A model generated the notes under the pieces. That model saw nothing but the letters and a program-made list of their open reading frames with translations, had not been told where the DNA came from and made no database searches. 64,000 nucleotides of DNA from assembly GCF_000018865.1 (NCBI RefSeq), contig NC_010175.1:682001-746000 (forward strand), given 5' to 3'. A program made the position numbers and the translations under genes. This stretch comes from Chloroflexus aurantiacus J-10-fl (GTDB taxonomy: Bacteria > Chloroflexota > Chloroflexia > Chloroflexales > Chloroflexaceae). Below are positions 1 through 64,000 of the stretch, piece by piece (the stretch's first letter is position 1; each line of letters opens with the position of its first letter).

Positions 1-1
1 A

Positions 2-754
2 GCCTGTACAGTAACGCCAACACCGGGCACCCCGACAACCATTGTGCCGACGCTGATGCCGACACCGACACCTGATGCCAGCACCAGCTCAGGCTGGCGC
101 ACCCTGCGTACAGGTATTGCGTTCCGCCAACTGGAAGCTCCAGGGTTGCCGGTGCAGGTTGTGCGGATCGATCCGGCGCACGTGCGCTTTGTCGTCGGTT
201 ACGATCCGACTTCACCACTCACCCTGAGCGCCTGGGTTGCCCGGTACGGCGCAGTGGCCGCGATTAATGGCGGCTTTTTTGATCAGCAGGGTGAACCGGT
301 TGCGCTGCTGATCAGCAACCAGCAGGTATTCGGATACAGTTATGTCGATCAAGGTGGCATGTTTGCGATAGATGAGCAGGGCAAACCGCACCTTTGGTCA
401 CTTGCCGATCAACCCTACGATGGTACGCCCTTTGTACAGGCGATACAGGGCTGGCCGTTGCTGGTGCGAACAAACGGCGAAGCGGCCTACACCGACGATG
501 ACGGGCAACGCGCCCGGCGGAGCGCGATTGCGCTTGATCGGAACGGTTATGTGCTGTTGATTGTGGCACCAGGTGCAACATTTAGCCTCGCCGAATGGTC
601 ACAATTTCTGGCATCTGCCGATCTCGACATTGAGATTGCGGTTAATCTCGATGGCGGTTCTTCGAGCGGGTTAATTGCGCAGAGTGATCAGGGCGGGGTA
701 CGTGTCGACTCGTTTACCCCACTCCCATTCGCCCTGTTGATCCTGGAACTTTGA
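2..754 (+). CDS. Phosphodiester glycosidase-domain lipoprotein, 5' end outside window
   Basis: The reading frame is open to the left edge, so the true start lies upstream. The second visible codon is Cys preceded by Ala, which fits the end of a lipobox, and is followed by a T/P-rich linker typical of surface lipoproteins. The rest matches the NAGPA/phosphodiester glycosidase fold (PF09992): an NGGFFD motif early in the domain and LDGGSSSGL near the end. Family members hydrolyse phosphodiester-linked sugars, often acting on envelope glycopolymers. The substrate here is unknown. The anchoring site suggests action outside the cell membrane. The next gene starts 80 bp downstream on the same strand. 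The domain call is good; the exact function is inference. Confidence 0.8.
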   Translation, partial: ACTVTPTPGTPTTIVPTLMPTPTPDASTSSGWRTLRTGIAFRQLEAPGLPVQVVRIDPAHVRFVVGYDPTSPLTLSAWVARYGAVAAINGGFFDQQGEPVALLISNQQVFGYSYVDQGGMFAIDEQGKPHLWSLADQPYDGTPFVQAIQGWPLLVRTNGEAAYTDDDGQRARRSAIALDRNGYVLLIVAPGATFSLAEWSQFLASADLDIEIAVNLDGGSSSGLIAQSDQGGVRVDSFTPLPFALLILEL

Positions 755-833
755 CATTCGGCAACAGCAAGGGTAATATGCAGAGAGATCGTCGGAGTAC
801 GACGCAGGTAGCATTCACATCAAAGGAACATCG

Positions 834-1877
834 GTGCGTCACTGGAAACTATGGCTCGGCCTGATCATTAGCATCTTTTTTCTGGGCATCGCCCTTTACG
901 GTCTCGACCTGGCCCATTTTTGGGAAGCATTACGCGAGGCTAATTACTGGTGGTTAATTCCAGGTATCCTGGTTTACTTCATCACCGTTTGGGTGCGCAC
1001 ATGGCGCTGGCAATCGATGCTCAGCCATATGGCTCGCGTGCCATTACGTACCCTCTTCCCGATTGTGGTGATCGGCTACATGGGCAACAATGTCTACCCG
1101 GCGCGAGCCGGTGAAGTGTTGCGCAGTTATGTCTTGCGTCGCAATTGCGGGATTGCCATGAGCGCTTCGCTGGCCACTGTCGTATTGGAACGCCTCTTCG
1201 ACGGGTTGGTGATGCTGCTCTTTGTGGCGGTGACGCTCCCATTTGCGCCATTGCCACCAGTGTTTCGGTCGCTGGTAATTGGGTTTAGCGCTTTATTCCT
1301 CTGCGCGTTTCTCGGTTTTGTTGTGCTGGCTGCTCGTCCCCAATTGATGAGTCGCTGGTACACCATGATCGTTGATCGCTTCGCTCCCGGCTGGCTGCGC
1401 CCACATATTCACGGCCTCTTTGATCGGTTTATTATCGGCCTGCAATCGCTGCGCAGTCCACGCGACATGATCACGATTCTGCTCACTTCGACGTTCATCT
1501 GGCTGGGTGAGACGCTCAAATACTGGTTCGTGATGCATGCATTTCCGTTTGAAGTCTCGTTTCTGGTGTTGATGCTGATGACCGCGATTGTTAATCTCTT
1601 CACTACGATCCCTTCAACACCGGGATACATTGGCACGTTCGATGCACCGGGAATCGCAACTCTGACGCAGTTTGGTGTACCTCACGCTATCGCTGCCGGT
1701 TATACACTGGTGCTCCACGTTGCCCTGTGGTTGCCAATAACGCTCCTCGGCGCATGGTATATGCTCCGCCAAAGCCTGACCTGGCGTGATCTGGATCGCG
1801 CAGCAGCAATCCAGGCCCAATCTACGCCGAACGTCGAAACCAACGATACAGTCAATTCGCAGAAGGTGCTGCCATGA
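834..1877 (+). CDS. Flippase-like / lysylphosphatidylglycerol synthase TM-domain membrane protein
   Basis: A 347-residue protein with about eight hydrophobic segments, matching the LPG_synthase_TM (UPF0104, YbhN-like) family: early VRTWRWQSML, then GYMGNNVYPARAGEVLR, and ERLFDGLVML. The family includes flippase-like integral membrane proteins and the membrane half of MprF, so a lipid or lipid-linked precursor transport role is likely but unproven. There is no aminoacyl-transferase half. The start is GTG at 834, with AAAGGA about six bases upstream. Its stop overlaps the start of the following oxidoreductase by four bases (ATGA), so the two are translationally coupled and probably act on the same lipid or isoprenoid substrate (inference). 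Confidence 0.85.
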   Translation: MRHWKLWLGLIISIFFLGIALYGLDLAHFWEALREANYWWLIPGILVYFITVWVRTWRWQSMLSHMARVPLRTLFPIVVIGYMGNNVYPARAGEVLRSYVLRRNCGIAMSASLATVVLERLFDGLVMLLFVAVTLPFAPLPPVFRSLVIGFSALFLCAFLGFVVLAARPQLMSRWYTMIVDRFAPGWLRPHIHGLFDRFIIGLQSLRSPRDMITILLTSTFIWLGETLKYWFVMHAFPFEVSFLVLMLMTAIVNLFTTIPSTPGYIGTFDAPGIATLTQFGVPHAIAAGYTLVLHVALWLPITLLGAWYMLRQSLTWRDLDRAAAIQAQSTPNVETNDTVNSQKVLP

Positions 1878-3193
1878 GGATCGCGATTGTTGGTGCCGGC
1901 ATTGCTGGTCTGAGTGCAGCCTACGATCTTGCCGGTCAGGGCTATGCGGTCACGATTTACGAAGCGGGGGATCAGGTCGGTGGGCTGGCCAGTGGCTTTC
2001 GCGATGCAGCCTGGGATTGGCCGCTTGAACGGTTTTATCACCATATCTTCACCACCGACCACGCGATCATCGAATTGACGAACGACATCGGGATGCGTGA
2101 TCGGCTCTTTTTTCGGGCACCGGTCACTGCGCAATGGTGGCGTGGACGAGGCTATGCACTCGACGGCGTGCTACCGGTATTGCGCTTCCCCGGCTTACCA
2201 TTCATTGACCGGCTCCGGTTCGGTTTGACCGCCTTTTACCTGAAGTTTATTACGCAGAACTGGCAACGACTTGAGCAGACAACGGCTATGGCCTGGACAG
2301 AGCGGGTCTCCGGGCGTAATGTCGCTCGTGTGATCTGGCGGCCACTGCTTGAAGGCAAGTTTGGCCCCCACGCCGATGAAGTGAATATGGCCTGGTTGTG
2401 GGCACGTTTGCGGGCACGCAGCTTTCAATTGGGCTATTTTCGCGGTGGGTTTCAGGCGTTCGCCGATGAATTGTGTGCGGCCTGTGTCAGGCGTGGAGTG
2501 CAGGTGTGGCGGCAAACGCCGGTGAAGTCCGTTTGCCAGACAGCAACCGGCTGGCAAATTAGTGCGGCGCAGCATCCTCCAGCCGACTACGATGCCGTCC
2601 TGGTTACCGGAGCGCCGGGCTTACTGGCTCGCCTGGTGACGACCCTCCCTGCCGAGTATCTGGGACAGTTGCGACGGTTGAACTCAATGGGAGCGGTGGT
2701 GATGACCATCGCTCTCCGCCGCCCGCTCACCAATGGAATTTACTGGCTCAATCTGCCCAAAGACGAATTTCCCTTCCTGGCGCTGGTTGAGCACACTAAC
2801 TTCATTGAACCGGATTATTACGGTGGTGACCATTTGATTTACTGTGGTGATTATCTCGACCCCAACCACGAGTACTTTCGCCTCGATGCGTCAGCTTTGC
2901 TCGAACGCTTCCTGCCGGCGCTGCGCCGAATCAATCCGGCATTTCAGCCAGAGTGGGTGCGGGCGTACTGGTTGCACCGCGAAACCTATGCCCAACCGAT
3001 TGTGCCGGTCAACCACAGTCGCAACATTCCCCCCATTGCCACCCCCCTGCCCGGCCTCTTTTGGGCCAGTATGAGCCAGGTCTACCCCTGGGATCGCGGT
3101 ACCAATTATGCCGTTGAGCTGGGACGACGGGCCGCACGAGTGATGCACGAATTCGCCGGTCAGTATCAGCAGACAGTACCTTCAGGCTATTGA
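1874..3193 (+). CDS. NAD(P)/FAD-dependent oxidoreductase (amine oxidase / protoporphyrinogen oxidase-like)
   Basis: A 439-residue flavoprotein. The first residues hold a Rossmann dinucleotide motif, GAGIAGLSAAYDL, followed by YEAGDQVGGLASGF, the pattern of the amine oxidase, protoporphyrinogen oxidase and UDP-galactopyranose mutase superfamily. The C-terminal part reads PGLFWASMSQVYPWDRGTNY, the usual second FAD-contacting region. No signal peptide is seen, so it is probably cytoplasmic or membrane-peripheral. Its ATG lies inside the end of the upstream flippase-like gene, indicating an operon. Homologues beside glycosyltransferases or flippases are often linked to polyisoprenoid or cell-surface glycan metabolism. 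The substrate cannot be decided from this sequence. Confidence 0.85.
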   Translation: MRIAIVGAGIAGLSAAYDLAGQGYAVTIYEAGDQVGGLASGFRDAAWDWPLERFYHHIFTTDHAIIELTNDIGMRDRLFFRAPVTAQWWRGRGYALDGVLPVLRFPGLPFIDRLRFGLTAFYLKFITQNWQRLEQTTAMAWTERVSGRNVARVIWRPLLEGKFGPHADEVNMAWLWARLRARSFQLGYFRGGFQAFADELCAACVRRGVQVWRQTPVKSVCQTATGWQISAAQHPPADYDAVLVTGAPGLLARLVTTLPAEYLGQLRRLNSMGAVVMTIALRRPLTNGIYWLNLPKDEFPFLALVEHTNFIEPDYYGGDHLIYCGDYLDPNHEYFRLDASALLERFLPALRRINPAFQPEWVRAYWLHRETYAQPIVPVNHSRNIPPIATPLPGLFWASMSQVYPWDRGTNYAVELGRRAARVMHEFAGQYQQTVPSGY

Positions 3194-3366
3194 AATGCGG
3201 CGTGAACCGATGATAAAACAAGGTTGCAGCTCATTCAGGACACCAATCAGATCAAGCGCATGAGACACTCTCGTCCAGACTGGCGACCCAACGCCCCAAC
3301 CGTTGTTGTACGCAGCGCCAGCCGGAGTCGAATGGCATATGACGCAAGACACAGAAAGCAACAGCT

Positions 3367-4416
3367 ATGCAGCGCTTCGGGAAGATAACCTTGTTTCTCT
3401 GCATCATATGCTGGCTGATCTCCTGCAGCACAGGTAGTCCGGCAGTCAGTTCCGCCACAGGGGAGACCATCTCGCCCTCGCCTACGCCGCAACCCACCCT
3501 GCCGCCGGTCACCACTACGCTGCAACCGTCGCCAGCACCAACAGCGCCTGCGGCCAGCCCAGCGACGGTCGGCTTTTCGGTGCGCTTCTACGGTTTCTAC
3601 ACCAGCAACGGTAACGGCGTCGCTGATAGCGACCGGATCAAAATCCCGCTCGGCCCGGTCAATAGCAACGGTCAAATTAGCAGCTCGCGACCGGTGAACG
3701 TGAGCGGTGATATGACGCTGGAGTTCTGGATGAAGGCCAATCCAGGCGATAATGATGCGCCGCCGTGCGATAGCTGGTACTACGGCAACATTGTGATCGA
3801 CCGCGACGTGTACGGCGATGGGGATTATGGTGACTACGGTGTTGCCATTTGCGGTAACAAACTCGTCGTCGGGTTTAATGTCGGACAGGATGATCGATTG
3901 CTCAAAGGCAATGCGATTGTCACCGACGGGCAATGGCATCACATCGCGATTACCCGCTCTGCAAGTGGACCGGTGCGTCTCTACATTGACGGGCAGCTCG
4001 ATAGCGAGATGGATGGGCCGCCGGGACGGATTGATTATCGCCTGAATCGGCCAACGAGCTATCCTAACAGCGATCCTTACCTTGTGTTCGCTGCCGAAAA
4101 GCACGACGTGACCGGCAGTCTTTACTTCAACGGATGGATCGACGATCTGCGCCTGTCGAACATCGTGCGTTACAGCGGGGCATTTGCTCGCCCAACTGCA
4201 CCGCATGCGCTGGATGCGAATACCGTTGCGCTTTACCGGTTTGATGAGGGCAGTGGGACAACCATCAACGATGCCACAGCCGGCAACCAAAGCCCCGGCG
4301 AACTGAAGCCGCGTGCCGGCGGTGCTGCTCAGCACTGGTCGAGTGATACTCCGTTCACTACGAGCAGTGTGCCGTTGACGCCAAGAGCGTATATTCCGTT
4401 CATTGCGAATAGCTAG
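3367..4416 (+). CDS. LamG-like (concanavalin-type) domain lipoprotein
   Basis: A 349-residue protein. The N terminus MQRFGKITLFLCIICWLISC is a lipoprotein signal peptide with a lipobox ending at Cys20. A S/T/P-rich linker covers about residues 21-70, then one LamG/laminin-G-like jelly-roll domain. Recognisable elements are NVSGDMTLEFWMKAN, TDGQWHHIAITR, GPVRLYIDGQL and FNGWIDDLRLSNIVRY, the usual series for this fold. Such domains bind glycans or proteins at the cell surface; no catalytic residues are apparent. It stands alone on the plus strand, converging on the minus-strand rtcB gene, with a shared terminator hairpin between them. No good Shine-Dalgarno sequence precedes the ATG, so the start rests on the signal peptide. 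Confidence 0.8.
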   Translation: MQRFGKITLFLCIICWLISCSTGSPAVSSATGETISPSPTPQPTLPPVTTTLQPSPAPTAPAASPATVGFSVRFYGFYTSNGNGVADSDRIKIPLGPVNSNGQISSSRPVNVSGDMTLEFWMKANPGDNDAPPCDSWYYGNIVIDRDVYGDGDYGDYGVAICGNKLVVGFNVGQDDRLLKGNAIVTDGQWHHIAITRSASGPVRLYIDGQLDSEMDGPPGRIDYRLNRPTSYPNSDPYLVFAAEKHDVTGSLYFNGWIDDLRLSNIVRYSGAFARPTAPHALDANTVALYRFDEGSGTTINDATAGNQSPGELKPRAGGAAQHWSSDTPFTTSSVPLTPRAYIPFIANS

Positions 4417-4550
4417 CAGTCATCGTTGATCAGCCAGATGAACATGAATGCACATTCTACCCGTGACCAGCCGGGTGAGCGGTATAGCACGCGCCCGGCA
4501 TCAAGCACGGTGCGTGCAGAAGCAGAGCTTCCGCACGCCAAACGAATGAT

Positions 4551-4582
4551 ATATGCGTTGCTGATGACGCATATCGGCTTTT
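4551..4582 (+). terminator. Probable terminator between convergent genes
   Basis: An eight-base perfect stem (4551-4558 with 4567-4574, ATATGCGT/ACGCATAT) is followed by CGGCTTTT on the plus strand. It lies between the ends of the LamG lipoprotein gene and rtcB, and its T-rich tail overlaps the rtcB stop. The stem is short, so strength is uncertain. Confidence 0.5.
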
Positions 4583-5897
4583 AATCCTCGCCTGCCGAGC
4601 CAGACATTATCACCACCAGTGGACGCATCCGGGCCACGGGGCGAATGAGGCCGGCGGCAACCTGCAACTCCATCACCGTCTCGATATCCTTGTAGGCCAG
4701 TGGCGACTCATCGACGGCCAGACCGCGAACCAGCACACCGGCCTCGCGCACCACTGCCGCTGCCATTGCCGGGGTAATCGTGCGGCGAGCTTCGGAACGA
4801 CTGAAGCGCCGACCGGCACCGTGCGATGCACTGGCCAGCGAGGTTGGTTCGCCTAACCCTTCGACAATGTAGCTGGCGGTTGCCATCGAACCGGGGATCA
4901 ACCCATAGGTACCAGCCTCGGCAGGAGTGGCGCCTTTGCGGTGAATAACCGTTCCGTCGGGCTGCTCCCAGGCAAAATTGTGGTGGTGCTCAATCACCCG
5001 CTCCACGGCAACACCTGCCGCCCTGGCAAAGCGGGCATGGATGACCTCGTGATTGGCACGGGCAAAATCGCCTGCCAAACGCATGGCCAGCAGATACTCC
5101 TGCCCGGCTTCGGTATCCGTCCCCAGCCAGCCATATGTCTTCGGAATGCCGCTGGCAATCACCGCCGTTTCCCGGTCGGCCAGGGTTGCGTAGTAGTTCG
5201 CGATCTTCGCACCGACACCACGACTCCCGCTATGGGTGAGCAAACCAACAAACGTGCGGTGCGTATCAAGCCACTCACCGACGACAATCTCGGCAAAATG
5301 GTTCCCACCACCGGATGTGCCAATCTGATATGTCGCCAGATCGTGCAGTTCGCGGAGCAGTTTTGTTGCCCGCCAGCGCGGATCGGCGAGAATGGGATGG
5401 TCGGCAACCGGCTTCTTCGGCGAGCCGATCCCAAACACCGTGACTTTCGTAAGCGTGTCGAGCAGATGGTGACGATCACGATGCGCCTCGTCGGGGGTCA
5501 TATCAGCAAAGATCGAGAGATGCATCCGGCAGCCAATATCCACACCGACCTGGTACGGCGCCACCGCCCGGTCATACGCGATCACGCCACCGACCGGCAG
5601 CGCATAGCCCTGATGGGCATCGGGCATGAGTGCTCCCCGAATCGCGGGTGGCAAGCGCAGCGCCGTCTGCATCTGTTCAATCGCACCCGGCTCGATCAAA
5701 TGGGCACCGATAATCTTGAGTGGCTGCGGCTGAGCGCGCAGGCGTAACTCCACCGGCGGCTCACCATACTGCGCAGCGATCTGCCGGCGCACCGTAGCCG
5801 GATCAAGCCCTTCACGCAGCATCTGTTTAGCAGCCCGACACAACTCACGAAATGCCGGATGATTGGTATAGTCGGCTAACAACTGGGCTGCTTTCAT
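4581..5897 (-). CDS. rtcB: RtcB-family RNA ligase
   Basis: A 438-residue protein with the conserved RtcB motifs in order: VGVDIGCRM (metal ligands near D120 and C123), GGGNHFAEI (H200), HSGSRGVG (H222), EHHHNFAWE (about H306), PGSMATASY and ASHGAGRRFSRSEA (H359, the expected guanylylated His). RtcB is a Mn- and GTP-dependent ligase that joins RNA 3'-phosphate or 2',3'-cyclic phosphate ends to 5'-OH ends, used in RNA repair and tRNA splicing. I chose ATG at 5897, preceded by GAGGTG at normal spacing. A GTG three codons upstream is open but overlaps the ribosome site. No archease gene is adjacent. All key residues look intact. Confidence 0.92.
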   Translation of the reverse strand: MKAAQLLADYTNHPAFRELCRAAKQMLREGLDPATVRRQIAAQYGEPPVELRLRAQPQPLKIIGAHLIEPGAIEQMQTALRLPPAIRGALMPDAHQGYALPVGGVIAYDRAVAPYQVGVDIGCRMHLSIFADMTPDEAHRDRHHLLDTLTKVTVFGIGSPKKPVADHPILADPRWRATKLLRELHDLATYQIGTSGGGNHFAEIVVGEWLDTHRTFVGLLTHSGSRGVGAKIANYYATLADRETAVIASGIPKTYGWLGTDTEAGQEYLLAMRLAGDFARANHEVIHARFARAAGVAVERVIEHHHNFAWEQPDGTVIHRKGATPAEAGTYGLIPGSMATASYIVEGLGEPTSLASASHGAGRRFSRSEARRTITPAMAAAVVREAGVLVRGLAVDESPLAYKDIETVMELQVAAGLIRPVARMRPLVVIMSGSAGED

Positions 5898-6152
5898 AGG
5901 TATCACCTCAATTCATTTCGTCCTGTGCCTCAGTATGGTCACGGCACCAGACATAAACAGGGCGAAATAGAGGAACGAACACGCCGCGGCTGCGTCAGAG
6001 AGCAGGCACACGGCGCTATTTCATCATACCATACAATCAGGACGGATTGTAGCGAAGATGCGCAGGCGAGAATGAGCCTCTATATCAAGGGCAAATCATC
6101 TTTGCATGAAATATGCGCATCGGGAACAAGGGGAAACAGCGCGATATGGCGG

Positions 6153-6177
6153 GCAGGGGCGAACGATACGCCCCTGC
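6153..6177. terminator. GC-rich hairpin downstream of the winged-helix gene
   Basis: Nine-base stem GCAGGGGCG/CGCCCCTGC with a seven-base loop, seven bases beyond the stop of the minus-strand regulator gene. There is no clear T tract, so it may be a palindromic repeat serving as a terminator rather than a classic intrinsic terminator. The remaining bases up to rtcB (5907-6150) show no gene. Confidence 0.4.
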
Positions 6178-6183
6178 ACCGGC

Positions 6184-6474
6184 TCACTTTGCCATCACAG
6201 CGGCACCATTGGTCAGCGCTGCCAGCAATTCACGAACGGTAATGTTCTGCACAGTCGGGTGACGGAGCGGCTGATCGCCGTAGATGGTGTAGTGATTGTG
6301 CCGGCCTTCACGCACGTGTGAAATATAGCCGGCCTCGTGCAAATCGTGCAGAATACGCTGAACAGCCCGTTCGGTAATCCCAATTGTGCGGGCAATCTCC
6401 TGGGCGGTTACCCGTGGATTGCGCGCGATACAGAGGAGTACCTGGGCGTGATTAGTAAGAAATGTCCAACCCAT
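6184..6474 (-). CDS. Winged helix-turn-helix transcriptional regulator
   Basis: A compact 96-residue DNA-binding protein. Residues 12-60 read as an MarR/ArsR-type winged helix: VLLCIARNPRVTAQEIARTI, then TERAVQRILHDLHEAGYI (recognition helix) and the wing HVREGRHNHYTI. The C-terminal tail, about 30 residues, is short and lacks a recognisable effector domain. It would be a cytoplasmic repressor or activator. Its target is not evident, because the neighbouring rtcB is a separate downstream gene on the same strand separated by a 280-bp gap with a hairpin. The gene lies alone upstream of a 1.1-kb gene-free stretch. Confidence 0.75.
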   Translation of the reverse strand: MGWTFLTNHAQVLLCIARNPRVTAQEIARTIGITERAVQRILHDLHEAGYISHVREGRHNHYTIYGDQPLRHPTVQNITVRELLAALTNGAAVMAK

Positions 6475-7217
6475 ACCAGAATCTTTCCAGGCATGTGATG
6501 CAAAAACCTGTTCCTGTAAATATTGTACCAGTGTTATGTCAGGTGAGAGAGGGAAAAGTTGCCTGTAAAGGGATGTGGATTTCCCACCTGCGGTGGCAAC
6601 GACCTATCCATGTCAGACCCATGATTGATGATGGGTTTTTACTGTCAGAAGGCGTATTGATGGGCCACACGAGATTGCAATCAGCCGATAGCGTGCGCAG
6701 CCTGTGCCTGGGTGCTTGCTGGTGGTAGAGAGTGTCATGTCGCTGCGGTGTGGTTCTCAACCGGGATTGCGAATGCCAGGCTGGCGTTAACGTGGATCAC
6801 TGCGGATTAGGTTTGCCCCATCCAGGCCGCCACTGCTGCCAGGGTTATAAGAATATTTGTTCATAATGTATTCATTTTGTGCACTTTTGAAGGGTTACGA
6901 TGCCTGGCTGGTAGTGGAAGTAATACCACATCCTCATTGATACAGTGCATCACTGCTGATGGACTCATCGCTGTTCAGCAGTCCAGCGATGGAGGATGTC
7001 TCGCTCAAGGGTTGGGATTCCCGTCCGCGATCCTCCATCACCTGTAGCACTGTCACAAGACAAGAACGGAAAGAGGCGGTGGGGCAGACTAACCATCTCC
7101 GCGTCACCACTCACGCGCAGTTTGCTCTTCACGGACGGTCAAGGCTGATGGACGTGCTCTGTACGTATGGTATCCCCGTGACTTGCAGAACAACCGCTGC
7201 GACCTGCGCCTGTGCGT

Positions 7218-7290
7218 GAGTACGGCCAGCGCGGCAGCATGGCTGCCGCACTCCAAACGCTGCGACACGGGTAATCCTGGCTGATAACAG
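7218..7290. repeat. Palindromic element A, truncated copy
   Basis: Contains the element A core: the palindrome GCGGCAGCATGGCTGCCGC followed by ACTCCAAACGCTGCGACACG. Only the core and a short right flank are kept, unlike the fuller copies at 9.6-10.15, 16.9-17.2 and 19.0-19.2 kb. Confidence 0.7.
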
Positions 7291-7501
7291 TATTCTTTCC
7301 GAAACGTGATCCCACGGCGTGCGTCGCGGCGACGCTGGTTCTACGCTTCCGCGCTCAGGAGTGGTGGAAGGTTGACGTTGGATAGGTTGTGATGATTTCT
7401 ACGACACCAGAATTTGAGATAACCGGTGCGACACACGACTGGCATAGAGCACCGTAGATGTGGAAGCAATGCTTCTGCACACCAAACTATACGACACGGA
7501 A

Positions 7502-7544
7502 GATGCAGAACGGGGAAGGCATCGACCTGTCCCCGTTCTGCATC
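7502..7544 (-). terminator. Hairpin beyond the 3' end of the TIM-barrel-like lipoprotein gene
   Basis: Fourteen-base perfect stem (7502-7515 with 7531-7544, GATGCAGAACGGGG) and a 15-base loop, about 30 bases past the stop codon of the minus-strand gene ending at 7575. No long T tract follows, so it may act as an mRNA-stabilising or weak terminator structure. Confidence 0.5.
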
Positions 7545-7574
7545 CTGAACTTTCCGCTTTCCTCTCCGATGCCA

Positions 7575-8951
7575 TCATGGTTGCGGCACAAACTGCTCAC
7601 GCCATTGGCGAATGATCTGGAGGTAAAAATCGGGTGGTAGTGGACGACCATCGCGGTCGGTGTAGGCAGCAGGAGCGACGGCGCTGTTTTCAGGCCATTC
7701 GTTCCAGGTCTCGATCAAGACCAGATCGGTATCGGGCGGGATAGCAGCCAGACTGGCGCGCAGGAATGCGCCGGGTGCCGGAGAACCACCACCGGGCGGC
7801 TCATCGCGCGGCTGACCTCGTGGTTCACGCACCCAGGGAATACGCGAATTATCAAAACCAGGACCGACACTACTGACCTTGAAGCCACGCAATTCAGCAG
7901 TATGCGGACCAAGGAGGGCTGTTCCCCAGCGGTACACCCCATCAGCAACCTGAGCGCTATCCGGCAAACCTTCCGGTGGTGCCAGCGCCTGCGGATTGAG
8001 CCACGTCTCTTCCAGAATGAGCCACGGCTCAACACCAAAATCAGCCCGAAAGGCATCTTTCACCGCCTGCCAGAGAGTCCCGCTCAATTCCAGATTATCA
8101 CAGCAGAGAGCGGTGTAGGTGATGATAATGGGTCGGCCATCGATAGTCGCCCACATCTCACGGGGGACGCGGGTGAAGAAATCGCGAATATGCAGGTTGT
8201 AGAAAAAGTAGCCGCTCCGTGGATCGCTGAGTGGTAATCGTGGCGCATCAGGACCAAACCGATAACCATTTCCCAGAAACTCTTGATACATCCCCTGTTG
8301 GGCAGTAGTATCGAGAAACATCCCGATGGTCAGTGGGTGTTCCAATACACCGTTGGCCTGCACAAGCAGATTGAGCCGATCATTCCGAAACCAGGGATGG
8401 GGATGATCGCCCCAACTCACCGGAAAGACCATCGAGATACCGATAGACGCCATCGTGCGTAGTTCGTTCTCGTACCAGTCATAGTTATAGGACGAGTAAC
8501 TGAAACCATCGCGCGGGTCGGGATCAGCAGGCAATGGGGTTAGCCATCCCGGTGGTACAGCGAGTAGTTGACTAGAGTCGCATTCTTGTTGCGGACAGTT
8601 GTACCAGTAGAAGAAGAAGGTACCCAGTGGCGGTTTACGCTGCATCAAGGCCGGATCAGGGGTTGGGACAGGAAAAACCGGCGTCGGAGCCGTTGCTATA
8701 GGCTGTGGCACACTGGTTGGTATCGCAGTTGGCGACGGAGCCACTACCACTGTTGGTTGTTGGGTGGGTATCTGCACAACGGTAGGAGATGGTTGCACCG
8801 TTGGCGACGGCACCATCAATGCTGGCGTTGCTGCCACTGTAGGTGACGGGGGAACGGGCACCGGTGGACTACAAGCGATCAGCAAACCAGCGATTATCAG
8901 ACAGACACACCAGCACTGTATGATTGTGAGATGACCAGATCGTTGTTCCAT
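7575..8951 (-). CDS. Lipoprotein with a GH99/GH71-like TIM-barrel domain
   Basis: A 458-residue lipoprotein from the chosen ATG at 8951. The N terminus has a hydrophobic segment ending in GLLIAC (lipobox), then about 75 residues of P/T/V-rich linker. The globular part begins LGTFFFYWYNCP and includes GISMVFPVSWGDHPHPWF, MFLDTT, PIIITYTALCCDN and the closing LIETWNEWPENSAVAP. The last motif, with paired Trp and acidic residues near the end of the barrel, is typical of GH99/GH71-like or WbsX-like glycan-acting enzymes. A longer start at 9008 would put 19 non-signal-like residues before the signal peptide and is less likely. Glycan hydrolysis at the cell surface is the inference; the exact family is uncertain. 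Confidence 0.7.
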   Translation of the reverse strand: MEQRSGHLTIIQCWCVCLIIAGLLIACSPPVPVPPSPTVAATPALMVPSPTVQPSPTVVQIPTQQPTVVVAPSPTAIPTSVPQPIATAPTPVFPVPTPDPALMQRKPPLGTFFFYWYNCPQQECDSSQLLAVPPGWLTPLPADPDPRDGFSYSSYNYDWYENELRTMASIGISMVFPVSWGDHPHPWFRNDRLNLLVQANGVLEHPLTIGMFLDTTAQQGMYQEFLGNGYRFGPDAPRLPLSDPRSGYFFYNLHIRDFFTRVPREMWATIDGRPIIITYTALCCDNLELSGTLWQAVKDAFRADFGVEPWLILEETWLNPQALAPPEGLPDSAQVADGVYRWGTALLGPHTAELRGFKVSSVGPGFDNSRIPWVREPRGQPRDEPPGGGSPAPGAFLRASLAAIPPDTDLVLIETWNEWPENSAVAPAAYTDRDGRPLPPDFYLQIIRQWREQFVPQP

Positions 8952-9148
8952 ACACTGGCAGTATAGCACGATCAGATGCAATTGGCATGGCAGAGGAATA
9001 TCCCACAACCTGGAGTCGTAGGAATAAGAGGCAGCCTACCGGTAGGACAGAAGCAAACGAACACAAAGACAAGGCAGGTACAGGGAAGAGGCGTTGAAGT
9101 TCACAAGAGCAGAATCTGCATCACACCCACGATAGTGAAGTCAACGTT

Positions 9149-9316
9149 TGCGCAACGATGTGCATCGTTGAGGTGCCATATCTGTGTTGACGTGCATCCA
9201 GACGTGCCATTAGCGAGCTACAGGTGGTTCATCGTGGTTGTAGAACCGTGGCGACAAGGTAGGGGCACGGCATGCCGTGCCCCTACCGCTTATTCACAAA
9301 AGTGCATCGTTCAGGT
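9149..9316. repeat. Palindromic element C, copy 1
   Basis: About 168 bp, starting near TGCGCAACGATGTGCATCGTT and ending TGCATCGTTCAGGT, with a perfect central palindrome GGGGCACGGCATGCCGTGCC. A second diverged copy lies at 52533-52690 with the same arrangement and a compensated palindrome (GGGGCGACGCATGCGTCGCC). Compensating changes in the stem suggest that the hairpin matters. Confidence 0.6.
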
Positions 9317-9378
9317 ATAACACCAGTATGATGATTGGATAGCGTGTCAGGCTTTCTCTGCTATCAGATTTGGTATGA

Positions 9379-9597
9379 CAACCCAAGTTGCTACATTTAT
9401 CACCACAGAGACACAGAGGAAACAGAGGACGGATAGAATCTGGGTTTCTACCGTGAGGCGTGACAAAGTGCGTCTATGAGAACTGGCTGCTTCGCACATT
9501 GTTGATGCGTTTACGCCATACGGTGTTGCATGCAACATCTGCTGTTCCTGACAGTCAGGCTCCGTTGCCTGCTGACAGTATAGAGCAACCCAGGTTA
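9379..9597. mobile_element. MITE family B, copy 1
   Basis: A 219-bp non-coding element with terminal inverted repeats (left ACCCAAGTTGCTAC, right end imperfect) and a 3-bp direct repeat TGA on each side (9376-9378 and 9598-9600). The interior shares TATCACCACAGAGACACAGA and GGCGTGAC with the copies at 13822, 16604 and 26498. It has no transposase gene, so it would need a transposase supplied in trans. Confidence 0.75.
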
Positions 9598-9638
9598 TGA
9601 CACCTATCTGGCGCAGATGTACCCTCTACACGAGAATA

Positions 9639-10150
9639 CAAGAACCTATTTCAAAAACATCTGCCTGACCGACTCTATGATCGTGACGATCACACACCGC
9701 ACCCCGTGACCAGCCGGGTCAGCAGCGTGCCGCACGCCGGTTCGCAAGCACGGCTGCTGCGGCAGCATGGCTGCCGCACTCCAAACATCGCGACACGCGA
9801 ACGACGAGCGGGTAAGGCAATCCATCCAGCACGTGATAGCACGGCTGGAGCAGTTCGCTTACGAGAAGTTATCTCATTCATTGCCGACCGGCTCTATGCT
9901 CGTGACCAGCCGGGTCAACTGCAACCCACGCCCTGGCTCGTGAGCACGGCTGCTGCGGCAGCCGTGCTGCCGCACTCCAAACGCTGCAACACCGCACGAC
10001 GAGCGGGTAAGGACACCCATCCAGCACGTGATGGCACGATTGATGATCGCCAGCGCTGCTCTCTTCCATACCGGCATGATATGCTGTCACTGGCAATTGG
10101 CAAGCGTTCAGTAGCCTGTGTGACAGTCCGGTAGTAGACCACAGCTTTTT
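9639..10150. repeat. Palindromic element A, two adjacent copies
   Basis: Two head-to-tail copies. The first starts AGAACCTATTTCAAAAAC and carries the core palindrome near 9760. The second starts about 9860 (AGAAGTTATCTCATTCATTG) with its core near 9955, where the palindrome is slightly changed. The right part of the second copy (10040-10150) matches the right part of the copy at 17060-17205. No coding potential is credible in this stretch. Confidence 0.7.
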
Positions 10151-10245
10151 AGACATCGGCATTGCGCGTCCTGATGAAGTAGATGTCGCGTTAACTCATA
10201 CTTTCTGTCCGCCCTCGAACCCCTATCGACCTTCCACGGCAACCA

Positions 10246-10281
10246 ATAAAAAAGGCGCGGAGCATAGACTCCGCGCCTTCC
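10246..10281 (-). terminator. Rho-independent terminator of the symporter operon
   Basis: On the minus strand, an eleven-base stem AAGGCGCGGAG/CTCCGCGCCTT (10252-10262 with 10269-10279) is followed by a run of T, 18 bases after the symporter stop codon. This is a textbook intrinsic terminator. Confidence 0.9.
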
Positions 10282-10298
10282 CAGACGAGAATGAGTGA

Positions 10299-12452
10299 TT
10301 ACTTCGCCGGTGCCATCTTATCGATCATCTTGGTCATACCCTCGTCGTCAGTAATCGGGTTGCGCAAGTTCTCAACCAGATCCTGAATCTCCTTCGAGGG
10401 TTCTTTCGTGAGCAGGCTCACGACCACGATCAAAATAATCGCCACCGGCAGACCGAAGATACCGGAACCGAGGTGCGAGATACCGAGCACATTAAAGGCC
10501 GGATTGAGATAGTTGTTCGCCATGTAGAAGATGGTCACAGCCAAACCGCCGATCATACCGGCAATCGCACCAGCCCCATTTGCTCGCTTCCAGAAGATGC
10601 CCAGCAAGACGACCGGGAAGAAGGTGGACGCAGCCATTGAGAAGGCCCAGGCCACCATCTGCGCGATCAGGGCGAGGCGTGGAATAGCGAGCAGTGCAGC
10701 GATCACTGCGGCGACAACAATCATTGTCTTGCCCAGCACGATACGAGTATTGAGGCTGGCTTTCGGATTGATCGTGCGGAAATAGATATCGTGAGCAACA
10801 GCCGATGCGATCACGACCAGCAGACCGTCAGCGGTGCTCAGAGCGGCAGCCAGACCACCGGCGGCGATGAGGGCGCCGATAGTGAAGGGCAGACCGGCGA
10901 TGTCAGGTGTCGAGAGCACGACAAGGTCGCCATCGATACCATCACCAGCCGTGCGCCCTAACTCATTGAGCTGCAAGATACCATCAACACGCGCCTTGGT
11001 TACTGCCGAACCGGAGATCTCACCAGCGCGGCCTTTGCCATCACCGGCATCTTCCCAGGCGGCAAGATCGATTCTGCCATTTCCATTAGCATCTTCGACC
11101 ACAACCGAACCGGCGTTGATCAGGTTCTTCACCCAGGTTGGTTCCTTACCAACCTCCACCCCATCCAGCACCTTCAGGTCGCGGATCACGATCAAGCCGT
11201 TCCGCGCCCAGGTGGATGTCCACTCCGGCAACTGGCTGATCTCCTTGCCCACCACATTCTCAAGAATCTGCCAGCGCGAGAACGCGGCATAAGCCGGGGC
11301 GGTGAAGTAGAGCAGGAATATGAAGAAGAGCGACCAACCCACACTCAAGCGGCTCTCACGCACGCTAGGCACCGTGTAGAAGCGGATCAGAATGTGGGGC
11401 AGACCGGCAGTACCCAGCATCAGACACGCCATCAGAGCCAGGAAGTTCCACGGCGTTCCACGCCAGTCGCCCAGCTCTGGCTTATTAGCATCAGGAATTG
11501 CCTGCGCAGCGGGTGGGGTAACATTCAGACCAAACTGCGTATTGAGCTGCCGAACCGCATCAATTGCAGCAACGTTGCTCAGACCTTCATTGAACGGTGG
11601 AATATATCCACTGGTAACAAACTTACCTGGTACGACCGGCGACTCAGATGCCTTCGACAGGCCCTGTTCCTGTTCCAGCACTTGAATGCGCTGAAGCGCC
11701 TGACCATAACTCAACTGAGGAAGCGGGAAGCCGGTAAGCTGGATTGACAACGCAGTCACCGGGATCAGATAGGCGGTAATCAGAATAATGTACTGGGCCA
11801 CTTGCGTCCAGGTCACCGCCTTCATACCACCCAGGAACGAACAGACCAGCACACCTGAGAGGCCGAGGATAACACCGATCATGTAATCAACGCCAACGAA
11901 GCGCTGCATGATGATACCGACACCCACGACCTGAGCGGTCACGTAGGTCAGCGAGACGATGATGGCGCAGATTGCAGCCACCACACGTGCGGTGTTACCA
12001 CCGAAACGGGCACCGACAAAGTCGGGAATGGTGTACTGACCGAACTTGCGCAGGTACGGAGCAAAGAGCAGTGCCAGCAGCACATAGCCACCAGTCCAAC
12101 CCATAATGTAGGCCAGACCATCGTAGCCAATCAACCAGAGCGTACCGGCCATTGAGATGAATGACGCCGCACTCATCCAGTCTGCACCGGTTGCCATACC
12201 GTTGAACACTGCCGGAACATTGCGTCCTGCAACGTAATACTCATCAAGCACTTTCGTGCGCGAGAGAACACCAATCGTTGCATACAAAGCGAAGGTAAGC
12301 AGAAGGAAAGCCCAACCGATAAGTTGCGTAGGTAGACCGGCAAAGACTTCAAGCAACAGCATCAGGAGGCTGACAGCGATGAAGCCAATCGTAAAGTAGC
12401 CGTAGTAGCGCGCCATCCGATTGCGGAAGACGCTCTGAGCTGAAGTGGACAT
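10299..12452 (-). CDS. Sodium:solute symporter large subunit (SSS family, acetate-permease-like, VC_2705 subfamily)
   Basis: A 717-residue polytopic membrane protein of the SSS family, close to ActP-type carriers. It has about 13-14 hydrophobic segments and the family signature region GADWMSAASFISMAGTLWL near residue 90. It would import a small carboxylate such as acetate with sodium. The paired DUF4212 gene 39 bp upstream marks the two-gene VC_2705 subfamily. Unusual is a hydrophilic insertion of about 110 residues between membrane segments (about residues 390-500), containing DANGNGRIDL, which resembles a calcium-binding EF/dockerin-type loop. The start ATG has GAGGAGAA upstream. The transcript ends at a strong terminator. 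In a photoheterotroph, organic-acid uptake is a plausible role (inference). Confidence 0.88.
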   Translation of the reverse strand: MSTSAQSVFRNRMARYYGYFTIGFIAVSLLMLLLEVFAGLPTQLIGWAFLLLTFALYATIGVLSRTKVLDEYYVAGRNVPAVFNGMATGADWMSAASFISMAGTLWLIGYDGLAYIMGWTGGYVLLALLFAPYLRKFGQYTIPDFVGARFGGNTARVVAAICAIIVSLTYVTAQVVGVGIIMQRFVGVDYMIGVILGLSGVLVCSFLGGMKAVTWTQVAQYIILITAYLIPVTALSIQLTGFPLPQLSYGQALQRIQVLEQEQGLSKASESPVVPGKFVTSGYIPPFNEGLSNVAAIDAVRQLNTQFGLNVTPPAAQAIPDANKPELGDWRGTPWNFLALMACLMLGTAGLPHILIRFYTVPSVRESRLSVGWSLFFIFLLYFTAPAYAAFSRWQILENVVGKEISQLPEWTSTWARNGLIVIRDLKVLDGVEVGKEPTWVKNLINAGSVVVEDANGNGRIDLAAWEDAGDGKGRAGEISGSAVTKARVDGILQLNELGRTAGDGIDGDLVVLSTPDIAGLPFTIGALIAAGGLAAALSTADGLLVVIASAVAHDIYFRTINPKASLNTRIVLGKTMIVVAAVIAALLAIPRLALIAQMVAWAFSMAASTFFPVVLLGIFWKRANGAGAIAGMIGGLAVTIFYMANNYLNPAFNVLGISHLGSGIFGLPVAIILIVVVSLLTKEPSKEIQDLVENLRNPITDDEGMTKMIDKMAPAK

Positions 12453-12491
12453 GCGCTCTTCTCCTCTACAACTGAAGACACCGGTAACAGC

Positions 12492-12773
12492 TTAGCGGTC
12501 GCGATCACTCAGTCCGTACTTTGCATCGAGCTTGTTCATCGCATAAGCGTAGTAGAAGATTTCGATGACAAACACGACCAACGAACCCTGACTACCCATG
12601 TAGTAGCCGAGAGGGAAGCCGGCAATCACAATGTTGTTCAGAGCCTCCACGAAGAGTACCGGTACATACGACACCGCGAACCAGATCACAAGCAGAATGC
12701 TGATCAGACGCAGGTTCTCTGACCAGTACAACCGATTGCGCTCCGCAACTGGGAGCTTCGATAGATCCGACAT
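12492..12773 (-). CDS. DUF4212 small subunit of the sodium:solute symporter
   Basis: A 93-residue protein with two transmembrane helices: RLISILLVIWFAVSYVPVLF and the segment around GSLVVFVIEIFYYAYAMNKL. This pattern, with NRLYWSENLR near the start and DAKYGL near the end, is DUF4212, found almost only directly upstream of VC_2705-type symporters as a small accessory subunit. The ATG is preceded by a near-perfect AAGGAGGT. The 39-bp gap to the large subunit on the same strand indicates one operon, with its promoter in 12774-13100 (no clear box identified). Confidence 0.88.
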   Translation of the reverse strand: MSDLSKLPVAERNRLYWSENLRLISILLVIWFAVSYVPVLFVEALNNIVIAGFPLGYYMGSQGSLVVFVIEIFYYAYAMNKLDAKYGLSDRDR

Positions 12774-13109
12774 AGGACCTCCTTCAACGCGCTACACTGC
12801 TCACACATTCAGTCGATGCACATTGACTGTTGCTATGCCTGCCAGTGCTCCTCACGAACATGGTGAGACTGGCAACATCCACGGTTAACAACCAGGGCAA
12901 GACAATGGCGGGCATCCAACATGCCAGATATGCATCTCATATCGCGGTGTGATGATTGTAGCAATCCTTTTTCAGCACAGGTTAAGCTTTGTGTAAAGTT
13001 TTGGTAAATAATCCCCAGGTTCTCTGTGGGTTTCTTCACGAGTGAAAGAGTGTGTGAGCTGGCTTATGAGACATCAAACAGGGTCATCTTCACGAGGGTA
13101 CCCGTATAC

Positions 13110-13795
13110 ACAGGCTGGTGGTGATGAATGGCAGGCGTGGCGCAGTGGTCCTGTACCCCCTGCCACCTGCAATCTTCCTGCCGATACGCCAGCTATGCTG
13201 GGTCAGAAGTCGCCCAGCACGCACGAATCGCCAGCCGTCCCTGTTCCCTGGACACCGGTCTGGCATCGCGGAACGGGCGTGGCCCATGATGCTGCTGGGA
13301 TACATCTGCCAACAAGCTGTCCAGGGCTGCGTCCAGGCGTCCCTGATTCTGCGTGACAACGAACAGATACTCGCCTCTTGTGCGACAATCGGTTTGACGA
13401 TCTCGGTTTGCGTCCCCGGTGCGTCCATCGTGATCAGGCAACCGCTCACATCACGCACCGCCAATAGACGGGGAAGGACGGTGATCGCGTTCGATGCTTC
13501 GGCCACCGTCACTTCCCCAAACCTACCTGGCTGGCGGTCGCCCACGCATGTACCAGTCGCATTGATTCGCGTCCGTTGGCACGATTTTCAGACTCGCGCA
13601 CCTGCTTGCCATCCACTACTATCACGTGCCTGGCGGTCAACCCGGTGATCGCCTGGCCCTATGCCATGAACCTGCGCCGAACCGCTTGCGAGTTCAGCAT
13701 GGCAAAGACACGGCCACACGTCGCATGCGAGGGAATGCCGTTGGGAAACTCCAGACACTGCTTCAGCCACTCCCTTAAACCCGCAATTCTCTCAT
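13110..13795 (-). pseudogene. Decayed ISAs1-family transposase
   Basis: Translating the minus strand in pieces recovers the order of an ISAs1 transposase. FPNGIPSHATCGRVFAMLNS comes first, then an in-frame stop, VIVVDGKQVRES (the usual AIDGKTLR site), ITVLPRLLAVRDVSGCLITM followed by DAPGTQTEI, a frameshift, then GEYLFVVTQNQGRLDAAL and EQGRLAIRACW. At least one stop and one frameshift break it, so it is not functional. No flanking inverted repeats were found. A MITE sits just beyond its 5' end. Confidence 0.75.
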
Positions 13796-13821
13796 ATGTT
13801 TCAAATGCGATTGCTCTATCC

Positions 13822-14038
13822 TAACCCAAGTTGCTACCTTATATCACCACAGAGGCACAGAGGATGAGCATAATCTGAGAGGCTCTTGCAGGGCGTGACG
13901 TAGTGCGTCTATGGGATTGGCTGTTACTCACACGGTTTATACGGTTACGCTCCGCAGTGTTGGGTGCAGCGTCATGCTGTTCATTATAGCAATCAGTCTC
14001 ACGTGGCCTGCTCATAGCGTAGGTGGCAACTTGGGTTA
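13822..14038. mobile_element. MITE family B, copy 2 (best preserved)
   Basis: A 217-bp element bounded by near-perfect 18-bp inverted repeats, TAACCCAAGTTGCTACCT at the left and the complement of AGGTGGCAACTTGGGTTA at the right, with one mismatch. It is flanked by the 3-bp direct repeat TCC (13819-13821 and 14039-14041). It has no coding sequence. It is the reference copy for the family. Confidence 0.85.
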
Positions 14039-14529
14039 TCCTATTTTTTAATTGCTACTTGACATAGTATCGGCTGTGTGCTACTGTTAATCACAAATTT
14101 TTCGGCTTATGTTCAAAATCAGTACAACATAGTGCATCGCACCGTAGACCATGACCATCGGATATAGGCATGCGCTGCGGATGGTGATGGGAATCGAGCG
14201 ATGTCTGTGACCACCTGCGAGGGACGATGGACAATGGTGCGTATTGTGTTGCGCCCGTTTCGTGGCGTGCATACAACGTACCCGTCCGCGCCTGTGGCAA
14301 TAGGCGAGGTTCGTATCAACAGGCAACGAATCACTCCTGAGTTTATCGCTCAATTGAGAGCTACAACTGGGAGTAATACCACACCTACAGCCCGGACACG
14401 TGAACGCTTGCAGATAGCAATAGTCCCTCAACCACAGTGCATTGTGCGCAGCTCCAAATGGTCAACCTTCGGTATTCACTACGGTGCAAGAGCTGCGGAT
14501 GAGTGTACCCTATTGCACTGAGTTTAAAC
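14039..14529. other. Intergenic region upstream of the beta-helix lipoprotein
   Basis: About 490 bp without a supported gene. It likely holds the promoter of the beta-helix gene, but no clear -10/-35 pair was identified. Just before the gene, TTGCACTGAGTTT followed by CATGAGCCAA occurs twice (about 14515 and 14554), a short direct duplication giving two candidate start codons. Confidence 0.5.
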
Positions 14530-16257
14530 ATGAGCCAACGAGTAATACGTCTTGCACTGAGTTTGAGCATGAGCCAAACACTTTCCTTCACATTAACTAT
14601 TCTTCTCATCCTCACTGCGTGCGCTACACCTACTTCTGCGCTCACGCCCACTCCGCAGCCTTCGCCACAGCCAACCGCCCTTACTGAAACGCCTGACTCT
14701 AAGCTCACCCCTATCCCCGACCCCACTCTTTCTACCTTACCCACTGAGCCAGCCCAACCATTGCCTGCCGGTGCCTACGACCCTGGCGCGTATGTCGTCA
14801 GCGACATCTGGGTTGACCCAATCAACGGCGACGACACCCGCGCGGGCTTCCCGCAAGATCAAGCTGTGCGCACCCTCGCCGAAGCGTGGAATCGCATCCC
14901 GCGAGATACACCACTCAACGAAACTGGCTACCGCATCAACCTTTTCCCCGGCACCTACACCCCTGAATACACGCCCAACTATTGGGAGTCGCGCTACGGT
15001 AGTGCGCAGTTCCCCATCATCATCCAACCTGCGGGCGGCAACGGCACTGTCACCCTGCCTTCGGTCAACATCTATGATGTCCGCTACCTGTACATCTTCG
15101 GCATTAACTTCCAATCTGAAAACGATGTCTTTCACTGCGAGAAGTGCGATCACATCTTGCTCCGTGGTGTGACCATCACCGGCACGCCGCCCGAAACTGG
15201 CTCAACCCAAGAAGCCGTCAAATTCAACCAATCGCAAAACATCTTCATCGAGAACAGCGCTATCTCTGGCGGCTGGGACAACGCTGTTGACTTTGTCGCC
15301 GTGCAATACGGGCATGTGCTCGACAGCGAAATTTTCGGCTCAGGCGATTGGTGTATGTACGCCAAAGGCGGCTCTGCTTACCTTCGTGTGGAGGGGAATG
15401 AGTTCCACAGTTGCGGCACGGGCGGCTTCACTGCCGGACAAGGCACAGGCTTTCAGTTCATGGTCGCGCCGTGGTTGCAATACGAAGCCTACGATGTGAA
15501 AGTGGTCAACAACATCTTCCACGATCTGGAAGGCGCGGCGTTCGGCGTTAATGGCGGCTACAACATCCTGATTGCCTACAACACCGCCTACCGCGTCGGG
15601 GCGCGCAGTCACGTTATCGAAGTCGCCTTCGGCGGGCGTTCCTGCGATGGGCAACCCGGTGATGAAGGACGGGAGCGTTGCGATGAGTACGCCGCCCAAG
15701 GCGGTTGGGGCAACAACCTGGTCCCCGACGGCAACAACTATGTGCGCATCCCCAACCGCAACGTGTTCATCTACAACAACCTTATCTTCAACCCGGATGG
15801 CTACCAGTCGCAATGGCAACACTTCTTCATACCAGGTCCAGCACCGGCCAGCGGCGGCGTGCCTGCCCCCGTCACCGCTGATAATAACCTGGTAATCAAA
15901 GGCAACGTAATCTGGAACGGCCCCGCCACGCATCCGCTAGGCGTGGATGATACAACAGGTTGTGCGGCTGAAAACCCCACCTGCAATCCAACACAGATAT
16001 TGAGCGATAATGCCATCAACACCGTCAAGCCCGAACTGAGGGCGCCCGATAGCGGCGACTATCACCTCTTCAATCGGCTTAATGTCACACCCGCCGTCAT
16101 CCCGCCGTTTGTATGGGAGATCGGCACAGTGCCCCAGGGCAATCTGGATAACTCCGTGCCAACCGACCGTGATGGGTACCCGCGCACCAATAGCGACAAT
16201 GCTCCGGGTGCGTATCTGGAACGATGGTTGGTCTGGCTGAGTTTGCTCTTCGGATGA
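14530..16257 (+). CDS. Secreted right-handed parallel beta-helix lipoprotein
   Basis: About 575 residues from the ATG at 14530. The N terminus MSQRVIRLALSLSMSQTLSF continues into a hydrophobic stretch ending ILLILTAC, a lipobox, then a T/P-rich linker. The mature part starts DIWVDPINGDDTRAG and holds many short beta-helix rungs such as NIFIENSAISGGWDNAVDF, NEFHSCGTGGF, VVNNIFHDLEGAAFGVNGGY and NVFIYNNLIFNPDGY, the pectate-lyase/PbH1 pattern. These usually bind or cleave polysaccharide outside the cell; no lyase catalytic set can be assigned. ATGs at 14503 and 14569 are alternatives. I prefer 14530 because it supplies arginines for the signal-peptide n-region. Confidence 0.78.
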   Translation: MSQRVIRLALSLSMSQTLSFTLTILLILTACATPTSALTPTPQPSPQPTALTETPDSKLTPIPDPTLSTLPTEPAQPLPAGAYDPGAYVVSDIWVDPINGDDTRAGFPQDQAVRTLAEAWNRIPRDTPLNETGYRINLFPGTYTPEYTPNYWESRYGSAQFPIIIQPAGGNGTVTLPSVNIYDVRYLYIFGINFQSENDVFHCEKCDHILLRGVTITGTPPETGSTQEAVKFNQSQNIFIENSAISGGWDNAVDFVAVQYGHVLDSEIFGSGDWCMYAKGGSAYLRVEGNEFHSCGTGGFTAGQGTGFQFMVAPWLQYEAYDVKVVNNIFHDLEGAAFGVNGGYNILIAYNTAYRVGARSHVIEVAFGGRSCDGQPGDEGRERCDEYAAQGGWGNNLVPDGNNYVRIPNRNVFIYNNLIFNPDGYQSQWQHFFIPGPAPASGGVPAPVTADNNLVIKGNVIWNGPATHPLGVDDTTGCAAENPTCNPTQILSDNAINTVKPELRAPDSGDYHLFNRLNVTPAVIPPFVWEIGTVPQGNLDNSVPTDRDGYPRTNSDNAPGAYLERWLVWLSLLFG

Positions 16258-16506
16258 CTCCTGGGCTGAAATGCGGCAAGCCTGGCCGCTTCGAGTGAAT
16301 AGCTGCCTGAATGGGGTCGCCGGGCAAAGCCGGGAGCTACCAATGGATAAATCATTGCGCCGAGAACTATGTTGCAGCACGAGAGGCTTGCGCCTGCGCC
16401 AATGCGATTTGTACAGCTTGCTTGCCCGCCATTTTTGAGCATACTCTGAGTCAGATAACCGCGCCTATGTTTCCCCCAGGAGCAGTGATGGTCGCATCAT
16501 CATGAG

Positions 16507-16877
16507 ATGCGGTGCCGCATCGTCCATCAGGGTCAGAGAGGGTGCGCCAACCGGCCACACCTCATCGGAACTATCAAGCGGATAGGCTTTTCGTGTCATA
16601 TCATAATCCAAGTTGCCACCTTTCTCACCACAGAGGCACAGAGAACACAGAGGATGGGCATGACCCGAAATGCTACCATATGGTGTGACGTAGTGCGTCG
16701 ATGGGAACTGGTTGCTACCCACCTGGCTCATACAGATACACTCCACGGTGTTGTGCGCAGCATCGTGCTGTTCATCACGGTAGTTAGCTTCACACGGCTT
16801 GCTCACAGTGTAGGTGGCAACCTGGGTTATCATTCTAATACACGAGCAGAACCGAAAAGTCCATAACAGGCGCTAGA
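16507..16877 (-). mobile_element. Remnant of an IS5-type element (5' end), split by a MITE
   Basis: The minus strand encodes MTRKAYPLDSSDEVWPVGAP and TLMDDAAPH, closely matching the N terminus of the intact transposase at 49350-50156 (MTRTAYPSDGSDEEW). Beyond the MITE, 16841-16877 matches the outer end of the same IS, including CAGAACCGAAAAGTCCATAA and CAGGCGCTAG. The rest of the element is missing, so it is dead. It shows that this IS lineage has moved in this genome more than once. Confidence 0.75.
16604..16829. mobile_element. MITE family B, copy 3, inserted in the IS remnant
   Basis: A 226-bp element starting TAATCCAAGTTGCCACCT and ending AGGTGGCAACCTGGGTTA, flanked by the 3-bp duplication TCA (16601-16603 and 16830-16832). 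Removing it and one TCA rejoins the IS5-type remnant just upstream of its transposase start, which confirms the element ends. Confidence 0.85.
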
Positions 16878-17210
16878 AGTTATCTGATTCATTGCCGACC
16901 GACTCCAGGATCGTGATGAATACACACCGCATCCTCGTGACCAGCCGGGTCAACGGCGTGACATGCGCCGGATCGTGAGCGCGGCTGGCGCGGCAGCATG
17001 GCTGCCGCACTCCAAACGTCGCGACACGCGCATAACAAGCGGATAAGGCACCCAATCCAACAAGTGATGGCACTGGCGATGGTCGTCAGCCCTCCTCGCT
17101 TCCATACCGGCAGACTGGGAGCAGGAGATACTATCGTTGGTGATTGGCAAGCGTTCAAGAGCCTGTGCAGTGGTCGGGCAGCCCGACAGTACAGCTTTTA
17201 TGAAATAAGT
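16873..17210. repeat. Palindromic element A, full-length copy
   Basis: About 338 bp, from CTAGAAGTTATCTGATTCAT to TTTTATGAAATAAGTTTT. It contains GTGACCAGCCGGGTCAACGG and the core palindrome GCGGCAGCATGGCTGCCGC near 17000. Its two ends are imperfect inverted repeats of each other. It directly abuts the dead IS end. Confidence 0.7.
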
Positions 17211-17531
17211 TTTATTGAACCAGATTTGATATTATCACTTACCAGACCAGATGATCGTGACGTGAACGCACGTCATGCCTATACACGTGACCGGTATGCA
17301 GCACGGTCAATACTGAAGCATGGCTTCCACATGCCAAACCACGCTACGACATATGATTATGCTGCGGAATACCCGAAAGAGTTTCTACTCTGCATTCCTA
17401 CTTTTCTCTCCTATTTTCTCGCTCCTACAAGCACACGTGAAGCGGTCGAAAGAGCGTGCTATAATCGGCGAGGCACCTGCGTGCCTGACAATACAGGAAC
17501 TGGTTGGAACAACACGAAAGGATATTCACCG

Positions 17532-18509
17532 ATGACAAACGGAGCTGTGAGCCAGTTTGTCCGCCACCATTTTCGCCATTTCAACGCAGCAGCCCTGGTT
17601 GATGCGGCTGATGCGTACCGTCGCCATCTCGATCAGGGCGGTCAGATGATGATTACGCTGGCCGGGGCGATGAGCACAGCGGAACTTGGCCTTTCGCTGG
17701 CCGAGATGATCCGGCAGGGGAAGGTGCATGCGATTTCCTGTACCGGCGCTAATCTCGAAGAGGATATTTTCAATCTGATCGCTCACGACTTCTACGAGCG
17801 AGTTCCCCACTACCGCGATCTCAGCCCGCAGCAAGAGCAAGAGTTGCTTGAGCGGCATATGAATCGGGTGACCGACACCTGTATTCCTGAAGAGGAAGCA
17901 ATGCGTCGACTTGAGAAGGCGCTGCTTGACGAGTGGATGCAGGCTGATCGGAATGGCGAATGTTATTTCCCCCACGAGTTTATCTACCGTATCCTTCGGG
18001 CCGGGAAGCTCGAACAGTACTATCAGATCGATCCCCGCGATTCGTGGGTGTATGCGGCAATGGAACGCAACCTGCCGATCTATGTACCGGGGTGGGAAGA
18101 CTCGACCACCGGGAATATGTACGCCGCCCACTGCATTACCGGCGAGATCAGGAATGTGCATACAGTACGAACCGGGATCGAGTACATGATCGATCTGGCC
18201 GATTGGTACACGCGAACGTCGGCTCAAGCCTCGATTGGCTTCTTCCAGATCGGTGGCGGTATTGCCGGTGATTTCCCCATCTGCGTAGTACCGATGTTGC
18301 ACCAGGACTTAGGACGAGAGGGTGTACCGGTTTGGGGCTATTTCTGCCAGATTAGTGACTCGACAACCAGCTATGGCTCATATTCAGGAGCCGTACCCAA
18401 CGAGAAGATTACCTGGGGGAAGCTGGCAGTTGATACACCGAAATTCATTATCGAGTCGGATGCCACCATTGTCGCACCACTTATGTTCGCCCTGATCCTG
18501 GGCTGGTGA
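17532..18509 (+). CDS. Deoxyhypusine synthase-like protein
   Basis: A 325-residue protein of the deoxyhypusine synthase family. Family features are MITLAGAMSTAELG, HAISCTGANLEEDIFNLIA, YFPHEFIYRIL, IYVPGWEDSTTGN, GFFQIGGGIAGDFPICVVPM and WGKLAVDTPKFIIESDATI, where K297 of WGK aligns with the catalytic lysine that forms the enzyme-butylamine intermediate. Eukaryotic and archaeal enzymes modify eIF5A. Bacteria lack eIF5A, and bacterial homologues are thought to make homospermidine or other polyamines from spermidine and NAD. I chose the ATG at 17532 with AAAGGA upstream. The frame is open far upstream, but that part is repeat DNA. It stands alone between repeat clusters. Confidence 0.85.
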   Translation: MTNGAVSQFVRHHFRHFNAAALVDAADAYRRHLDQGGQMMITLAGAMSTAELGLSLAEMIRQGKVHAISCTGANLEEDIFNLIAHDFYERVPHYRDLSPQQEQELLERHMNRVTDTCIPEEEAMRRLEKALLDEWMQADRNGECYFPHEFIYRILRAGKLEQYYQIDPRDSWVYAAMERNLPIYVPGWEDSTTGNMYAAHCITGEIRNVHTVRTGIEYMIDLADWYTRTSAQASIGFFQIGGGIAGDFPICVVPMLHQDLGREGVPVWGYFCQISDSTTSYGSYSGAVPNEKITWGKLAVDTPKFIIESDATIVAPLMFALILGW

Positions 18510-18555
18510 TGGCAGGTGGCGTTGTCGGGGCAAATCATCGTCGCCCCGACAAGAA

Positions 18556-19244
18556 TCACTGACAGATCAGGCGGTCGTGATGCACACGCATATCGTCTCC
18601 GTGACCAGCAGGGTAAGCGGCACGACACGCGCCTGATCGTGAGCACGGCTGGTGCGGCAGCGTGGCTGCCGCACTCCAAACTACGCGCTACGGCAAACCC
18701 GGCAGGGAAATGGTATCTATCTCTCCAAACTCAGGGCATCGCCAGTGTGACGGTGCGATCACGAGCGATGACTGCTACATACCTGACCGACGCCAGACTC
18801 GTGACGAGCACTAACAGCACTCCGCAACCAGCAGGGTAAGCGGCACGACACGCGCCTGATCGTGAGCACGGCTGGTGCGGCAGCGTGGCTGCCGCACGCC
18901 AAACGCTGCGCCACGGGTAACCCGGCAGGGAAACTATATCTATCTCTCTACGATCAGGGCATCGCTAGAACCTGTTTCAAAAAACACCTACAACGAAGGT
19001 ATCTCATTCGTTGCCGACCGGTTCCCTGATCGTAATGAGCACACCCGGCATTCGCGTGACCAGTTAGGTCAACGACCTGACACGTGCCAGATCGTGTGTA
19101 CGGCTGGCGCGGCAGCATGGCTGCCGCACTCCAAACTTCGCGACACGCGGATGATGAGCGAGCAAGGCAACTAATCCAGTGTGTGATAGCACCGCAGATG
19201 GTTGTTAGAGTGCGACAGTACAGCGTTTTATGAAATAAGTTCTA
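18556..19244. repeat. Three consecutive copies of palindromic element A
   Basis: Cores lie near 18655, 18885 and 19108, each with GCGGCAGC, GGCTGCCGCAC and a CCAAAC tail. The third copy (18968-19244) is complete: it begins CTAGAACCTGTTTCAAAAA and ends TTTTATGAAATAAGTTCTAG, which are imperfect inverted repeats. The stretch separates the deoxyhypusine-synthase-like gene from the Crp-type regulator and holds no gene. Confidence 0.7.
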
Positions 19245-19309
19245 GTGTGACAGTGCGATCATGAGCGATGACTTACAGTAAACCGGATTTAGCATTACCC
19301 AACAAACCC

Positions 19310-20029
19310 TTATTCGCTCAGTTTTTGCAAGCCAATTTCATCTAACAGGACAATTCGACCTCGCCGCAACTCAATCAATCCCTGTGTACGAAGATCGTTC
19401 AGAATTTTGGTTGTGGTTTCGCGATATGTACCGAGCATTTCGGCTAACGCTTCATGGGTCAGGGCAACTTCCCGCTGGGAACTACCGGGACGGAAGAGGC
19501 GCGGTTTGGCGGGTTGAGCCATCTGTAGCAGGAGCGTGGCGATCCGCTGCGGTAAACTCTTGAAGGCAAAATCGGATAACCGTTGTTCAGCACTGATCAA
19601 ACGCTGACCCAGAATCTCAACGATGCGAGTCGCAATCCGTGGATCACTCAGCAAGAGGCGCTTCACATCTTCGCGACTCATCAGGCAGAGCAGACAGGGA
19701 GTGAGTGCTTCGGCATAGTGCTGGTGCAGTTGTTGGCCAAGCAGCGCCATCTCACCGAAGATTGTTCCTTCGTTGAGGATGGCGGTTGTGAGCATCTTGC
19801 CATCGGTTGAGAGGCGATAGATGCGTACACGACCCTCTTTGAGGATGAACAGCACCTCTGCGCGTTGTTCCGGGGAAAAGAAGACGGTTCCGGCTGGAAC
19901 ACGCTGCATCGGTGCCCGTTTCCCCAGCAATTCAATCTCATCTGGATCAAGATCGCGAAAGATGTCAATATCACGCAGATAACGCACCTTGTCGTCCAGA
20001 CGATCCGATTGCAACGTACCCACGCTCAT
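19310..20029 (-). CDS. Crp/Fnr-family transcriptional regulator
   Basis: A 239-residue regulator. Residues 20-140 form a cyclic-nucleotide-binding-type beta roll (RVPAGTVFFSPEQRAEVLFI, KEGRVRIYRLSTDGK, EGTIFGEMALLGQ). A dimerisation helix follows, then a winged helix with ALTHEALAEMLGTYRETTTK as the helix-turn-helix near residue 190. The FNR iron-sulfur cysteines are absent, so oxygen sensing by a cluster is unlikely; the effector is unknown. It lies 12 bp after a thioredoxin-fold gene on the same strand, so the two probably share a transcript. A GTG two codons in (20023) has better spacing to AAAGGA and could be the true start. Confidence 0.88.
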   Translation of the reverse strand: MSVGTLQSDRLDDKVRYLRDIDIFRDLDPDEIELLGKRAPMQRVPAGTVFFSPEQRAEVLFILKEGRVRIYRLSTDGKMLTTAILNEGTIFGEMALLGQQLHQHYAEALTPCLLCLMSREDVKRLLLSDPRIATRIVEILGQRLISAEQRLSDFAFKSLPQRIATLLLQMAQPAKPRLFRPGSSQREVALTHEALAEMLGTYRETTTKILNDLRTQGLIELRRGRIVLLDEIGLQKLSE

Positions 20030-20041
20030 TCCTTTCGCGAT

Positions 20042-20299
20042 TTATATTGACACCCGTGCAATGTGATCAAGCCAGGCCAGCAGTGTTGATAGTTCTGGAT
20101 TACCTAACGCGATGACTGTTTCACCTACCACATATGTTGGTGTGCCGAAGACGAAGGCAGGTCGTTTTGATGAATCCTGATCGAGATCGATCACTTCGAC
20201 CGGATAGTCGGGACGTATCGTCCGTAACCGCTCGATAAGTTCATACGTGTATTTACAAACGGTACAGGTTGCTGAAACGTACACGCGCAGGGGGAGCAT
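20042..20299 (-). CDS. Glutaredoxin/thioredoxin-fold small redox protein
   Basis: An 85-residue protein starting MLPLRVYVSATCTVCKYTYE. The CTVC motif at the end of the first strand is the thioredoxin/glutaredoxin CxxC active site. VIDLDQDSSKRPAFVFGTPTYV contains the conserved cis-proline (TPTYV) and GNPELSTLLAWLD is the terminal helix. It would act in the cytoplasm in dithiol reduction or sensing. Longer frames upstream have no start signal; GGAG lies at normal distance before the chosen ATG. It sits immediately upstream of the Crp/Fnr-type gene, suggesting joint redox-linked regulation (inference). Confidence 0.85.
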   Translation of the reverse strand: MLPLRVYVSATCTVCKYTYELIERLRTIRPDYPVEVIDLDQDSSKRPAFVFGTPTYVVGETVIALGNPELSTLLAWLDHIARVSI

Positions 20300-20388
20300 G
20301 ATGATTTCTCCATCATTATAGCATTTTGGGTACGACATGGCCGCATGCGATGTCGTACCCTCTTCTTTGCTGTAACACCGGAATATTC

Positions 20389-20826
20389 TCAGCGATGCAG
20401 ATACCAGGCGCACGTCGCGCCAGCCAATCCACCATACACGAGGTGGCCGACCAGACTCATCAGCATTGGCGGTGTGAAAGCAGCGGCAAATTGTAAGCCC
20501 ATACCCATCATCAAGGGCATCAATACCATCGGCCCCAGAATCCACCAGATAAAGCCGTACCCCAATCCCCAGAGCACACCCTGCGTAATATTGGTAGAGC
20601 GGGCGGCGAAGAGAAAGCCAAAACCAGCACCAATGATGGCACTGATGACCATGTGTATCAGAAAACCAACGACTGCCGAGCTGCTACCGACCAGGCCGGC
20701 AATCATTGGCAGCATTCCCATCATTGCCATCATTATGCCGAAAACAACCCCACCAACTAATCCGCCAACGACGCCGCCAATGACCTTCGACATCAGGTTC
20801 TGCTGCGTTTGGATCGTATCCATCAT
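20389..20826 (-). CDS. Small polytopic membrane protein, unknown function
   Basis: About 145 residues, Gly- and Met-rich, with four predicted membrane segments: VIGGVVGGLVGGVVFGIMMA, around FLIHMVISAIIGAGFGFLFA, WGLGYGFIWWILGPMVLMPL and MLMSLVGHLVYGGLAGATCA. No catalytic or transport motif is recognised. It resembles short conserved membrane proteins of unknown function that often appear in Chloroflexi and Actinobacteria. The ATG at 20826 follows a perfect GAGGAGGT; a GTG one codon earlier is closer than ideal. It lies 90 bp upstream of the redox-protein/Crp pair on the same strand and may share regulation. Confidence 0.7.
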   Translation of the reverse strand: MMDTIQTQQNLMSKVIGGVVGGLVGGVVFGIMMAMMGMLPMIAGLVGSSSAVVGFLIHMVISAIIGAGFGFLFAARSTNITQGVLWGLGYGFIWWILGPMVLMPLMMGMGLQFAAAFTPPMLMSLVGHLVYGGLAGATCAWYLHR

Positions 20827-21096
20827 CACGGCACCTCCTCAATTTCATTTCATCACAGCGAATGCATCCTGACTGTAGCAATGATGTAGTGTTTCTTCTG
20901 TGAGCCAGCCTACATTTCGGACAATAACGAGTAGTGCGCTGACGTAAGCCTGCTTTCTCGCCGGAGAGAGCACGCGCCTGGGTAGAAGTCAGCTCGCGTA
21001 TGACCGACAAGTCAGGTGGTCGTGAGGTACACGTCTGTCGTTTCCGTGACCGGCAAGCCGTTACGATGTGCGACCGGCAATGTTATGCGACACACC

Positions 21097-21630
21097 CTCA
21101 CCCGCCTCCCTATGCATTACCCACATGTCGCGCTGCGTTAGACAGGTCTGCACGTGCTCCCCGTGGCGGCTCTCCGTGGCGCAGGCTTCCAGCCTGCGTG
21201 CAAGCATCCCCGCCATCGCCGGCAGGTGCTGGCCGCAGCCGCTGGTGCGCAAGCACGAACCTGGTGCAACAATACGTCTACGTGCAGGTGTCGCATGTAT
21301 GCCTGACCGACTCGATGATCGGCACGAGCACATCCAGCACCCCCGTGACCAGGATGGGGAACGGTATGCCACGCGCCGGATCGTGAGCACGGCTGGCGCG
21401 GCAGCATGGCTGCCGCACTCCAAACTGCGCGACATAGGTAATGTTGGTCGGCAACGGTATCTCCACTGAAACGTGATCCCCCTGTGCGGAGAGCTGTGAC
21501 CGCTACGACCTCCACGTGATCGCAAGCACGGCTGGCGCGGCAGCATGGCTGCCGCACTCCAAACCGTACGACACGCGAATGACGAGCGGGTAAGGCAATC
21601 CATTCAGCACGTGATAGCACGGCTGGAGCT
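21097..21630. repeat. Composite repeat: long unit D plus two element A cores
   Basis: The part from about 21097 to 21425 matches 62856-63188 over roughly 330 bp, sharing TACCCACATGTCGCGCTGCG, CACGTGCTCCCCGTGGCG, GGCGCAGGCTTCCAGCCTGC and the element A core. A second core follows at about 21540. Downstream, GGTTGACACCAGTTATGGGT (about 21700) is also shared with 52.95 and 63.33 kb. There is no gene in this stretch. Confidence 0.65.
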
Positions 21631-21731
21631 ATGCACTGCCACCAGGCCAGTCGCCCACAACAGCACCCATGGTGATCATCCCCGCTGATACGCACGTGGT
21701 TGACACCAGTTATGGGTAATGCATAGCCCAG

Positions 21732-22345
21732 CAAGGGCGGGAACTGCCGATGCCGGATGGTTGCCGCTGTCGCGAGTTGAGCTGGTTTACGTGGGGAGCG
21801 CGCCGGAGGCGCGCGCTCCCAGGTGATGCGCCCCCGCCGGGGACGGGAACTGCCGATTCCGGATGGTTGCCGCTGTCGCGAGTTGAGCTGGTTTACGTGG
21901 TGAGCGCGCCGGAGGCACGCGCTCCCAGGTGATGCGCCCCCGCTGGGAGCGGGAACTGCCGATGCCGGATGGTTGCCGCTGTCGCGAGTTGAGCTGGTTT
22001 ACGTGGGGAGCGCGCCGGAGGCGCGCGCTCCCAGGTGATGCGCCCCCACCCTCACCCGCCCCCGCTGGGGGCGGGAACTATCGATGCCGGATGGCGGTCA
22101 CTGTCGCAAGCTGAGCGGGGTCACGTGCTGAGCGCGCCGGAGGCGCGCGCTCCCAGGTGATGCGCCCCCGCTGGGGGCGGGAACTGCCGATGCCGGATGG
22201 TTGCCGCTGTCGCGAGTTGAGCTGGTTTACGTGGGGAGCGCGCCGGAGGCGCGCGCTCTCAGATGACACGCCCCCACCCTTGCCCGCCTCCGCTGGGGGC
22301 GGGAACTGCCGATTCCGGATGGTTGCCGCTGTCGCGAGTTGAGCT
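21732..22345. repeat. Six tandem copies of a 106/122-bp repeat
   Basis: Units start with GAACTGCCGATGCCGGATGG at 21741, 21847, 21953, 22075, 22181 and 22303. Four intervals are 106, 106, 122 and 106 bp and the last is 122 bp; the long ones carry an extra 16-bp CCACCCTCACCCGCC-type segment. Each unit contains GAGCGCGCCGGAGGCGCGCG, itself a palindrome. The array ends 20 bp before the DUF3179 gene's stop codon. Related single modules occur near 63500. Confidence 0.8.
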
Positions 22346-22368
22346 GGGTCAAACAGACTCTGCCCTGG

Positions 22369-23538
22369 TTAGCGATAGATGCGTGTATCGGGGCGAAATG
22401 CAGCCCAGGAGAACCAGAAATGATCAATCGCCGGTACGGGGGTCAGTGTCACTCCTGCCAGGGGGCCATCTATTGCTCGCCCGAAGAGATCCCACCTGGT
22501 GCCAGTTTCACTGTCTATCAGATGATCGTCGGCAATAGTGAATTGTACAGTTTGACCATTGACGATCCGTTGATAGGCTATCGCCATCCCCACATCACGG
22601 CCATCAGCGATTTGCGCACTGTCGAGCGCCGAAGCAGCACCGGCGCGCCACACGACTACAATTGGCAATCCACCTACTTCATCGTGGATGACCTGCATCG
22701 CAGCGAGCGTATCGAAGGGGTACGCAACCGCCTCACCATTGTGATCGACGGTTAGAACACGAGCCATAGCCGGTAAGGCATCCGGAGTAGGCGGGCCGTC
22801 GTACAGAAAGGGCGAGCGCTCAATATCATCGTAGCCGAGATAGGGGTTACGACCATAGTCGCGAACATAACCCGTTTCACGGGAGAGCACTCTCCCATCA
22901 GGGTAGCCGGCGGCGAAGGTCTCCCAGGCCACTATAGCGGCGGGAATGAAAGCGAGCCGATGACCGGTCAATTCACCAACAATCGCCTCACCAGTTGCCT
23001 GCTGCCACCAGCTCTCGGTCTGACGGTCGTACATCACGAGGTTGCTGTAACGCAGCAGACCGGTAGTGCCGAAATCAAGTATCTGCGAACTGAGGCGTCG
23101 CTCGAAGACGATGGCGGTGTTACAGAGTGGGCAGAAGGTGACTGTTACCGGTATATCATTGACCGTATCGTTAACAATTTCGTGCCACATTAGAATCTGG
23201 ATCGGGTAGGCACGAGCTTCCTGCCCAATTACCAACGCGATTACCGGCTCGCGTGGCCGAAGCCACTCGTTCGCTGCTGTTACCGAGACGAAGCGTGGAT
23301 TGTCTATCGCAGGGATGCCATCTTTTGGCGGGCCACCAGAGCGAATTTCGGCAAACGGCACGGAATGACGGCTAAAGTCGGTGCGAAACTGACCAGCCCC
23401 ATCTGGCAAGTCTGCCAACAATGACGCCAATGCAGTTGGATTGGCGGGTGTTGACGTGGATGTCACCTGAACAGAACTCGTGCTGCAAGCTACCAGTACG
23501 AGAGTCAGGAATGTGGTGAGAAGAAGCGGTCGCTTCAT
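22369..23538 (-). CDS. DUF3179 domain lipoprotein
   Basis: A 389-residue lipoprotein: the signal segment MKRPLLLTTFLTLVLVACST has a lipobox ending LVAC. The rest matches DUF3179: IPAIDNPRFVSV, the long motif around ARAYPIQILMWHEIVND, VTFCPLCNTAIVFER with a CxxC, and AYPFDTLAAMQVIHDEVGG. The family is widespread in bacteria and archaea but has no known biochemical function; the CxxC and His residues hint at metal binding. The ATG has AAAGGA upstream. The gene is divergent from the antiporter gene, with 500 bp between, and its 3' end runs into a tandem-repeat block. Confidence 0.85.
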   Translation of the reverse strand: MKRPLLLTTFLTLVLVACSTSSVQVTSTSTPANPTALASLLADLPDGAGQFRTDFSRHSVPFAEIRSGGPPKDGIPAIDNPRFVSVTAANEWLRPREPVIALVIGQEARAYPIQILMWHEIVNDTVNDIPVTVTFCPLCNTAIVFERRLSSQILDFGTTGLLRYSNLVMYDRQTESWWQQATGEAIVGELTGHRLAFIPAAIVAWETFAAGYPDGRVLSRETGYVRDYGRNPYLGYDDIERSPFLYDGPPTPDALPAMARVLTVDHNGEAVAYPFDTLAAMQVIHDEVGGLPIVVVWRAGAASALDSAQIADGRDVGMAIAYQRIVNGQTVQFTIADDHLIDSETGTRWDLFGRAIDGPLAGVTLTPVPAIDHFWFSWAAFRPDTRIYR

Positions 23539-24038
23539 GGCAGTGTCCTTTTTTCAGGAGAAAGTAGAACGCAGGAAGCAGGAGCATGGGGTAGGGGATA
23601 GAGGTCTGGTGCGTTGAGCAAGCCTCTTTTCTTGTCTTCTGCTATCCCGTTACCTGATCGCGGCGAAGGGATTGCGACATTCACTAAACAGATACTCTAA
23701 CCGTCAAGAGATTGGCTTCATCCCCAAAAACGATCTGGTGCCGCAACCGATGCTCTCTGGCTCCACAAGGTACCCGATGGATGTAAGAGATATGCAGCCT
23801 ACAGAATACCGAAGTATAGCTTTCACCCTATAGCGGCACATACCTCTGAATCAGACGATGGTATCATCGGGCAGAGTGCTCTTCTCGCATTAGACACATG
23901 TCGCATAACCTGATCACACCGTCATTTACTATACCCATAGTACCTGTTCAAAGTATGTAAGCCAGCTTACCAAACATAGATAATCTGCTTCAGGTACACC
24001 TATGCTATGCTAGTAATACGAGCATGTTGGAGAGAGCG
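23539..24038. promoter_or_regulatory. Divergent intergenic region with promoters for the DUF3179 and antiporter genes
   Basis: 500 bp between divergently transcribed genes, with no coding sequence and no interspersed repeat recognised. It must hold both promoters, but I could not assign -10/-35 elements with confidence. GGAGAG at about 24028 is the ribosome site of the antiporter gene. Confidence 0.45.
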
Positions 24039-25520
24039 ATGACAACTGAACCCCTCTTACTCATAACCGGTCTCCTATTGGCGATTAGTGTTGCTGCGAC
24101 CCGTGCCTCAAACCGGTTTGGTGTACCGGCACTGATCCTGTTTATGGCAGTCGGTATGCTGGCCGGTTCTGACGGGCCGGGCGGTATTGCGTTTACCGAT
24201 GCCGGAGTAGCCCAACTGATCGGGGTGATTGCGCTGATCTACATCCTCTTTTCAGGAGGACTGGACACCGACTGGCAGATTATCAAACCAGTCCTGACCG
24301 AGGGTTTGATTCTGGCGAATGTTGGTGTGCTGGTCAGCACCGTGATTGTTGCGGTTGGTGCCCACTTTATGCTCGGCTTTGACTGGCCCCTTGCCCTGCT
24401 TCTCGGCGCAATCGTCTCGTCCACCGACGCGGCGGCGGTCTTTAGTGTCATGCGCACGCGAGGGATACATCTCAAGCATCGGCTTGAACCACTCATCGAG
24501 CTGGAGTCGGGAAGTAATGACCCGATTGCGGTCTTTCTCACCATCGGCTTAACCAACCTGGTGATCAACCCACAGGCATCGCTACTGACCCTTATCCCGT
24601 CTTTTATCATACAGATGATCCTCGGTGCTGCCGGTGGGTACGCCTTTGGCCGGTTGATGATCTGGGTGGTCAACCGCATCCGGCTGCAACAGGAAGGGCT
24701 GTACGTGGTACTGACGATGGCCCTGACCCTGCTAACCTATGGCTTCACAGCGATCATCGGCGGCAATGGCTTTCTGGCGGTCTATCTGGCAGGTATCATT
24801 CTGGGCAATGCCAATATTGTTCACAAACGGTCTATTCTCCGTTTCCACGATGGTGTAGCGTGGCTCAGCCAGATTGCCATGTTCTTGATTTTGGGACTGC
24901 TGGTCTTTCCATCGCAGCTACCGGCAGTGGCCGGGCAGGGACTGGCAATGGCACTCTGGCTCGTCTTCGTCGCCCGACCGGTCTCGGTCATTATCGCCCT
25001 GGGCTGGAAACGTCGCTCATTACCGCAACTATTGATGATAGCCTGGGCTGGATTGCGGGGAGCAGTTCCGATTGTGCTGGCAACCTTCCCGCTGCTGGCC
25101 GGCGTTCCCGATGCGCCGCTCCTGTTCAACCTGGTCTTCTTCATCGTCCTGATCTCAGTCCTCTTGCAAGGTATCTCTATCGGCTGGGTCGCCCGTCGCC
25201 TGGGCGTGATGACCGATCAGGCCGAAGTGATAGACAGCCACCTCTTCGTGCCAGAAGTCAGTGGAGCCAGTCAAATCCTGGAAGCACAAATTCCGCCAGA
25301 CTCAGCACTGGTTGGCAAATCGCTGATCGACGCCGATCTCCCACGCGGCTTACTTATCGTGCAGATTCAGCGTGCAGACGGCTACATTATCCCGAACGGC
25401 AGTACTGTCTTTGCGCCTAATGATCGGCTGGTATTACTGGTGGCACCCACCGCGATGCCGGCGGTGACTGAGCTGTGCGCCAGTTGTAGTCTGAATCCCA
25501 TCGGCTCACTGTTGAAGTGA
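24039..25520 (+). CDS. CPA1-family cation/proton antiporter with C-terminal TrkA_C domain (NhaP2/CvrA-like)
   Basis: About 493 residues. The first 390 hold 12-13 membrane segments of the CPA1 fold, with FGVPALILFMAVGMLAGSDG, GAIVSSTDAAAVFSVM (the ion-binding region with an acidic residue), LIELESGSNDPIAVFLTIG and WAGLRGAVPIVLATFP. The last ~80 residues (PPDSALVGKSLIDADLPRG to NDRLVLLVAP) are a TrkA_C/RCK_C ligand-binding domain. This arrangement fits K+/H+ or Na+/H+ antiporters such as NhaP2, exporting cations in exchange for protons across the inner membrane. I start at ATG 24039, because GGAGAG lies directly before it; an ATG five codons upstream overlaps that site. Confidence 0.88.
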   Translation: MTTEPLLLITGLLLAISVAATRASNRFGVPALILFMAVGMLAGSDGPGGIAFTDAGVAQLIGVIALIYILFSGGLDTDWQIIKPVLTEGLILANVGVLVSTVIVAVGAHFMLGFDWPLALLLGAIVSSTDAAAVFSVMRTRGIHLKHRLEPLIELESGSNDPIAVFLTIGLTNLVINPQASLLTLIPSFIIQMILGAAGGYAFGRLMIWVVNRIRLQQEGLYVVLTMALTLLTYGFTAIIGGNGFLAVYLAGIILGNANIVHKRSILRFHDGVAWLSQIAMFLILGLLVFPSQLPAVAGQGLAMALWLVFVARPVSVIIALGWKRRSLPQLLMIAWAGLRGAVPIVLATFPLLAGVPDAPLLFNLVFFIVLISVLLQGISIGWVARRLGVMTDQAEVIDSHLFVPEVSGASQILEAQIPPDSALVGKSLIDADLPRGLLIVQIQRADGYIIPNGSTVFAPNDRLVLLVAPTAMPAVTELCASCSLNPIGSLLK

Positions 25521-25662
25521 GGAGAGGCGACGAGCATAGCCGGCGCTACTGCGTGAATGTACGAAATAGCTGCTATGCAGAAGCGAGCACCGTGGGGTAA
25601 GTAGCGGGTAAGCACATATTCCTGTCACATCCCTGACAGCGGCAAAAACGTCCGCCGTCAAC

Positions 25663-25700
25663 AAAAATCGGGGAGGGCCATATCCAATGCCCTCCCCGAT
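25663..25700 (-). terminator. Rho-independent terminator of phoU
   Basis: Twelve-base stem ATCGGGGAGGGC/GCCCTCCCCGAT (25667-25678 with 25689-25700), followed on the minus strand by five T residues, ten bases after the phoU stop codon. Confidence 0.9.
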
Positions 25701-25709
25701 ACATCGGGA

Positions 25710-26360
25710 TTAATCGTTCAACTCTACCTGATTACCACTACTAACAAAAATCATCTTTTCGGCCATATTCAGTGCCCGATCTGAAACGCGCTCGAAATTA
25801 TGGGCAATGAACAGCAGATCGGCGATCTCTGGCGGCGTCAGTTGGGACACCAGCGCACGCTTCAACCGCTTATACTCGTGATCAATCTCATCCTCATTGA
25901 GAATGATCTCCTTAATCGCATCGGGATTACCATTTCCCAGCGCTGCCAGGGTGCGTTCAAGATTAGCGCGGGCCACCCGACCAAGCGCAACCAGATCAGG
26001 CGGCGCATGCAATGCACCGCGGTTCGGGTCAGGGCTACCGGCCACCATCTTTGCCGTACTCTTCGCATAATCGGCGATCCGTTCCAACTCATAACTGATC
26101 GCCATAGCGGCAACAATCCGGCGCAAATCACGGGCCACCGGCTGCTGGGTCGCGATCAGATTCACCGCATGCTGCTCAATCGCGTCCCTTGCCTCATTGA
26201 ACGCAGCATCGCCGGCAACAACCGCTTGCGCCAGCTCCACGTCACCCTTTTCCAACGCCGTAATAGCCCGATCCAGTGCCCCGACCACCGCATTCCCAAA
26301 ATCCAACACCTGCTTACGCAAGGCATCCAATTCCTGATCGAAATGTTCTCGCGGTCGCAT
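25710..26360 (-). CDS. phoU: Phosphate signalling complex protein PhoU
   Basis: A 216-residue all-helical protein, the usual length, made of two PhoU three-helix repeats. Typical segments are FDQELDALRKQVLDFGNAVV, the acidic metal-binding stretches such as GDAAFNEARDAIE, RDLRRIVAAMAISYELERIA and ADLLFIAHNFERVSDRALNM. PhoU links the Pst phosphate transporter to the PhoR sensor kinase and dampens phosphate uptake. No pst or phoBR genes are in the window, so it stands alone here. The ATG at 26360 has GGGAG at suitable distance. A strong terminator follows directly. Confidence 0.93.
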   Translation of the reverse strand: MRPREHFDQELDALRKQVLDFGNAVVGALDRAITALEKGDVELAQAVVAGDAAFNEARDAIEQHAVNLIATQQPVARDLRRIVAAMAISYELERIADYAKSTAKMVAGSPDPNRGALHAPPDLVALGRVARANLERTLAALGNGNPDAIKEIILNEDEIDHEYKRLKRALVSQLTPPEIADLLFIAHNFERVSDRALNMAEKMIFVSSGNQVELND

Positions 26361-26497
26361 GAAGGTTACTCCCTCGTGATAAACTGCTCCCGTCTCTTTC
26401 AGGATACACGTTTCAGTGCTTTTTGACCAGTAGGTATCTGCTTGAAATTTCGTTACATGTCGTGGTCATTGCGACAACCAGCCAGGAACATGCAGGA

Positions 26498-26714
26498 CAA
26501 GCCAAATTGCCACCTTTTGTCACCACAGAGACACGGAGGACACAGAGAATGGGTATAATCCAGGTTGCTACCGTGAGGCGTGATGTAGCACGTTCATGGG
26601 AACTTCACATTGTGCATGCAGTTACACCATACGGTGTTGCGAGAACCGTTGTGCTGTTCATCCTGATAATCAGCCTCCATAGGCTGCCCACAGCACAGGT
26701 AGCAACTTGAGTTA
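26498..26714. mobile_element. MITE family B, copy 4 (most diverged)
   Basis: 217 bp with diverged inverted ends (left CAAGCCAAATTGCCACCT, right ending AGCAACTTGAGTTA) and the shared interior TGTCACCACAGAGACACGGA. The flanking triplets GGA and CGA match at two of three bases, consistent with an old insertion. It lies 41 bp upstream of the thermonuclease start, so it may form part of that promoter region. Confidence 0.7.
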
Positions 26715-26755
26715 CGATACCACCGAAACAGATTATAGCATTGGAGGAATCGACT

Positions 26756-27301
26756 GTGGTACAGCGTATCTTCACCATCTTCTTTATACAGATCATCTTC
26801 TTCATCAGTGGATGCAGCCGACCGGTGGCGACAGAGCAAACCAGCCTCAGCGACTACCCACCACTTCCCGACAACCTGACGCGCGCCCAGGTTGTCCGCG
26901 TCGTCGATGGCGACACCATCATCGTGCGGATCGGGCGGGATGAAGAGCGGGTACGGCTAATTGGCATCAACACCCCAGAGTCGGCCGATCCGCGGCGACC
27001 GGTCGAGTGTTTCGGGAAAGAAGCGGCGAGCAATGCGCGCAAACTCGTAGACAGACAAACCGTCCTGCTAGAAGACGACCCCTCACAAGACTCACGAGAT
27101 CGGTTTGGCCGCCTCCTGCGCTACGTCTGGCTCGAAGACGGACGCATGGTCAATCTGGAACAGATTCGACAAGGGTACGCCTACGAATACACCTACGACG
27201 TGCCATACCGCTATCAAGCGATCTTCCGGGCCGCCGAAGCGGAAGCCCGCAACGCCCAGCGCGGGCTATGGGCACCGGAGACGTGCAACGGCCAGCGGTG
27301 A
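26756..27301 (+). CDS. Thermonuclease (SNase) domain lipoprotein
   Basis: About 181 residues from the GTG at 26756, chosen because GGAGG lies eight bases upstream. The N terminus IFTIFFIQIIFFISGC is a lipoprotein signal. The SNase domain follows: VVRVVDGDTIIVRIGRDEER, VRLIGINTPESADP, DRFGRLLRYVWLEDG and NLEQIRQGYAYEY. The catalytic Arg/Asp/Glu set of staphylococcal nuclease-like enzymes (RLIGINTPE and the D/R of DRFGR) appears kept. It would degrade extracellular DNA or RNA with calcium, for nutrient recovery or defence. It ends about 150 bp before the CRISPR trailer but is transcribed in the opposite direction to the array; there is no sign that it belongs to the CRISPR system. Confidence 0.85.
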   Translation: MVQRIFTIFFIQIIFFISGCSRPVATEQTSLSDYPPLPDNLTRAQVVRVVDGDTIIVRIGRDEERVRLIGINTPESADPRRPVECFGKEAASNARKLVDRQTVLLEDDPSQDSRDRFGRLLRYVWLEDGRMVNLEQIRQGYAYEYTYDVPYRYQAIFRAAEAEARNAQRGLWAPETCNGQR

Positions 27302-27381
27302 AGGGCATTGCGAAGCCACTGCGCTGGAGGGGCGAGATACGACACGTATACCCTGTGCGGTGACAGATTACATGAACACCA

Positions 27382-27412
27382 AGACGGGGCAGGCACAAAA
27401 CCTGCCCCGTCT
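27382..27412. terminator. Hairpin terminator between the thermonuclease gene and the CRISPR trailer
   Basis: Perfect twelve-base stem AGACGGGGCAGG/CCTGCCCCGTCT with an eight-base loop. It is placed to stop thermonuclease transcripts on the plus strand and array transcripts arriving on the minus strand. The flanking T tracts are weak on both sides. Confidence 0.6.
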
Positions 27413-30400
27413 GTGATCTTGTGGAGGTTTTGATTACACGATTAGATAGAGTTTGCGCCTTTGGCGAGGATTATGGTTTTTTGGAATTGTCACCAACGAC
27501 GATGACCGGCAAGCAACCGTGTACACATTTCAATCCCCGCGAGGGGATGTTGGGTTTTTGAAGTTGTCTTGAGAATTGGTGGCTGACACTGCCGTTCTGT
27601 TTCGTGTTTCAATCCCCTCGCGGGAGTTTCAATCCCCTCGCGGGGATTTTGGTTTTTTGAAGTCCGCAGACTGACGAGGAATGCGCAGCTGCGGCGTTGG
27701 CCAGTTTCAATCCCCTCGCGGGGATTTTGGTTTTTTGAAGAGAAAGGAGTACACCAATGGCAACCTGGATCAAGACCGACATCGGTTTCAATCCCCTCGC
27801 GGGGATTTTGGTTTTTTGAAGGCAAACCTTGCGGAGTGGATCACTCAGATCACGACTGCACTGTGTTTCAATCCCCTCGCGGGGATTTTGGTTTTTTGAA
27901 GGAAGAGAAGGAGGAGGTGTTCAAGTTTCGCTTTCTAATAGGTTTCAATCCCCTCGCGGGGATTTTGGTTTTTTGAAGCCTGGCCGGCCAGCGGATCGGT
28001 GAACTCCCAGGCCAAAGAGTTTCAATCCCCTCGCGGGGATTTTGGTTTTTTGAAGAGACTGGCAAGACTACGCGCTGTTTCGATATTGGTTTTTAAGTTT
28101 CAATCCCCTCGCGGGGATTTTGGTTTTTTGAAGACGATATTGCGCCGCCCGATAAATTGCTCCCGCGTTGATGTTTCAATCCCCTCGCGGGGATTTTGGT
28201 TTTTTGAAGACATAGGCGGCGTTGGCGTCAAGAATCAGATTGATCGCTTTGTTTCAATCCCCTCGCGGGGATTTTGGTTTTTTGAAGGCGTCTACCAAGA
28301 TTGGCATATAATCCAGTTCCTCGATCGGTTTCAATCCCCTCGCGGGGATTTTGGTTTTTTGAAGTCAGTGCCGACGGCGCAGTTTGGGAACTCGTAGTAT
28401 TTTCGGTTTCAATCCCCTCGCGGGGATTTTGGTTTTTTGAAGAAACGTACTATCGCCTTGGGGTCTGGCTCTGGCGATAAGTTTCAATCCCCTCGCGGGG
28501 ATTTTGGTTTTTTGAAGCAAGAATTAGTGGCGCCAATCGCGAATAGTTGGCACACAGCGTCGTTTCAATCCCCTCGCGGGGATTTTGGTTTTTTGAAGTT
28601 CTGAAAACGGCAGAAGCAATCCTGCGACGTAAATATGGGTTTCAATCCCCTCGCGGGGATTTTGGTTTTTTGAAGTTAGAACGCGCTGTCTTTTGCGGTG
28701 GAAGCGAACTTCTGGTTTCAATCCCCTCGCGGGGATTTTGGTTTTTTGAAGAGACCACCCAACCCGCGCAGAGGAACGTCGGCAATTTGGATGTTTCAAT
28801 CCCCTCGCGGGGATTTTGGTTTTTTGAAGCAGAAATTACTCGTTTGATGGAGGCCGGCGCGGCAGAATATATGAGTTTCAATCCCCTCGCGGGGATTTTG
28901 GTTTTTTGAAGGTTACGGAGTACGAGAATGTCAATCAAGTTTTTCCGGGTTTCAATCCCCTCGCGGGGATTTTGGTTTTTTGAAGGGACGGACGGTGGCG
29001 GGTCGTCACGTCGGGGGTTCGCCTTGGTTTCAATCCCCTCGCGGGGGTTTTGGTTTTTTGAAGGTAGGGGTCGGTGCCGGTATTACGGTTGACCAGCTCG
29101 ATCCGTTTCAATCCCCTCGCGGGGATTTTGGTTTTTTGAAGCAGAACGTCAGTTTTGACCTCAAACACCTCGCGCATCACTTTCCGTTTCAATCCCCTCG
29201 CGGGGATTTTGGTTTTTTGAAGACGACCTTCTATCCGCGCTGGACATCAGCGACAATGTTCAGTTTCAATCCCCTCGCGGGGATTTTGGTTTTTTGAAGT
29301 CACGGTTAACGGACGCCAGTACCTGATTCCGGTCACCCCTCCGGTTTCAATCCCCTCGCGGGGATTTTGGTTTTTTGAAGCGGCAGAGGTTTTGCTCCGC
29401 AAGCGGTTCGGTTGTTTACTCGGTTTCAATCCCCTCGCGGGGATTTTGGTTTTTTGAAGAGTTGGCCAGTTTCTCAGATCACCGTTTGGCCAGCCGCTGC
29501 TAGGTTTCAATCCCCTCGCGGGGATTTTGGTTTTTTGAAGGTAGGTATGGTATTGTTGCGAAAAGCCGCAAACCGGCTCGGTTTCAATCCCCTCGCGGGG
29601 ATTTTGGTTTTTTGAAGTTGGAAGATTGAACAGCGAAAAACAGACTTACGTAAACGAGTTTCAATCCCCTCGCGGGGATTTTGGTTTTTTGAAGGCAATC
29701 GGCGCACCAGGCCGGCTTGACCGGCGGCGTCAGTTTCAATCCCCTCGCGGGGATTTTGGTTTTTTGAAGCCGTTGTCCGCCGCGCCGGAAGCGGCGGCGG
29801 GATCGGCGGGTTTCAATCCCCTCGCGGGGATTTTGGTTTTTTGAAGCACGAGCGCTACATTCTGCGTCTGATCCACCACGATCCCGGGTTTCAATCCCCT
29901 CGCGGGGATTTTGGTTTTTTGAAGGAATCAAACCCTTTCGCGTCATGAGCGCCATGGCTCGTCGCGTTTCAATCCCCTCGCGGGGATTTTGGTTTTTTGA
30001 AGGTTGTTGCGTAGTGTTGGGAGTAGCATTCTTAACTACGTTTCAATCCCCTCGCGGGGATTTTGGTTTTTTGAAGCGGTCGTTGATGTCGACCACCAAC
30101 GTCAGGGGCGATCATGGGTTTCAATCCCCTCGCGGGGATTTTGGTTTTTTGAAGCCGGATCGCGCCCCACTCTTGGGGAAAACAAACTATATGTTTCAAT
30201 CCCCTCGCGGGGATTTTGGTTTTTTGAAGGGTTCCAATGTCGTGTGAACACGCCGTCTTTGCAAGCATGGGTTTCAATCCCCTCGCGGGGATTTTGGTTT
30301 TTTGAAGGTGCACGGCGGGGGTGGCGACCGCTCTCGCCAGTGCTGTGGGTTTCAATCCCCTCGCGGGATTTTGGTTTTTTGAAGTCCGACAAAGCTGTGC

Positions 30401-33400
30401 GGCAGGCGGTGGTCGGAGTATTGGCGTTTCAATCCCCTCGCGGGGATTTTGGTTTTTTGAAGGTCACGAGTTACTGTCGACGAAGACGTACCAGACATCT
30501 TCGGTTTCAATCCCCTCGCGGGGATTTTGGTTTTTTGAAGTGCATGGTTGGCACGCCACATTACAAGTCTTGCGCATTATGTTTCAATCCCCTCGCGGGG
30601 ATTTTGGTTTTTTGAAGCTGCTTCGCGCGCCCATGGCGCCTCGTCATCGCGTATGTTTCAATCCCCTCGCGGGGATTTTGGTTTTTTGAAGAGAAAGACC
30701 GGTAACCCGCTTGCCTTGTTCGACATTTTTGAGTTTCAATCCCCTCGCGGGGATTTTGGTTTTTTGAAGGAATCGCGGAATCGGTTTTTCTGTCGCGCAA
30801 TGCTCGGTTTCAATCCCCTCGCGGGGATTTTGGTTTTTTGAAGCAACCACCGCGCGGCTCGGGGAAATCAATCGCGTTGCGTTTCAATCCCCTCGCGGGG
30901 ATTTTGGTTTTTTGAAGAGACGAGGAATTGTCAGCGCTGGCCGCGCTGATCGCTGCGTTTCAATCCCCTCGCGGGGATTTTGGTTTTTTGAAGTCACTGT
31001 CGCGATGGCAGCACTGAGCTGGCGCTTCGATCTGTTTCAATCCCCTCGCGGGGATTTTGGTTTTTTGAAGTCGTTGCCGTTCCAGCTACCTAATCCGTTT
31101 GCACCGTCGGTTTCAATCCCCTCGCGGGGATTTTGGTTTTTTGAAGCGCTTGGGTGATGAGTGGGTAACGCGGCAGGACGTGGGAGAAGTTTCAATCCCC
31201 TCGCGGGGATTTTGGTTTTTTGAAGTTATGCAACTCAAGCAATTCCCCGCATTGCGGGAATTGCGTTTCAATCCCCTCGCGGGGATTTTGGTTTTTTGAA
31301 GGTACCCGCACCTGCCAGTAAAGAGTAAGTACCGCCGTCATGTTTCAATCCCCTCGCGGGGATTTTGGTTTTTTGAAGTTGCGCTTGCAGTGGCGGAAGA
31401 GTTGGTCGAGGAACGTTGCTGGTTTCAATCCCCTCGCGGGGATTTTGGTTTTTTGAAGAAACACAGACGAGGCGGCGGTCGCGTTTTTCCGACCGTTCTT
31501 GTTTCGATCCCCTCGCGGGGATTTTGGTTTTTTGAAGAAAAGGAGGAGCGGGAGGCACTGACGGCCTTGCAAGCCGCGTTTCAATCCCCTCGCGGGGATT
31601 TTGGTTTTTTGAAGTCTGGGCCGGCAAGCCGTCGAAGGTACGGCTGCCGGAAGGTGTTTCAATCCCCTCGCGGGGATTTTGGTTTTTTGAAGAGTATAGA
31701 CGTAAGAAGCAATCAAACAAAAAAAGGAGTTAAGTTTCAATCCCCTCGCGGGGATTTTGGTTTTTTGAAGCCATCCCGATACCGTCAGAGCCGGCGGCTG
31801 AATAACAGCAGGTGGTTTCAATCCCCTCGCGGGGATTTTGGTTTTTTGAAGCGGGTTGGCAACCGTTCCGCCGCTCGGGCACACTCGCAGAGGTTTCAAT
31901 CCCCTCGCGGGGATTTTGGTTTTTTGAAGTTGGCGAAACATTTGTCGTTGGTCATTTGTCACAATTTCAGTTTCAATCCCCTCGCGGGGATTTTGGTTTT
32001 TTGAAGGTGGATGCTGCGAAGCACATTCGTGGTTGGATGAAGCATAAGTTGTTTCAATCCCCTCGCGGGGATTTTGGTTTTTTGAAGATAATTTTCACCT
32101 GTGTATCAAAATCAACCCGCTTTAACGTTTCAATCCCCTCGCGGGGATTTTGGTTTTTTGAAGCGGGAGAAGTATCGCGAATGAGGAACCGAAATATTTA
32201 GTTTCAATCCCCTCGCGGGGATTTTGGTTTTTTGAAGCCAGATTATCCAGACTAGCGAGGGCTTGATTGTCATTCACGTTTCAATCCCCTCGCGGGGATT
32301 TTGGTTTTTTGAAGGCCGATCTGCTCACGCATCACCAGATGCGCCGCAGTGCCGCTTGGTTTCAATCCCCTCGCGGGGATTTTGGTTTTTTGAAGGAGGA
32401 AAAAATGTACCTTGTTAACCTGTACGGCGATTTTAGTTTCAATCCCCTCGCGGGGATTTTGGTTTTTTGAAGTTGCAACAATATCTCATTCCGGCGGTTG
32501 CGCTGTTGCACCAACCGGTTTCAATCCCCTCGCGGGGATTTTGGTTTTTTGAAGTTAATTGGTCCCGGTGGACGAATGAAGACGACTCCGGATTTGTTTC
32601 AATCCCCTCGCGGGGATTTTGGTTTTTTGAAGAGATTGTCTGCGCGGAAGAAGGCAGCGAACAAGATCAGATTTGTTTCAATCCCCTCGCGGGGATTTTG
32701 GTTTTTTGAAGTGAATTACCGTTACGTCTCTATCATACTACGCTATTTGCGGGTTTCAATCCCCTCGCGGGGATTTTGGTTTTTTGAAGGTCACGTATTG
32801 CGCATCTGCATTTGGTATGACCGTCACCGAGTTTCAATCCCCTCGCGGGGATTTTGGTTTTTTGAAGCGATTACGGCGGTGGCGGCGAATGATCGCGGCA
32901 TTGTTGACGTTTCAATCCCCTCGCGGGGATTTTGGTTTTTTGAAGTAATAGTAGTCGCCGGTCGGCGTAATGACGCGCAGATAGTAAGTTTCAATCCCCT
33001 CGCGGGGATTTTGGTTTTTTGAAGACAATTAGCAGAGGCGCGAAAACAACAAACGGAAGTAGTTACGTTTCAATCCCCTCGCGGGGATTTTGGTTTTTTG
33101 AAGCGCTAATATTGGAAAATACAATAATCGCGATATAGAGCAGGTTTCAATCCCCTCGCGGGGATTTTGGTTTTTTGAAGAAGTTGTCGGGTTGGGCAAC
33201 GATCCTGACAACCTTCGCTTTTCGGTTTCAATCCCCTCGCGGGGATTTTGGTTTTTTGAAGCCAAGAATAAGATTGTTCGTGTACGCCGGCAATTGCATA
33301 TATGCAAGTTTCAATCCCCTCGCGGGGATTTTGGTTTTTTGAAGGAATAACCGGTGTTTTTCCTAGAAAAAAAGCCCTGACATTTTGTTTCAATCCCCTC

Positions 33401-33935
33401 GCGGGGATTTTGGTTTTTTGAAGGCAAGCAGAAGCTGAGCGAATGGCGCGATTGCAAGCAGAGTTTCAATCCCCTCGCGGGGATTTTGGTTTTTTGAAGC
33501 GAAGTTCTTGCGCAACAACGCCCGATTCATCTGTTGGGCGGGTTTCAATCCCCTCGCGGGGATTTTGGTTTTTTGAAGCGGTGTTCTCTCCGTGCATCCA
33601 GGTCCAGTTGACAACGTGGAGTTTCAATCCCCTCGCGGGGATTTTGGTTTTTTGAAGTCGCGCAATCGGGAAATGCCAGCCGGCGACTGCACAGGTTTTG
33701 AGTTTCAATCCCCTCGCGGGGATTTTGGTTTTTTGAAGACCCATTTATTGTGGCCCTCACGGACCACCCAGATGAACTCGTTTCAATCCCCTCGCGGGGA
33801 TTTTGGTTTTTTGAAGATACGCGCTTACTCATCAATTCGAGTTGTTGATATAACTCTGTTTCAATCCCCTCGCGGGGATTTTGGTTTTTTGAAGGTGCTG
33901 CAAAGAAGCGCGATAAGGATAAAAAGATAAATAAT

Positions 33936-34202
33936 GTTTCAATCCCCTCGCGGGGATTTTGGTTTTTTGAAGGGCGAAAATGCGTGGGATGATATGGCGC
34001 GTCTCTGTCGTGCCGTTTCAATCCCCTCGCGGGGATTTTGGTTTTTTGAAGCCTTTACCGACGATCATTACCAAAACCCGTTGGCGTCTGTTTCAATCCC
34101 CTCGCGGGGATTTTGGTTTTTTGAAGCCGCACTGACGGCAACGGCAAGCGCGCAGTTACTTTCATGTTTCAATCCCCTCGCGGGGATTTTGGTTTTTTGA
34201 AG
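33936..34202. repeat. Three-spacer block, first copy of a duplication
   Basis: These 267 bp (four repeats and three spacers) are identical to 36118-36384. The spacers begin GGCGAAAATGCGTGGGATGA, CCTTTACCGACGATCATTAC and CCGCACTGACGGCAACGGCA. The flanking spacers differ, so the block was copied inside the array. Confidence 0.95.
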
Positions 34203-36117
34203 GCCCGTTCGCAACCAGGAAGGAGGCGATTGCGGACGCAATGTTTCAATCCCCTCGCGGGGATTTTGGTTTTTTGAAGCGAGTACCACATTGTCGGGGA
34301 TGAGACCCGCGCGAGGGTTGGTTTCAATCCCCTCGCGGGGATTTTGGTTTTTTGAAGCGCAGTAATCTGTGCTTCAACGATCTTTAGCTGATCCTTTGTT
34401 TCAATCCCCTCGCGGGGATTTTGGTTTTTTGAAGAAACCAAATGACCGGCGGCTTCAACACTTACCGTATTGGCCAGTTTCAATCCCCTCGCGGGGATTT
34501 TGGTTTTTTGAAGTGGATTACAACCGCTGGCTGGCGGCGGTGTGGGCCGTTCGTTTCAATCCCCTCGCGGGGATTTTGGTTTTTTGAAGGTAGACGAGGC
34601 CGATGACGGCGACTGGCTGTTGTATCTTTCGGTTTCAATCCCCTCGCGGGGATTTTGGTTTTTTGAAGTTGGTGGATCAGCGCAATATTAAGCGTTCGCC
34701 GCTCATTTACCGGTTTCAATCCCCTCGCGGGGATTTTGGTTTTTTGAAGCTATAGCATAGGAGGCGATCTATGGCAACACGCGAAGAGTGGGTTTCAATC
34801 CCCTCGCGGGGATTTTGGTTTTTTGAAGCAACGCGAATGCCGACGGTGGCGAGAATGGCGGATAGTGTTCGTTTCAATCCCCTCGCGGGGATTTTGGTTT
34901 TTTGAAGCCGTCTCGACGGTGAACGACCACTCCTGAATACCGTTGAGTTTCAATCCCCTCGCGGGGATTTTGGTTTTTTGAAGCGAAGAGGTGTTGAAAG
35001 CGGCGGGGATTGAGGTTCAATTTAGGTTTCAATCCCCTCGCGGGGATTTTGGTTTTTTGAAGCAATAAGATAATGGATGCTGACGCGCGAAGCGGGATTG
35101 GTCGTTTCAATCCCCTCGCGGGGATTTTGGTTTTTTGAAGCCACGTCACAGCGACAGATCGTGACATCGACGGTATCGGTGCGTTTCAATCCCCTCGCGG
35201 GGATTTTGGTTTTTTGAAGCGACAGCCGGCGCGGTTGGCATCGCGGCAGCGCTTGTTGTGTTTCAATCCCCTCGCGGGGATTTTGGTTTTTTGAAGGGAT
35301 AAATGCGTATTTTAGATAACAATCCAGCGCTGTTTGGTTTCAATCCCCTCGCGGGGATTTTGGTTTTTTGAAGGTGACTTTGAGGCCGGCTTACTTCGGT
35401 TTCGCGCCGTCGCCGGTTTCAATCCCCTCGCGGGGATTTTGGTTTTTTGAAGCAGACGCGCCATCGCCCCCGCCGAGCGCGCCGAGCGTAGAGGTTTCAA
35501 TCCCCTCGCGGGGATTTTGGTTTTTTGAAGGAAGCAAACGCAGGTCGAGCAAGGCACGCAGGTTGAGAGTTTCAATCCCCTCGCGGGGATTTTGGTTTTT
35601 TGAAGCGGGGAGTGGGTCGAACTCCCCGGTGAATGGTGGCGGTTTGAGGTTTCAATCCCCTCGCGGGGATTTTGGTTTTTTGAAGACGTGGCCGGAAACC
35701 ATCCGCCGCGTTATTCTCGGCGCGCAGTTTCAATCCCCTCGCGGGGATTTTGGTTTTTTGAAGGTACCGACGTAAGTTATCTACGTCCATGGCCCACGTG
35801 TAATGTTTCAATCCCCTCGCGGGGATTTTGGTTTTTTGAAGCACACAACCAACAACGCAGAAAGGTGGGGAATGGTAGTGCGGTTTCAATCCCCTCGCGG
35901 GGATTTTGGTTTTTTGAAGGCCAGCACTTTTTGCCGACCTTGAAAGCTTGGCAGGTACGTTTCAATCCCCTCGCGGGGATTTTGGTTTTTTGAAGCTGGC
36001 CAACGTCCGCAACGCAGCCCGACAACGGCGATAGTGTTTCAATCCCCTCGCGGGGATTTTGGTTTTTTGAAGTCAGACAGTGTGCGCACTGTTGACAAAA
36101 AATTGCTCGAAAATTGC

Positions 36118-36384
36118 GTTTCAATCCCCTCGCGGGGATTTTGGTTTTTTGAAGGGCGAAAATGCGTGGGATGATATGGCGCGTCTCTGTCGTGCCGTTT
36201 CAATCCCCTCGCGGGGATTTTGGTTTTTTGAAGCCTTTACCGACGATCATTACCAAAACCCGTTGGCGTCTGTTTCAATCCCCTCGCGGGGATTTTGGTT
36301 TTTTGAAGCCGCACTGACGGCAACGGCAAGCGCGCAGTTACTTTCATGTTTCAATCCCCTCGCGGGGATTTTGGTTTTTTGAAG
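36118..36384. repeat. Three-spacer block, second copy
   Basis: Second copy of the 33936-34202 block, 28 repeats further along in window coordinates. No mismatch was seen by eye. Confidence 0.95.
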
Positions 36385-39300
36385 TTTTCGAGTTGAGGAC
36401 GACACCGAATAAATAGATAAAAATACAAGTTTCAATCCCCTCGCGGGGATTTTGGTTTTTTGAAGATGATGTGAGCAACGAAGGAAATCCAGCAAAGAAA
36501 GGAAGGAGTTTCAATCCCCTCGCGGGGATTTTGGTTTTTTGAAGAACAAGAAAGGAGTTAACTATGAAGAAGATCAACTGGTACGTGTTTCAATCCCCTC
36601 GCGGGGATTTTGGTTTTTTGAAGTAGCACAAATTGATCGGTTTCGGTGACAACGTTTCTGACGAGTTTCAATCCCCTCGCGGGGATTTTGGTTTTTTGAA
36701 GGCTAAAGGGGGGGACTTACGTATGGGTTTTTCGAGAAGGCCCCCGGTTTCAATCCCCTCGCGGGGATTTTGGTTTTTTGAAGTCGACGGTTTCTCGCCG
36801 CGCTGCGTTGTCGCGTATTGCAACGTTTCAATCCCCTCGCGGGGATTTTGGTTTTTTGAAGTGGTTTAAACAGTTAGGCGCGAAAAGCACGGGACGGTTT
36901 AGTAGTGTTTCAATCCCCTCGCGGGGATTTTGGTTTTTTGAAGACAACGCAGCGTTTTCATTGCGCAGTTTGTGCAGCGCACTGCGTAGTTTCAATCCCC
37001 TCGCGGGGATTTTGGTTTTTTGAAGGCCAAACCAGTAACCAAACAAGAAAGGAGAACAGAAATGTACGTTTCAATCCCCTCGCGGGGATTTTGGTTTTTT
37101 GAAGGCGGCGCAAATGCACTTTGTAATTAGGCAACTCGAATACGTAGTGTTTCAATCCCCTCGCGGGGATTTTGGTTTTTTGAAGCAATAAAGAGCATGG
37201 TATCGTCAGGCGCGCCGTGCTCAACGTTTCAATCCCCTCGCGGGGATTTTGGTTTTTTGAAGATCCTGTTCGCGGTCTGGCGCAAACAGATGGAGATCGC
37301 GTTTCAATCCCCTCGCGGGGATTTTGGTTTTTTGAAGGCCGTATGCGTCGATAACCGATGCAAACAGTAGTAATTCCCCGTTTCAATCCCCTCGCGGGGA
37401 TTTTGGTTTTTTGAAGTGGTATTGACAACGTGACACGAGTATGCTATAGTATAGTCAACGTTTCAATCCCCTCGCGGGGATTTTGGTTTTTTGAAGACAC
37501 CGGAACCCACTGTTTTGTTTCCGGGTCTTGCGCGATCCAGTTTCAATCCCCTCGCGGGGATTTTGGTTTTTTGAAGACGCTACAAGCAGTGTCTACAGTA
37601 CATACCGCGCTGTCCACAACGTTTCAATCCCCTCGCGGGGATTTTGGTTTTTTGAAGATAGGTGGACGGCGCCGGTGGGTGGACGGCGGATATTATGTGG
37701 GTTTCAATCCCCTCGCGGGGATTTTGGTTTTTTGAAGTGACCCAACCCGCGCTGGCTTTCGCCTCCAGCGCCTTAATCGCGTTTCAATCCCCTCGCGGGG
37801 ATTTTGGTTTTTTGAAGCTGGCGTTTCGATTGATATTGAGGGGTTTGCGTTGTTCGGAAGTTTCAATCCCCTCGCGGGGATTTTGGTTTTTTGAAGACGA
37901 GGGAAGGAAACGAAGCGAATGTTTCGAGCATGTTAGTTTCAATCCCCTCGCGGGGATTTTGGTTTTTTGAAGCGCCCGGCTCGGCGAGCGTCCATGGATC
38001 GGCAGGCATAGCAGGAGGTTTCAATCCCCTCGCGGGGATTTTGGTTTTTTGAAGGGAATACTTCATGGCGTATGAGGGGAGGTAGCATGAATTACAGTTT
38101 CAATCCCCTCGCGGGGATTTTGGTTTTTTGAAGTTACTGTCGCCGTCGACAGCGACGGCGATATCTACGAAATCGCGCGTTTCAATCCCCTCGCGGGGAT
38201 TTTGGTTTTTTGAAGCAACTTACATGGGCATGCTCGAGCCGCCAGCTTTATGGCGTTTCAATCCCCTCGCGGGGATTTTGGTTTTTTGAAGACACAGTTG
38301 CCGGTGTCGTTCGGCTCATTTTTGAAACTTGGGTTTCAATCCCCTCGCGGGGATTTTGGTTTTTTGAAGGTACCTGCTCGTGCTTTGGGGCGTGACAGGG
38401 TTGCTTGCTGCGTTTCAATCCCCTCGCGGGGATTTTGGTTTTTTGAAGACCAATTGCGTCGATCCGGCTCACGACTGTGAAACCATCCGGTTTCAATCCC
38501 CTCGCGGGGATTTTGGTTTTTTGAAGGGAAAACGCGGGAGTGATCCCGCGACGAGTAACATCGTTGTTTCAATCCCCTCGCGGGGATTTTGGTTTTTTGA
38601 AGCGACATGGCGTGGCGAGTAGCTATCAGCATTCATGCAACGTTAGGTTTCAATCCCCTCGCGGGGATTTTGGTTTTTTGAAGGTAGGGTATCGCTGGGG
38701 GAGACCGCAGCACATCGTTGACGTTTCAATCCCCTCGCGGGGATTTTGGTTTTTTGAAGGCGACAATTGACACCGACGGAACGGAGCGCGGTTGCCGAAA
38801 GTTTCAATCCCCTCGCGGGGATTTTGGTTTTTTGAAGCTGCTTCATCCGCTTTTCCTTCCGCCTCCGCTTCCGCTATCGTTTCAATCCCCTCGCGGGGAT
38901 TTTGGTTTTTTGAAGTCACGCAAATAGTCGCTCGGCGACACGCTGAAACGCCGGGTTTCAATCCCCTCGCGGGGATTTTGGTTTTTTGAAGTTCGCAGCA
39001 ATTGCGTCAATCAGGTCGTCACGCAAATCGCGTTTCAATCCCCTCGCGGGGATTTTGGTTTTTTGAAGCATCTGCTCAGCGCAGTTCAGCATACTGCGCA
39101 GCAGCGAGCAGGTTTCAATCCCCTCGCGGGGATTTTGGTTTTTTGAAGTTACATTGGGTACCAACAGAGGCCTTTTTGCCGTGGCTACGTTTCAATCCCC
39201 TCGCGGGGATTTTGGTTTTTTGAAGCCCCAGGGGTGGGACTATGTGTACGTCGGGACCCCTCTTATGAGGTTTCAATCCCCTCGCGGGGATTTTGGTTTT

Positions 39301-42300
39301 TTGAAGTCGCTTGTTCACGCTGTGCGCGAGCAAGAAGGGTCTTTGTGTTTCAATCCCCTCGCGGGGATTTTGGTTTTTTGAAGAACATACACAACGAAAG
39401 GGGGACAGTATGTCGTACTTTGAACTGTTTCAATCCCCTCGCGGGGATTTTGGTTTTTTGAAGCCACACCACCACCACCAACTTGTCAACACCCTTACAA
39501 CAAACAAAGTTTCAATCCCCTCGCGGGGATTTTGGTTTTTTGAAGCTGATCGCGTGGTCGAGCGATGGCGCAAGGCGTCGATCTCGAGTTTCAATCCCCT
39601 CGCGGGGATTTTGGTTTTTTGAAGCGATCCGCATTACGCAGATCGAACATGCGTTTGCGTCCTAACGGTTTCAATCCCCTCGCGGGGATTTTGGTTTTTT
39701 GAAGACCCTGAACCACACTACCGACCCCTTCTCTACGACACGGTTTCAATCCCCTCGCGGGGATTTTGGTTTTTTGAAGCGATGTGATGATCGCGTTCGG
39801 GAAGGTGTAGGTGGTCGTACCGGTTTCAATCCCCTCGCGGGGATTTTGGTTTTTTGAAGCCAAACACATCAAAAATTGCCTCCGTTGTCATAAAAACATT
39901 GTGTTTCAATCCCCTCGCGGGGATTTTGGTTTTTTGAAGTTCCATACAATAAGAAGTAACGCGAACGCAGGAATGATGGTTTCAATCCCCTCGCGGGGAT
40001 TTTGGTTTTTTGAAGTCACGAGGCGCTGGCGCTGGCCAATGCGCTGGCGCAGACGGTTTCAATCCCCTCGCGGGGATTTTGGTTTTTTGAAGCTGTGAAA
40101 TAGTTTTCCCTGAAACAAATTGCAAGAGATGGGTTTCAATCCCCTCGCGGGGATTTTGGTTTTTTGAAGGGAGGAAGGATCGCAGTGGCACAAAGAAATC
40201 GAACAGGGCTGGGTTTCAATCCCCTCGCGGGGATTTTGGTTTTTTGAAGACACAATGTCAAGCGCCCACGCGACGCGCTGCTCGCTGACGTTTCAATCCC
40301 CTCGCGGGGATTTTGGTTTTTTGAAGAAACTTAGCGGTAGTTGGCGATCGCGTCCGCGATCGCTTGTTTCAATCCCCTCGCGGGGATTTTGGTTTTTTGA
40401 AGCAGCATTTCCATCATCTCTCACCTGCCTGCCGTTTTGGGTTTCAATCCCCTCGCGGGGATTTTGGTTTTTTGAAGGAAGAACACAAAGCGGAGCGAAG
40501 AATTGACACAGTTGTAGGGTTTCAATCCCCTCGCGGGGATTTTGGTTTTTTGAAGGAAAACTGTTCATATAGCGACGCTGTTAACTTAAAAGAGAAAGTG
40601 TTTCAATCCCCTCGCGGGGATTTTGGTTTTTTGAAGCGCCACTTAATGACACGCTTATCGGCGTACAACAGCGTTGCGTTTCAATCCCCTCGCGGGGATT
40701 TTGGTTTTTTGAAGGGCGTACACGCGCGTCGCCATCTGGTCGATCCCTTGTGTCACGGGTTTCAATCCCCTCGCGGGGATTTTGGTTTTTTGAAGGATAG
40801 ATCGCAAAACGCGACGAGCAAGCGGTTCGGATAGCGGTTTCAATCCCCTCGCGGGGATTTTGGTTTTTTGAAGTGTGCCGGCAAGCGACGAAAAGGGACT
40901 GTATCTTGTTTCAAGTTTCAATCCCCTCGCGGGGATTTTGGTTTTTTGAAGGTTTCAGTACGACAAGATGGATATTGACACGTATATTTTGCGGTTTCAA
41001 TCCCCTCGCGGGGATTTTGGTTTTTTGAAGTTCTTATCCGCCGTTGGCAGCGCGAATTACTTGCTGTTGACGTTTCAATCCCCTCGCGGGGATTTTGGTT
41101 TTTTGAAGTGCGCTACACGCTGTGCTGCGGTAAGCGGAGCATCAGGTTTCAATCCCCTCGCGGGGATTTTGGTTTTTTGAAGCGGGCGCAATTGCGCCCG
41201 GGAGTGTACGTGTGGGTGGTCCGGTTTCAATCCCCTCGCGGGGATTTTGGTTTTTTGAAGCGCGCTTGACGAAATGTTATCGCAGCAAATCGCTTACTGT
41301 TCGGTTTCAATCCCCTCGCGGGGATTTTGGTTTTTTGAAGACAGAAGGGGTCGATGAAGATCAAGAGTAGTCGTGTTGTAGGTTTCAATCCCCTCGCGGG
41401 GATTTTGGTTTTTTGAAGGCACTTGTCTGCGCACTGATGTAACTCTCTCTAGTCTTTTCAATCCCCTCGCGGGGATTTTGGTTTTTTGAAGAAAAACGGG
41501 TTTGTAAGCGGCGCAAATGCACTTTGTAATTAGGCTTTTCAATCCCCTCGCGGGGATTTTGGTTTTTTGAAGGTAGACGTACATACCGCGCATGGTCGTA
41601 TGGAGCAGACTTTTCAATCCCCTCGCGGGGATTTTGGTTTTTTGAAGGTGTGCGCCGTCAGCACGATCTGCCGAAATGCCGGCTCCGTCTCTTTTCAATC
41701 CCCTCGCGGGGATTTTGGTTTTTTGAAGCAAGCTAGGATCATACCTCGTCCGGGCTGCGCGTGAGGTAGCTTTTCAATCCCCTCGCGGGGATTTTGGTTT
41801 TTTGAAGAGAATTAGAACTAGCGAATGCAGAGGAGTTGTTCACGGATTAAATTTTCAATCCCCTCGCGGGGATTTTGGTTTTTTGAAGGGATTAGCATTC
41901 TGTGGTGGCGTGGATCGGTTGCACGGCGTTGCTTTTCAATCCCCTCGCGGGGATTTTGGTTTTTTGAAGTGATTATCCGTATCCGGTGACTAAAATACCG
42001 GACCAACTCTCGTTTTCAATCCCCTCGCGGGGATTTTGGTTTTTTGAAGGCGCAATCTAAGCGCGCAATCTAAGCGCGCAATCCAAGCGCGCAATTTTCA
42101 ATCCCCTCGCGGGGATTTTGGTTTTTTGAAGTGTTAGACAAACCCACCGGATTGCAGGACTACGACGCGATCCTTTTCAATCCCCTCGCGGGGATTTTGG
42201 TTTTTTGAAGGCAGATAATAACGGTGAGGTTGAAGGATTTATCTTTCGGATTTTCAATCCCCTCGCGGGGATTTTGGTTTTTTGAAGGACTTTGAACAAC

Positions 42301-45300
42301 ATTGTTTTCCTCCTTGTCGTTGCAGTTTTTTTCAATCCCCTCGCGGGGATTTTGGTTTTTTGAAGGAATGGTTGCCAGCCGGGCACGTACTTAATCATAG
42401 TGTACGTTTTTCAATCCCCTCGCGGGGATTTTGGTTTTTTGAAGGTAGAGGTTGCGTACACGCCGCAGCGCACGTATACCCCTTTTCAATCCCCTCGCGG
42501 GGATTTTGGTTTTTTGAAGAGCTACGTGCTAAAGGGTTACAGAGTTACCACGTGTGTATCGTTTTCAATCCCCTCGCGGGGATTTTGGTTTTTTGAAGCG
42601 GCAAGCAATACAGTTGCACAGCAAATTGTGCAAGCACATTTTCAATCCCCTCGCGGGGATTTTGGTTTTTTGAAGGCAAGGCGGGTAAAGAGGTCGATGA
42701 GGCGCTGCATTCCGTTTTCAATCCCCTCGCGGGGATTTTGGTTTTTTGAAGCGACAAGGTATTTTTGGTCGGCCCTTTTCTTACTCAGAAAAGTTTTCAA
42801 TCCCCTCGCGGGGATTTTGGTTTTTTGAAGTCAGATTGTGGCGCGAGTAAACACAGCGACAGACGGTGCGTTTTCAATCCCCTCGCGGGGATTTTGGTTT
42901 TTTGAAGGAGCAGGCGTGCGCCTGCTTCATCGAACGCAATTTTCGAAATTTTCAATCCCCTCGCGGGGATTTTGGTTTTTTGAAGCCACTCGGGCTCCCT
43001 CGCGGAGTGCGTCGAGTGGGCGATTTTCAATCCCCTCGCGGGGATTTTGGTTTTTTGAAGATCAAGTCGCTAACAAGAGGAGGGAAAAACCATGTTTACG
43101 TTTTTTCAATCCCCTCGCGGGGATTTTGGTTTTTTGAAGTCATTGTGCATCCCCCGCCGTCAAGCCGTTGTGCCATTGCTTTTCAATCCCCTCGCGGGGA
43201 TTTTGGTTTTTTGAAGCTCCTCTCTCTACCGCGTTGCTCGAGTCGCTCGACTGGCGCTTTTCAATCCCCTCGCGGGGATTTTGGTTTTTTGAAGTCGGAT
43301 TGCATCGCTTACGCAAACAAGAGCCTGCATTTCCGTTTTCAATCCCCTCGCGGGGATTTTGGTTTTTTGAAGGGAATGGGTTGGTACGCGTGAAGGCACC
43401 CAACCCCATTCTACGTTTTCAATCCCCTCGCGGGGATTTTGGTTTTTTGAAGCGCAAAATGACACTAAGCATTGGAAAGCGGAGAAATGCATTTTCAATC
43501 CCCTCGCGGGGATTTTGGTTTTTTGAAGTGACTGTCCAACACCGTTTCCAACCAAAAAGTACCCTCCTTTTCAATCCCCTCGCGGGGATTTTGGTTTTTT
43601 GAAGTCAACGACGGCAGCCGGCAGCAATGCGCCAAATTGGGGGGAGCGTTTTCAATCCCCTCGCGGGGATTTTGGTTTTTTGAAGGGAAGGTGCATTGGT
43701 CGTAGGCTGGTTAACCGCCTACGTGATTTTCAATCCCCTCGCGGGGATTTTGGTTTTTTGAAGTTACATGTCCAAGATCGAACCCCCGGCCCTATGGCGG
43801 CTTGAGTTTTCAATCCCCTCGCGGGGATTTTGGTTTTTTGAAGCCAGCCGGCTGACGCAACAGCACTACAGCCGCGAGGGGCTGGTGTTTTTCAATCCCC
43901 TCGCGGGGATTTTGGTTTTTTGAAGAAAAGGGCCGTATCTCAGCAATGGTGATAATTCACAATATGAGTTTTCAATCCCCTCGCGGGGATTTTGGTTTTT
44001 TGAAGCGGCGCAGCGGCAGAAGGAACGGTTGCGCAAGCAACAATTTTCAATCCCCTCGCGGGGATTTTGGTTTTTTGAAGCCTCAAGTAGCTGGTTAGCG
44101 TCGCCGGTGCGCTTAAACTCGTTTTTTCAATCCCCTCGCGGGGATTTTGGTTTTTTGAAGCTCCGCGCATTCCGCCCGCGCCGGATTGCGGAACACGTTG
44201 TGCTTTTCAATCCCCTCGCGGGGATTTTGGTTTTTTGAAGCGGATCGGGATGAGCATTAGCGGATGGATGCAATGTTTGCCTTTTCAATCCCCTCGCGGG
44301 GATTTTGGTTTTTTGAAGAGGTACTATGCAACCAACTATTACGTACAATCCACAAACGTATACTTTTCAATCCCCTCGCGGGGATTTTGGTTTTTTGAAG
44401 GCGTATTCACGCGAGCAACGTTCCAATTCGCCGGTTTGTTTTTCAATCCCCTCGCGGGGATTTTGGTTTTTTGAAGCTACCCTTTCCAACTATTGTACAT
44501 AGCGCCCAAATACCGATACTTTTCAATCCCCTCGCGGGGATTTTGGTTTTTTGAAGGAAGAGGCTCGCTCGCTCGACGCCGAAGAAGCAATCGAGTGGTT
44601 TTCAATCCCCTCGCGGGGATTTTGGTTTTTTGAAGGTTGGCGATGCTGCTTTTACCACAAGTTCAAATGTGACCTATGATTTTCAATCCCCTCGCGGGGA
44701 TTTTGGTTTTTTGAAGCTCAGCACATCGTCAACGGGTAAACGACGTGTTTTTGATTTTCAATCCCCTCGCGGGGATTTTGGTTTTTTGAAGCAAGCTTAG
44801 GAAGGACGCGCTGCACTTGTTGAATGTAATTGTTTTCAATCCCCTCGCGGGGATTTTGGTTTTTTGAAGGTACATCGCGTATGAGCGTTCCGTTCTTGGC
44901 TCGTAATTTTTTTCAATCCCCTCGCGGGGATTTTGGTTTTTTGAAGCGATAGAGCGAACAATGGTTTCGGCTAGCGCGCTCCGTCCTTTTCAATCCCCTC
45001 GCGGGGATTTTGGTTTTTTGAAGGTAGTCCGCCGAGGTGCGTGTCGAGGCGGCGAGGTCATAGCTTTTCAATCCCCTCGCGGGGATTTTGGTTTTTTGAA
45101 GCAACAATCTCTATCTTTATCATTACACCACAACCTGTTTGTTTTCAATCCCCTCGCGGGGATTTTGGTTTTTTGAAGGCCGACTTTAGCGTGTCGGAAT
45201 GCCTCAATCATACGCGATGATTTTCAATCCCCTCGCGGGGATTTTGGTTTTTTGAAGTTTGTACGTTATTTGATACGTCAATTTATGTTGATACGCTGTT

Positions 45301-48300
45301 TTCAATCCCCTCGCGGGGATTTTGGTTTTTTGAAGAGACAGGATGACTACTCGCAGGAGGGATGTTATGGAGTTTTCAATCCCCTCGCGGGGATTTTGGT
45401 TTTTTGAAGCCGGTACTTGCATTAGTTCGGGAATGACCAGCGCAATAATCATTTTCAATCCCCTCGCGGGGATTTTGGTTTTTTGAAGGTACCGGATTGG
45501 GTAGTCGGTCACATCCGGCGTCTGCTGGAGTTTTCAATCCCCTCGCGGGGATTTTGGTTTTTTGAAGGGGGCAGCAACGAAGCTGCCTCTCAAATTTTTA
45601 TTTTAGCGCTTTTCAATCCCCTCGCGGGGATTTTGGTTTTTTGAAGGTTGTAAAAAATTACCGCCGGCGCGTTTACTAATTTCACTTTTCAATCCCCTCG
45701 CGGGGATTTTGGTTTTTTGAAGACCAGATCGCGCAGCGGATCGGCGCGGTGCTGGAGGCGTTCGGTTTTCAATCCCCTCGCGGGGATTTTGGTTTTTTGA
45801 AGGGCAAGATTGCGGGTCGTTAACCGGCGACCCGTCGGTGGCGGTTTTCAATCCCCTCGCGGGGATTTTGGTTTTTTGAAGGGGGCGCGGGTGGTGCTAA
45901 ATAATACCGGTCTCTATACGTGTTTTCAATCCCCTCGCGGGGATTTTGGTTTTTTGAAGTGACGACATGCATGATGACGGCATAGATTGACATTACTCTT
46001 TTTTTCAATCCCCTCGCGGGGATTTTGGTTTTTTGAAGGTATCAGCCGGCCCGCCCTCGTGATGTTGCTCACTGCCTGGTTTTCAATCCCCTCGCGGGGA
46101 TTTTGGTTTTTTGAAGCCGCTCCCCTTTGCATGCCTTGAGTTCGAGACATATGGAGTTTTCAATCCCCTCGCGGGGATTTTGGTTTTTTGAAGATCGAGC
46201 AGTGCCGCCGCGAGTGCAGGGGTGTCGGCGTCAATGACGTTTTCAATCCCCTCGCGGGGATTTTGGTTTTTTGAAGCCGCCGGAAATTGATGTTCCCGTG
46301 ATAGTCGCAGCATCAATCGTTTTCAATCCCCTCGCGGGGATTTTGGTTTTTTGAAGTACAGTGACTACGTATGTCACAAACGAAAGGAGGTGATACTTTT
46401 CAATCCCCTCGCGGGGATTTTGGTTTTTTGAAGATAGTTTTGTCAAGACGCTCTCCGAAATGTATCGTGATGGTTTTCAATCCCCTCGCGGGGATTTTGG
46501 TTTTTTGAAGGAACCTGACCCCTGGGTGTGTGGTCTTCGCCTTCGTTGACCATTTTCAATCCCCTCGCGGGGATTTTGGTTTTTTGAAGTTGATACTTCG
46601 ACCCTACCTATTCCGCACATGCTGATCGATTTTCAATCCCCTCGCGGGGATTTTGGTTTTTTGAAGCTAAGAAAGACGGCTGGGCAAAGGTGAAAGGGTT
46701 TTCCCTGGATTTTCAATCCCCTCGCGGGGATTTTGGTTTTTTGAAGCTGCTGGATCAACCGGCAACGGCACGCAAGACGCTGCTAGTTGTTTTTCAATCC
46801 CCTCGCGGGGATTTTGGTTTTTTGAAGGTACGACAATGCGCTGCGGTGCAAACGACGCTGCGTTAGATGTTTTTCAATCCCCTCGCGGGGATTTTGGTTT
46901 TTTGAAGACAGCCCAGCGCGCTGACGGTGTCACAACACTGCATTATTTTTCAATCCCCTCGCGGGGATTTTGGTTTTTTGAAGGTACTACTCTGTGCCGC
47001 AGCACTGTGGGCCGCGCTTAGACGATTTTCAATCCCCTCGCGGGGATTTTGGTTTTTTGAAGCCGAGGTTAAACATTGTCTCGGCGTACTGTAGCAGTTG
47101 GTTTTTTCAATCCCCTCGCGGGGATTTTGGTTTTTTGAAGTCCACGTTGACCCGTCGAGCGACGTGCCGAGATAGATTGATTTTCAATCCCCTCGCGGGG
47201 ATTTTGGTTTTTTGAAGAAAAATTAGCGCGCCCGTTATATACCGGCGCGTTGTTGTTTAGTTTTCAATCCCCTCGCGGGGATTTTGGTTTTTTGAAGCCA
47301 CCAGCGGGCGACGGTTTCAAGTACCTCGCCTGCCTCCGTTTTCAATCCCCTCGCGGGGATTTTGGTTTTTTGAAGTGGAATGCACCATCGGTAATCCAAG
47401 TTCGACGCGGGCGATGTTGGTTTTCAATCCCCTCGCGGGGATTTTGGTTTTTTGAAGCGGATGCACCGCGCCACCCATATAGTAAGGAATTCGGATTTTC
47501 AATCCCCTCGCGGGGATTTTGGTTTTTTGAAGACACACCGTGACTGTTTGAAGGACTATACGTAAGCTGCGACTTTTCAATCCCCTCGCGGGGATTTTGG
47601 TTTTTTGAAGTTAAGTGGCGACTTGAGTACGTCGCCTTCCCATAATAACCTTTTCAATCCCCTCGCGGGGATTTTGGTTTTTTGAAGCGACGATCGTCGA
47701 GACGATTGCCTCCACCAGCGGCGCAAAGGCTTTTCAATCCCCTCGCGGGGATTTTGGTTTTTTGAAGGCTGGCAAGGTATACGCAACCCTCCACCTGAAA
47801 GATGACTTTTCAATCCCCTCGCGGGGATTTTGGTTTTTTGAAGACAAAGCCCCGGCGGTATCGCCGGGGCTTTTTGTATTGTCTTTTCAATCCCCTCGCG
47901 GGGATTTTGGTTTTTTGAAGGGAGCTAACGCTTCCGACAGAAACGATCCAATTTTGAGTTTTCAATCCCCTCGCGGGGATTTTGGTTTTTTGAAGATTTT
48001 TGAATGGTCGAGCGCCAGTCGAGCAACGCGGTAGAGGTTTTCAATCCCCTCGCGGGGATTTTGGTTTTTTGAAGGGGTATACGTTACGTTGGCTTCGAGA
48101 CGAAACGGGAGCGATTTTCAATCCCCTCGCGGGGATTTTGGTTTTTTGAAGTTTCTCCTTTCTTTGCTGTCACCTTGTCCTTCGTCACTTCTATTTTCAA
48201 TCCCCTCGCGGGGATTTTGGTTTTTTGAAGTTTCGTTTGAGGGGCGGCAACGAAGCTGCCCCTCAAATTTTTATTTTCAATCCCCTCGCGGGGATTTTGG

Positions 48301-48508
48301 TTTTTTGAAGAAACAAAAAAAAGTAGGCTGAGCGGTTGCCCACTCAGCCTATTTTTCAATCCCCTCGCGGGGATTTTGGTTTTTTGAAGCCGTACCGCTC
48401 GGCGTATTACCGGTGGGCAGACATTCCGTATAATTTTCAATCCCCTCGCGGGGATTTTGGTTTTTTGAAGCAACTGGTCGCGGTGGGCCGGGGAGGACAC
48501 TCACGCGG

Positions 48509-48695
48509 TTTTCAATCCCCTCGCGGGGATTTTGGTTTTTTGAAGCCTCCACTTCCAACGTGGAGGAGATGCGGAGAGTGCACTTTTCAATCCCCTCGCG
48601 GGGATTTTGGTTTTTTGAAGCCTCCACTTCCAACGTGGAGGAGATGCGGAGAGTGCACTTTTCAATCCCCTCGCGGGGATTTTGGTTTTTTGAAG
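48509..48695. repeat. Tandem duplication of one repeat-spacer unit
   Basis: The spacer starting CCTCCACTTCCAACGTGGAG occurs twice in succession (48546-48583 and 48621-48658), exactly 75 bp apart. It lies near the leader, in the younger part of the array. Confidence 0.95.
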
Positions 48696-49164
48696 CCAGG
48701 CTCTGAGAAGCTCTACGCGCTCTACGACATCAACACAACTTTTCAATCCCCTCGCGGGGATTTTGGTTTTTTGAAGGTGAGTACCGGGCGCAGCTAAAGG
48801 GGGGAGAGTACATCTTTTTCAATCCCCTCGCGGGGATTTTGGTTTTTTGAAGCGAGATTGTAGAGTTCCGCGGAACGGAACTCGGCTGGCTATTTTCAAT
48901 CCCCTCGCGGGGATTTTGGTTTTTTGAAGCAGCTCCACCTCTGCCGGGGTGAGGGGGCGCGGCAGCTTCATTTTCAATCCCCTCGCGGGGATTTTGGTTT
49001 TTTGAAGATATTATAATAATAGCATAAGAGATAAGAAACAGAAGGGAGAGATTTTCAATCCCCTCGCGGGGATTTTGGTTTTTTGAAGAATTGTTGAATA
49101 GGAGGGAGTAAATGACCGTCAGTCTAATTTTCAATCCCCTCGCGGGGATTTTGGTTTTTTGAAG

Positions 49165-49342
49165 ATACCACCCCTGCCGCCGCTTTGCAATGCGCTCGCT
49201 ACTGCAATTTGCGCGGCAGGGGTGATTTTGCCGTATTGTGTAAAGTCTTTTACGCCATCTGGAGAGAAACGAGTACTGTTTTTGCTCATTGCAATCCGAT
49301 CCCGCGCCATTCAGGGGTAGATGTTTGCCCGGACGACGCTTA
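49165..49342 (-). promoter_or_regulatory. CRISPR leader
   Basis: 178 bp between the leader-proximal repeat and the IS element that now separates the array from cas2. By position it must contain the array promoter and adaptation signals, though no clear -10/-35 pair stands out and it is not very AT-rich. Next to the first repeat is a perfect twelve-base inverted repeat, CACCCCTGCCGC (49169-49180) with GCGGCAGGGGTG (49213-49224). A 52-codon open frame (49131-49289, minus) runs from the leader into the first repeat. Confidence 0.75.
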
Positions 49343-50201
49343 GAGCCTGTTATGAACGTTGAACCATGAGCGAGACAAACCGATGGGCCACCACGATGGC
49401 AACAGCAACGACATGCAAGCCGGCCAGCGTCGCCGCCACACGGTCGTCGTCACGCACCAAGCGACGGAAGCGCGTCATCCAGGCGAACCTGCGCTCGACC
49501 ACCCAGCGCCGCGGCAGCACGCCAACGCCGCGCGTGGCGGTCGGCAGCGTGACCACCGCCAGGCGACTGCCGTGGGCGGCGGCCTCGGCTGCCGGTTGCG
49601 CACCGGTGTACCCCTGGTCAACGACGGCCACCGCTACCGTGTCACCAGGTATCTCCTGCATGCGTTGCGCCAGCGCCGCCACCTGCGCCCGATCGTGGTC
49701 GGTGGCCGGGGTGACCACTACTGCCGGCAGGTGCCCCAGCGTAGCCACGGCCAGATGTACCGTCGCGCCGTTCCGGCGGTTGTGTCCATCGTACCCAGCA
49801 CGGCCCCCGCGTTCCGGCGTCGACTGAAGCGTCCGGCTGTCCACCATGACGGCACGGGGCTGGGGCGCACGGTCGGTGATGTCGCGCAGCAGCATCCGCA
49901 CGTCGTGCACCATCTGCGCACCCACGCCCGCTTTCAGCCAGCGCTGGGGCTGGTGATACACCACGGGCCACGGCGGCACGGCGGTGGGCAGCATTCGCCA
50001 CGGTGCACCCGTGCGCAGCATGGAGCGCAGCCCGTTGGCGACGTCGCGCAGGGGGTAGTTTCGCTGCGGCGCTGCTTCGTCCATCAGCGTCACAGAGGGC
50101 GCGACGAATGCCCACTCTTCATCAGAACCATCACTGGGATAGGCTGTTCGTGTCATAGCGTCATGATATACGCGCAGAACCGAAAAGTCCATAACAGGCT
50201 C
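49343..50201 (-). mobile_element. IS5-family insertion sequence, apparently intact
   Basis: An 859-bp element with inverted ends GAGCCTGTTATGAAC (left) and, on the other strand, GAGCCTGTTATGGAC (right), flanked by the dinucleotide TA on both sides (49341-49342 and 50202-50203). A TA duplication and this size fit the IS427-type group of IS5. It carries one transposase gene without disruption. It sits exactly at the cas2 stop codon. A dead relative with the same end sequence lies at 16.5-16.9 kb. Confidence 0.88.
49350..50156 (-). CDS. IS5-family DDE transposase
   Basis: A 268-residue protein starting MTRTAYPSDGSDEEWAFVAP. DDE motifs are visible: AVMVDSRTLQSTPERGGRAG (first Asp), VAVAVVDQGYTG (second Asp) and the C-terminal RRWVVERRFAWMTRFRRLVR (Glu), the pattern WVVERTFAWxxRxRRL of IS5-family enzymes. 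It catalyses cut-and-paste transposition of the surrounding 859-bp element. The start at 50156 matches the conserved N terminus also seen in the remnant at 16.6 kb; a longer in-frame start at 50192 is possible but lies in the IS end. In this group the enzyme is sometimes made by frameshifting from two frames; here it is one frame. Confidence 0.92.
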   Translation of the reverse strand: MTRTAYPSDGSDEEWAFVAPSVTLMDEAAPQRNYPLRDVANGLRSMLRTGAPWRMLPTAVPPWPVVYHQPQRWLKAGVGAQMVHDVRMLLRDITDRAPQPRAVMVDSRTLQSTPERGGRAGYDGHNRRNGATVHLAVATLGHLPAVVVTPATDHDRAQVAALAQRMQEIPGDTVAVAVVDQGYTGAQPAAEAAAHGSRLAVVTLPTATRGVGVLPRRWVVERRFAWMTRFRRLVRDDDRVAATLAGLHVVAVAIVVAHRFVSLMVQRS

Positions 50202-50482
50202 TAGATGATGTAGATGTCCTGGCTGGTTTCAGGAGGTGGGCCGTCACCGATGATTTCGATTTGCTCGCGACACGAGGCGCACAGCCGATAGATGCGTAGC
50301 CGATCTCCTTCTTCGTCTTTGATGAGGCGGTTGAGTTTCTGGCGGAGTTGCCGATAGGCCGGGAGTTCGAGGTCGCATTCAAAGACGCTCTCCAGCACGC
50401 GCTGGCCGTAGCCTTCCAGTAGTTTGGCGATTTTGAGCCGGCGCTGGTCGACGCTGATGTCGTATGAGATCAGGTAGAACAT
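50201..50482 (-). CDS. cas2: CRISPR-associated endonuclease Cas2
   Basis: A 93-residue protein starting MFYLISYDISVDQRRLKIAK, with the ferredoxin-like fold of Cas2: the first strand ends in YDI with the conserved Asp, then LLEGYGQRVLESVFECDLE and LRIYRLCASC. Cas2 forms the Cas1-Cas2 integrase that inserts new spacers at the leader end. GAGGTG precedes the ATG. The gene follows cas1 by 19 bp. The stop codon TAG is formed jointly with the IS element inserted at its TA; without the IS the original stop would read TAA, so the protein is unchanged. Confidence 0.95.
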   Translation of the reverse strand: MFYLISYDISVDQRRLKIAKLLEGYGQRVLESVFECDLELPAYRQLRQKLNRLIKDEEGDRLRIYRLCASCREQIEIIGDGPPPETSQDIYII

Positions 50483-50501
50483 TGGCCCACCTCTTTGATC
50501 G

Positions 50502-51521
50502 TTATCGGGCGGTGAATGGTTCGTAACGCTCCTGTTGGCCGCGAATGACGCGCGCCAGACGCCGGGCCTGCAGGGCGATGCAGCGCTGGTAGGTGACTTT
50601 GCCCGGCCCGCTGTCGGCACCTTCTGGATGGGTCGCTTCGGTACGCATCCGCTCTTCAAAGGCGGTCAGGAAGGCACGCTTGCCCTCATCGGTGATGATG
50701 ACCGGACGCGCTTCGTCACCCGGTTGAAAGTGTTCCAGCCGGAGCCGGCCATCGTTGCAAACACGTACAACCAGTGAGTCGATGAGGAGCGGGCGGAATT
50801 CTTCCATCAGATCAAGGGCCAGCGATGGCCGTCCGTAGTCGAGGCTGTGCAAAAAGCCAAGGTAGGGGTCGAAGCCGGCAGCCTGTACCGCACCCAGGGT
50901 TTTGTGGGTCAGGAGGGTGTAACCAAAGGAGAGTAACAGGTTGACCGGGTCGGGCGGCGGACGACGCTGGCGACTGCGGAAGTCCCATTCTGGCTCGATC
51001 AGGCTGCGCAGGCCGGCAAAGTAGCGGGCAGTGGCACTTCCTTCGACACCCAGGAGTGCGCTGAGCCGGGTGGTGCGGCGCACCCGTTTGATGTAGGCGT
51101 CGAGATCGTCAGCCGCAGCCAGCGCTTCGGCTGGTGGGGTCGCTCGATTGCGGCTGAAGCGCTGGAGCAGCGCCCGTTGGTTGCGCAGTTTGCCTTCGAC
51201 AAAGCTCTGCGCTAAGCGCAGGGTGCGGTCACTGTCGGCAGCACAGGCGTATTGAGCCTGGCGTAAGGCGACATGAGCGGTAACTTGACCGACCAGGCGC
51301 CCCTGGTAGCTGCCGTCGACGGTCATAAAGGTGACTTCGATGCTTCGATCAAGGAGTCGTTTAATGGCCGGTGTGCTGATGCCGATGTTGCCAAAGATGA
51401 CGATGTCATCGACTTTGACTAGCGGCACGCTGCCGATGATTTCACCCGCTCGCCGCACGACGATCCGTTCACCGTCACAGCCAATTTCGGCACCTTGTTC
51501 AATCAGATAGAGTGTCGCCAT
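50502..51521 (-). CDS. cas1: CRISPR-associated integrase Cas1
   Basis: A 339-residue Cas1 with the N-terminal beta domain (MATLYLIEQGAEIGCDGERI, VDDIVIFGNIGISTPAIKRL) and the helical catalytic domain. Active-site residues are E160 in LLGVEGSATARYF, H225 in LHSLDYGRPSLALD and E240 in DLMEEFRP, the metal-binding set needed to join new spacers to the array. There is no fused reverse transcriptase or Cas6 domain. It overlaps the end of cas6 by 23 bp and is followed by cas2, so cas6-cas1-cas2 is one operon transcribed toward the leader. All catalytic residues are present, so adaptation is probably active. Confidence 0.97.
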   Translation of the reverse strand: MATLYLIEQGAEIGCDGERIVVRRAGEIIGSVPLVKVDDIVIFGNIGISTPAIKRLLDRSIEVTFMTVDGSYQGRLVGQVTAHVALRQAQYACAADSDRTLRLAQSFVEGKLRNQRALLQRFSRNRATPPAEALAAADDLDAYIKRVRRTTRLSALLGVEGSATARYFAGLRSLIEPEWDFRSRQRRPPPDPVNLLLSFGYTLLTHKTLGAVQAAGFDPYLGFLHSLDYGRPSLALDLMEEFRPLLIDSLVVRVCNDGRLRLEHFQPGDEARPVIITDEGKRAFLTAFEERMRTEATHPEGADSGPGKVTYQRCIALQARRLARVIRGQQERYEPFTAR

Positions 51522-52362
51522 TGTCTACCGCCTCGCGCTGTCTGGGCTGATCGGTTTTGGTGAGGAGACGCGCCTGTCCAAAGCCACGAGTGGTGCCGGC
51601 ACCGATTCCACTAAAGAAGGCAAAGCGGGCCAGGACGTCAATGCAGGCACGCCAGTACCGATCCGGGTTGATGGCGCGGAAGCTACAGCGGCCAACGGCG
51701 CCGATTTGGATGACGCCACCACTGGTCGGACTGGCTACGCTGCGGAGGTCGTAGCGATTGATGGCCAGGCATTCCGCCGCAAACCGGCGTACTTCATCGG
51801 GGAGCGCCAGCTCCGATGAGGCATTCCACTGTTCCAGTAAACTGCCAAAGACCAGGTCGGGAAGCGGAAGGGGGACATTCAACCCCCGCTGACGAAAGGT
51901 GGTTGGCGAGGCAAGCTGGAATGTCCAGACGCTCGGAAGCTGGTTGGGCCGGCTGAGCAGGGGCTGTGCCAGTTCCTGGTACGTTGCACGGCCTGCCCAG
52001 GAATGCTCAGCACTGTTGTCGGCGCGAGCAGTGATCCGCCACGCCAGCCCGTCAAGATCGAGCGGAGCCAGGGCCGCCGGTGTCCAGTCGGTGGCAATCT
52101 GTTCGAGTTCGGCACTGAGCAGGGTGACCCGCAGGTGATAGTCACGAGCAGGATCGACTATTACCTTTGGTTCACCAGCCAGACCCCAGATGTTCGAGAC
52201 GGTTAACGGTTTGCGACCATTGTCATCGTGAATGCGGGCCGCCAGCGCCGGATCGGCTTGCTGGATGAGACGGAGGATGGCGGCATGAGCGGCCCGGCTC
52301 AGATTACCGGCAACCTGAGCAGTCGTGAGCGGACGTAAGGTGAAGACGATGGCCTGTGGCAT
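51499..52362 (-). CDS. cas6: CRISPR repeat-processing endoribonuclease Cas6
   Basis: A 287-residue RAMP protein with Cas6 features: the N-terminal ferredoxin fold, SPTTFRQRGLNVPLPLPDLV in the middle and the C-terminal glycine-rich loop FFSGIGAGTTRGFGQARLL. Cas6 cuts the long array transcript inside each repeat, eight bases before the repeat end, giving crRNAs with a 5' AUUGAAAC-type handle. The repeat hairpin ends just before that site, which fits. The catalytic His cannot be fixed by eye; H26 near the N terminus is a candidate. AGGGAA precedes the ATG. The gene leads the cas6-cas1-cas2 operon and is separated from csm genes by a repeat island. Confidence 0.9.
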   Translation of the reverse strand: MPQAIVFTLRPLTTAQVAGNLSRAAHAAILRLIQQADPALAARIHDDNGRKPLTVSNIWGLAGEPKVIVDPARDYHLRVTLLSAELEQIATDWTPAALAPLDLDGLAWRITARADNSAEHSWAGRATYQELAQPLLSRPNQLPSVWTFQLASPTTFRQRGLNVPLPLPDLVFGSLLEQWNASSELALPDEVRRFAAECLAINRYDLRSVASPTSGGVIQIGAVGRCSFRAINPDRYWRACIDVLARFAFFSGIGAGTTRGFGQARLLTKTDQPRQREAVDNGDTLSD

Positions 52363-52532
52363 ACGACATTCCCTGGATCATAGATATGCGATTTGATTGT
52401 TAAGGTACCACACATACGTTACATAATAGTATCCATTGTATCGACTATAAGCCCGGCCTGCAATGGGTAGAGAGTATCTACCGCCGGGCAAGCCCATGTG
52501 GGGCGGAGTGTTTACCGGTTGTTCTACCAAAT

Positions 52533-53160
52533 CTTGCGTAACAATGTGCAATGTGCATCGTTCAGGTGTCATCCTCGTGCAGAAGTGTTACCGGGTGTGC
52601 CACTGGCGAGTTGCTCGTGGCTATTCGTCGGCGTTGGAGGGGCGACGCATGCGTCGCCCCTACCGGCGTCCAGCGGTGCATCGTTCAGGTACAGTAGCAG
52701 CTATGCTCGTAACGATCCCGTCCGGCATCTCCGTGACCAGGATGGGTAACGGTATGCCACGCGCCGGATCGTCAGCACGGCTGGCGCGGCAGCATGGCTG
52801 CCGCACTCCAAACGTCGCGACACGCGGATGATGAGCGTGTAAGGCAATCCATCCAGCACGTGCCGGCACGGCTGGAGCGGCGCACTGTCACCGAGGCGGT
52901 CGCCCAAAACAGCACCAATAGCAATCATACCAGCCGATACGCACATGGTTGACACCAGGTATGGGTAATGCATCCCCGTGACCGGGAGGGTCAACGACCT
53001 GACACGTGCCAGATCGTGTGTACGGCTGGCGCAGCAGCATGGCTGCCGCACACCAAACGTCGCGACACGCGGATGATGAGTGAGCAAGGCAACCAATCCA
53101 GCGCGTGATAGCACCACAGATGGTTGGTAGAGCGCGACAGTACAGCATTTTATGAAATAA
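52533..53160. repeat. Repeat island between the effector genes and cas6-cas1-cas2
   Basis: Contains element C copy 2 (52533-52690), one element A copy with core near 52795, the shared segment with GGTTGACACCAGGTATGGGT near 52950, and another element A copy with core near 53045, ending TTTTATGAAATAAGTTCTAG at about 53150-53166. No gene is credible between 52363 and 53372. It splits the cas locus into two transcription units. Confidence 0.75.
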
Positions 53161-53372
53161 GTTCTAGCCACGAGTAACCCTGTCTGGGAACGGTGTTCCC
53201 TCTGGAACGTGCTACGCCTGTGTGCGTGGCAGGATGCCGGCTGTGCACAGCCACGCTCAGAAGCGACACCATACTGCGTGCCGGACAGCATATAATACCC
53301 CTTGTAACACCCGATTTGATGTAATGTGACGTATGGCCTCTACACCGCATACGCTCACCCCAAAAGCTCCGC

Positions 53373-54827
53373 TCAGGTCTGCGTCGCCTGGAGTAAGCGA
53401 TCCAGGAGCCGGTTTATGTGCTGATAGGGTGATGGCGGCAATGGCTGGTGACACACCTGTTCGTAAAGCTGTTCGAGGTGCGGAACAATTTGATCGGCAG
53501 CCGACGGTGACGCCTGCGGCCCGGCAAAGGCGCGGGCCAGCCCCGCCTTCTGCACCCCCTCCAGATGATGGGTCAGCTCATTACGCCGCTTGACCAGTTC
53601 ACCAAGCCGATCAATTGCCGTCAGCAAGTTGTGTTGACCCGGTTGCGCCCGACCCAGCAGGTTACCGAGCAGTTCCCGCATCACCGAGCGGTCGGCAATC
53701 AGATCGCGGTTCGGATCGCGATCCCGACTGAGGGTGAATGTCTGCTGACTCAGCCACTCCCGCGCCAGATAGGTACCATCTGGATCAAGCTGCCGCTGCC
53801 GGTTGCAAAACCAGGCCCCCTGCTGTAAACAGAGATAGCGTAGCAGGTTCTCTTCAAACCGTACCACCTGAGTGAGAAAGTCGGCATACAGGCCGATCTG
53901 GTAACGAGCCGCCGCTCCGCGTACCACTTCAGCCAGCAGGAACTGGCGCACCGGTTGATTGACCTGCGCCAGTAAGGAATCCAGTTCAGCCCGCCATGGC
54001 CCGGCATTACGCACCCGCTGCAATGCGCTGCGTGCACTGGCAAAGTCGAAGTTGAAGCGGTGATGGGCATAGGCGAGCAGAGGTGCAATCAGGCGTGCCG
54101 CCGTTGGCTCAAGCCGGTCGGTGATGATTGCCTCATGCTCCAGGAAGGTACGGGCTGCGGCGGCGTAGGCATACGACGCGGCGTGGGAACGCAGCGAAGC
54201 CCGTAACGGCGTAGCCAGCAGGCGTTTGCCGGTGTTCAGGGCAATCGGCAGCTCCTGGTTGGGATGGACGGAGAGGATTTCCGTCTGACTGCCGAAGATT
54301 TCGGTGCCGGCAATGAGCAGACCGGTCGTCATCGCCGGGGTACCGCCAGTCACTTCAAAAAAGGCGGTATGGTGCGGGTACACCCGTCTCAACTCAGCCA
54401 GCCGCCGTTCGAGAAAGCGTAGGGTCAGGTCGTAATCGGAGGGATCGCACCCCTGACCATCTTCAGTCTGGATTGTCCAGATCGTGATCTGCTGCCCGTC
54501 AAGCCGCGGGTAGGGGGTGAGGCCGTCGCACAGCAGGTGGGCAATAATCTGCGCCGAGTAGATGGTATCACTCGACCAGAATTTGGCGTTGCCGACGGGT
54601 GGTGGTGGCTGGTCTGAGGCGATCAGGATCACGTGGTCGATCACGACGCGACGAGTCGCCAGGTAGTGCAGGGCCTTGCTGATGATCGGCAGGCTGAAAG
54701 TGCCGCACAATTCAGGATAGCGCTCCAGCGCTGTCTGCGCCCACTGCCGTTCGGAATGGCCGTTCTTGGGAAGAGCGGGATGCAGGACATCCCGCCCACC
54801 AACATTACAGATCAACAGAGCATTCAT
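53373..54827 (-). CDS. Csm6-like CARF-HEPN ribonuclease, second copy
   Basis: A 484-residue protein. The N-terminal CARF domain starts MNALLICNVGGRDVL and has AFFEVTGGTPAMTTGLLIAG, the Rossmann-like ligand loop region of CRISPR-associated sensors. The C-terminal half is helical with a HEPN RNase motif RNELTH (R415 to H420, Rx4H). Such proteins are switched on by cyclic oligoadenylate made by Cas10 and then cut RNA non-specifically. It overlaps the upstream csm6 gene by four bases (ATGA). It shares ADQIVP(H/D)L and overall layout with that protein, so the two are diverged tandem paralogues. Csx1 is another possible name. The oligoadenylate ring size it senses cannot be told. Confidence 0.82.
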   Translation of the reverse strand: MNALLICNVGGRDVLHPALPKNGHSERQWAQTALERYPELCGTFSLPIISKALHYLATRRVVIDHVILIASDQPPPPVGNAKFWSSDTIYSAQIIAHLLCDGLTPYPRLDGQQITIWTIQTEDGQGCDPSDYDLTLRFLERRLAELRRVYPHHTAFFEVTGGTPAMTTGLLIAGTEIFGSQTEILSVHPNQELPIALNTGKRLLATPLRASLRSHAASYAYAAAARTFLEHEAIITDRLEPTAARLIAPLLAYAHHRFNFDFASARSALQRVRNAGPWRAELDSLLAQVNQPVRQFLLAEVVRGAAARYQIGLYADFLTQVVRFEENLLRYLCLQQGAWFCNRQRQLDPDGTYLAREWLSQQTFTLSRDRDPNRDLIADRSVMRELLGNLLGRAQPGQHNLLTAIDRLGELVKRRNELTHHLEGVQKAGLARAFAGPQASPSAADQIVPHLEQLYEQVCHQPLPPSPYQHINRLLDRLLQATQT

Positions 54828-56296
54828 GTACCTCTCCGCAGCTCGCGCTGAACCGTCTCGGCAATGCGATCAAACGGCGATTTGTGAACGGGATTATCGA
54901 GCAGTTCAATCGTCTTGTAGAGATCGGGCACAATCTGGTCAGCACCACCCTTGTAGGCGCTATCAATCGCTTCCCGCGCAACGCCGGCAAAACCGTGGGC
55001 AATCACGCTCTGGTTGCGCAATTCGGCCAGCGCGTCCAATCGGTTCAGGCGTTCGCGCACCCCACTCAGCCGCTCACGGTCTTTCTTCGTGGCAAAGGGT
55101 GTGCCATCAGCCCGTGTTCCACCATTCAGGACAAACTCCAGTAACGCCTGCATCACCGGACGGTTCGGGCCATCGCGGTAGCGGAGCGGTTTGCCGTCAA
55201 GGGTACGCTGATCGAGAAAGTCGCGCAGGGCCGGGTTGCCATCAATCAGCTCCAGATACCGCGCCAGACTGGCGTCGCGCTGTTCTTTGCTGAAATCGGT
55301 CGGTAAACCGAGGTATTTCTCGACAATCAGTCGCAACACACCTTCCTGGAAGCGGAAGAGCCGACCGAGCAGATCGGCATAACGGCCATTGCGATACGCG
55401 ATGTCGGCATTGTACGCCACCTCGCGCAACAGTGCGGCGGCGTCATTCCGGATCAACTGTTGCAGATCGTCTTGCAATTCACGACAGAACTCGCGAATGC
55501 TACCACTGGCATGACGTTGCGCCCGTGCGCCCGCCTGCGTGGCCTGCTGAAAGTCAAAGGCTTCGCGGTAGACGGCATATTCGAGTAACGCGACGATCCA
55601 TTCGCCGACCCGGGCAGCCCGCGCACTGAGCAGCGCAGCCGGAAAGTTGCGCTGGTCAAGAGCGTTCAGCGCGTTGACCCGCTGAAAGGCTTTGCTCATC
55701 TCTTCCCCGATCCGCAATTCGGTGACCCTGCCACCTTCAGGCGGGTAGATGAAATGGCAGCGATCAGCGAAGGCAATCATTGCCTGAAGCTGAAGCGCAA
55801 AGTTGCAGGCCGGAATACCACCCGCAGTGAGAATGTAACACCGATCAACCTGCTGATTGACGAAGCGCTGTAGCAGATAGGCATACGCCTCGAAGACCTC
55901 GTCGTAGACACTGGGATTGAGATCGGGGCCACGACTGTTCTCGATCCGCACGATCTCTACCTCGCTGACCTGACCGGCAAACTTTTCCCTGATCAGACGC
56001 TGCGCGATATGAGCCAACCAGATTGTATCCTTGTCGCGGAGACTGACGCCGAAACGATCAGCTTTGGTTGTCTCCGGATTTTCCGGCTGGTCGGTGTAAA
56101 AACAGACCAGGCGCAACTGATCACCCGGATGACGCCCGATAATAAAGCGCAAACATGGCTCGATAATCGGCAACTCGAATTGATGTTCGGTAAAACTACG
56201 CCAGAGCTGCTCGCCTTCGGGACGTGGTTTGGACGGACGTTTGCTATCGGCGTTCAGATCACTGTTACCGAGATTGCACATCACCAGAATAGTCAT
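54824..56296 (-). CDS. csm6: Csm6 CARF-HEPN ribonuclease, first copy
   Basis: A 490-residue protein from the ATG at 56296, which overlaps the csm5 stop by four bases and has GGAG upstream. The CARF part begins MTILVMCNLGNSDLN and includes CYILTAGGIPACNFALQLQA. The C-terminal HEPN domain carries LRNQSVIAHGF, with R427 and H434 in the Rx6H spacing usual for Csm6. It would bind cyclic oligoadenylate from Cas10 and degrade host and phage RNA, giving dormancy or clearance. Its place directly after csm5 is the standard type III-A position. Key RNase residues are present. I assign csm6 to this copy because its HEPN motif is the more typical. Confidence 0.87.
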   Translation of the reverse strand: MTILVMCNLGNSDLNADSKRPSKPRPEGEQLWRSFTEHQFELPIIEPCLRFIIGRHPGDQLRLVCFYTDQPENPETTKADRFGVSLRDKDTIWLAHIAQRLIREKFAGQVSEVEIVRIENSRGPDLNPSVYDEVFEAYAYLLQRFVNQQVDRCYILTAGGIPACNFALQLQAMIAFADRCHFIYPPEGGRVTELRIGEEMSKAFQRVNALNALDQRNFPAALLSARAARVGEWIVALLEYAVYREAFDFQQATQAGARAQRHASGSIREFCRELQDDLQQLIRNDAAALLREVAYNADIAYRNGRYADLLGRLFRFQEGVLRLIVEKYLGLPTDFSKEQRDASLARYLELIDGNPALRDFLDQRTLDGKPLRYRDGPNRPVMQALLEFVLNGGTRADGTPFATKKDRERLSGVRERLNRLDALAELRNQSVIAHGFAGVAREAIDSAYKGGADQIVPDLYKTIELLDNPVHKSPFDRIAETVQRELRRGT

Positions 56297-57708
56297 TTGC
56301 CACGCTCCTCTATTGTCAGACAGACCCAACCGGGTGGCAACCAGGGTTGACCGTTGCGCATGATGACGCGCCGCGACGCCGGGAAGAGATCGCCGGCTCG
56401 GAAGCGTTGTGAACGCTGCGAGTTTAGTTTCATGTTGTACCCACGAACTGCGCTGACAAACACCTCTTCACGTGTACCTTCACGCAGGATGGTATCGAGC
56501 GTTTTGCTGCGCCAGCCGGCCCCCCAGCCGATTGGAAGCAGAAAGGCATTGGTATTCTCCAGAGCCGCCAGGCGTTCGGCCAGATCGGCGTAGAAACGGC
56601 TGATCTGGGTGGCATCGGGTCGGTTGCGAAAGAAGGCTTGTTCGCCTTCGATCAACACCCTGGCCCGCTGCCGACCGAACGCAGCCAGTTGCGCCGGCTG
56701 GAGATATTGCGGCCAGTTGCCGAAATCGATCACCGCACGGGCAGCAGCGTCTGTGAATGGATACTGCTCGATACGCAGCGTTGCCAGCAACGTCGTTCCA
56801 TCCGGGATTGCCTCGACGGTAATCGGCGAACCGCGTGGGAAGACGCGGATTTGTAGCAGTTGCGGGCTTTGCGCCACCGGCTGCGAGTCGCCGATGTGGA
56901 AGGTACGCATCACATCACGCAGCAGATCATGGTTTACCCGCTTATCATCGCGTTGCTTGCGACCGTAGAAGATACGTTGTTCAAGCGAATGTGCCGCCTG
57001 ACGTCTGTCTCTGGCATTATTAAACTCATTCAACGCCTGCGCTGCCCGCTGCGGGGCCAATGCCCAGGCCAGCACTGTGCGCAACGCCCCTTTCAGCGAC
57101 GAGCCGGGCAAATACAGCCGATCCGCGGGGTCTTTGACACAGGTCAGAATCTCGCTCCGTCCACTCTTTACCTCCGGGCGCCCGAGATACGAGTAACGGA
57201 GCAGCCCTGGAATAGTGCGAATGTCGTCTATCGTTAATAGACCGGTTTTGAACAGATCGCTAACGCCGCTGTTCTGAAGCAGTTCGGGCGGTATTGTTAC
57301 TGACTGTGCCGTTCCGGATTCGAGTTCAGCCCGTTCCTGGCGCAGTCGTTTCAGTTCTTCCCTGATGTTATGCGCCTCGACACTCAACCGTTGCTCCTGC
57401 TCAGCCCGCTTGCGCGGGTCTTTCGGCGGTGCTTCATCGAAACGCTTGATGTCCTCGACATTTCGCTGGCGGCGCCGCAGCAGCCGCTCTTCGCGCTCGG
57501 CCAGCTTCGCCAGCAATTGTTCACGGGACGGTTGACGCTCGTACCAGCGCTGAAAGGCCAGCTCCAGCACGGCGTCACTGTTGATAACATAGGTTGTCTG
57601 CGCATCGAGGTAGAAATCAACCTCTTCGTGCAGGCGGCCTCCATCCAGCACGCAGAGCGGGCTGATCACCTCAACACGCACCTGATAGACCTGATTGATC
57701 GACGGCAT
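56293..57708 (-). CDS. csm5: Type III-A effector subunit Csm5 (RAMP)
   Basis: A 471-residue RAMP-family protein starting MPSINQVYQVRVEVISPLCV. It contains YLPGSSLKGALRTVL, the conserved RAMP segment, IGWGAGWRSKTLDTIL and a C-terminal strand. Csm5 caps the crRNA 3' end of the Csm complex and helps in crRNA maturation. Unusual is a highly charged insertion at about residues 60-135 (SREQLLAKLAEREERLLRRR and EELKRLRQERAELESG), predicted as a long coiled coil. The start at 57708 is chosen for its position after csm4 (8-bp gap); the upstream open frame overlaps csm4. Length is above the usual ~350-400 residues because of the insertion. Confidence 0.88.
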   Translation of the reverse strand: MPSINQVYQVRVEVISPLCVLDGGRLHEEVDFYLDAQTTYVINSDAVLELAFQRWYERQPSREQLLAKLAEREERLLRRRQRNVEDIKRFDEAPPKDPRKRAEQEQRLSVEAHNIREELKRLRQERAELESGTAQSVTIPPELLQNSGVSDLFKTGLLTIDDIRTIPGLLRYSYLGRPEVKSGRSEILTCVKDPADRLYLPGSSLKGALRTVLAWALAPQRAAQALNEFNNARDRRQAAHSLEQRIFYGRKQRDDKRVNHDLLRDVMRTFHIGDSQPVAQSPQLLQIRVFPRGSPITVEAIPDGTTLLATLRIEQYPFTDAAARAVIDFGNWPQYLQPAQLAAFGRQRARVLIEGEQAFFRNRPDATQISRFYADLAERLAALENTNAFLLPIGWGAGWRSKTLDTILREGTREEVFVSAVRGYNMKLNSQRSQRFRAGDLFPASRRVIMRNGQPWLPPGWVCLTIEERGK

Positions 57709-57716
57709 AGCACTCC

Positions 57717-58802
57717 TCACTTGCTGTCTGCCGGCAGACCGACGGCCAGGGCCAGACCGCTGCGATAGATCGGATGCGAAACACTGGCATCTGGACGCAC
57801 GTCGAGAATCTGCCCACCCGGTAGCCGTTCGTCGCACACCAACACTGCGCCCTCGGTGAGCATCATGACCGCCTGCCGACGGTAGGTAGAGCCATCAGCG
57901 GCCAGAAACCAGCCGCTGACCCTGGTAAGCTGGTACGTTGAACGTTCGTTACGTACCAGCGGTAGCTCGGTAGGGGTCGGAATGTAGCGCGACAGTAAGA
58001 CTGCCCGCTTGTGCGGAGAAGGGAGATCGAGCGTCAGTGCCGTGCCATGCTGCCAGGCAAACGCACCATAGCCATTCGTGCGCTTCCCGCCCAGTCCACT
58101 CTCACCAAGGAGTGTCAGCAGATGTTCAAAAGACGGCCTGGCCTGGGCGTCGGCAAATGCAACCAGGAGAGACAAACCGGCCCCGACCGCAAAACTAATC
58201 CGCCCCACTTCGTAGTAGGCCGACGCCGCGCTCAGACGGTCAAGCGTGACGTGTGGGGTTGCTTCGACATGCCAGAGCGGGGTGGCGGTCAGACGCGCCC
58301 GCCAGGCGTCGCTGCTCTCGGTGGCAGTCTGCTTCCAGGGGGCCGGCAGACGCCGTGCGTCCTCCTCGCTCAGCCAGATTTTGCCCTGCTGGAGACTGAT
58401 CGGGTCGGCGGGCAAGGTTTCCCCTTTGCACACGGCGACAAAGAGTGACGGCGAAAGGTAGCGCAGCTTTTTGAGCTGTTTACCGGCCAGTTCTGCCGTC
58501 GGGGGCAGATGAATGGGCAACAAAGGGCGCGGGAGCAGCGGCAGATCGCCAATCCGCGGCAAGAGCGAACTATGGCGCAGGGGCGGTTGATCGGCGAGAA
58601 ACGGCTCGACCCACACCGGTGCGCCATCAGCAGTCCGGCGCGGATCGTTCAGGGCCGCCTGCACCACCAGCGCGGCAAAGAACGAGTCGGAGGCGAGAGT
58701 CTCACCGGTTTCTTCCAGACCGATCCCCTGCCGGCCAAAGTGGAAGCTGAGGTTCGCTGCGCCGGCGGGTGGGATCAGATGGTAGACGGATAATGTCGGC
58801 AT
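57717..58802 (-). CDS. csm4: Type III-A effector subunit Csm4 (RAMP)
   Basis: A 361-residue protein starting MPTLSVYHLIPPAGAANLSF, with the typical Csm4 pattern: early SFFAALVVQAALN, LRYLSPSLFVAVCKGE, YYEVGRISFAVGAGLSLLVA and the glycine-rich LLGESGLGGKRTNGYGAFAW. Csm4 binds the 5' handle of the crRNA and contacts Cas10 at the base of the complex. GGGGAGGT precedes the ATG. It lies between csm3 and csm5 with short gaps (17 and 8 bp), the standard III-A order. No unusual feature was seen. Confidence 0.9.
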   Translation of the reverse strand: MPTLSVYHLIPPAGAANLSFHFGRQGIGLEETGETLASDSFFAALVVQAALNDPRRTADGAPVWVEPFLADQPPLRHSSLLPRIGDLPLLPRPLLPIHLPPTAELAGKQLKKLRYLSPSLFVAVCKGETLPADPISLQQGKIWLSEEDARRLPAPWKQTATESSDAWRARLTATPLWHVEATPHVTLDRLSAASAYYEVGRISFAVGAGLSLLVAFADAQARPSFEHLLTLLGESGLGGKRTNGYGAFAWQHGTALTLDLPSPHKRAVLLSRYIPTPTELPLVRNERSTYQLTRVSGWFLAADGSTYRRQAVMMLTEGAVLVCDERLPGGQILDVRPDASVSHPIYRSGLALAVGLPADSK

Positions 58803-58819
58803 GCAGACCTCCCCACGAC

Positions 58820-59638
58820 CTATGCCGGGTTAAAGAATCTCTGCAACTCTTCCAGCAATCCATTGCGGTCAAGTTCGCGCAACTCTTTTGCCTCGCGGAT
58901 AGTCGTTAATTCACCATACCGACCAGATTCGAGCCTGCGTGCGAGGACGGTGATGTCACGCAGCCGTACCTGACCATTTCCACGCGACCCCATCCCACCG
59001 AGGTAATCGTCTTCGAGGTAGGTGAATGCCTCGTAGACTGAGCCAAACAGCCTGATCACGTCCGACAGTTGTTCGCCATTACCGACGTAGAGGCTATAGA
59101 CCACCTCCGCCGGGCCAAAGACGGCCCCTGCCGGCACTCGCTCGATCTGCCGCGGCGCAGCGGCTGATGTCACCCGGTCAATCGCCGCTTCCCACTTGAT
59201 CTCGGTATAGGGCAGATCGGTGCGCAGCCGGCGTAGCTCCTGTTCAGACTCCCTGGTCAGCGGTACGTCACGCACGATCAGGCGGGTCGGGACATCGATG
59301 GTAAGCTGTTTATGATTGGGTAAGGTACCGAACACACCGGCAATCTGGTAGTAGCGCTGGTACTCTTCAGGATTCGTTGGTACATGAATAAAGACACCCT
59401 CGTTGATCCTGAATGTCTGCGGTGCGCCGTAGACCTTCTCCATCAACGAGCGCAACTTGCCCTTAAGCGATGAACCGGGGATGTAGGGCTGATTGGTGAT
59501 CGGATTACGGATAACCGGTTTATCCAAACCGCCGATCTCCAGACCTCCGGCAGCACCACCGATATGCAGACCGGTCAGCAATTCAATACTGGCGCGTAAC
59601 ACAATCCGACCGTGCAGTGTGACCATGCGCGTGCTCAT
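58820..59638 (-). CDS. csm3: Type III-A backbone subunit and target-RNA nuclease Csm3
   Basis: A 272-residue RAMP protein. HGRIVLRASIELLTGLHIGG is followed by GLDKPVIRNPITNQPYIPGS and SLKGKLRSLMEKVYG. D39 in GLDKPV aligns with the catalytic Asp of Csm3 that cuts target RNA every six nucleotides, so the complex should slice RNA. EDDYLGGMGSRGNGQVRL is the C-terminal glycine-rich loop. Several copies line the crRNA in the complex. GGAGG lies eight bases before the ATG; an in-frame ATG four codons in is the alternative. Gaps of 17 bp on each side mark it as part of the csm operon. Confidence 0.94.
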   Translation of the reverse strand: MSTRMVTLHGRIVLRASIELLTGLHIGGAAGGLEIGGLDKPVIRNPITNQPYIPGSSLKGKLRSLMEKVYGAPQTFRINEGVFIHVPTNPEEYQRYYQIAGVFGTLPNHKQLTIDVPTRLIVRDVPLTRESEQELRRLRTDLPYTEIKWEAAIDRVTSAAAPRQIERVPAGAVFGPAEVVYSLYVGNGEQLSDVIRLFGSVYEAFTYLEDDYLGGMGSRGNGQVRLRDITVLARRLESGRYGELTTIREAKELRELDRNGLLEELQRFFNPA

Positions 59639-59655
59639 GCCTGATACCTCCCTGA

Positions 59656-60108
59656 CTAATTCGTCTTGCCACCATAGCGACGGTGATAGGCCAGAATAGC
59701 CTCGAACAGATTGACAAAGGTCTGGAAGCGATTCTTGTCGTTCCCGATCAAACCAATCGCATCCGAAAGAGTTTCCACCAGCTCTTGCAATGCCTGATTA
59801 TTGCTAAACCGCCCAACCTGATAGGCCATTTTGGGCTTCAGCATCAATAGACGGCGCTGAACGTCCAGCGAAAGCTGTTGATCGGTCGGCAGCACCTCCT
59901 GCTCAATCGAGCGCACTTCGCCAAAGATATTGCGGATTTGCGAGGTGGTCAGGCCATTCCGACCTAGCTCTTTCCCCAATCGATCCGCTTCCTGCACCAG
60001 TAACTTCATAGCCTCTTCCGACGATTCGGTCATGATGCGCTGCAGGTTTTCCGACGAAATCCGCTTGACTCCCACAGCTTGAGGATTTGACGAACGACCC
60101 ATTGTCAT
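59656..60108 (-). CDS. csm2: Type III-A small subunit Csm2
   Basis: A 150-residue, mainly helical protein. The C-terminal two thirds match Csm2: LTTSQIRNIFGEVRSIEQEV, LLMLKPKMAYQVGRF and FQTFVNLFEAILAYHRRYGG, the last being the family's terminal helix. Csm2 forms the inner filament of the Csm complex along the target RNA. GGAGG precedes the ATG at normal spacing; a second ATG is two codons in. It sits between cas10 and csm3, the expected place. Confidence 0.92.
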   Translation of the reverse strand: MTMGRSSNPQAVGVKRISSENLQRIMTESSEEAMKLLVQEADRLGKELGRNGLTTSQIRNIFGEVRSIEQEVLPTDQQLSLDVQRRLLMLKPKMAYQVGRFSNNQALQELVETLSDAIGLIGNDKNRFQTFVNLFEAILAYHRRYGGKTN

Positions 60109-60144
60109 TGCTTACCTCCCTGTTTTGGCTAGCAGCTCCCACGA

Positions 60145-62319
60145 TTATCTTTCGCGCTCACTCCCCCGTAACAACAACTGTGCCCAGCGTGCGGCCAGAC
60201 CTGCCGGGATCACCGTCCGTTGCACAATTGCTTCCGGGCTGATCAATTGCTCGCGCAAGTCAACCACTCGTGACCGAATGGATTCGGGAGAACGTTCGGC
60301 CAGGCGCGTCAACTGGTACGCCCCTTGCCACACCCACGGGCCAACCGTTAACTGCGCAGCACCGGCACGGTTATAGCGGGTGCGGGCAAGTAAAACCAGC
60401 CGTTGCACCGTCATTAGCAGGCCACGCGGCGCACCATTCGCAATGAGATCAAGCAGCTCATCTTTGAAGCGAGCCGCCTGCGCAAAGGCATCCCAACTCA
60501 GAGTCTGGCCCAGGAACGTAATCGCATCTTTGCTCCGACCGTCGGGATGACGGTAGGCTTTCGCCGCATCCAACGCATTGCCGGCGTCTTCCGCCGCCTG
60601 GTAGAGTGGATAACCGGCCTGATGCAGGGTAATCCCGGCAGAGAGACTCACCGGCGGCTGCACTGTCGGCCCGGCACCGGTGGCGTAGCGAATAAAATCA
60701 TTGCGTATCTGCTGCGCCAGCTCCGGGATGAGGTGCCACGATCCGACCAGGAACAGATCATCGCCACCGCTGTACACGGCGTAAATCCCGCCCTTCCCCT
60801 GCTGATTCCGCCGCCGACACAACTCACCGACCCACCCCTCAAAAAACCGGCTCAAGGCGCTACTGAGCGCCGCCGTCACCGCCAGACCACCCATGCCGGC
60901 AGGACGTTGCAAGCCTTTACCAAACAGATCACCGAGATTGTCAACGTCCATACGCAACACCGCAATGCGCGGGACTCCATCGCTCAGGTGCGCGAGGAGA
61001 TTGAACGGTGCGACATCACCGACCTGTATCTCTGGCGCTTGATCGGGATCGAGCTTGCGGTAGAGCGGAAGATCGTCCTCGCGCAAGCGATAGGCTTCGG
61101 TGACGGTGTAGCGCTGACCGATAGCGCTGGCGTCTGCGGGCAATTGCGGCACCGTATCATCGTTGAGGGCCAGCAAGCGTTGAGACAATGACCGCACCGA
61201 CGAGAGTTCCTCGCTGAGCCGATAATCCACACCCAGCGCCGTGATTGCCTGCCGCCACGTGGCACCATCACTCTGGGATGCGGTAAGATTGACTGCCAGC
61301 ACTGCGGCCCTAGTCAATTGCCGGCCCAGCTCTGCCAGCGACTCACCGAGGGCATCGGGCGCCTCGCTACCATCGCTACGCGGCGGACGCGGCGGGCGGG
61401 GCTGAAACATCCGGGCAAATTCGCTATCGTCGAGGGCGGCGAACCGACGCCGCTTGTCACGGTCAATTGCGTCGCTCAGCTCACGCCAGGTTTCATCGGT
61501 ATACTGTTCCGGGGCAAACGGTTCGGTTGATCCCAGCGCCAGGTAGAGCGAGCCGTCATGCGATTGCAGGAGTATACGACCGAGATGCTGCCGCCACTCC
61601 AACACCTGCGCGGCAATACTACCCGGCAGCACAGCGTAAAAGCGGCCACCACCGGCGTACAGCAAATTACAGAGCGGCATCCCACTATTGCGCAACACCC
61701 AGTAAGCGCAGGCTTCGGTCAGCAACTGCAAATAGAACGAACGACCACGCAACTGGCGTGCTGCTCCCGCAGCCGGGATGCTGTAGAGGAACTCTTGCAG
61801 ACCTGACAGATCGCCCCCTAGCAGACAGATCAGGCCGTCGGTTGTCGCTGACTGCGCTGCCTGCACGGCGGCGTGCAGCCGAGCCAGGTCGTAGAGCGAG
61901 ACACCGGGTAGGGGTGAGGGCCAGGCCCAGGCGTACCGTTGCAGCGTAATGAGTAGACATTCCAGGCGTCGGGTCGGGTCGGTTTCACGCTGTGCCGCTG
62001 CCAGCCCAGACTGCAATGCCTGTTTCAGTTCAGCCGATGGTGGTTGCGCAGTCGCTTGCGGGAAGAGCACCTCTTCGCGGCAACGGAGCATGGCCGGCGG
62101 TTGCCAGCAGTCTTTGACGCCGGCCCGCAGGCGGGTAAAGACACTGGACAGGGCCGGTTGCAACGGCGGCCAGGTTGCCTGTGGTTGCTGCCCGACAACA
62201 CGCCATGCCGATTCCCGTAGCGACTCGCTGACGGCATCATTACGCTCACCGAGGGCGGCCAGTGTCCAGGAGTGCAAAACCTGCCAGGCAACAGTTGAGG
62301 GGTCTTCAGCATGTGTCAT
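60145..62319 (-). CDS. cas10: Cas10/Csm1, cyclase-competent but lacking a visible HD nuclease motif
   Basis: A 724-residue Cas10. The first palm domain holds CLLGGDLSGLQEFLYSIPAA; the second has VLRMDVDNLGDLFGKGLQ and IYAVYSGGDDLFLVGSW, with GGDD at residues 518-521, the site that makes cyclic oligoadenylate from ATP. The closing domain contains SAGITLHQAGYPLYQAAEDA. The N-terminal ~110 residues, where Csm1 normally carries the HD DNase (HDIGK-type), contain no His-Asp pair, and the usual Cys4 zinc site before the second palm is also missing. GGAG lies at normal distance before the ATG, and no HD-like frame lies upstream. The protein therefore probably signals but does not cut DNA. It heads the csm operon. 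Confidence 0.93.
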   Translation of the reverse strand: MTHAEDPSTVAWQVLHSWTLAALGERNDAVSESLRESAWRVVGQQPQATWPPLQPALSSVFTRLRAGVKDCWQPPAMLRCREEVLFPQATAQPPSAELKQALQSGLAAAQRETDPTRRLECLLITLQRYAWAWPSPLPGVSLYDLARLHAAVQAAQSATTDGLICLLGGDLSGLQEFLYSIPAAGAARQLRGRSFYLQLLTEACAYWVLRNSGMPLCNLLYAGGGRFYAVLPGSIAAQVLEWRQHLGRILLQSHDGSLYLALGSTEPFAPEQYTDETWRELSDAIDRDKRRRFAALDDSEFARMFQPRPPRPPRSDGSEAPDALGESLAELGRQLTRAAVLAVNLTASQSDGATWRQAITALGVDYRLSEELSSVRSLSQRLLALNDDTVPQLPADASAIGQRYTVTEAYRLREDDLPLYRKLDPDQAPEIQVGDVAPFNLLAHLSDGVPRIAVLRMDVDNLGDLFGKGLQRPAGMGGLAVTAALSSALSRFFEGWVGELCRRRNQQGKGGIYAVYSGGDDLFLVGSWHLIPELAQQIRNDFIRYATGAGPTVQPPVSLSAGITLHQAGYPLYQAAEDAGNALDAAKAYRHPDGRSKDAITFLGQTLSWDAFAQAARFKDELLDLIANGAPRGLLMTVQRLVLLARTRYNRAGAAQLTVGPWVWQGAYQLTRLAERSPESIRSRVVDLREQLISPEAIVQRTVIPAGLAARWAQLLLRGSERER

Positions 62320-62422
62320 TCCAGTTACTCCATGCTATATCACGATCTTCTCTGCATAGTGTAGCAAATGACCACTTCACAAATGTGGATTTGAACCTGA
62401 TAAGAGGATGAAGATTTTGTAA

Positions 62423-62450
62423 GGAAATAGGAAATAGGAAATAGGAAATA
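62423..62450. repeat. Four tandem GGAAATA heptamers
   Basis: Exact sevenfold-periodic repeat of four units, about 105 bp upstream of cas10. Slipped-strand length change is possible. No promoter element could be tied to it. Confidence 0.85.
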
Positions 62451-62589
62451 GGAGGTGGAAAGCAGAGCATAGCGTTTGTATAGTGATGTTTATAGTTGTG
62501 AAAGGCGTTGAGTTGTAGTTATTATATCATATCAAATCTGGGTGCAGAAAAGTCATGCACGGAGATAGTGCTGATCTACCCCTGGAACG

Positions 62590-62845
62590 CGCACCTCCGG
62601 CTCGCTCTTCACCTTGCAACGATACGCCATGCCTGATGCCGGCGGGATGCTGCAACCCTGAACCGGCTCGCGACAGCGGGTGGAATTCGGCACGAGAGGT
62701 TTTCGCCCCTGGGAACTGGGAGCGCGAGCCTCCGGCTCGCTCTTCACCTGGCAACGATACGCCATGCCTGATGCTGGCGGGATGTTGCAACCCTGAACCG
62801 GCTCGCGACAGCGGGTGGAATTCGGCACGAGAGGTTTTCGCCCAC
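62590..62845. repeat. Two tandem copies of a 135-bp repeat
   Basis: CCTCCGGCTCGCTCTTCACC begins at 62594 and 62729, and each copy continues through ACGATACGCCATGCCTGATG and GGAATTCGGCACGAGAGGTT with few differences. No gene. It lies upstream of the cas operon. Confidence 0.8.
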
Positions 62846-62855
62846 TCACATCATT

Positions 62856-63360
62856 CCCCGACCCCCTCCCAACCTCCCCCCGCTGGCTATGTATTACCCA
62901 CATGTCGCGCTGCGTTAGGCCGGGCTGCACGTGCTCCCCGTGGCGCAGGCTTCCAGCCTGCGTGGAGGCATCATCGCCATCGCCGTCAGGTGCTGGCCGT
63001 GACCGCTGGTGCATAGGCACGAATCGCTTGCAACATAACCGTCTACGCACAGGTATCGCATGCATGCCCGACCGACTCGATGATCGAAACGAGCACATTC
63101 AGCACCCCCGTGACCAGGATGGGTAACGGCGTACCACGCGCCGGATCGTGTGTACGGCTGGCGCGGCAGCATGGCTGCCGCACTCCAAACTGCGCGACAC
63201 GCCCATGATGCGCGTGTAAGGCAACCAATCCAGCACGTGCTGGCACGGCTGGAGCGGTGCGCTGTCACCGGGCCAGTCGCCCAAAACAACATCCATGGCG
63301 ATCATACCCGCTGATACACACGTGGTTGACACCAGGTATGGGGAATGCATAGCCGCTGGG
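62856..63360. repeat. Composite repeat D/A, second genomic copy
   Basis: About 330 bp match 21097-21425, including TACCCACATGTCGCGCTGCG and GGCGCAGGCTTCCAGCCTGC, then an element A core near 63165 and the segment with GGTTGACACCAGGTATGGGG near 63330. The order of modules is the same as at 21 kb, so the whole stretch was copied as one unit. Confidence 0.7.
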
Positions 63361-63774
63361 GATGGGAGAGGAGAGGGTAGACGTTCGATCCAGGGCTTCC
63401 TGATAGGGTAGACGTTGTATTCGATCATCTGTCCTGGCCGTCCGTGACTGCCGCCAGGGGCGGGAGCTTGCTCGTGGCTCCTCCCTCCAGCAATGGTACC
63501 GGCACCATGCGCGCCGGAGGCGTGCGCTCCCAGCTCCCGGCTGGGGAGCACGCCCGTCTTCACTCCCCCGATCCGCTCCGGCACGCGGGCAATGCAGTAT
63601 TAGAGTTATGGGTAATGCATAGCCGCTGAGGGGAGGTGACGCAGGTGCTCCCCCGCGGGGGGGCGGTGACACAGGTAATCCCCCGCTGGAGGCACGGGCG
63701 GGCTGGGGATATGCTCCCGCCCCCCCAGCGGGGGCGGGCCCGGGTGGGGGCGGGTTGCAGGGAGTCCTGAACCA
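63361..63774. other. GC-rich intergenic region with short modules
   Basis: No supported gene. It contains TAGGGTAGACGTTGTATTCG-type short repeats (GGGTAGACGTT twice, near 63377 and 63407), one GCGCGCCGGAGGCGTGCGCT module related to the tandem array at 22 kb, and G/C-rich runs near 63650-63760. Confidence 0.5.
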
Positions 63775-64000
63775 TCACTCCACAGCTAACGTTGGACGGT
63801 CGATCCTAAACGGGGCGAGCGCAGAGGGGATGGTACCGGTCTGTACGGCTTCGGCCAGATGGCGACCAACAATAGCCGCAAATGGCATGCCGTGACCGGA
63901 GAATCCGCCGATAGCGAAGAGACCGGGCACAGGGTTGACCACGATTGGCAGATAGTCGGCGGTGAAGGCCATTGCCCCCGACCAGCGTCGTTCGATGTTG
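63775..64000 (-). CDS. C-terminal end of a DAO-family FAD-dependent oxidoreductase (cut by window edge)
   Basis: The frame is open to the right edge, so only the last ~75 residues are seen. They read NIERRWSGAMAFTADYLPIV, then NPVPGLFAIGGFSGHGMPFA, the closing part of the DAO fold (glycine/D-amino acid oxidase family), where RWSG and GFSGHGM contact FAD. Such enzymes oxidise amino acids or their N-methyl derivatives. The substrate cannot be inferred from this fragment. Confidence 0.8.
   Translation of the reverse strand, partial: NIERRWSGAMAFTADYLPIVVNPVPGLFAIGGFSGHGMPFAAIVGRHLAEAVQTGTIPSALAPFRIDRPTLAVE

Follow-up and report, generated by a model that had tools for sequence, protein, structure and literature searches.

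CRISPR adaptation is described, in its textbook form, as a duplication of the first repeat upon acquisition of a spacer (passages of PMC9048733). In the sections on repeat variation of the Escherichia and Salmonella study by Touchon and Rocha (2010, PMC2886076), neighboring repeats are reported to share variants in runs, and such conserved variant stretches are taken to suggest that each new repeat arises by duplication of its neighbor. The propagation of repeat mutations at duplication is also stated in a passage of the CRISPRDetect paper (PMC4869251). For type I-E systems, the part of Swarts 2012 (PMC3338789) that deals with the repeat end reports that each spacer brings its own last repeat base, which the next acquisition can revert. 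On handle position -1 and on terminal-base hot spots, the literature search met nothing.

The window analyzed here, a stretch of 64,000 nucleotides from Chloroflexus aurantiacus J-10-fl, contains what is, judging by its gene content, a type III-A CRISPR-Cas locus, with cas10/csm1, csm2 to csm5, cas6 and cas1-cas2 encoded beside a long array (Table 1). The low-coordinate end of the array is degenerate, a conserved leader is located at the high-coordinate end, and the cas genes lie beyond it on the same strand; the aligned leader and the degenerate repeats at the far end place the young side of the array at high coordinates. The 36-nt core of the repeat occurs in 273 exact copies on the + strand of the window, and the exact count in the whole genome (5,258,541 bases) is also 273, so that no exact repeat is found elsewhere in the genome. 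At the old end, a 20-nt partial repeat (27606-27625) directly abuts the oldest intact repeat, with no spacer between them. Units have been duplicated within the array: in the older block, three consecutive spacers recur 28 units apart (33973-34165 and 36155-36347), and in the younger block one spacer is doubled (48546-48583 and 48621-48658; spacers 7 and 8 are identical). The leader contains a perfect 12-nt inverted repeat (49169-49224) that starts 4 bases from the first repeat. The insertion sequence next to the leader overlaps the cas2 stop with its end and looks recent, given that a second copy of 866 bases, 100% identical, is present at genome positions 2059788-2060653. The limited extent of the Cas2 match indicates that the true start of cas2 is probably further in than the listed open reading frame.

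Table 1. Features of the CRISPR-Cas locus in the window, and the array of a second genome used for comparison
Feature	Position	Strand	Remarks
CRISPR array	27626..49164	-	37-nt repeat, 276 copies; leftward transcription; leader on the high-coordinate side
Degenerate trailer repeat	27527..27563	-	core with 4 mismatches; last base T
Older block	27626..41418	-	177 repeats with C as last base; 174 exact, the other 3 each changed at one internal site
Boundary spacer	41419..41454	-	36 nt; the sole one below 37 nt among 269 normal spacers
Younger block	41455..49164	-	99 exact repeats ending in A
Leader	49165..49340	-	motifs beside the first repeat common to three relatives
Insertion sequence	49341..50203	-	20-nt inverted ends; IS4/5-type transposase; between cas2 and the leader
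cas2	50201..50659	-	ORF as listed; Cas2 match at residues 60-147
cas1	50502..51521	-	family match
cas6	51499..52362	-	family match
CARF-HEPN protein (Csx1/Csm6-like)	53373..54827	-	family match
Second CARF-HEPN protein (Csx1/Csm6-like)	54824..56329	-	family match
csm5	56293..57837	-	family match
csm4	57717..58802	-	family match
csm3	58820..59638	-	family match
csm2	59656..60108	-	family match
cas10 (csm1)	60145..62319	-	family match
L072 array	G089:C217:66001-86000, array at 25-7842		genome of the same family; adjoining Cas1 scores best as Cas1b

The last base of the repeat divides this array into two blocks. On the + strand, the base preceding the core is G (C on the array strand) in 174 exact copies, from 27626 to 41382, and T (A on the array strand) in 99 exact copies, from 41455 to 49128. 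Three repeats of the older block carry internal changes (substitutions at 29027 and 31501 and a one-base deletion at 30349) and also end in C; each of these changes is single and none is inherited, as expected of repeats that were already inside the array. With exact and internally changed repeats counted together, the division into C-ending and A-ending repeats proposed in the initial annotation holds throughout (177/177 with C in the older block and 99/99 with A in the younger one): there is only one boundary, C and A repeats are not interspersed, and the leader-proximal repeat ends in A, not C. Random ordering of the 273 exact repeats would yield such a split with a chance of only about 10^-76 (log10 of 76.3 for the number of possible orders). 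The share of the array that is younger than the switch, put at about a third, is borne out as well (99/276, or 36%).

The boundary is clean, and both the length of the repeat and the register of the spacers are constant on its two sides. Mean spacer length is 41.17 nt in the C block (n=170) and 41.24 nt in the A block (n=99; p=0.70), the composition of the spacer ends differs at 0 of 20 positions (smallest p 0.10), and the end motif (A at 3, T at -3) keeps its place, with no register shift. Had each spacer contributed the A, the spacers of the A block should be shorter by one base and the motif at their ends displaced; neither is seen, so the base belongs to the repeat and not to the spacer. 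This preference of the spacers is a symmetrical mark, present also in the arrays of related species, and looks like a bias of the acquisition machinery that takes no account of orientation. A 28-nt overlap links spacer 98 of the A block to spacer 154 of the C block, so both blocks drew a spacer from one element or from related ones. In a comparison with 50,697 phage and 72,556 plasmid records, run in the 'near' mode only, no match to the array was obtained, and exact matching of two spacer pieces in viral contigs gave 0 stretches each. For the boundary spacer, the sole match among 158 genomes of the class, at up to 3 mismatches, is its own array, and no protospacer was found in these genomes or with one viral-contig pattern. 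No full spacer of the window recurs in the fetched related loci, where there are 5 partial matches in 4 loci, none of them in the array stretch of G007.

We consider it probable that the two blocks record a change in the leader-proximal repeat that was copied by all later acquisitions. A type III-A array would grow at its leader end, the leader-proximal repeat being duplicated with every spacer gained. At, or soon after, the gain of the spacer that is now at the boundary, a C-to-A change would have affected the last base of this repeat, and the later acquisitions would have copied the A form, leaving A in the younger 99 repeats and C in the older 177. The A may stem from a substitution or from a slip by one position that made the initial base of the spacer part of the repeat. 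The perfect split of 99 A and 177 C repeats, the likeness of the spacers on both sides and the uniqueness of the exact repeat in the genome speak for this explanation, as do the C of the leader-proximal repeat in three relatives and the spacer overlap across the boundary; we infer a single event in the array's own leader-proximal repeat. Against it stands the switching to and fro of terminal bases in three related genomes, which a simple one-way mutation leaves unexplained; the responsible process (recombination, or a repeat end prone to errors) might have been at work here too. The core idea of the initial annotation, a leader-proximal change copied by later acquisitions, is supported; the proposed number of about 99 acquisitions is adjusted to about 97 to 99, because one unit of the A block is duplicated and the first A repeat is possibly itself the changed one, an estimate that ignores invisible spacer losses. 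The boundary was also expected to date the spacers, and it does give their relative order, but not a date. Tolerance of the A form by Cas1-Cas2 follows from the further acquisitions.

Among the genomes of the genus, 6 of 8 (C. aurantiacus J-10-fl included) contain the repeat core at no more than 2 mismatches. In the array of locus L009 (genome G001, at about 4733-11728), which consists of 91 repeats and has no duplicated spacers, the last base alternates between C, G and A, with ten switches in total. In G003 and G004, it is the first base of the repeat that switches, with all four bases represented; a duplicated segment makes up part of the pattern in G003, and a duplicated three-unit segment part of the first-base mosaic of locus L010. 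The switch in the window is the simplest member of a set of terminal-base switches, and its description as a one-time event fits the single boundary seen here but does not carry over to the relatives, where terminal bases change over and over, with ten switches in a single array. Such recurrent changes point to some contribution of recombination or of an error-prone repeat end. In G001, G003 and G006, all of other species, the repeat nearest the leader has C as its last base, and here it has A, so that, by sequence comparison, C is probably the ancestral and A the derived state of the last base; in G007, also of another species, the identical core was found in 8 repeats, all of which end in C. 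Since the terminal bases switch more than once in the genus, C or A in another strain cannot by itself place that strain before or after the event.

Repeat variation was further surveyed in 46 arrays of at least 20 repeats (3,534 repeats in all), drawn from the window and 99 loci, namely stretches of up to 20 kb around the Cas1 genes of the class and the loci fetched earlier. The survey leaves out L019, L020, L022 and L023, which are duplicates, as well as arrays of fewer than 20 repeats or of unclear orientation, and every array scored is trimmed of its three trailer-most repeats and of any repeat with more than 3 mismatches; the consensus of L042, of 23 nt, is doubtful. Repeat variation is absent from 24 of the 46 arrays (invariant arrays being counted by locus, with the two arrays of L035 pooled). 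There are 22 columns with an inherited run of at least two variant repeats, 8 of which are the first or last base and 14 of which lie no more than 3 bases from an end; the survey p-values take such columns as independent, although L011, L012 and L013 share one genome (G004). Single variants are terminal in 45 of 67 cases, L072 supplying 21 of the 45, and in 24 of 46 when L072 is left out. Repeat variation concentrates on the terminal bases, a pattern that relaxed constraint could produce, as could errors made at the integration joints. The longest run of a minority base is 26 repeats in any other surveyed array and 99 in the window.

The most informative array is that of L072, oriented by its GAAAC repeat end and by the side on which cas1 lies. 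Read from the young end, its leader-side terminal base is G for 35 repeats and C for 11, is mixed through a further 39 and is then T, with one G, over 23. The gaps between successive cores average 37.53 nt in the uniform phases (n=68) and 36.23 nt in the mixed one (n=39), that is, 1.3 nt shorter (p=3e-6). The phases were drawn by eye from the terminal base alone, so the gaps, which were not used to set them, provide an independent test. The simplest reading is that L072 alternated between duplicating 37 and 36 bases, i.e. between copying its terminal base and not copying it.

A slip of this kind is a possible, though not the favored, origin of the A in the window. The acquisition of the boundary spacer would have duplicated 36 rather than 37 bases, and the first base of that spacer would have become the last base of the repeat and then been copied, so that this account and the one preferred above differ solely in where the A came from. 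It draws on the unique length of the boundary spacer, which, counted as 37 nt together with the A, has A at the favored position 3; the rough likelihood ratio for a slip or deletion over a substitution is 27 before priors, a value that depends strongly on the chance assumed for a 36-nt spacer, and one-base slips are expected to be rarer than substitutions. L072 indicates that an array is able to alter the duplicated length by one base, though there on the leader side. Next to 14 last-base switches in six related arrays, spacers fall short by a mean of 0.96 nt (one-sided p 0.03), but this set includes the window case from which the spacer-capture test arose, and the mean falls to only -0.27 for the 12 switches that remain without it and without a trailer-end case in L010. 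The end motif is also unshifted at the last-base switches, with A at position 2 in 3/14 and at position 3 in 4/14. At 30 first-base switches, three of which are second copies arising from the unit duplication in L010, the mean is +0.31, and T at -3 is kept in 13/30. As a general cause of terminal switching, examined in the window together with five related loci, capture of a spacer base has weak or no support, the shortening being small and the motif unshifted. More speculatively, long arrays may record a wider process, in which Cas1-Cas2 sometimes shifts the duplicated length by one base and freezes a spacer or leader base into the end of the repeat, to be inherited from then on, with the A block as one outcome; L072, which has both modes in one array, serves as an example. 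If so, terminal bases would be the main route of CRISPR repeat evolution, and long arrays would log each change of register, the 36-nt boundary spacer being the scar of one.

It is rather unlikely that the A type was brought in by recombination, with a related A-type strain supplying either its leader together with the repeat beside it or an entire A-type array end, grown before or after the transfer. Terminal-base alleles do toggle in the arrays of related species, as with C and G in G001, where no spacer is duplicated, and the unit duplications inside the window array testify to within-array recombination. An import is, however, at odds with the lack of a second copy of the repeat in the genome, with spacer statistics that are identical across the boundary and with spacers that overlap across it, although a close strain as the source would be compatible with all three. 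A last base derived from the PAM and supplied by each spacer, with an acquisition rule that changed at the boundary, has a precedent in the type I-E system of E. coli, where the last repeat nucleotide is PAM-derived according to the relevant part of PMC3338789. We reject it here as highly improbable: length and register are unchanged at the boundary, and the flank of the spacer 98 protospacer, as read from spacer 154, is T where the preceding repeat has A, a single case in which the two protospacers may derive from variant elements. Direct type III adaptation is, moreover, PAM-independent in the systems tested, as stated in a passage of PMC9048733. The fusion of two arrays with different acquisition habits is unsupported, since the spacer statistics are the same on both sides and the exact repeat is unique in the genome.

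With a change in the leader-proximal repeat and its subsequent copying as the preferred explanation, the array provides an unusually clean natural record of how new repeats of a type III-A system are copied from the leader-proximal one, and the boundary separates old from young among its 276 repeats. Type III-A systems are recognized by a processed crRNA with an 8-nt handle derived from the 3' end of the repeat, and for self-recognition the outermost base of this handle is of little importance. The putative handle of the crRNAs of the window array we take to be AUUGAAAC. The last base of the repeat is outside the predicted hairpin, and the C and A versions are predicted to fold alike; Cas6 and the Csm complex, for which tolerance of the A form had also been proposed, may accept both. 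The presence of two natural versions of the handle in one cell makes a comparison of their crRNAs possible. Together, the terminal-base survey and L072 make the accuracy of the integrase cut site testable from existing genomes.

As the principle has already been published, the window array is a fine example of a known effect. It resembles the Escherichia and Salmonella arrays, as these are presented in the repeat sections of PMC2886076, in that a variant is shared along a run of neighboring repeats, and it differs from them in belonging to a type III-A system and in having its variant at the last base, in a run of 99 repeats that extends to the leader. The corresponding passage of the CRISPRDetect paper (PMC4869251) is a general statement made in the context of array detection and contains no analysis of this array. 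The likeness to type I-E, so far as it is covered in the relevant part of PMC3338789, is that the variable base is the last one of the repeat; unlike in that system, the base in the window is uniform in 99/99 repeats and mismatches the one flank that can be read.
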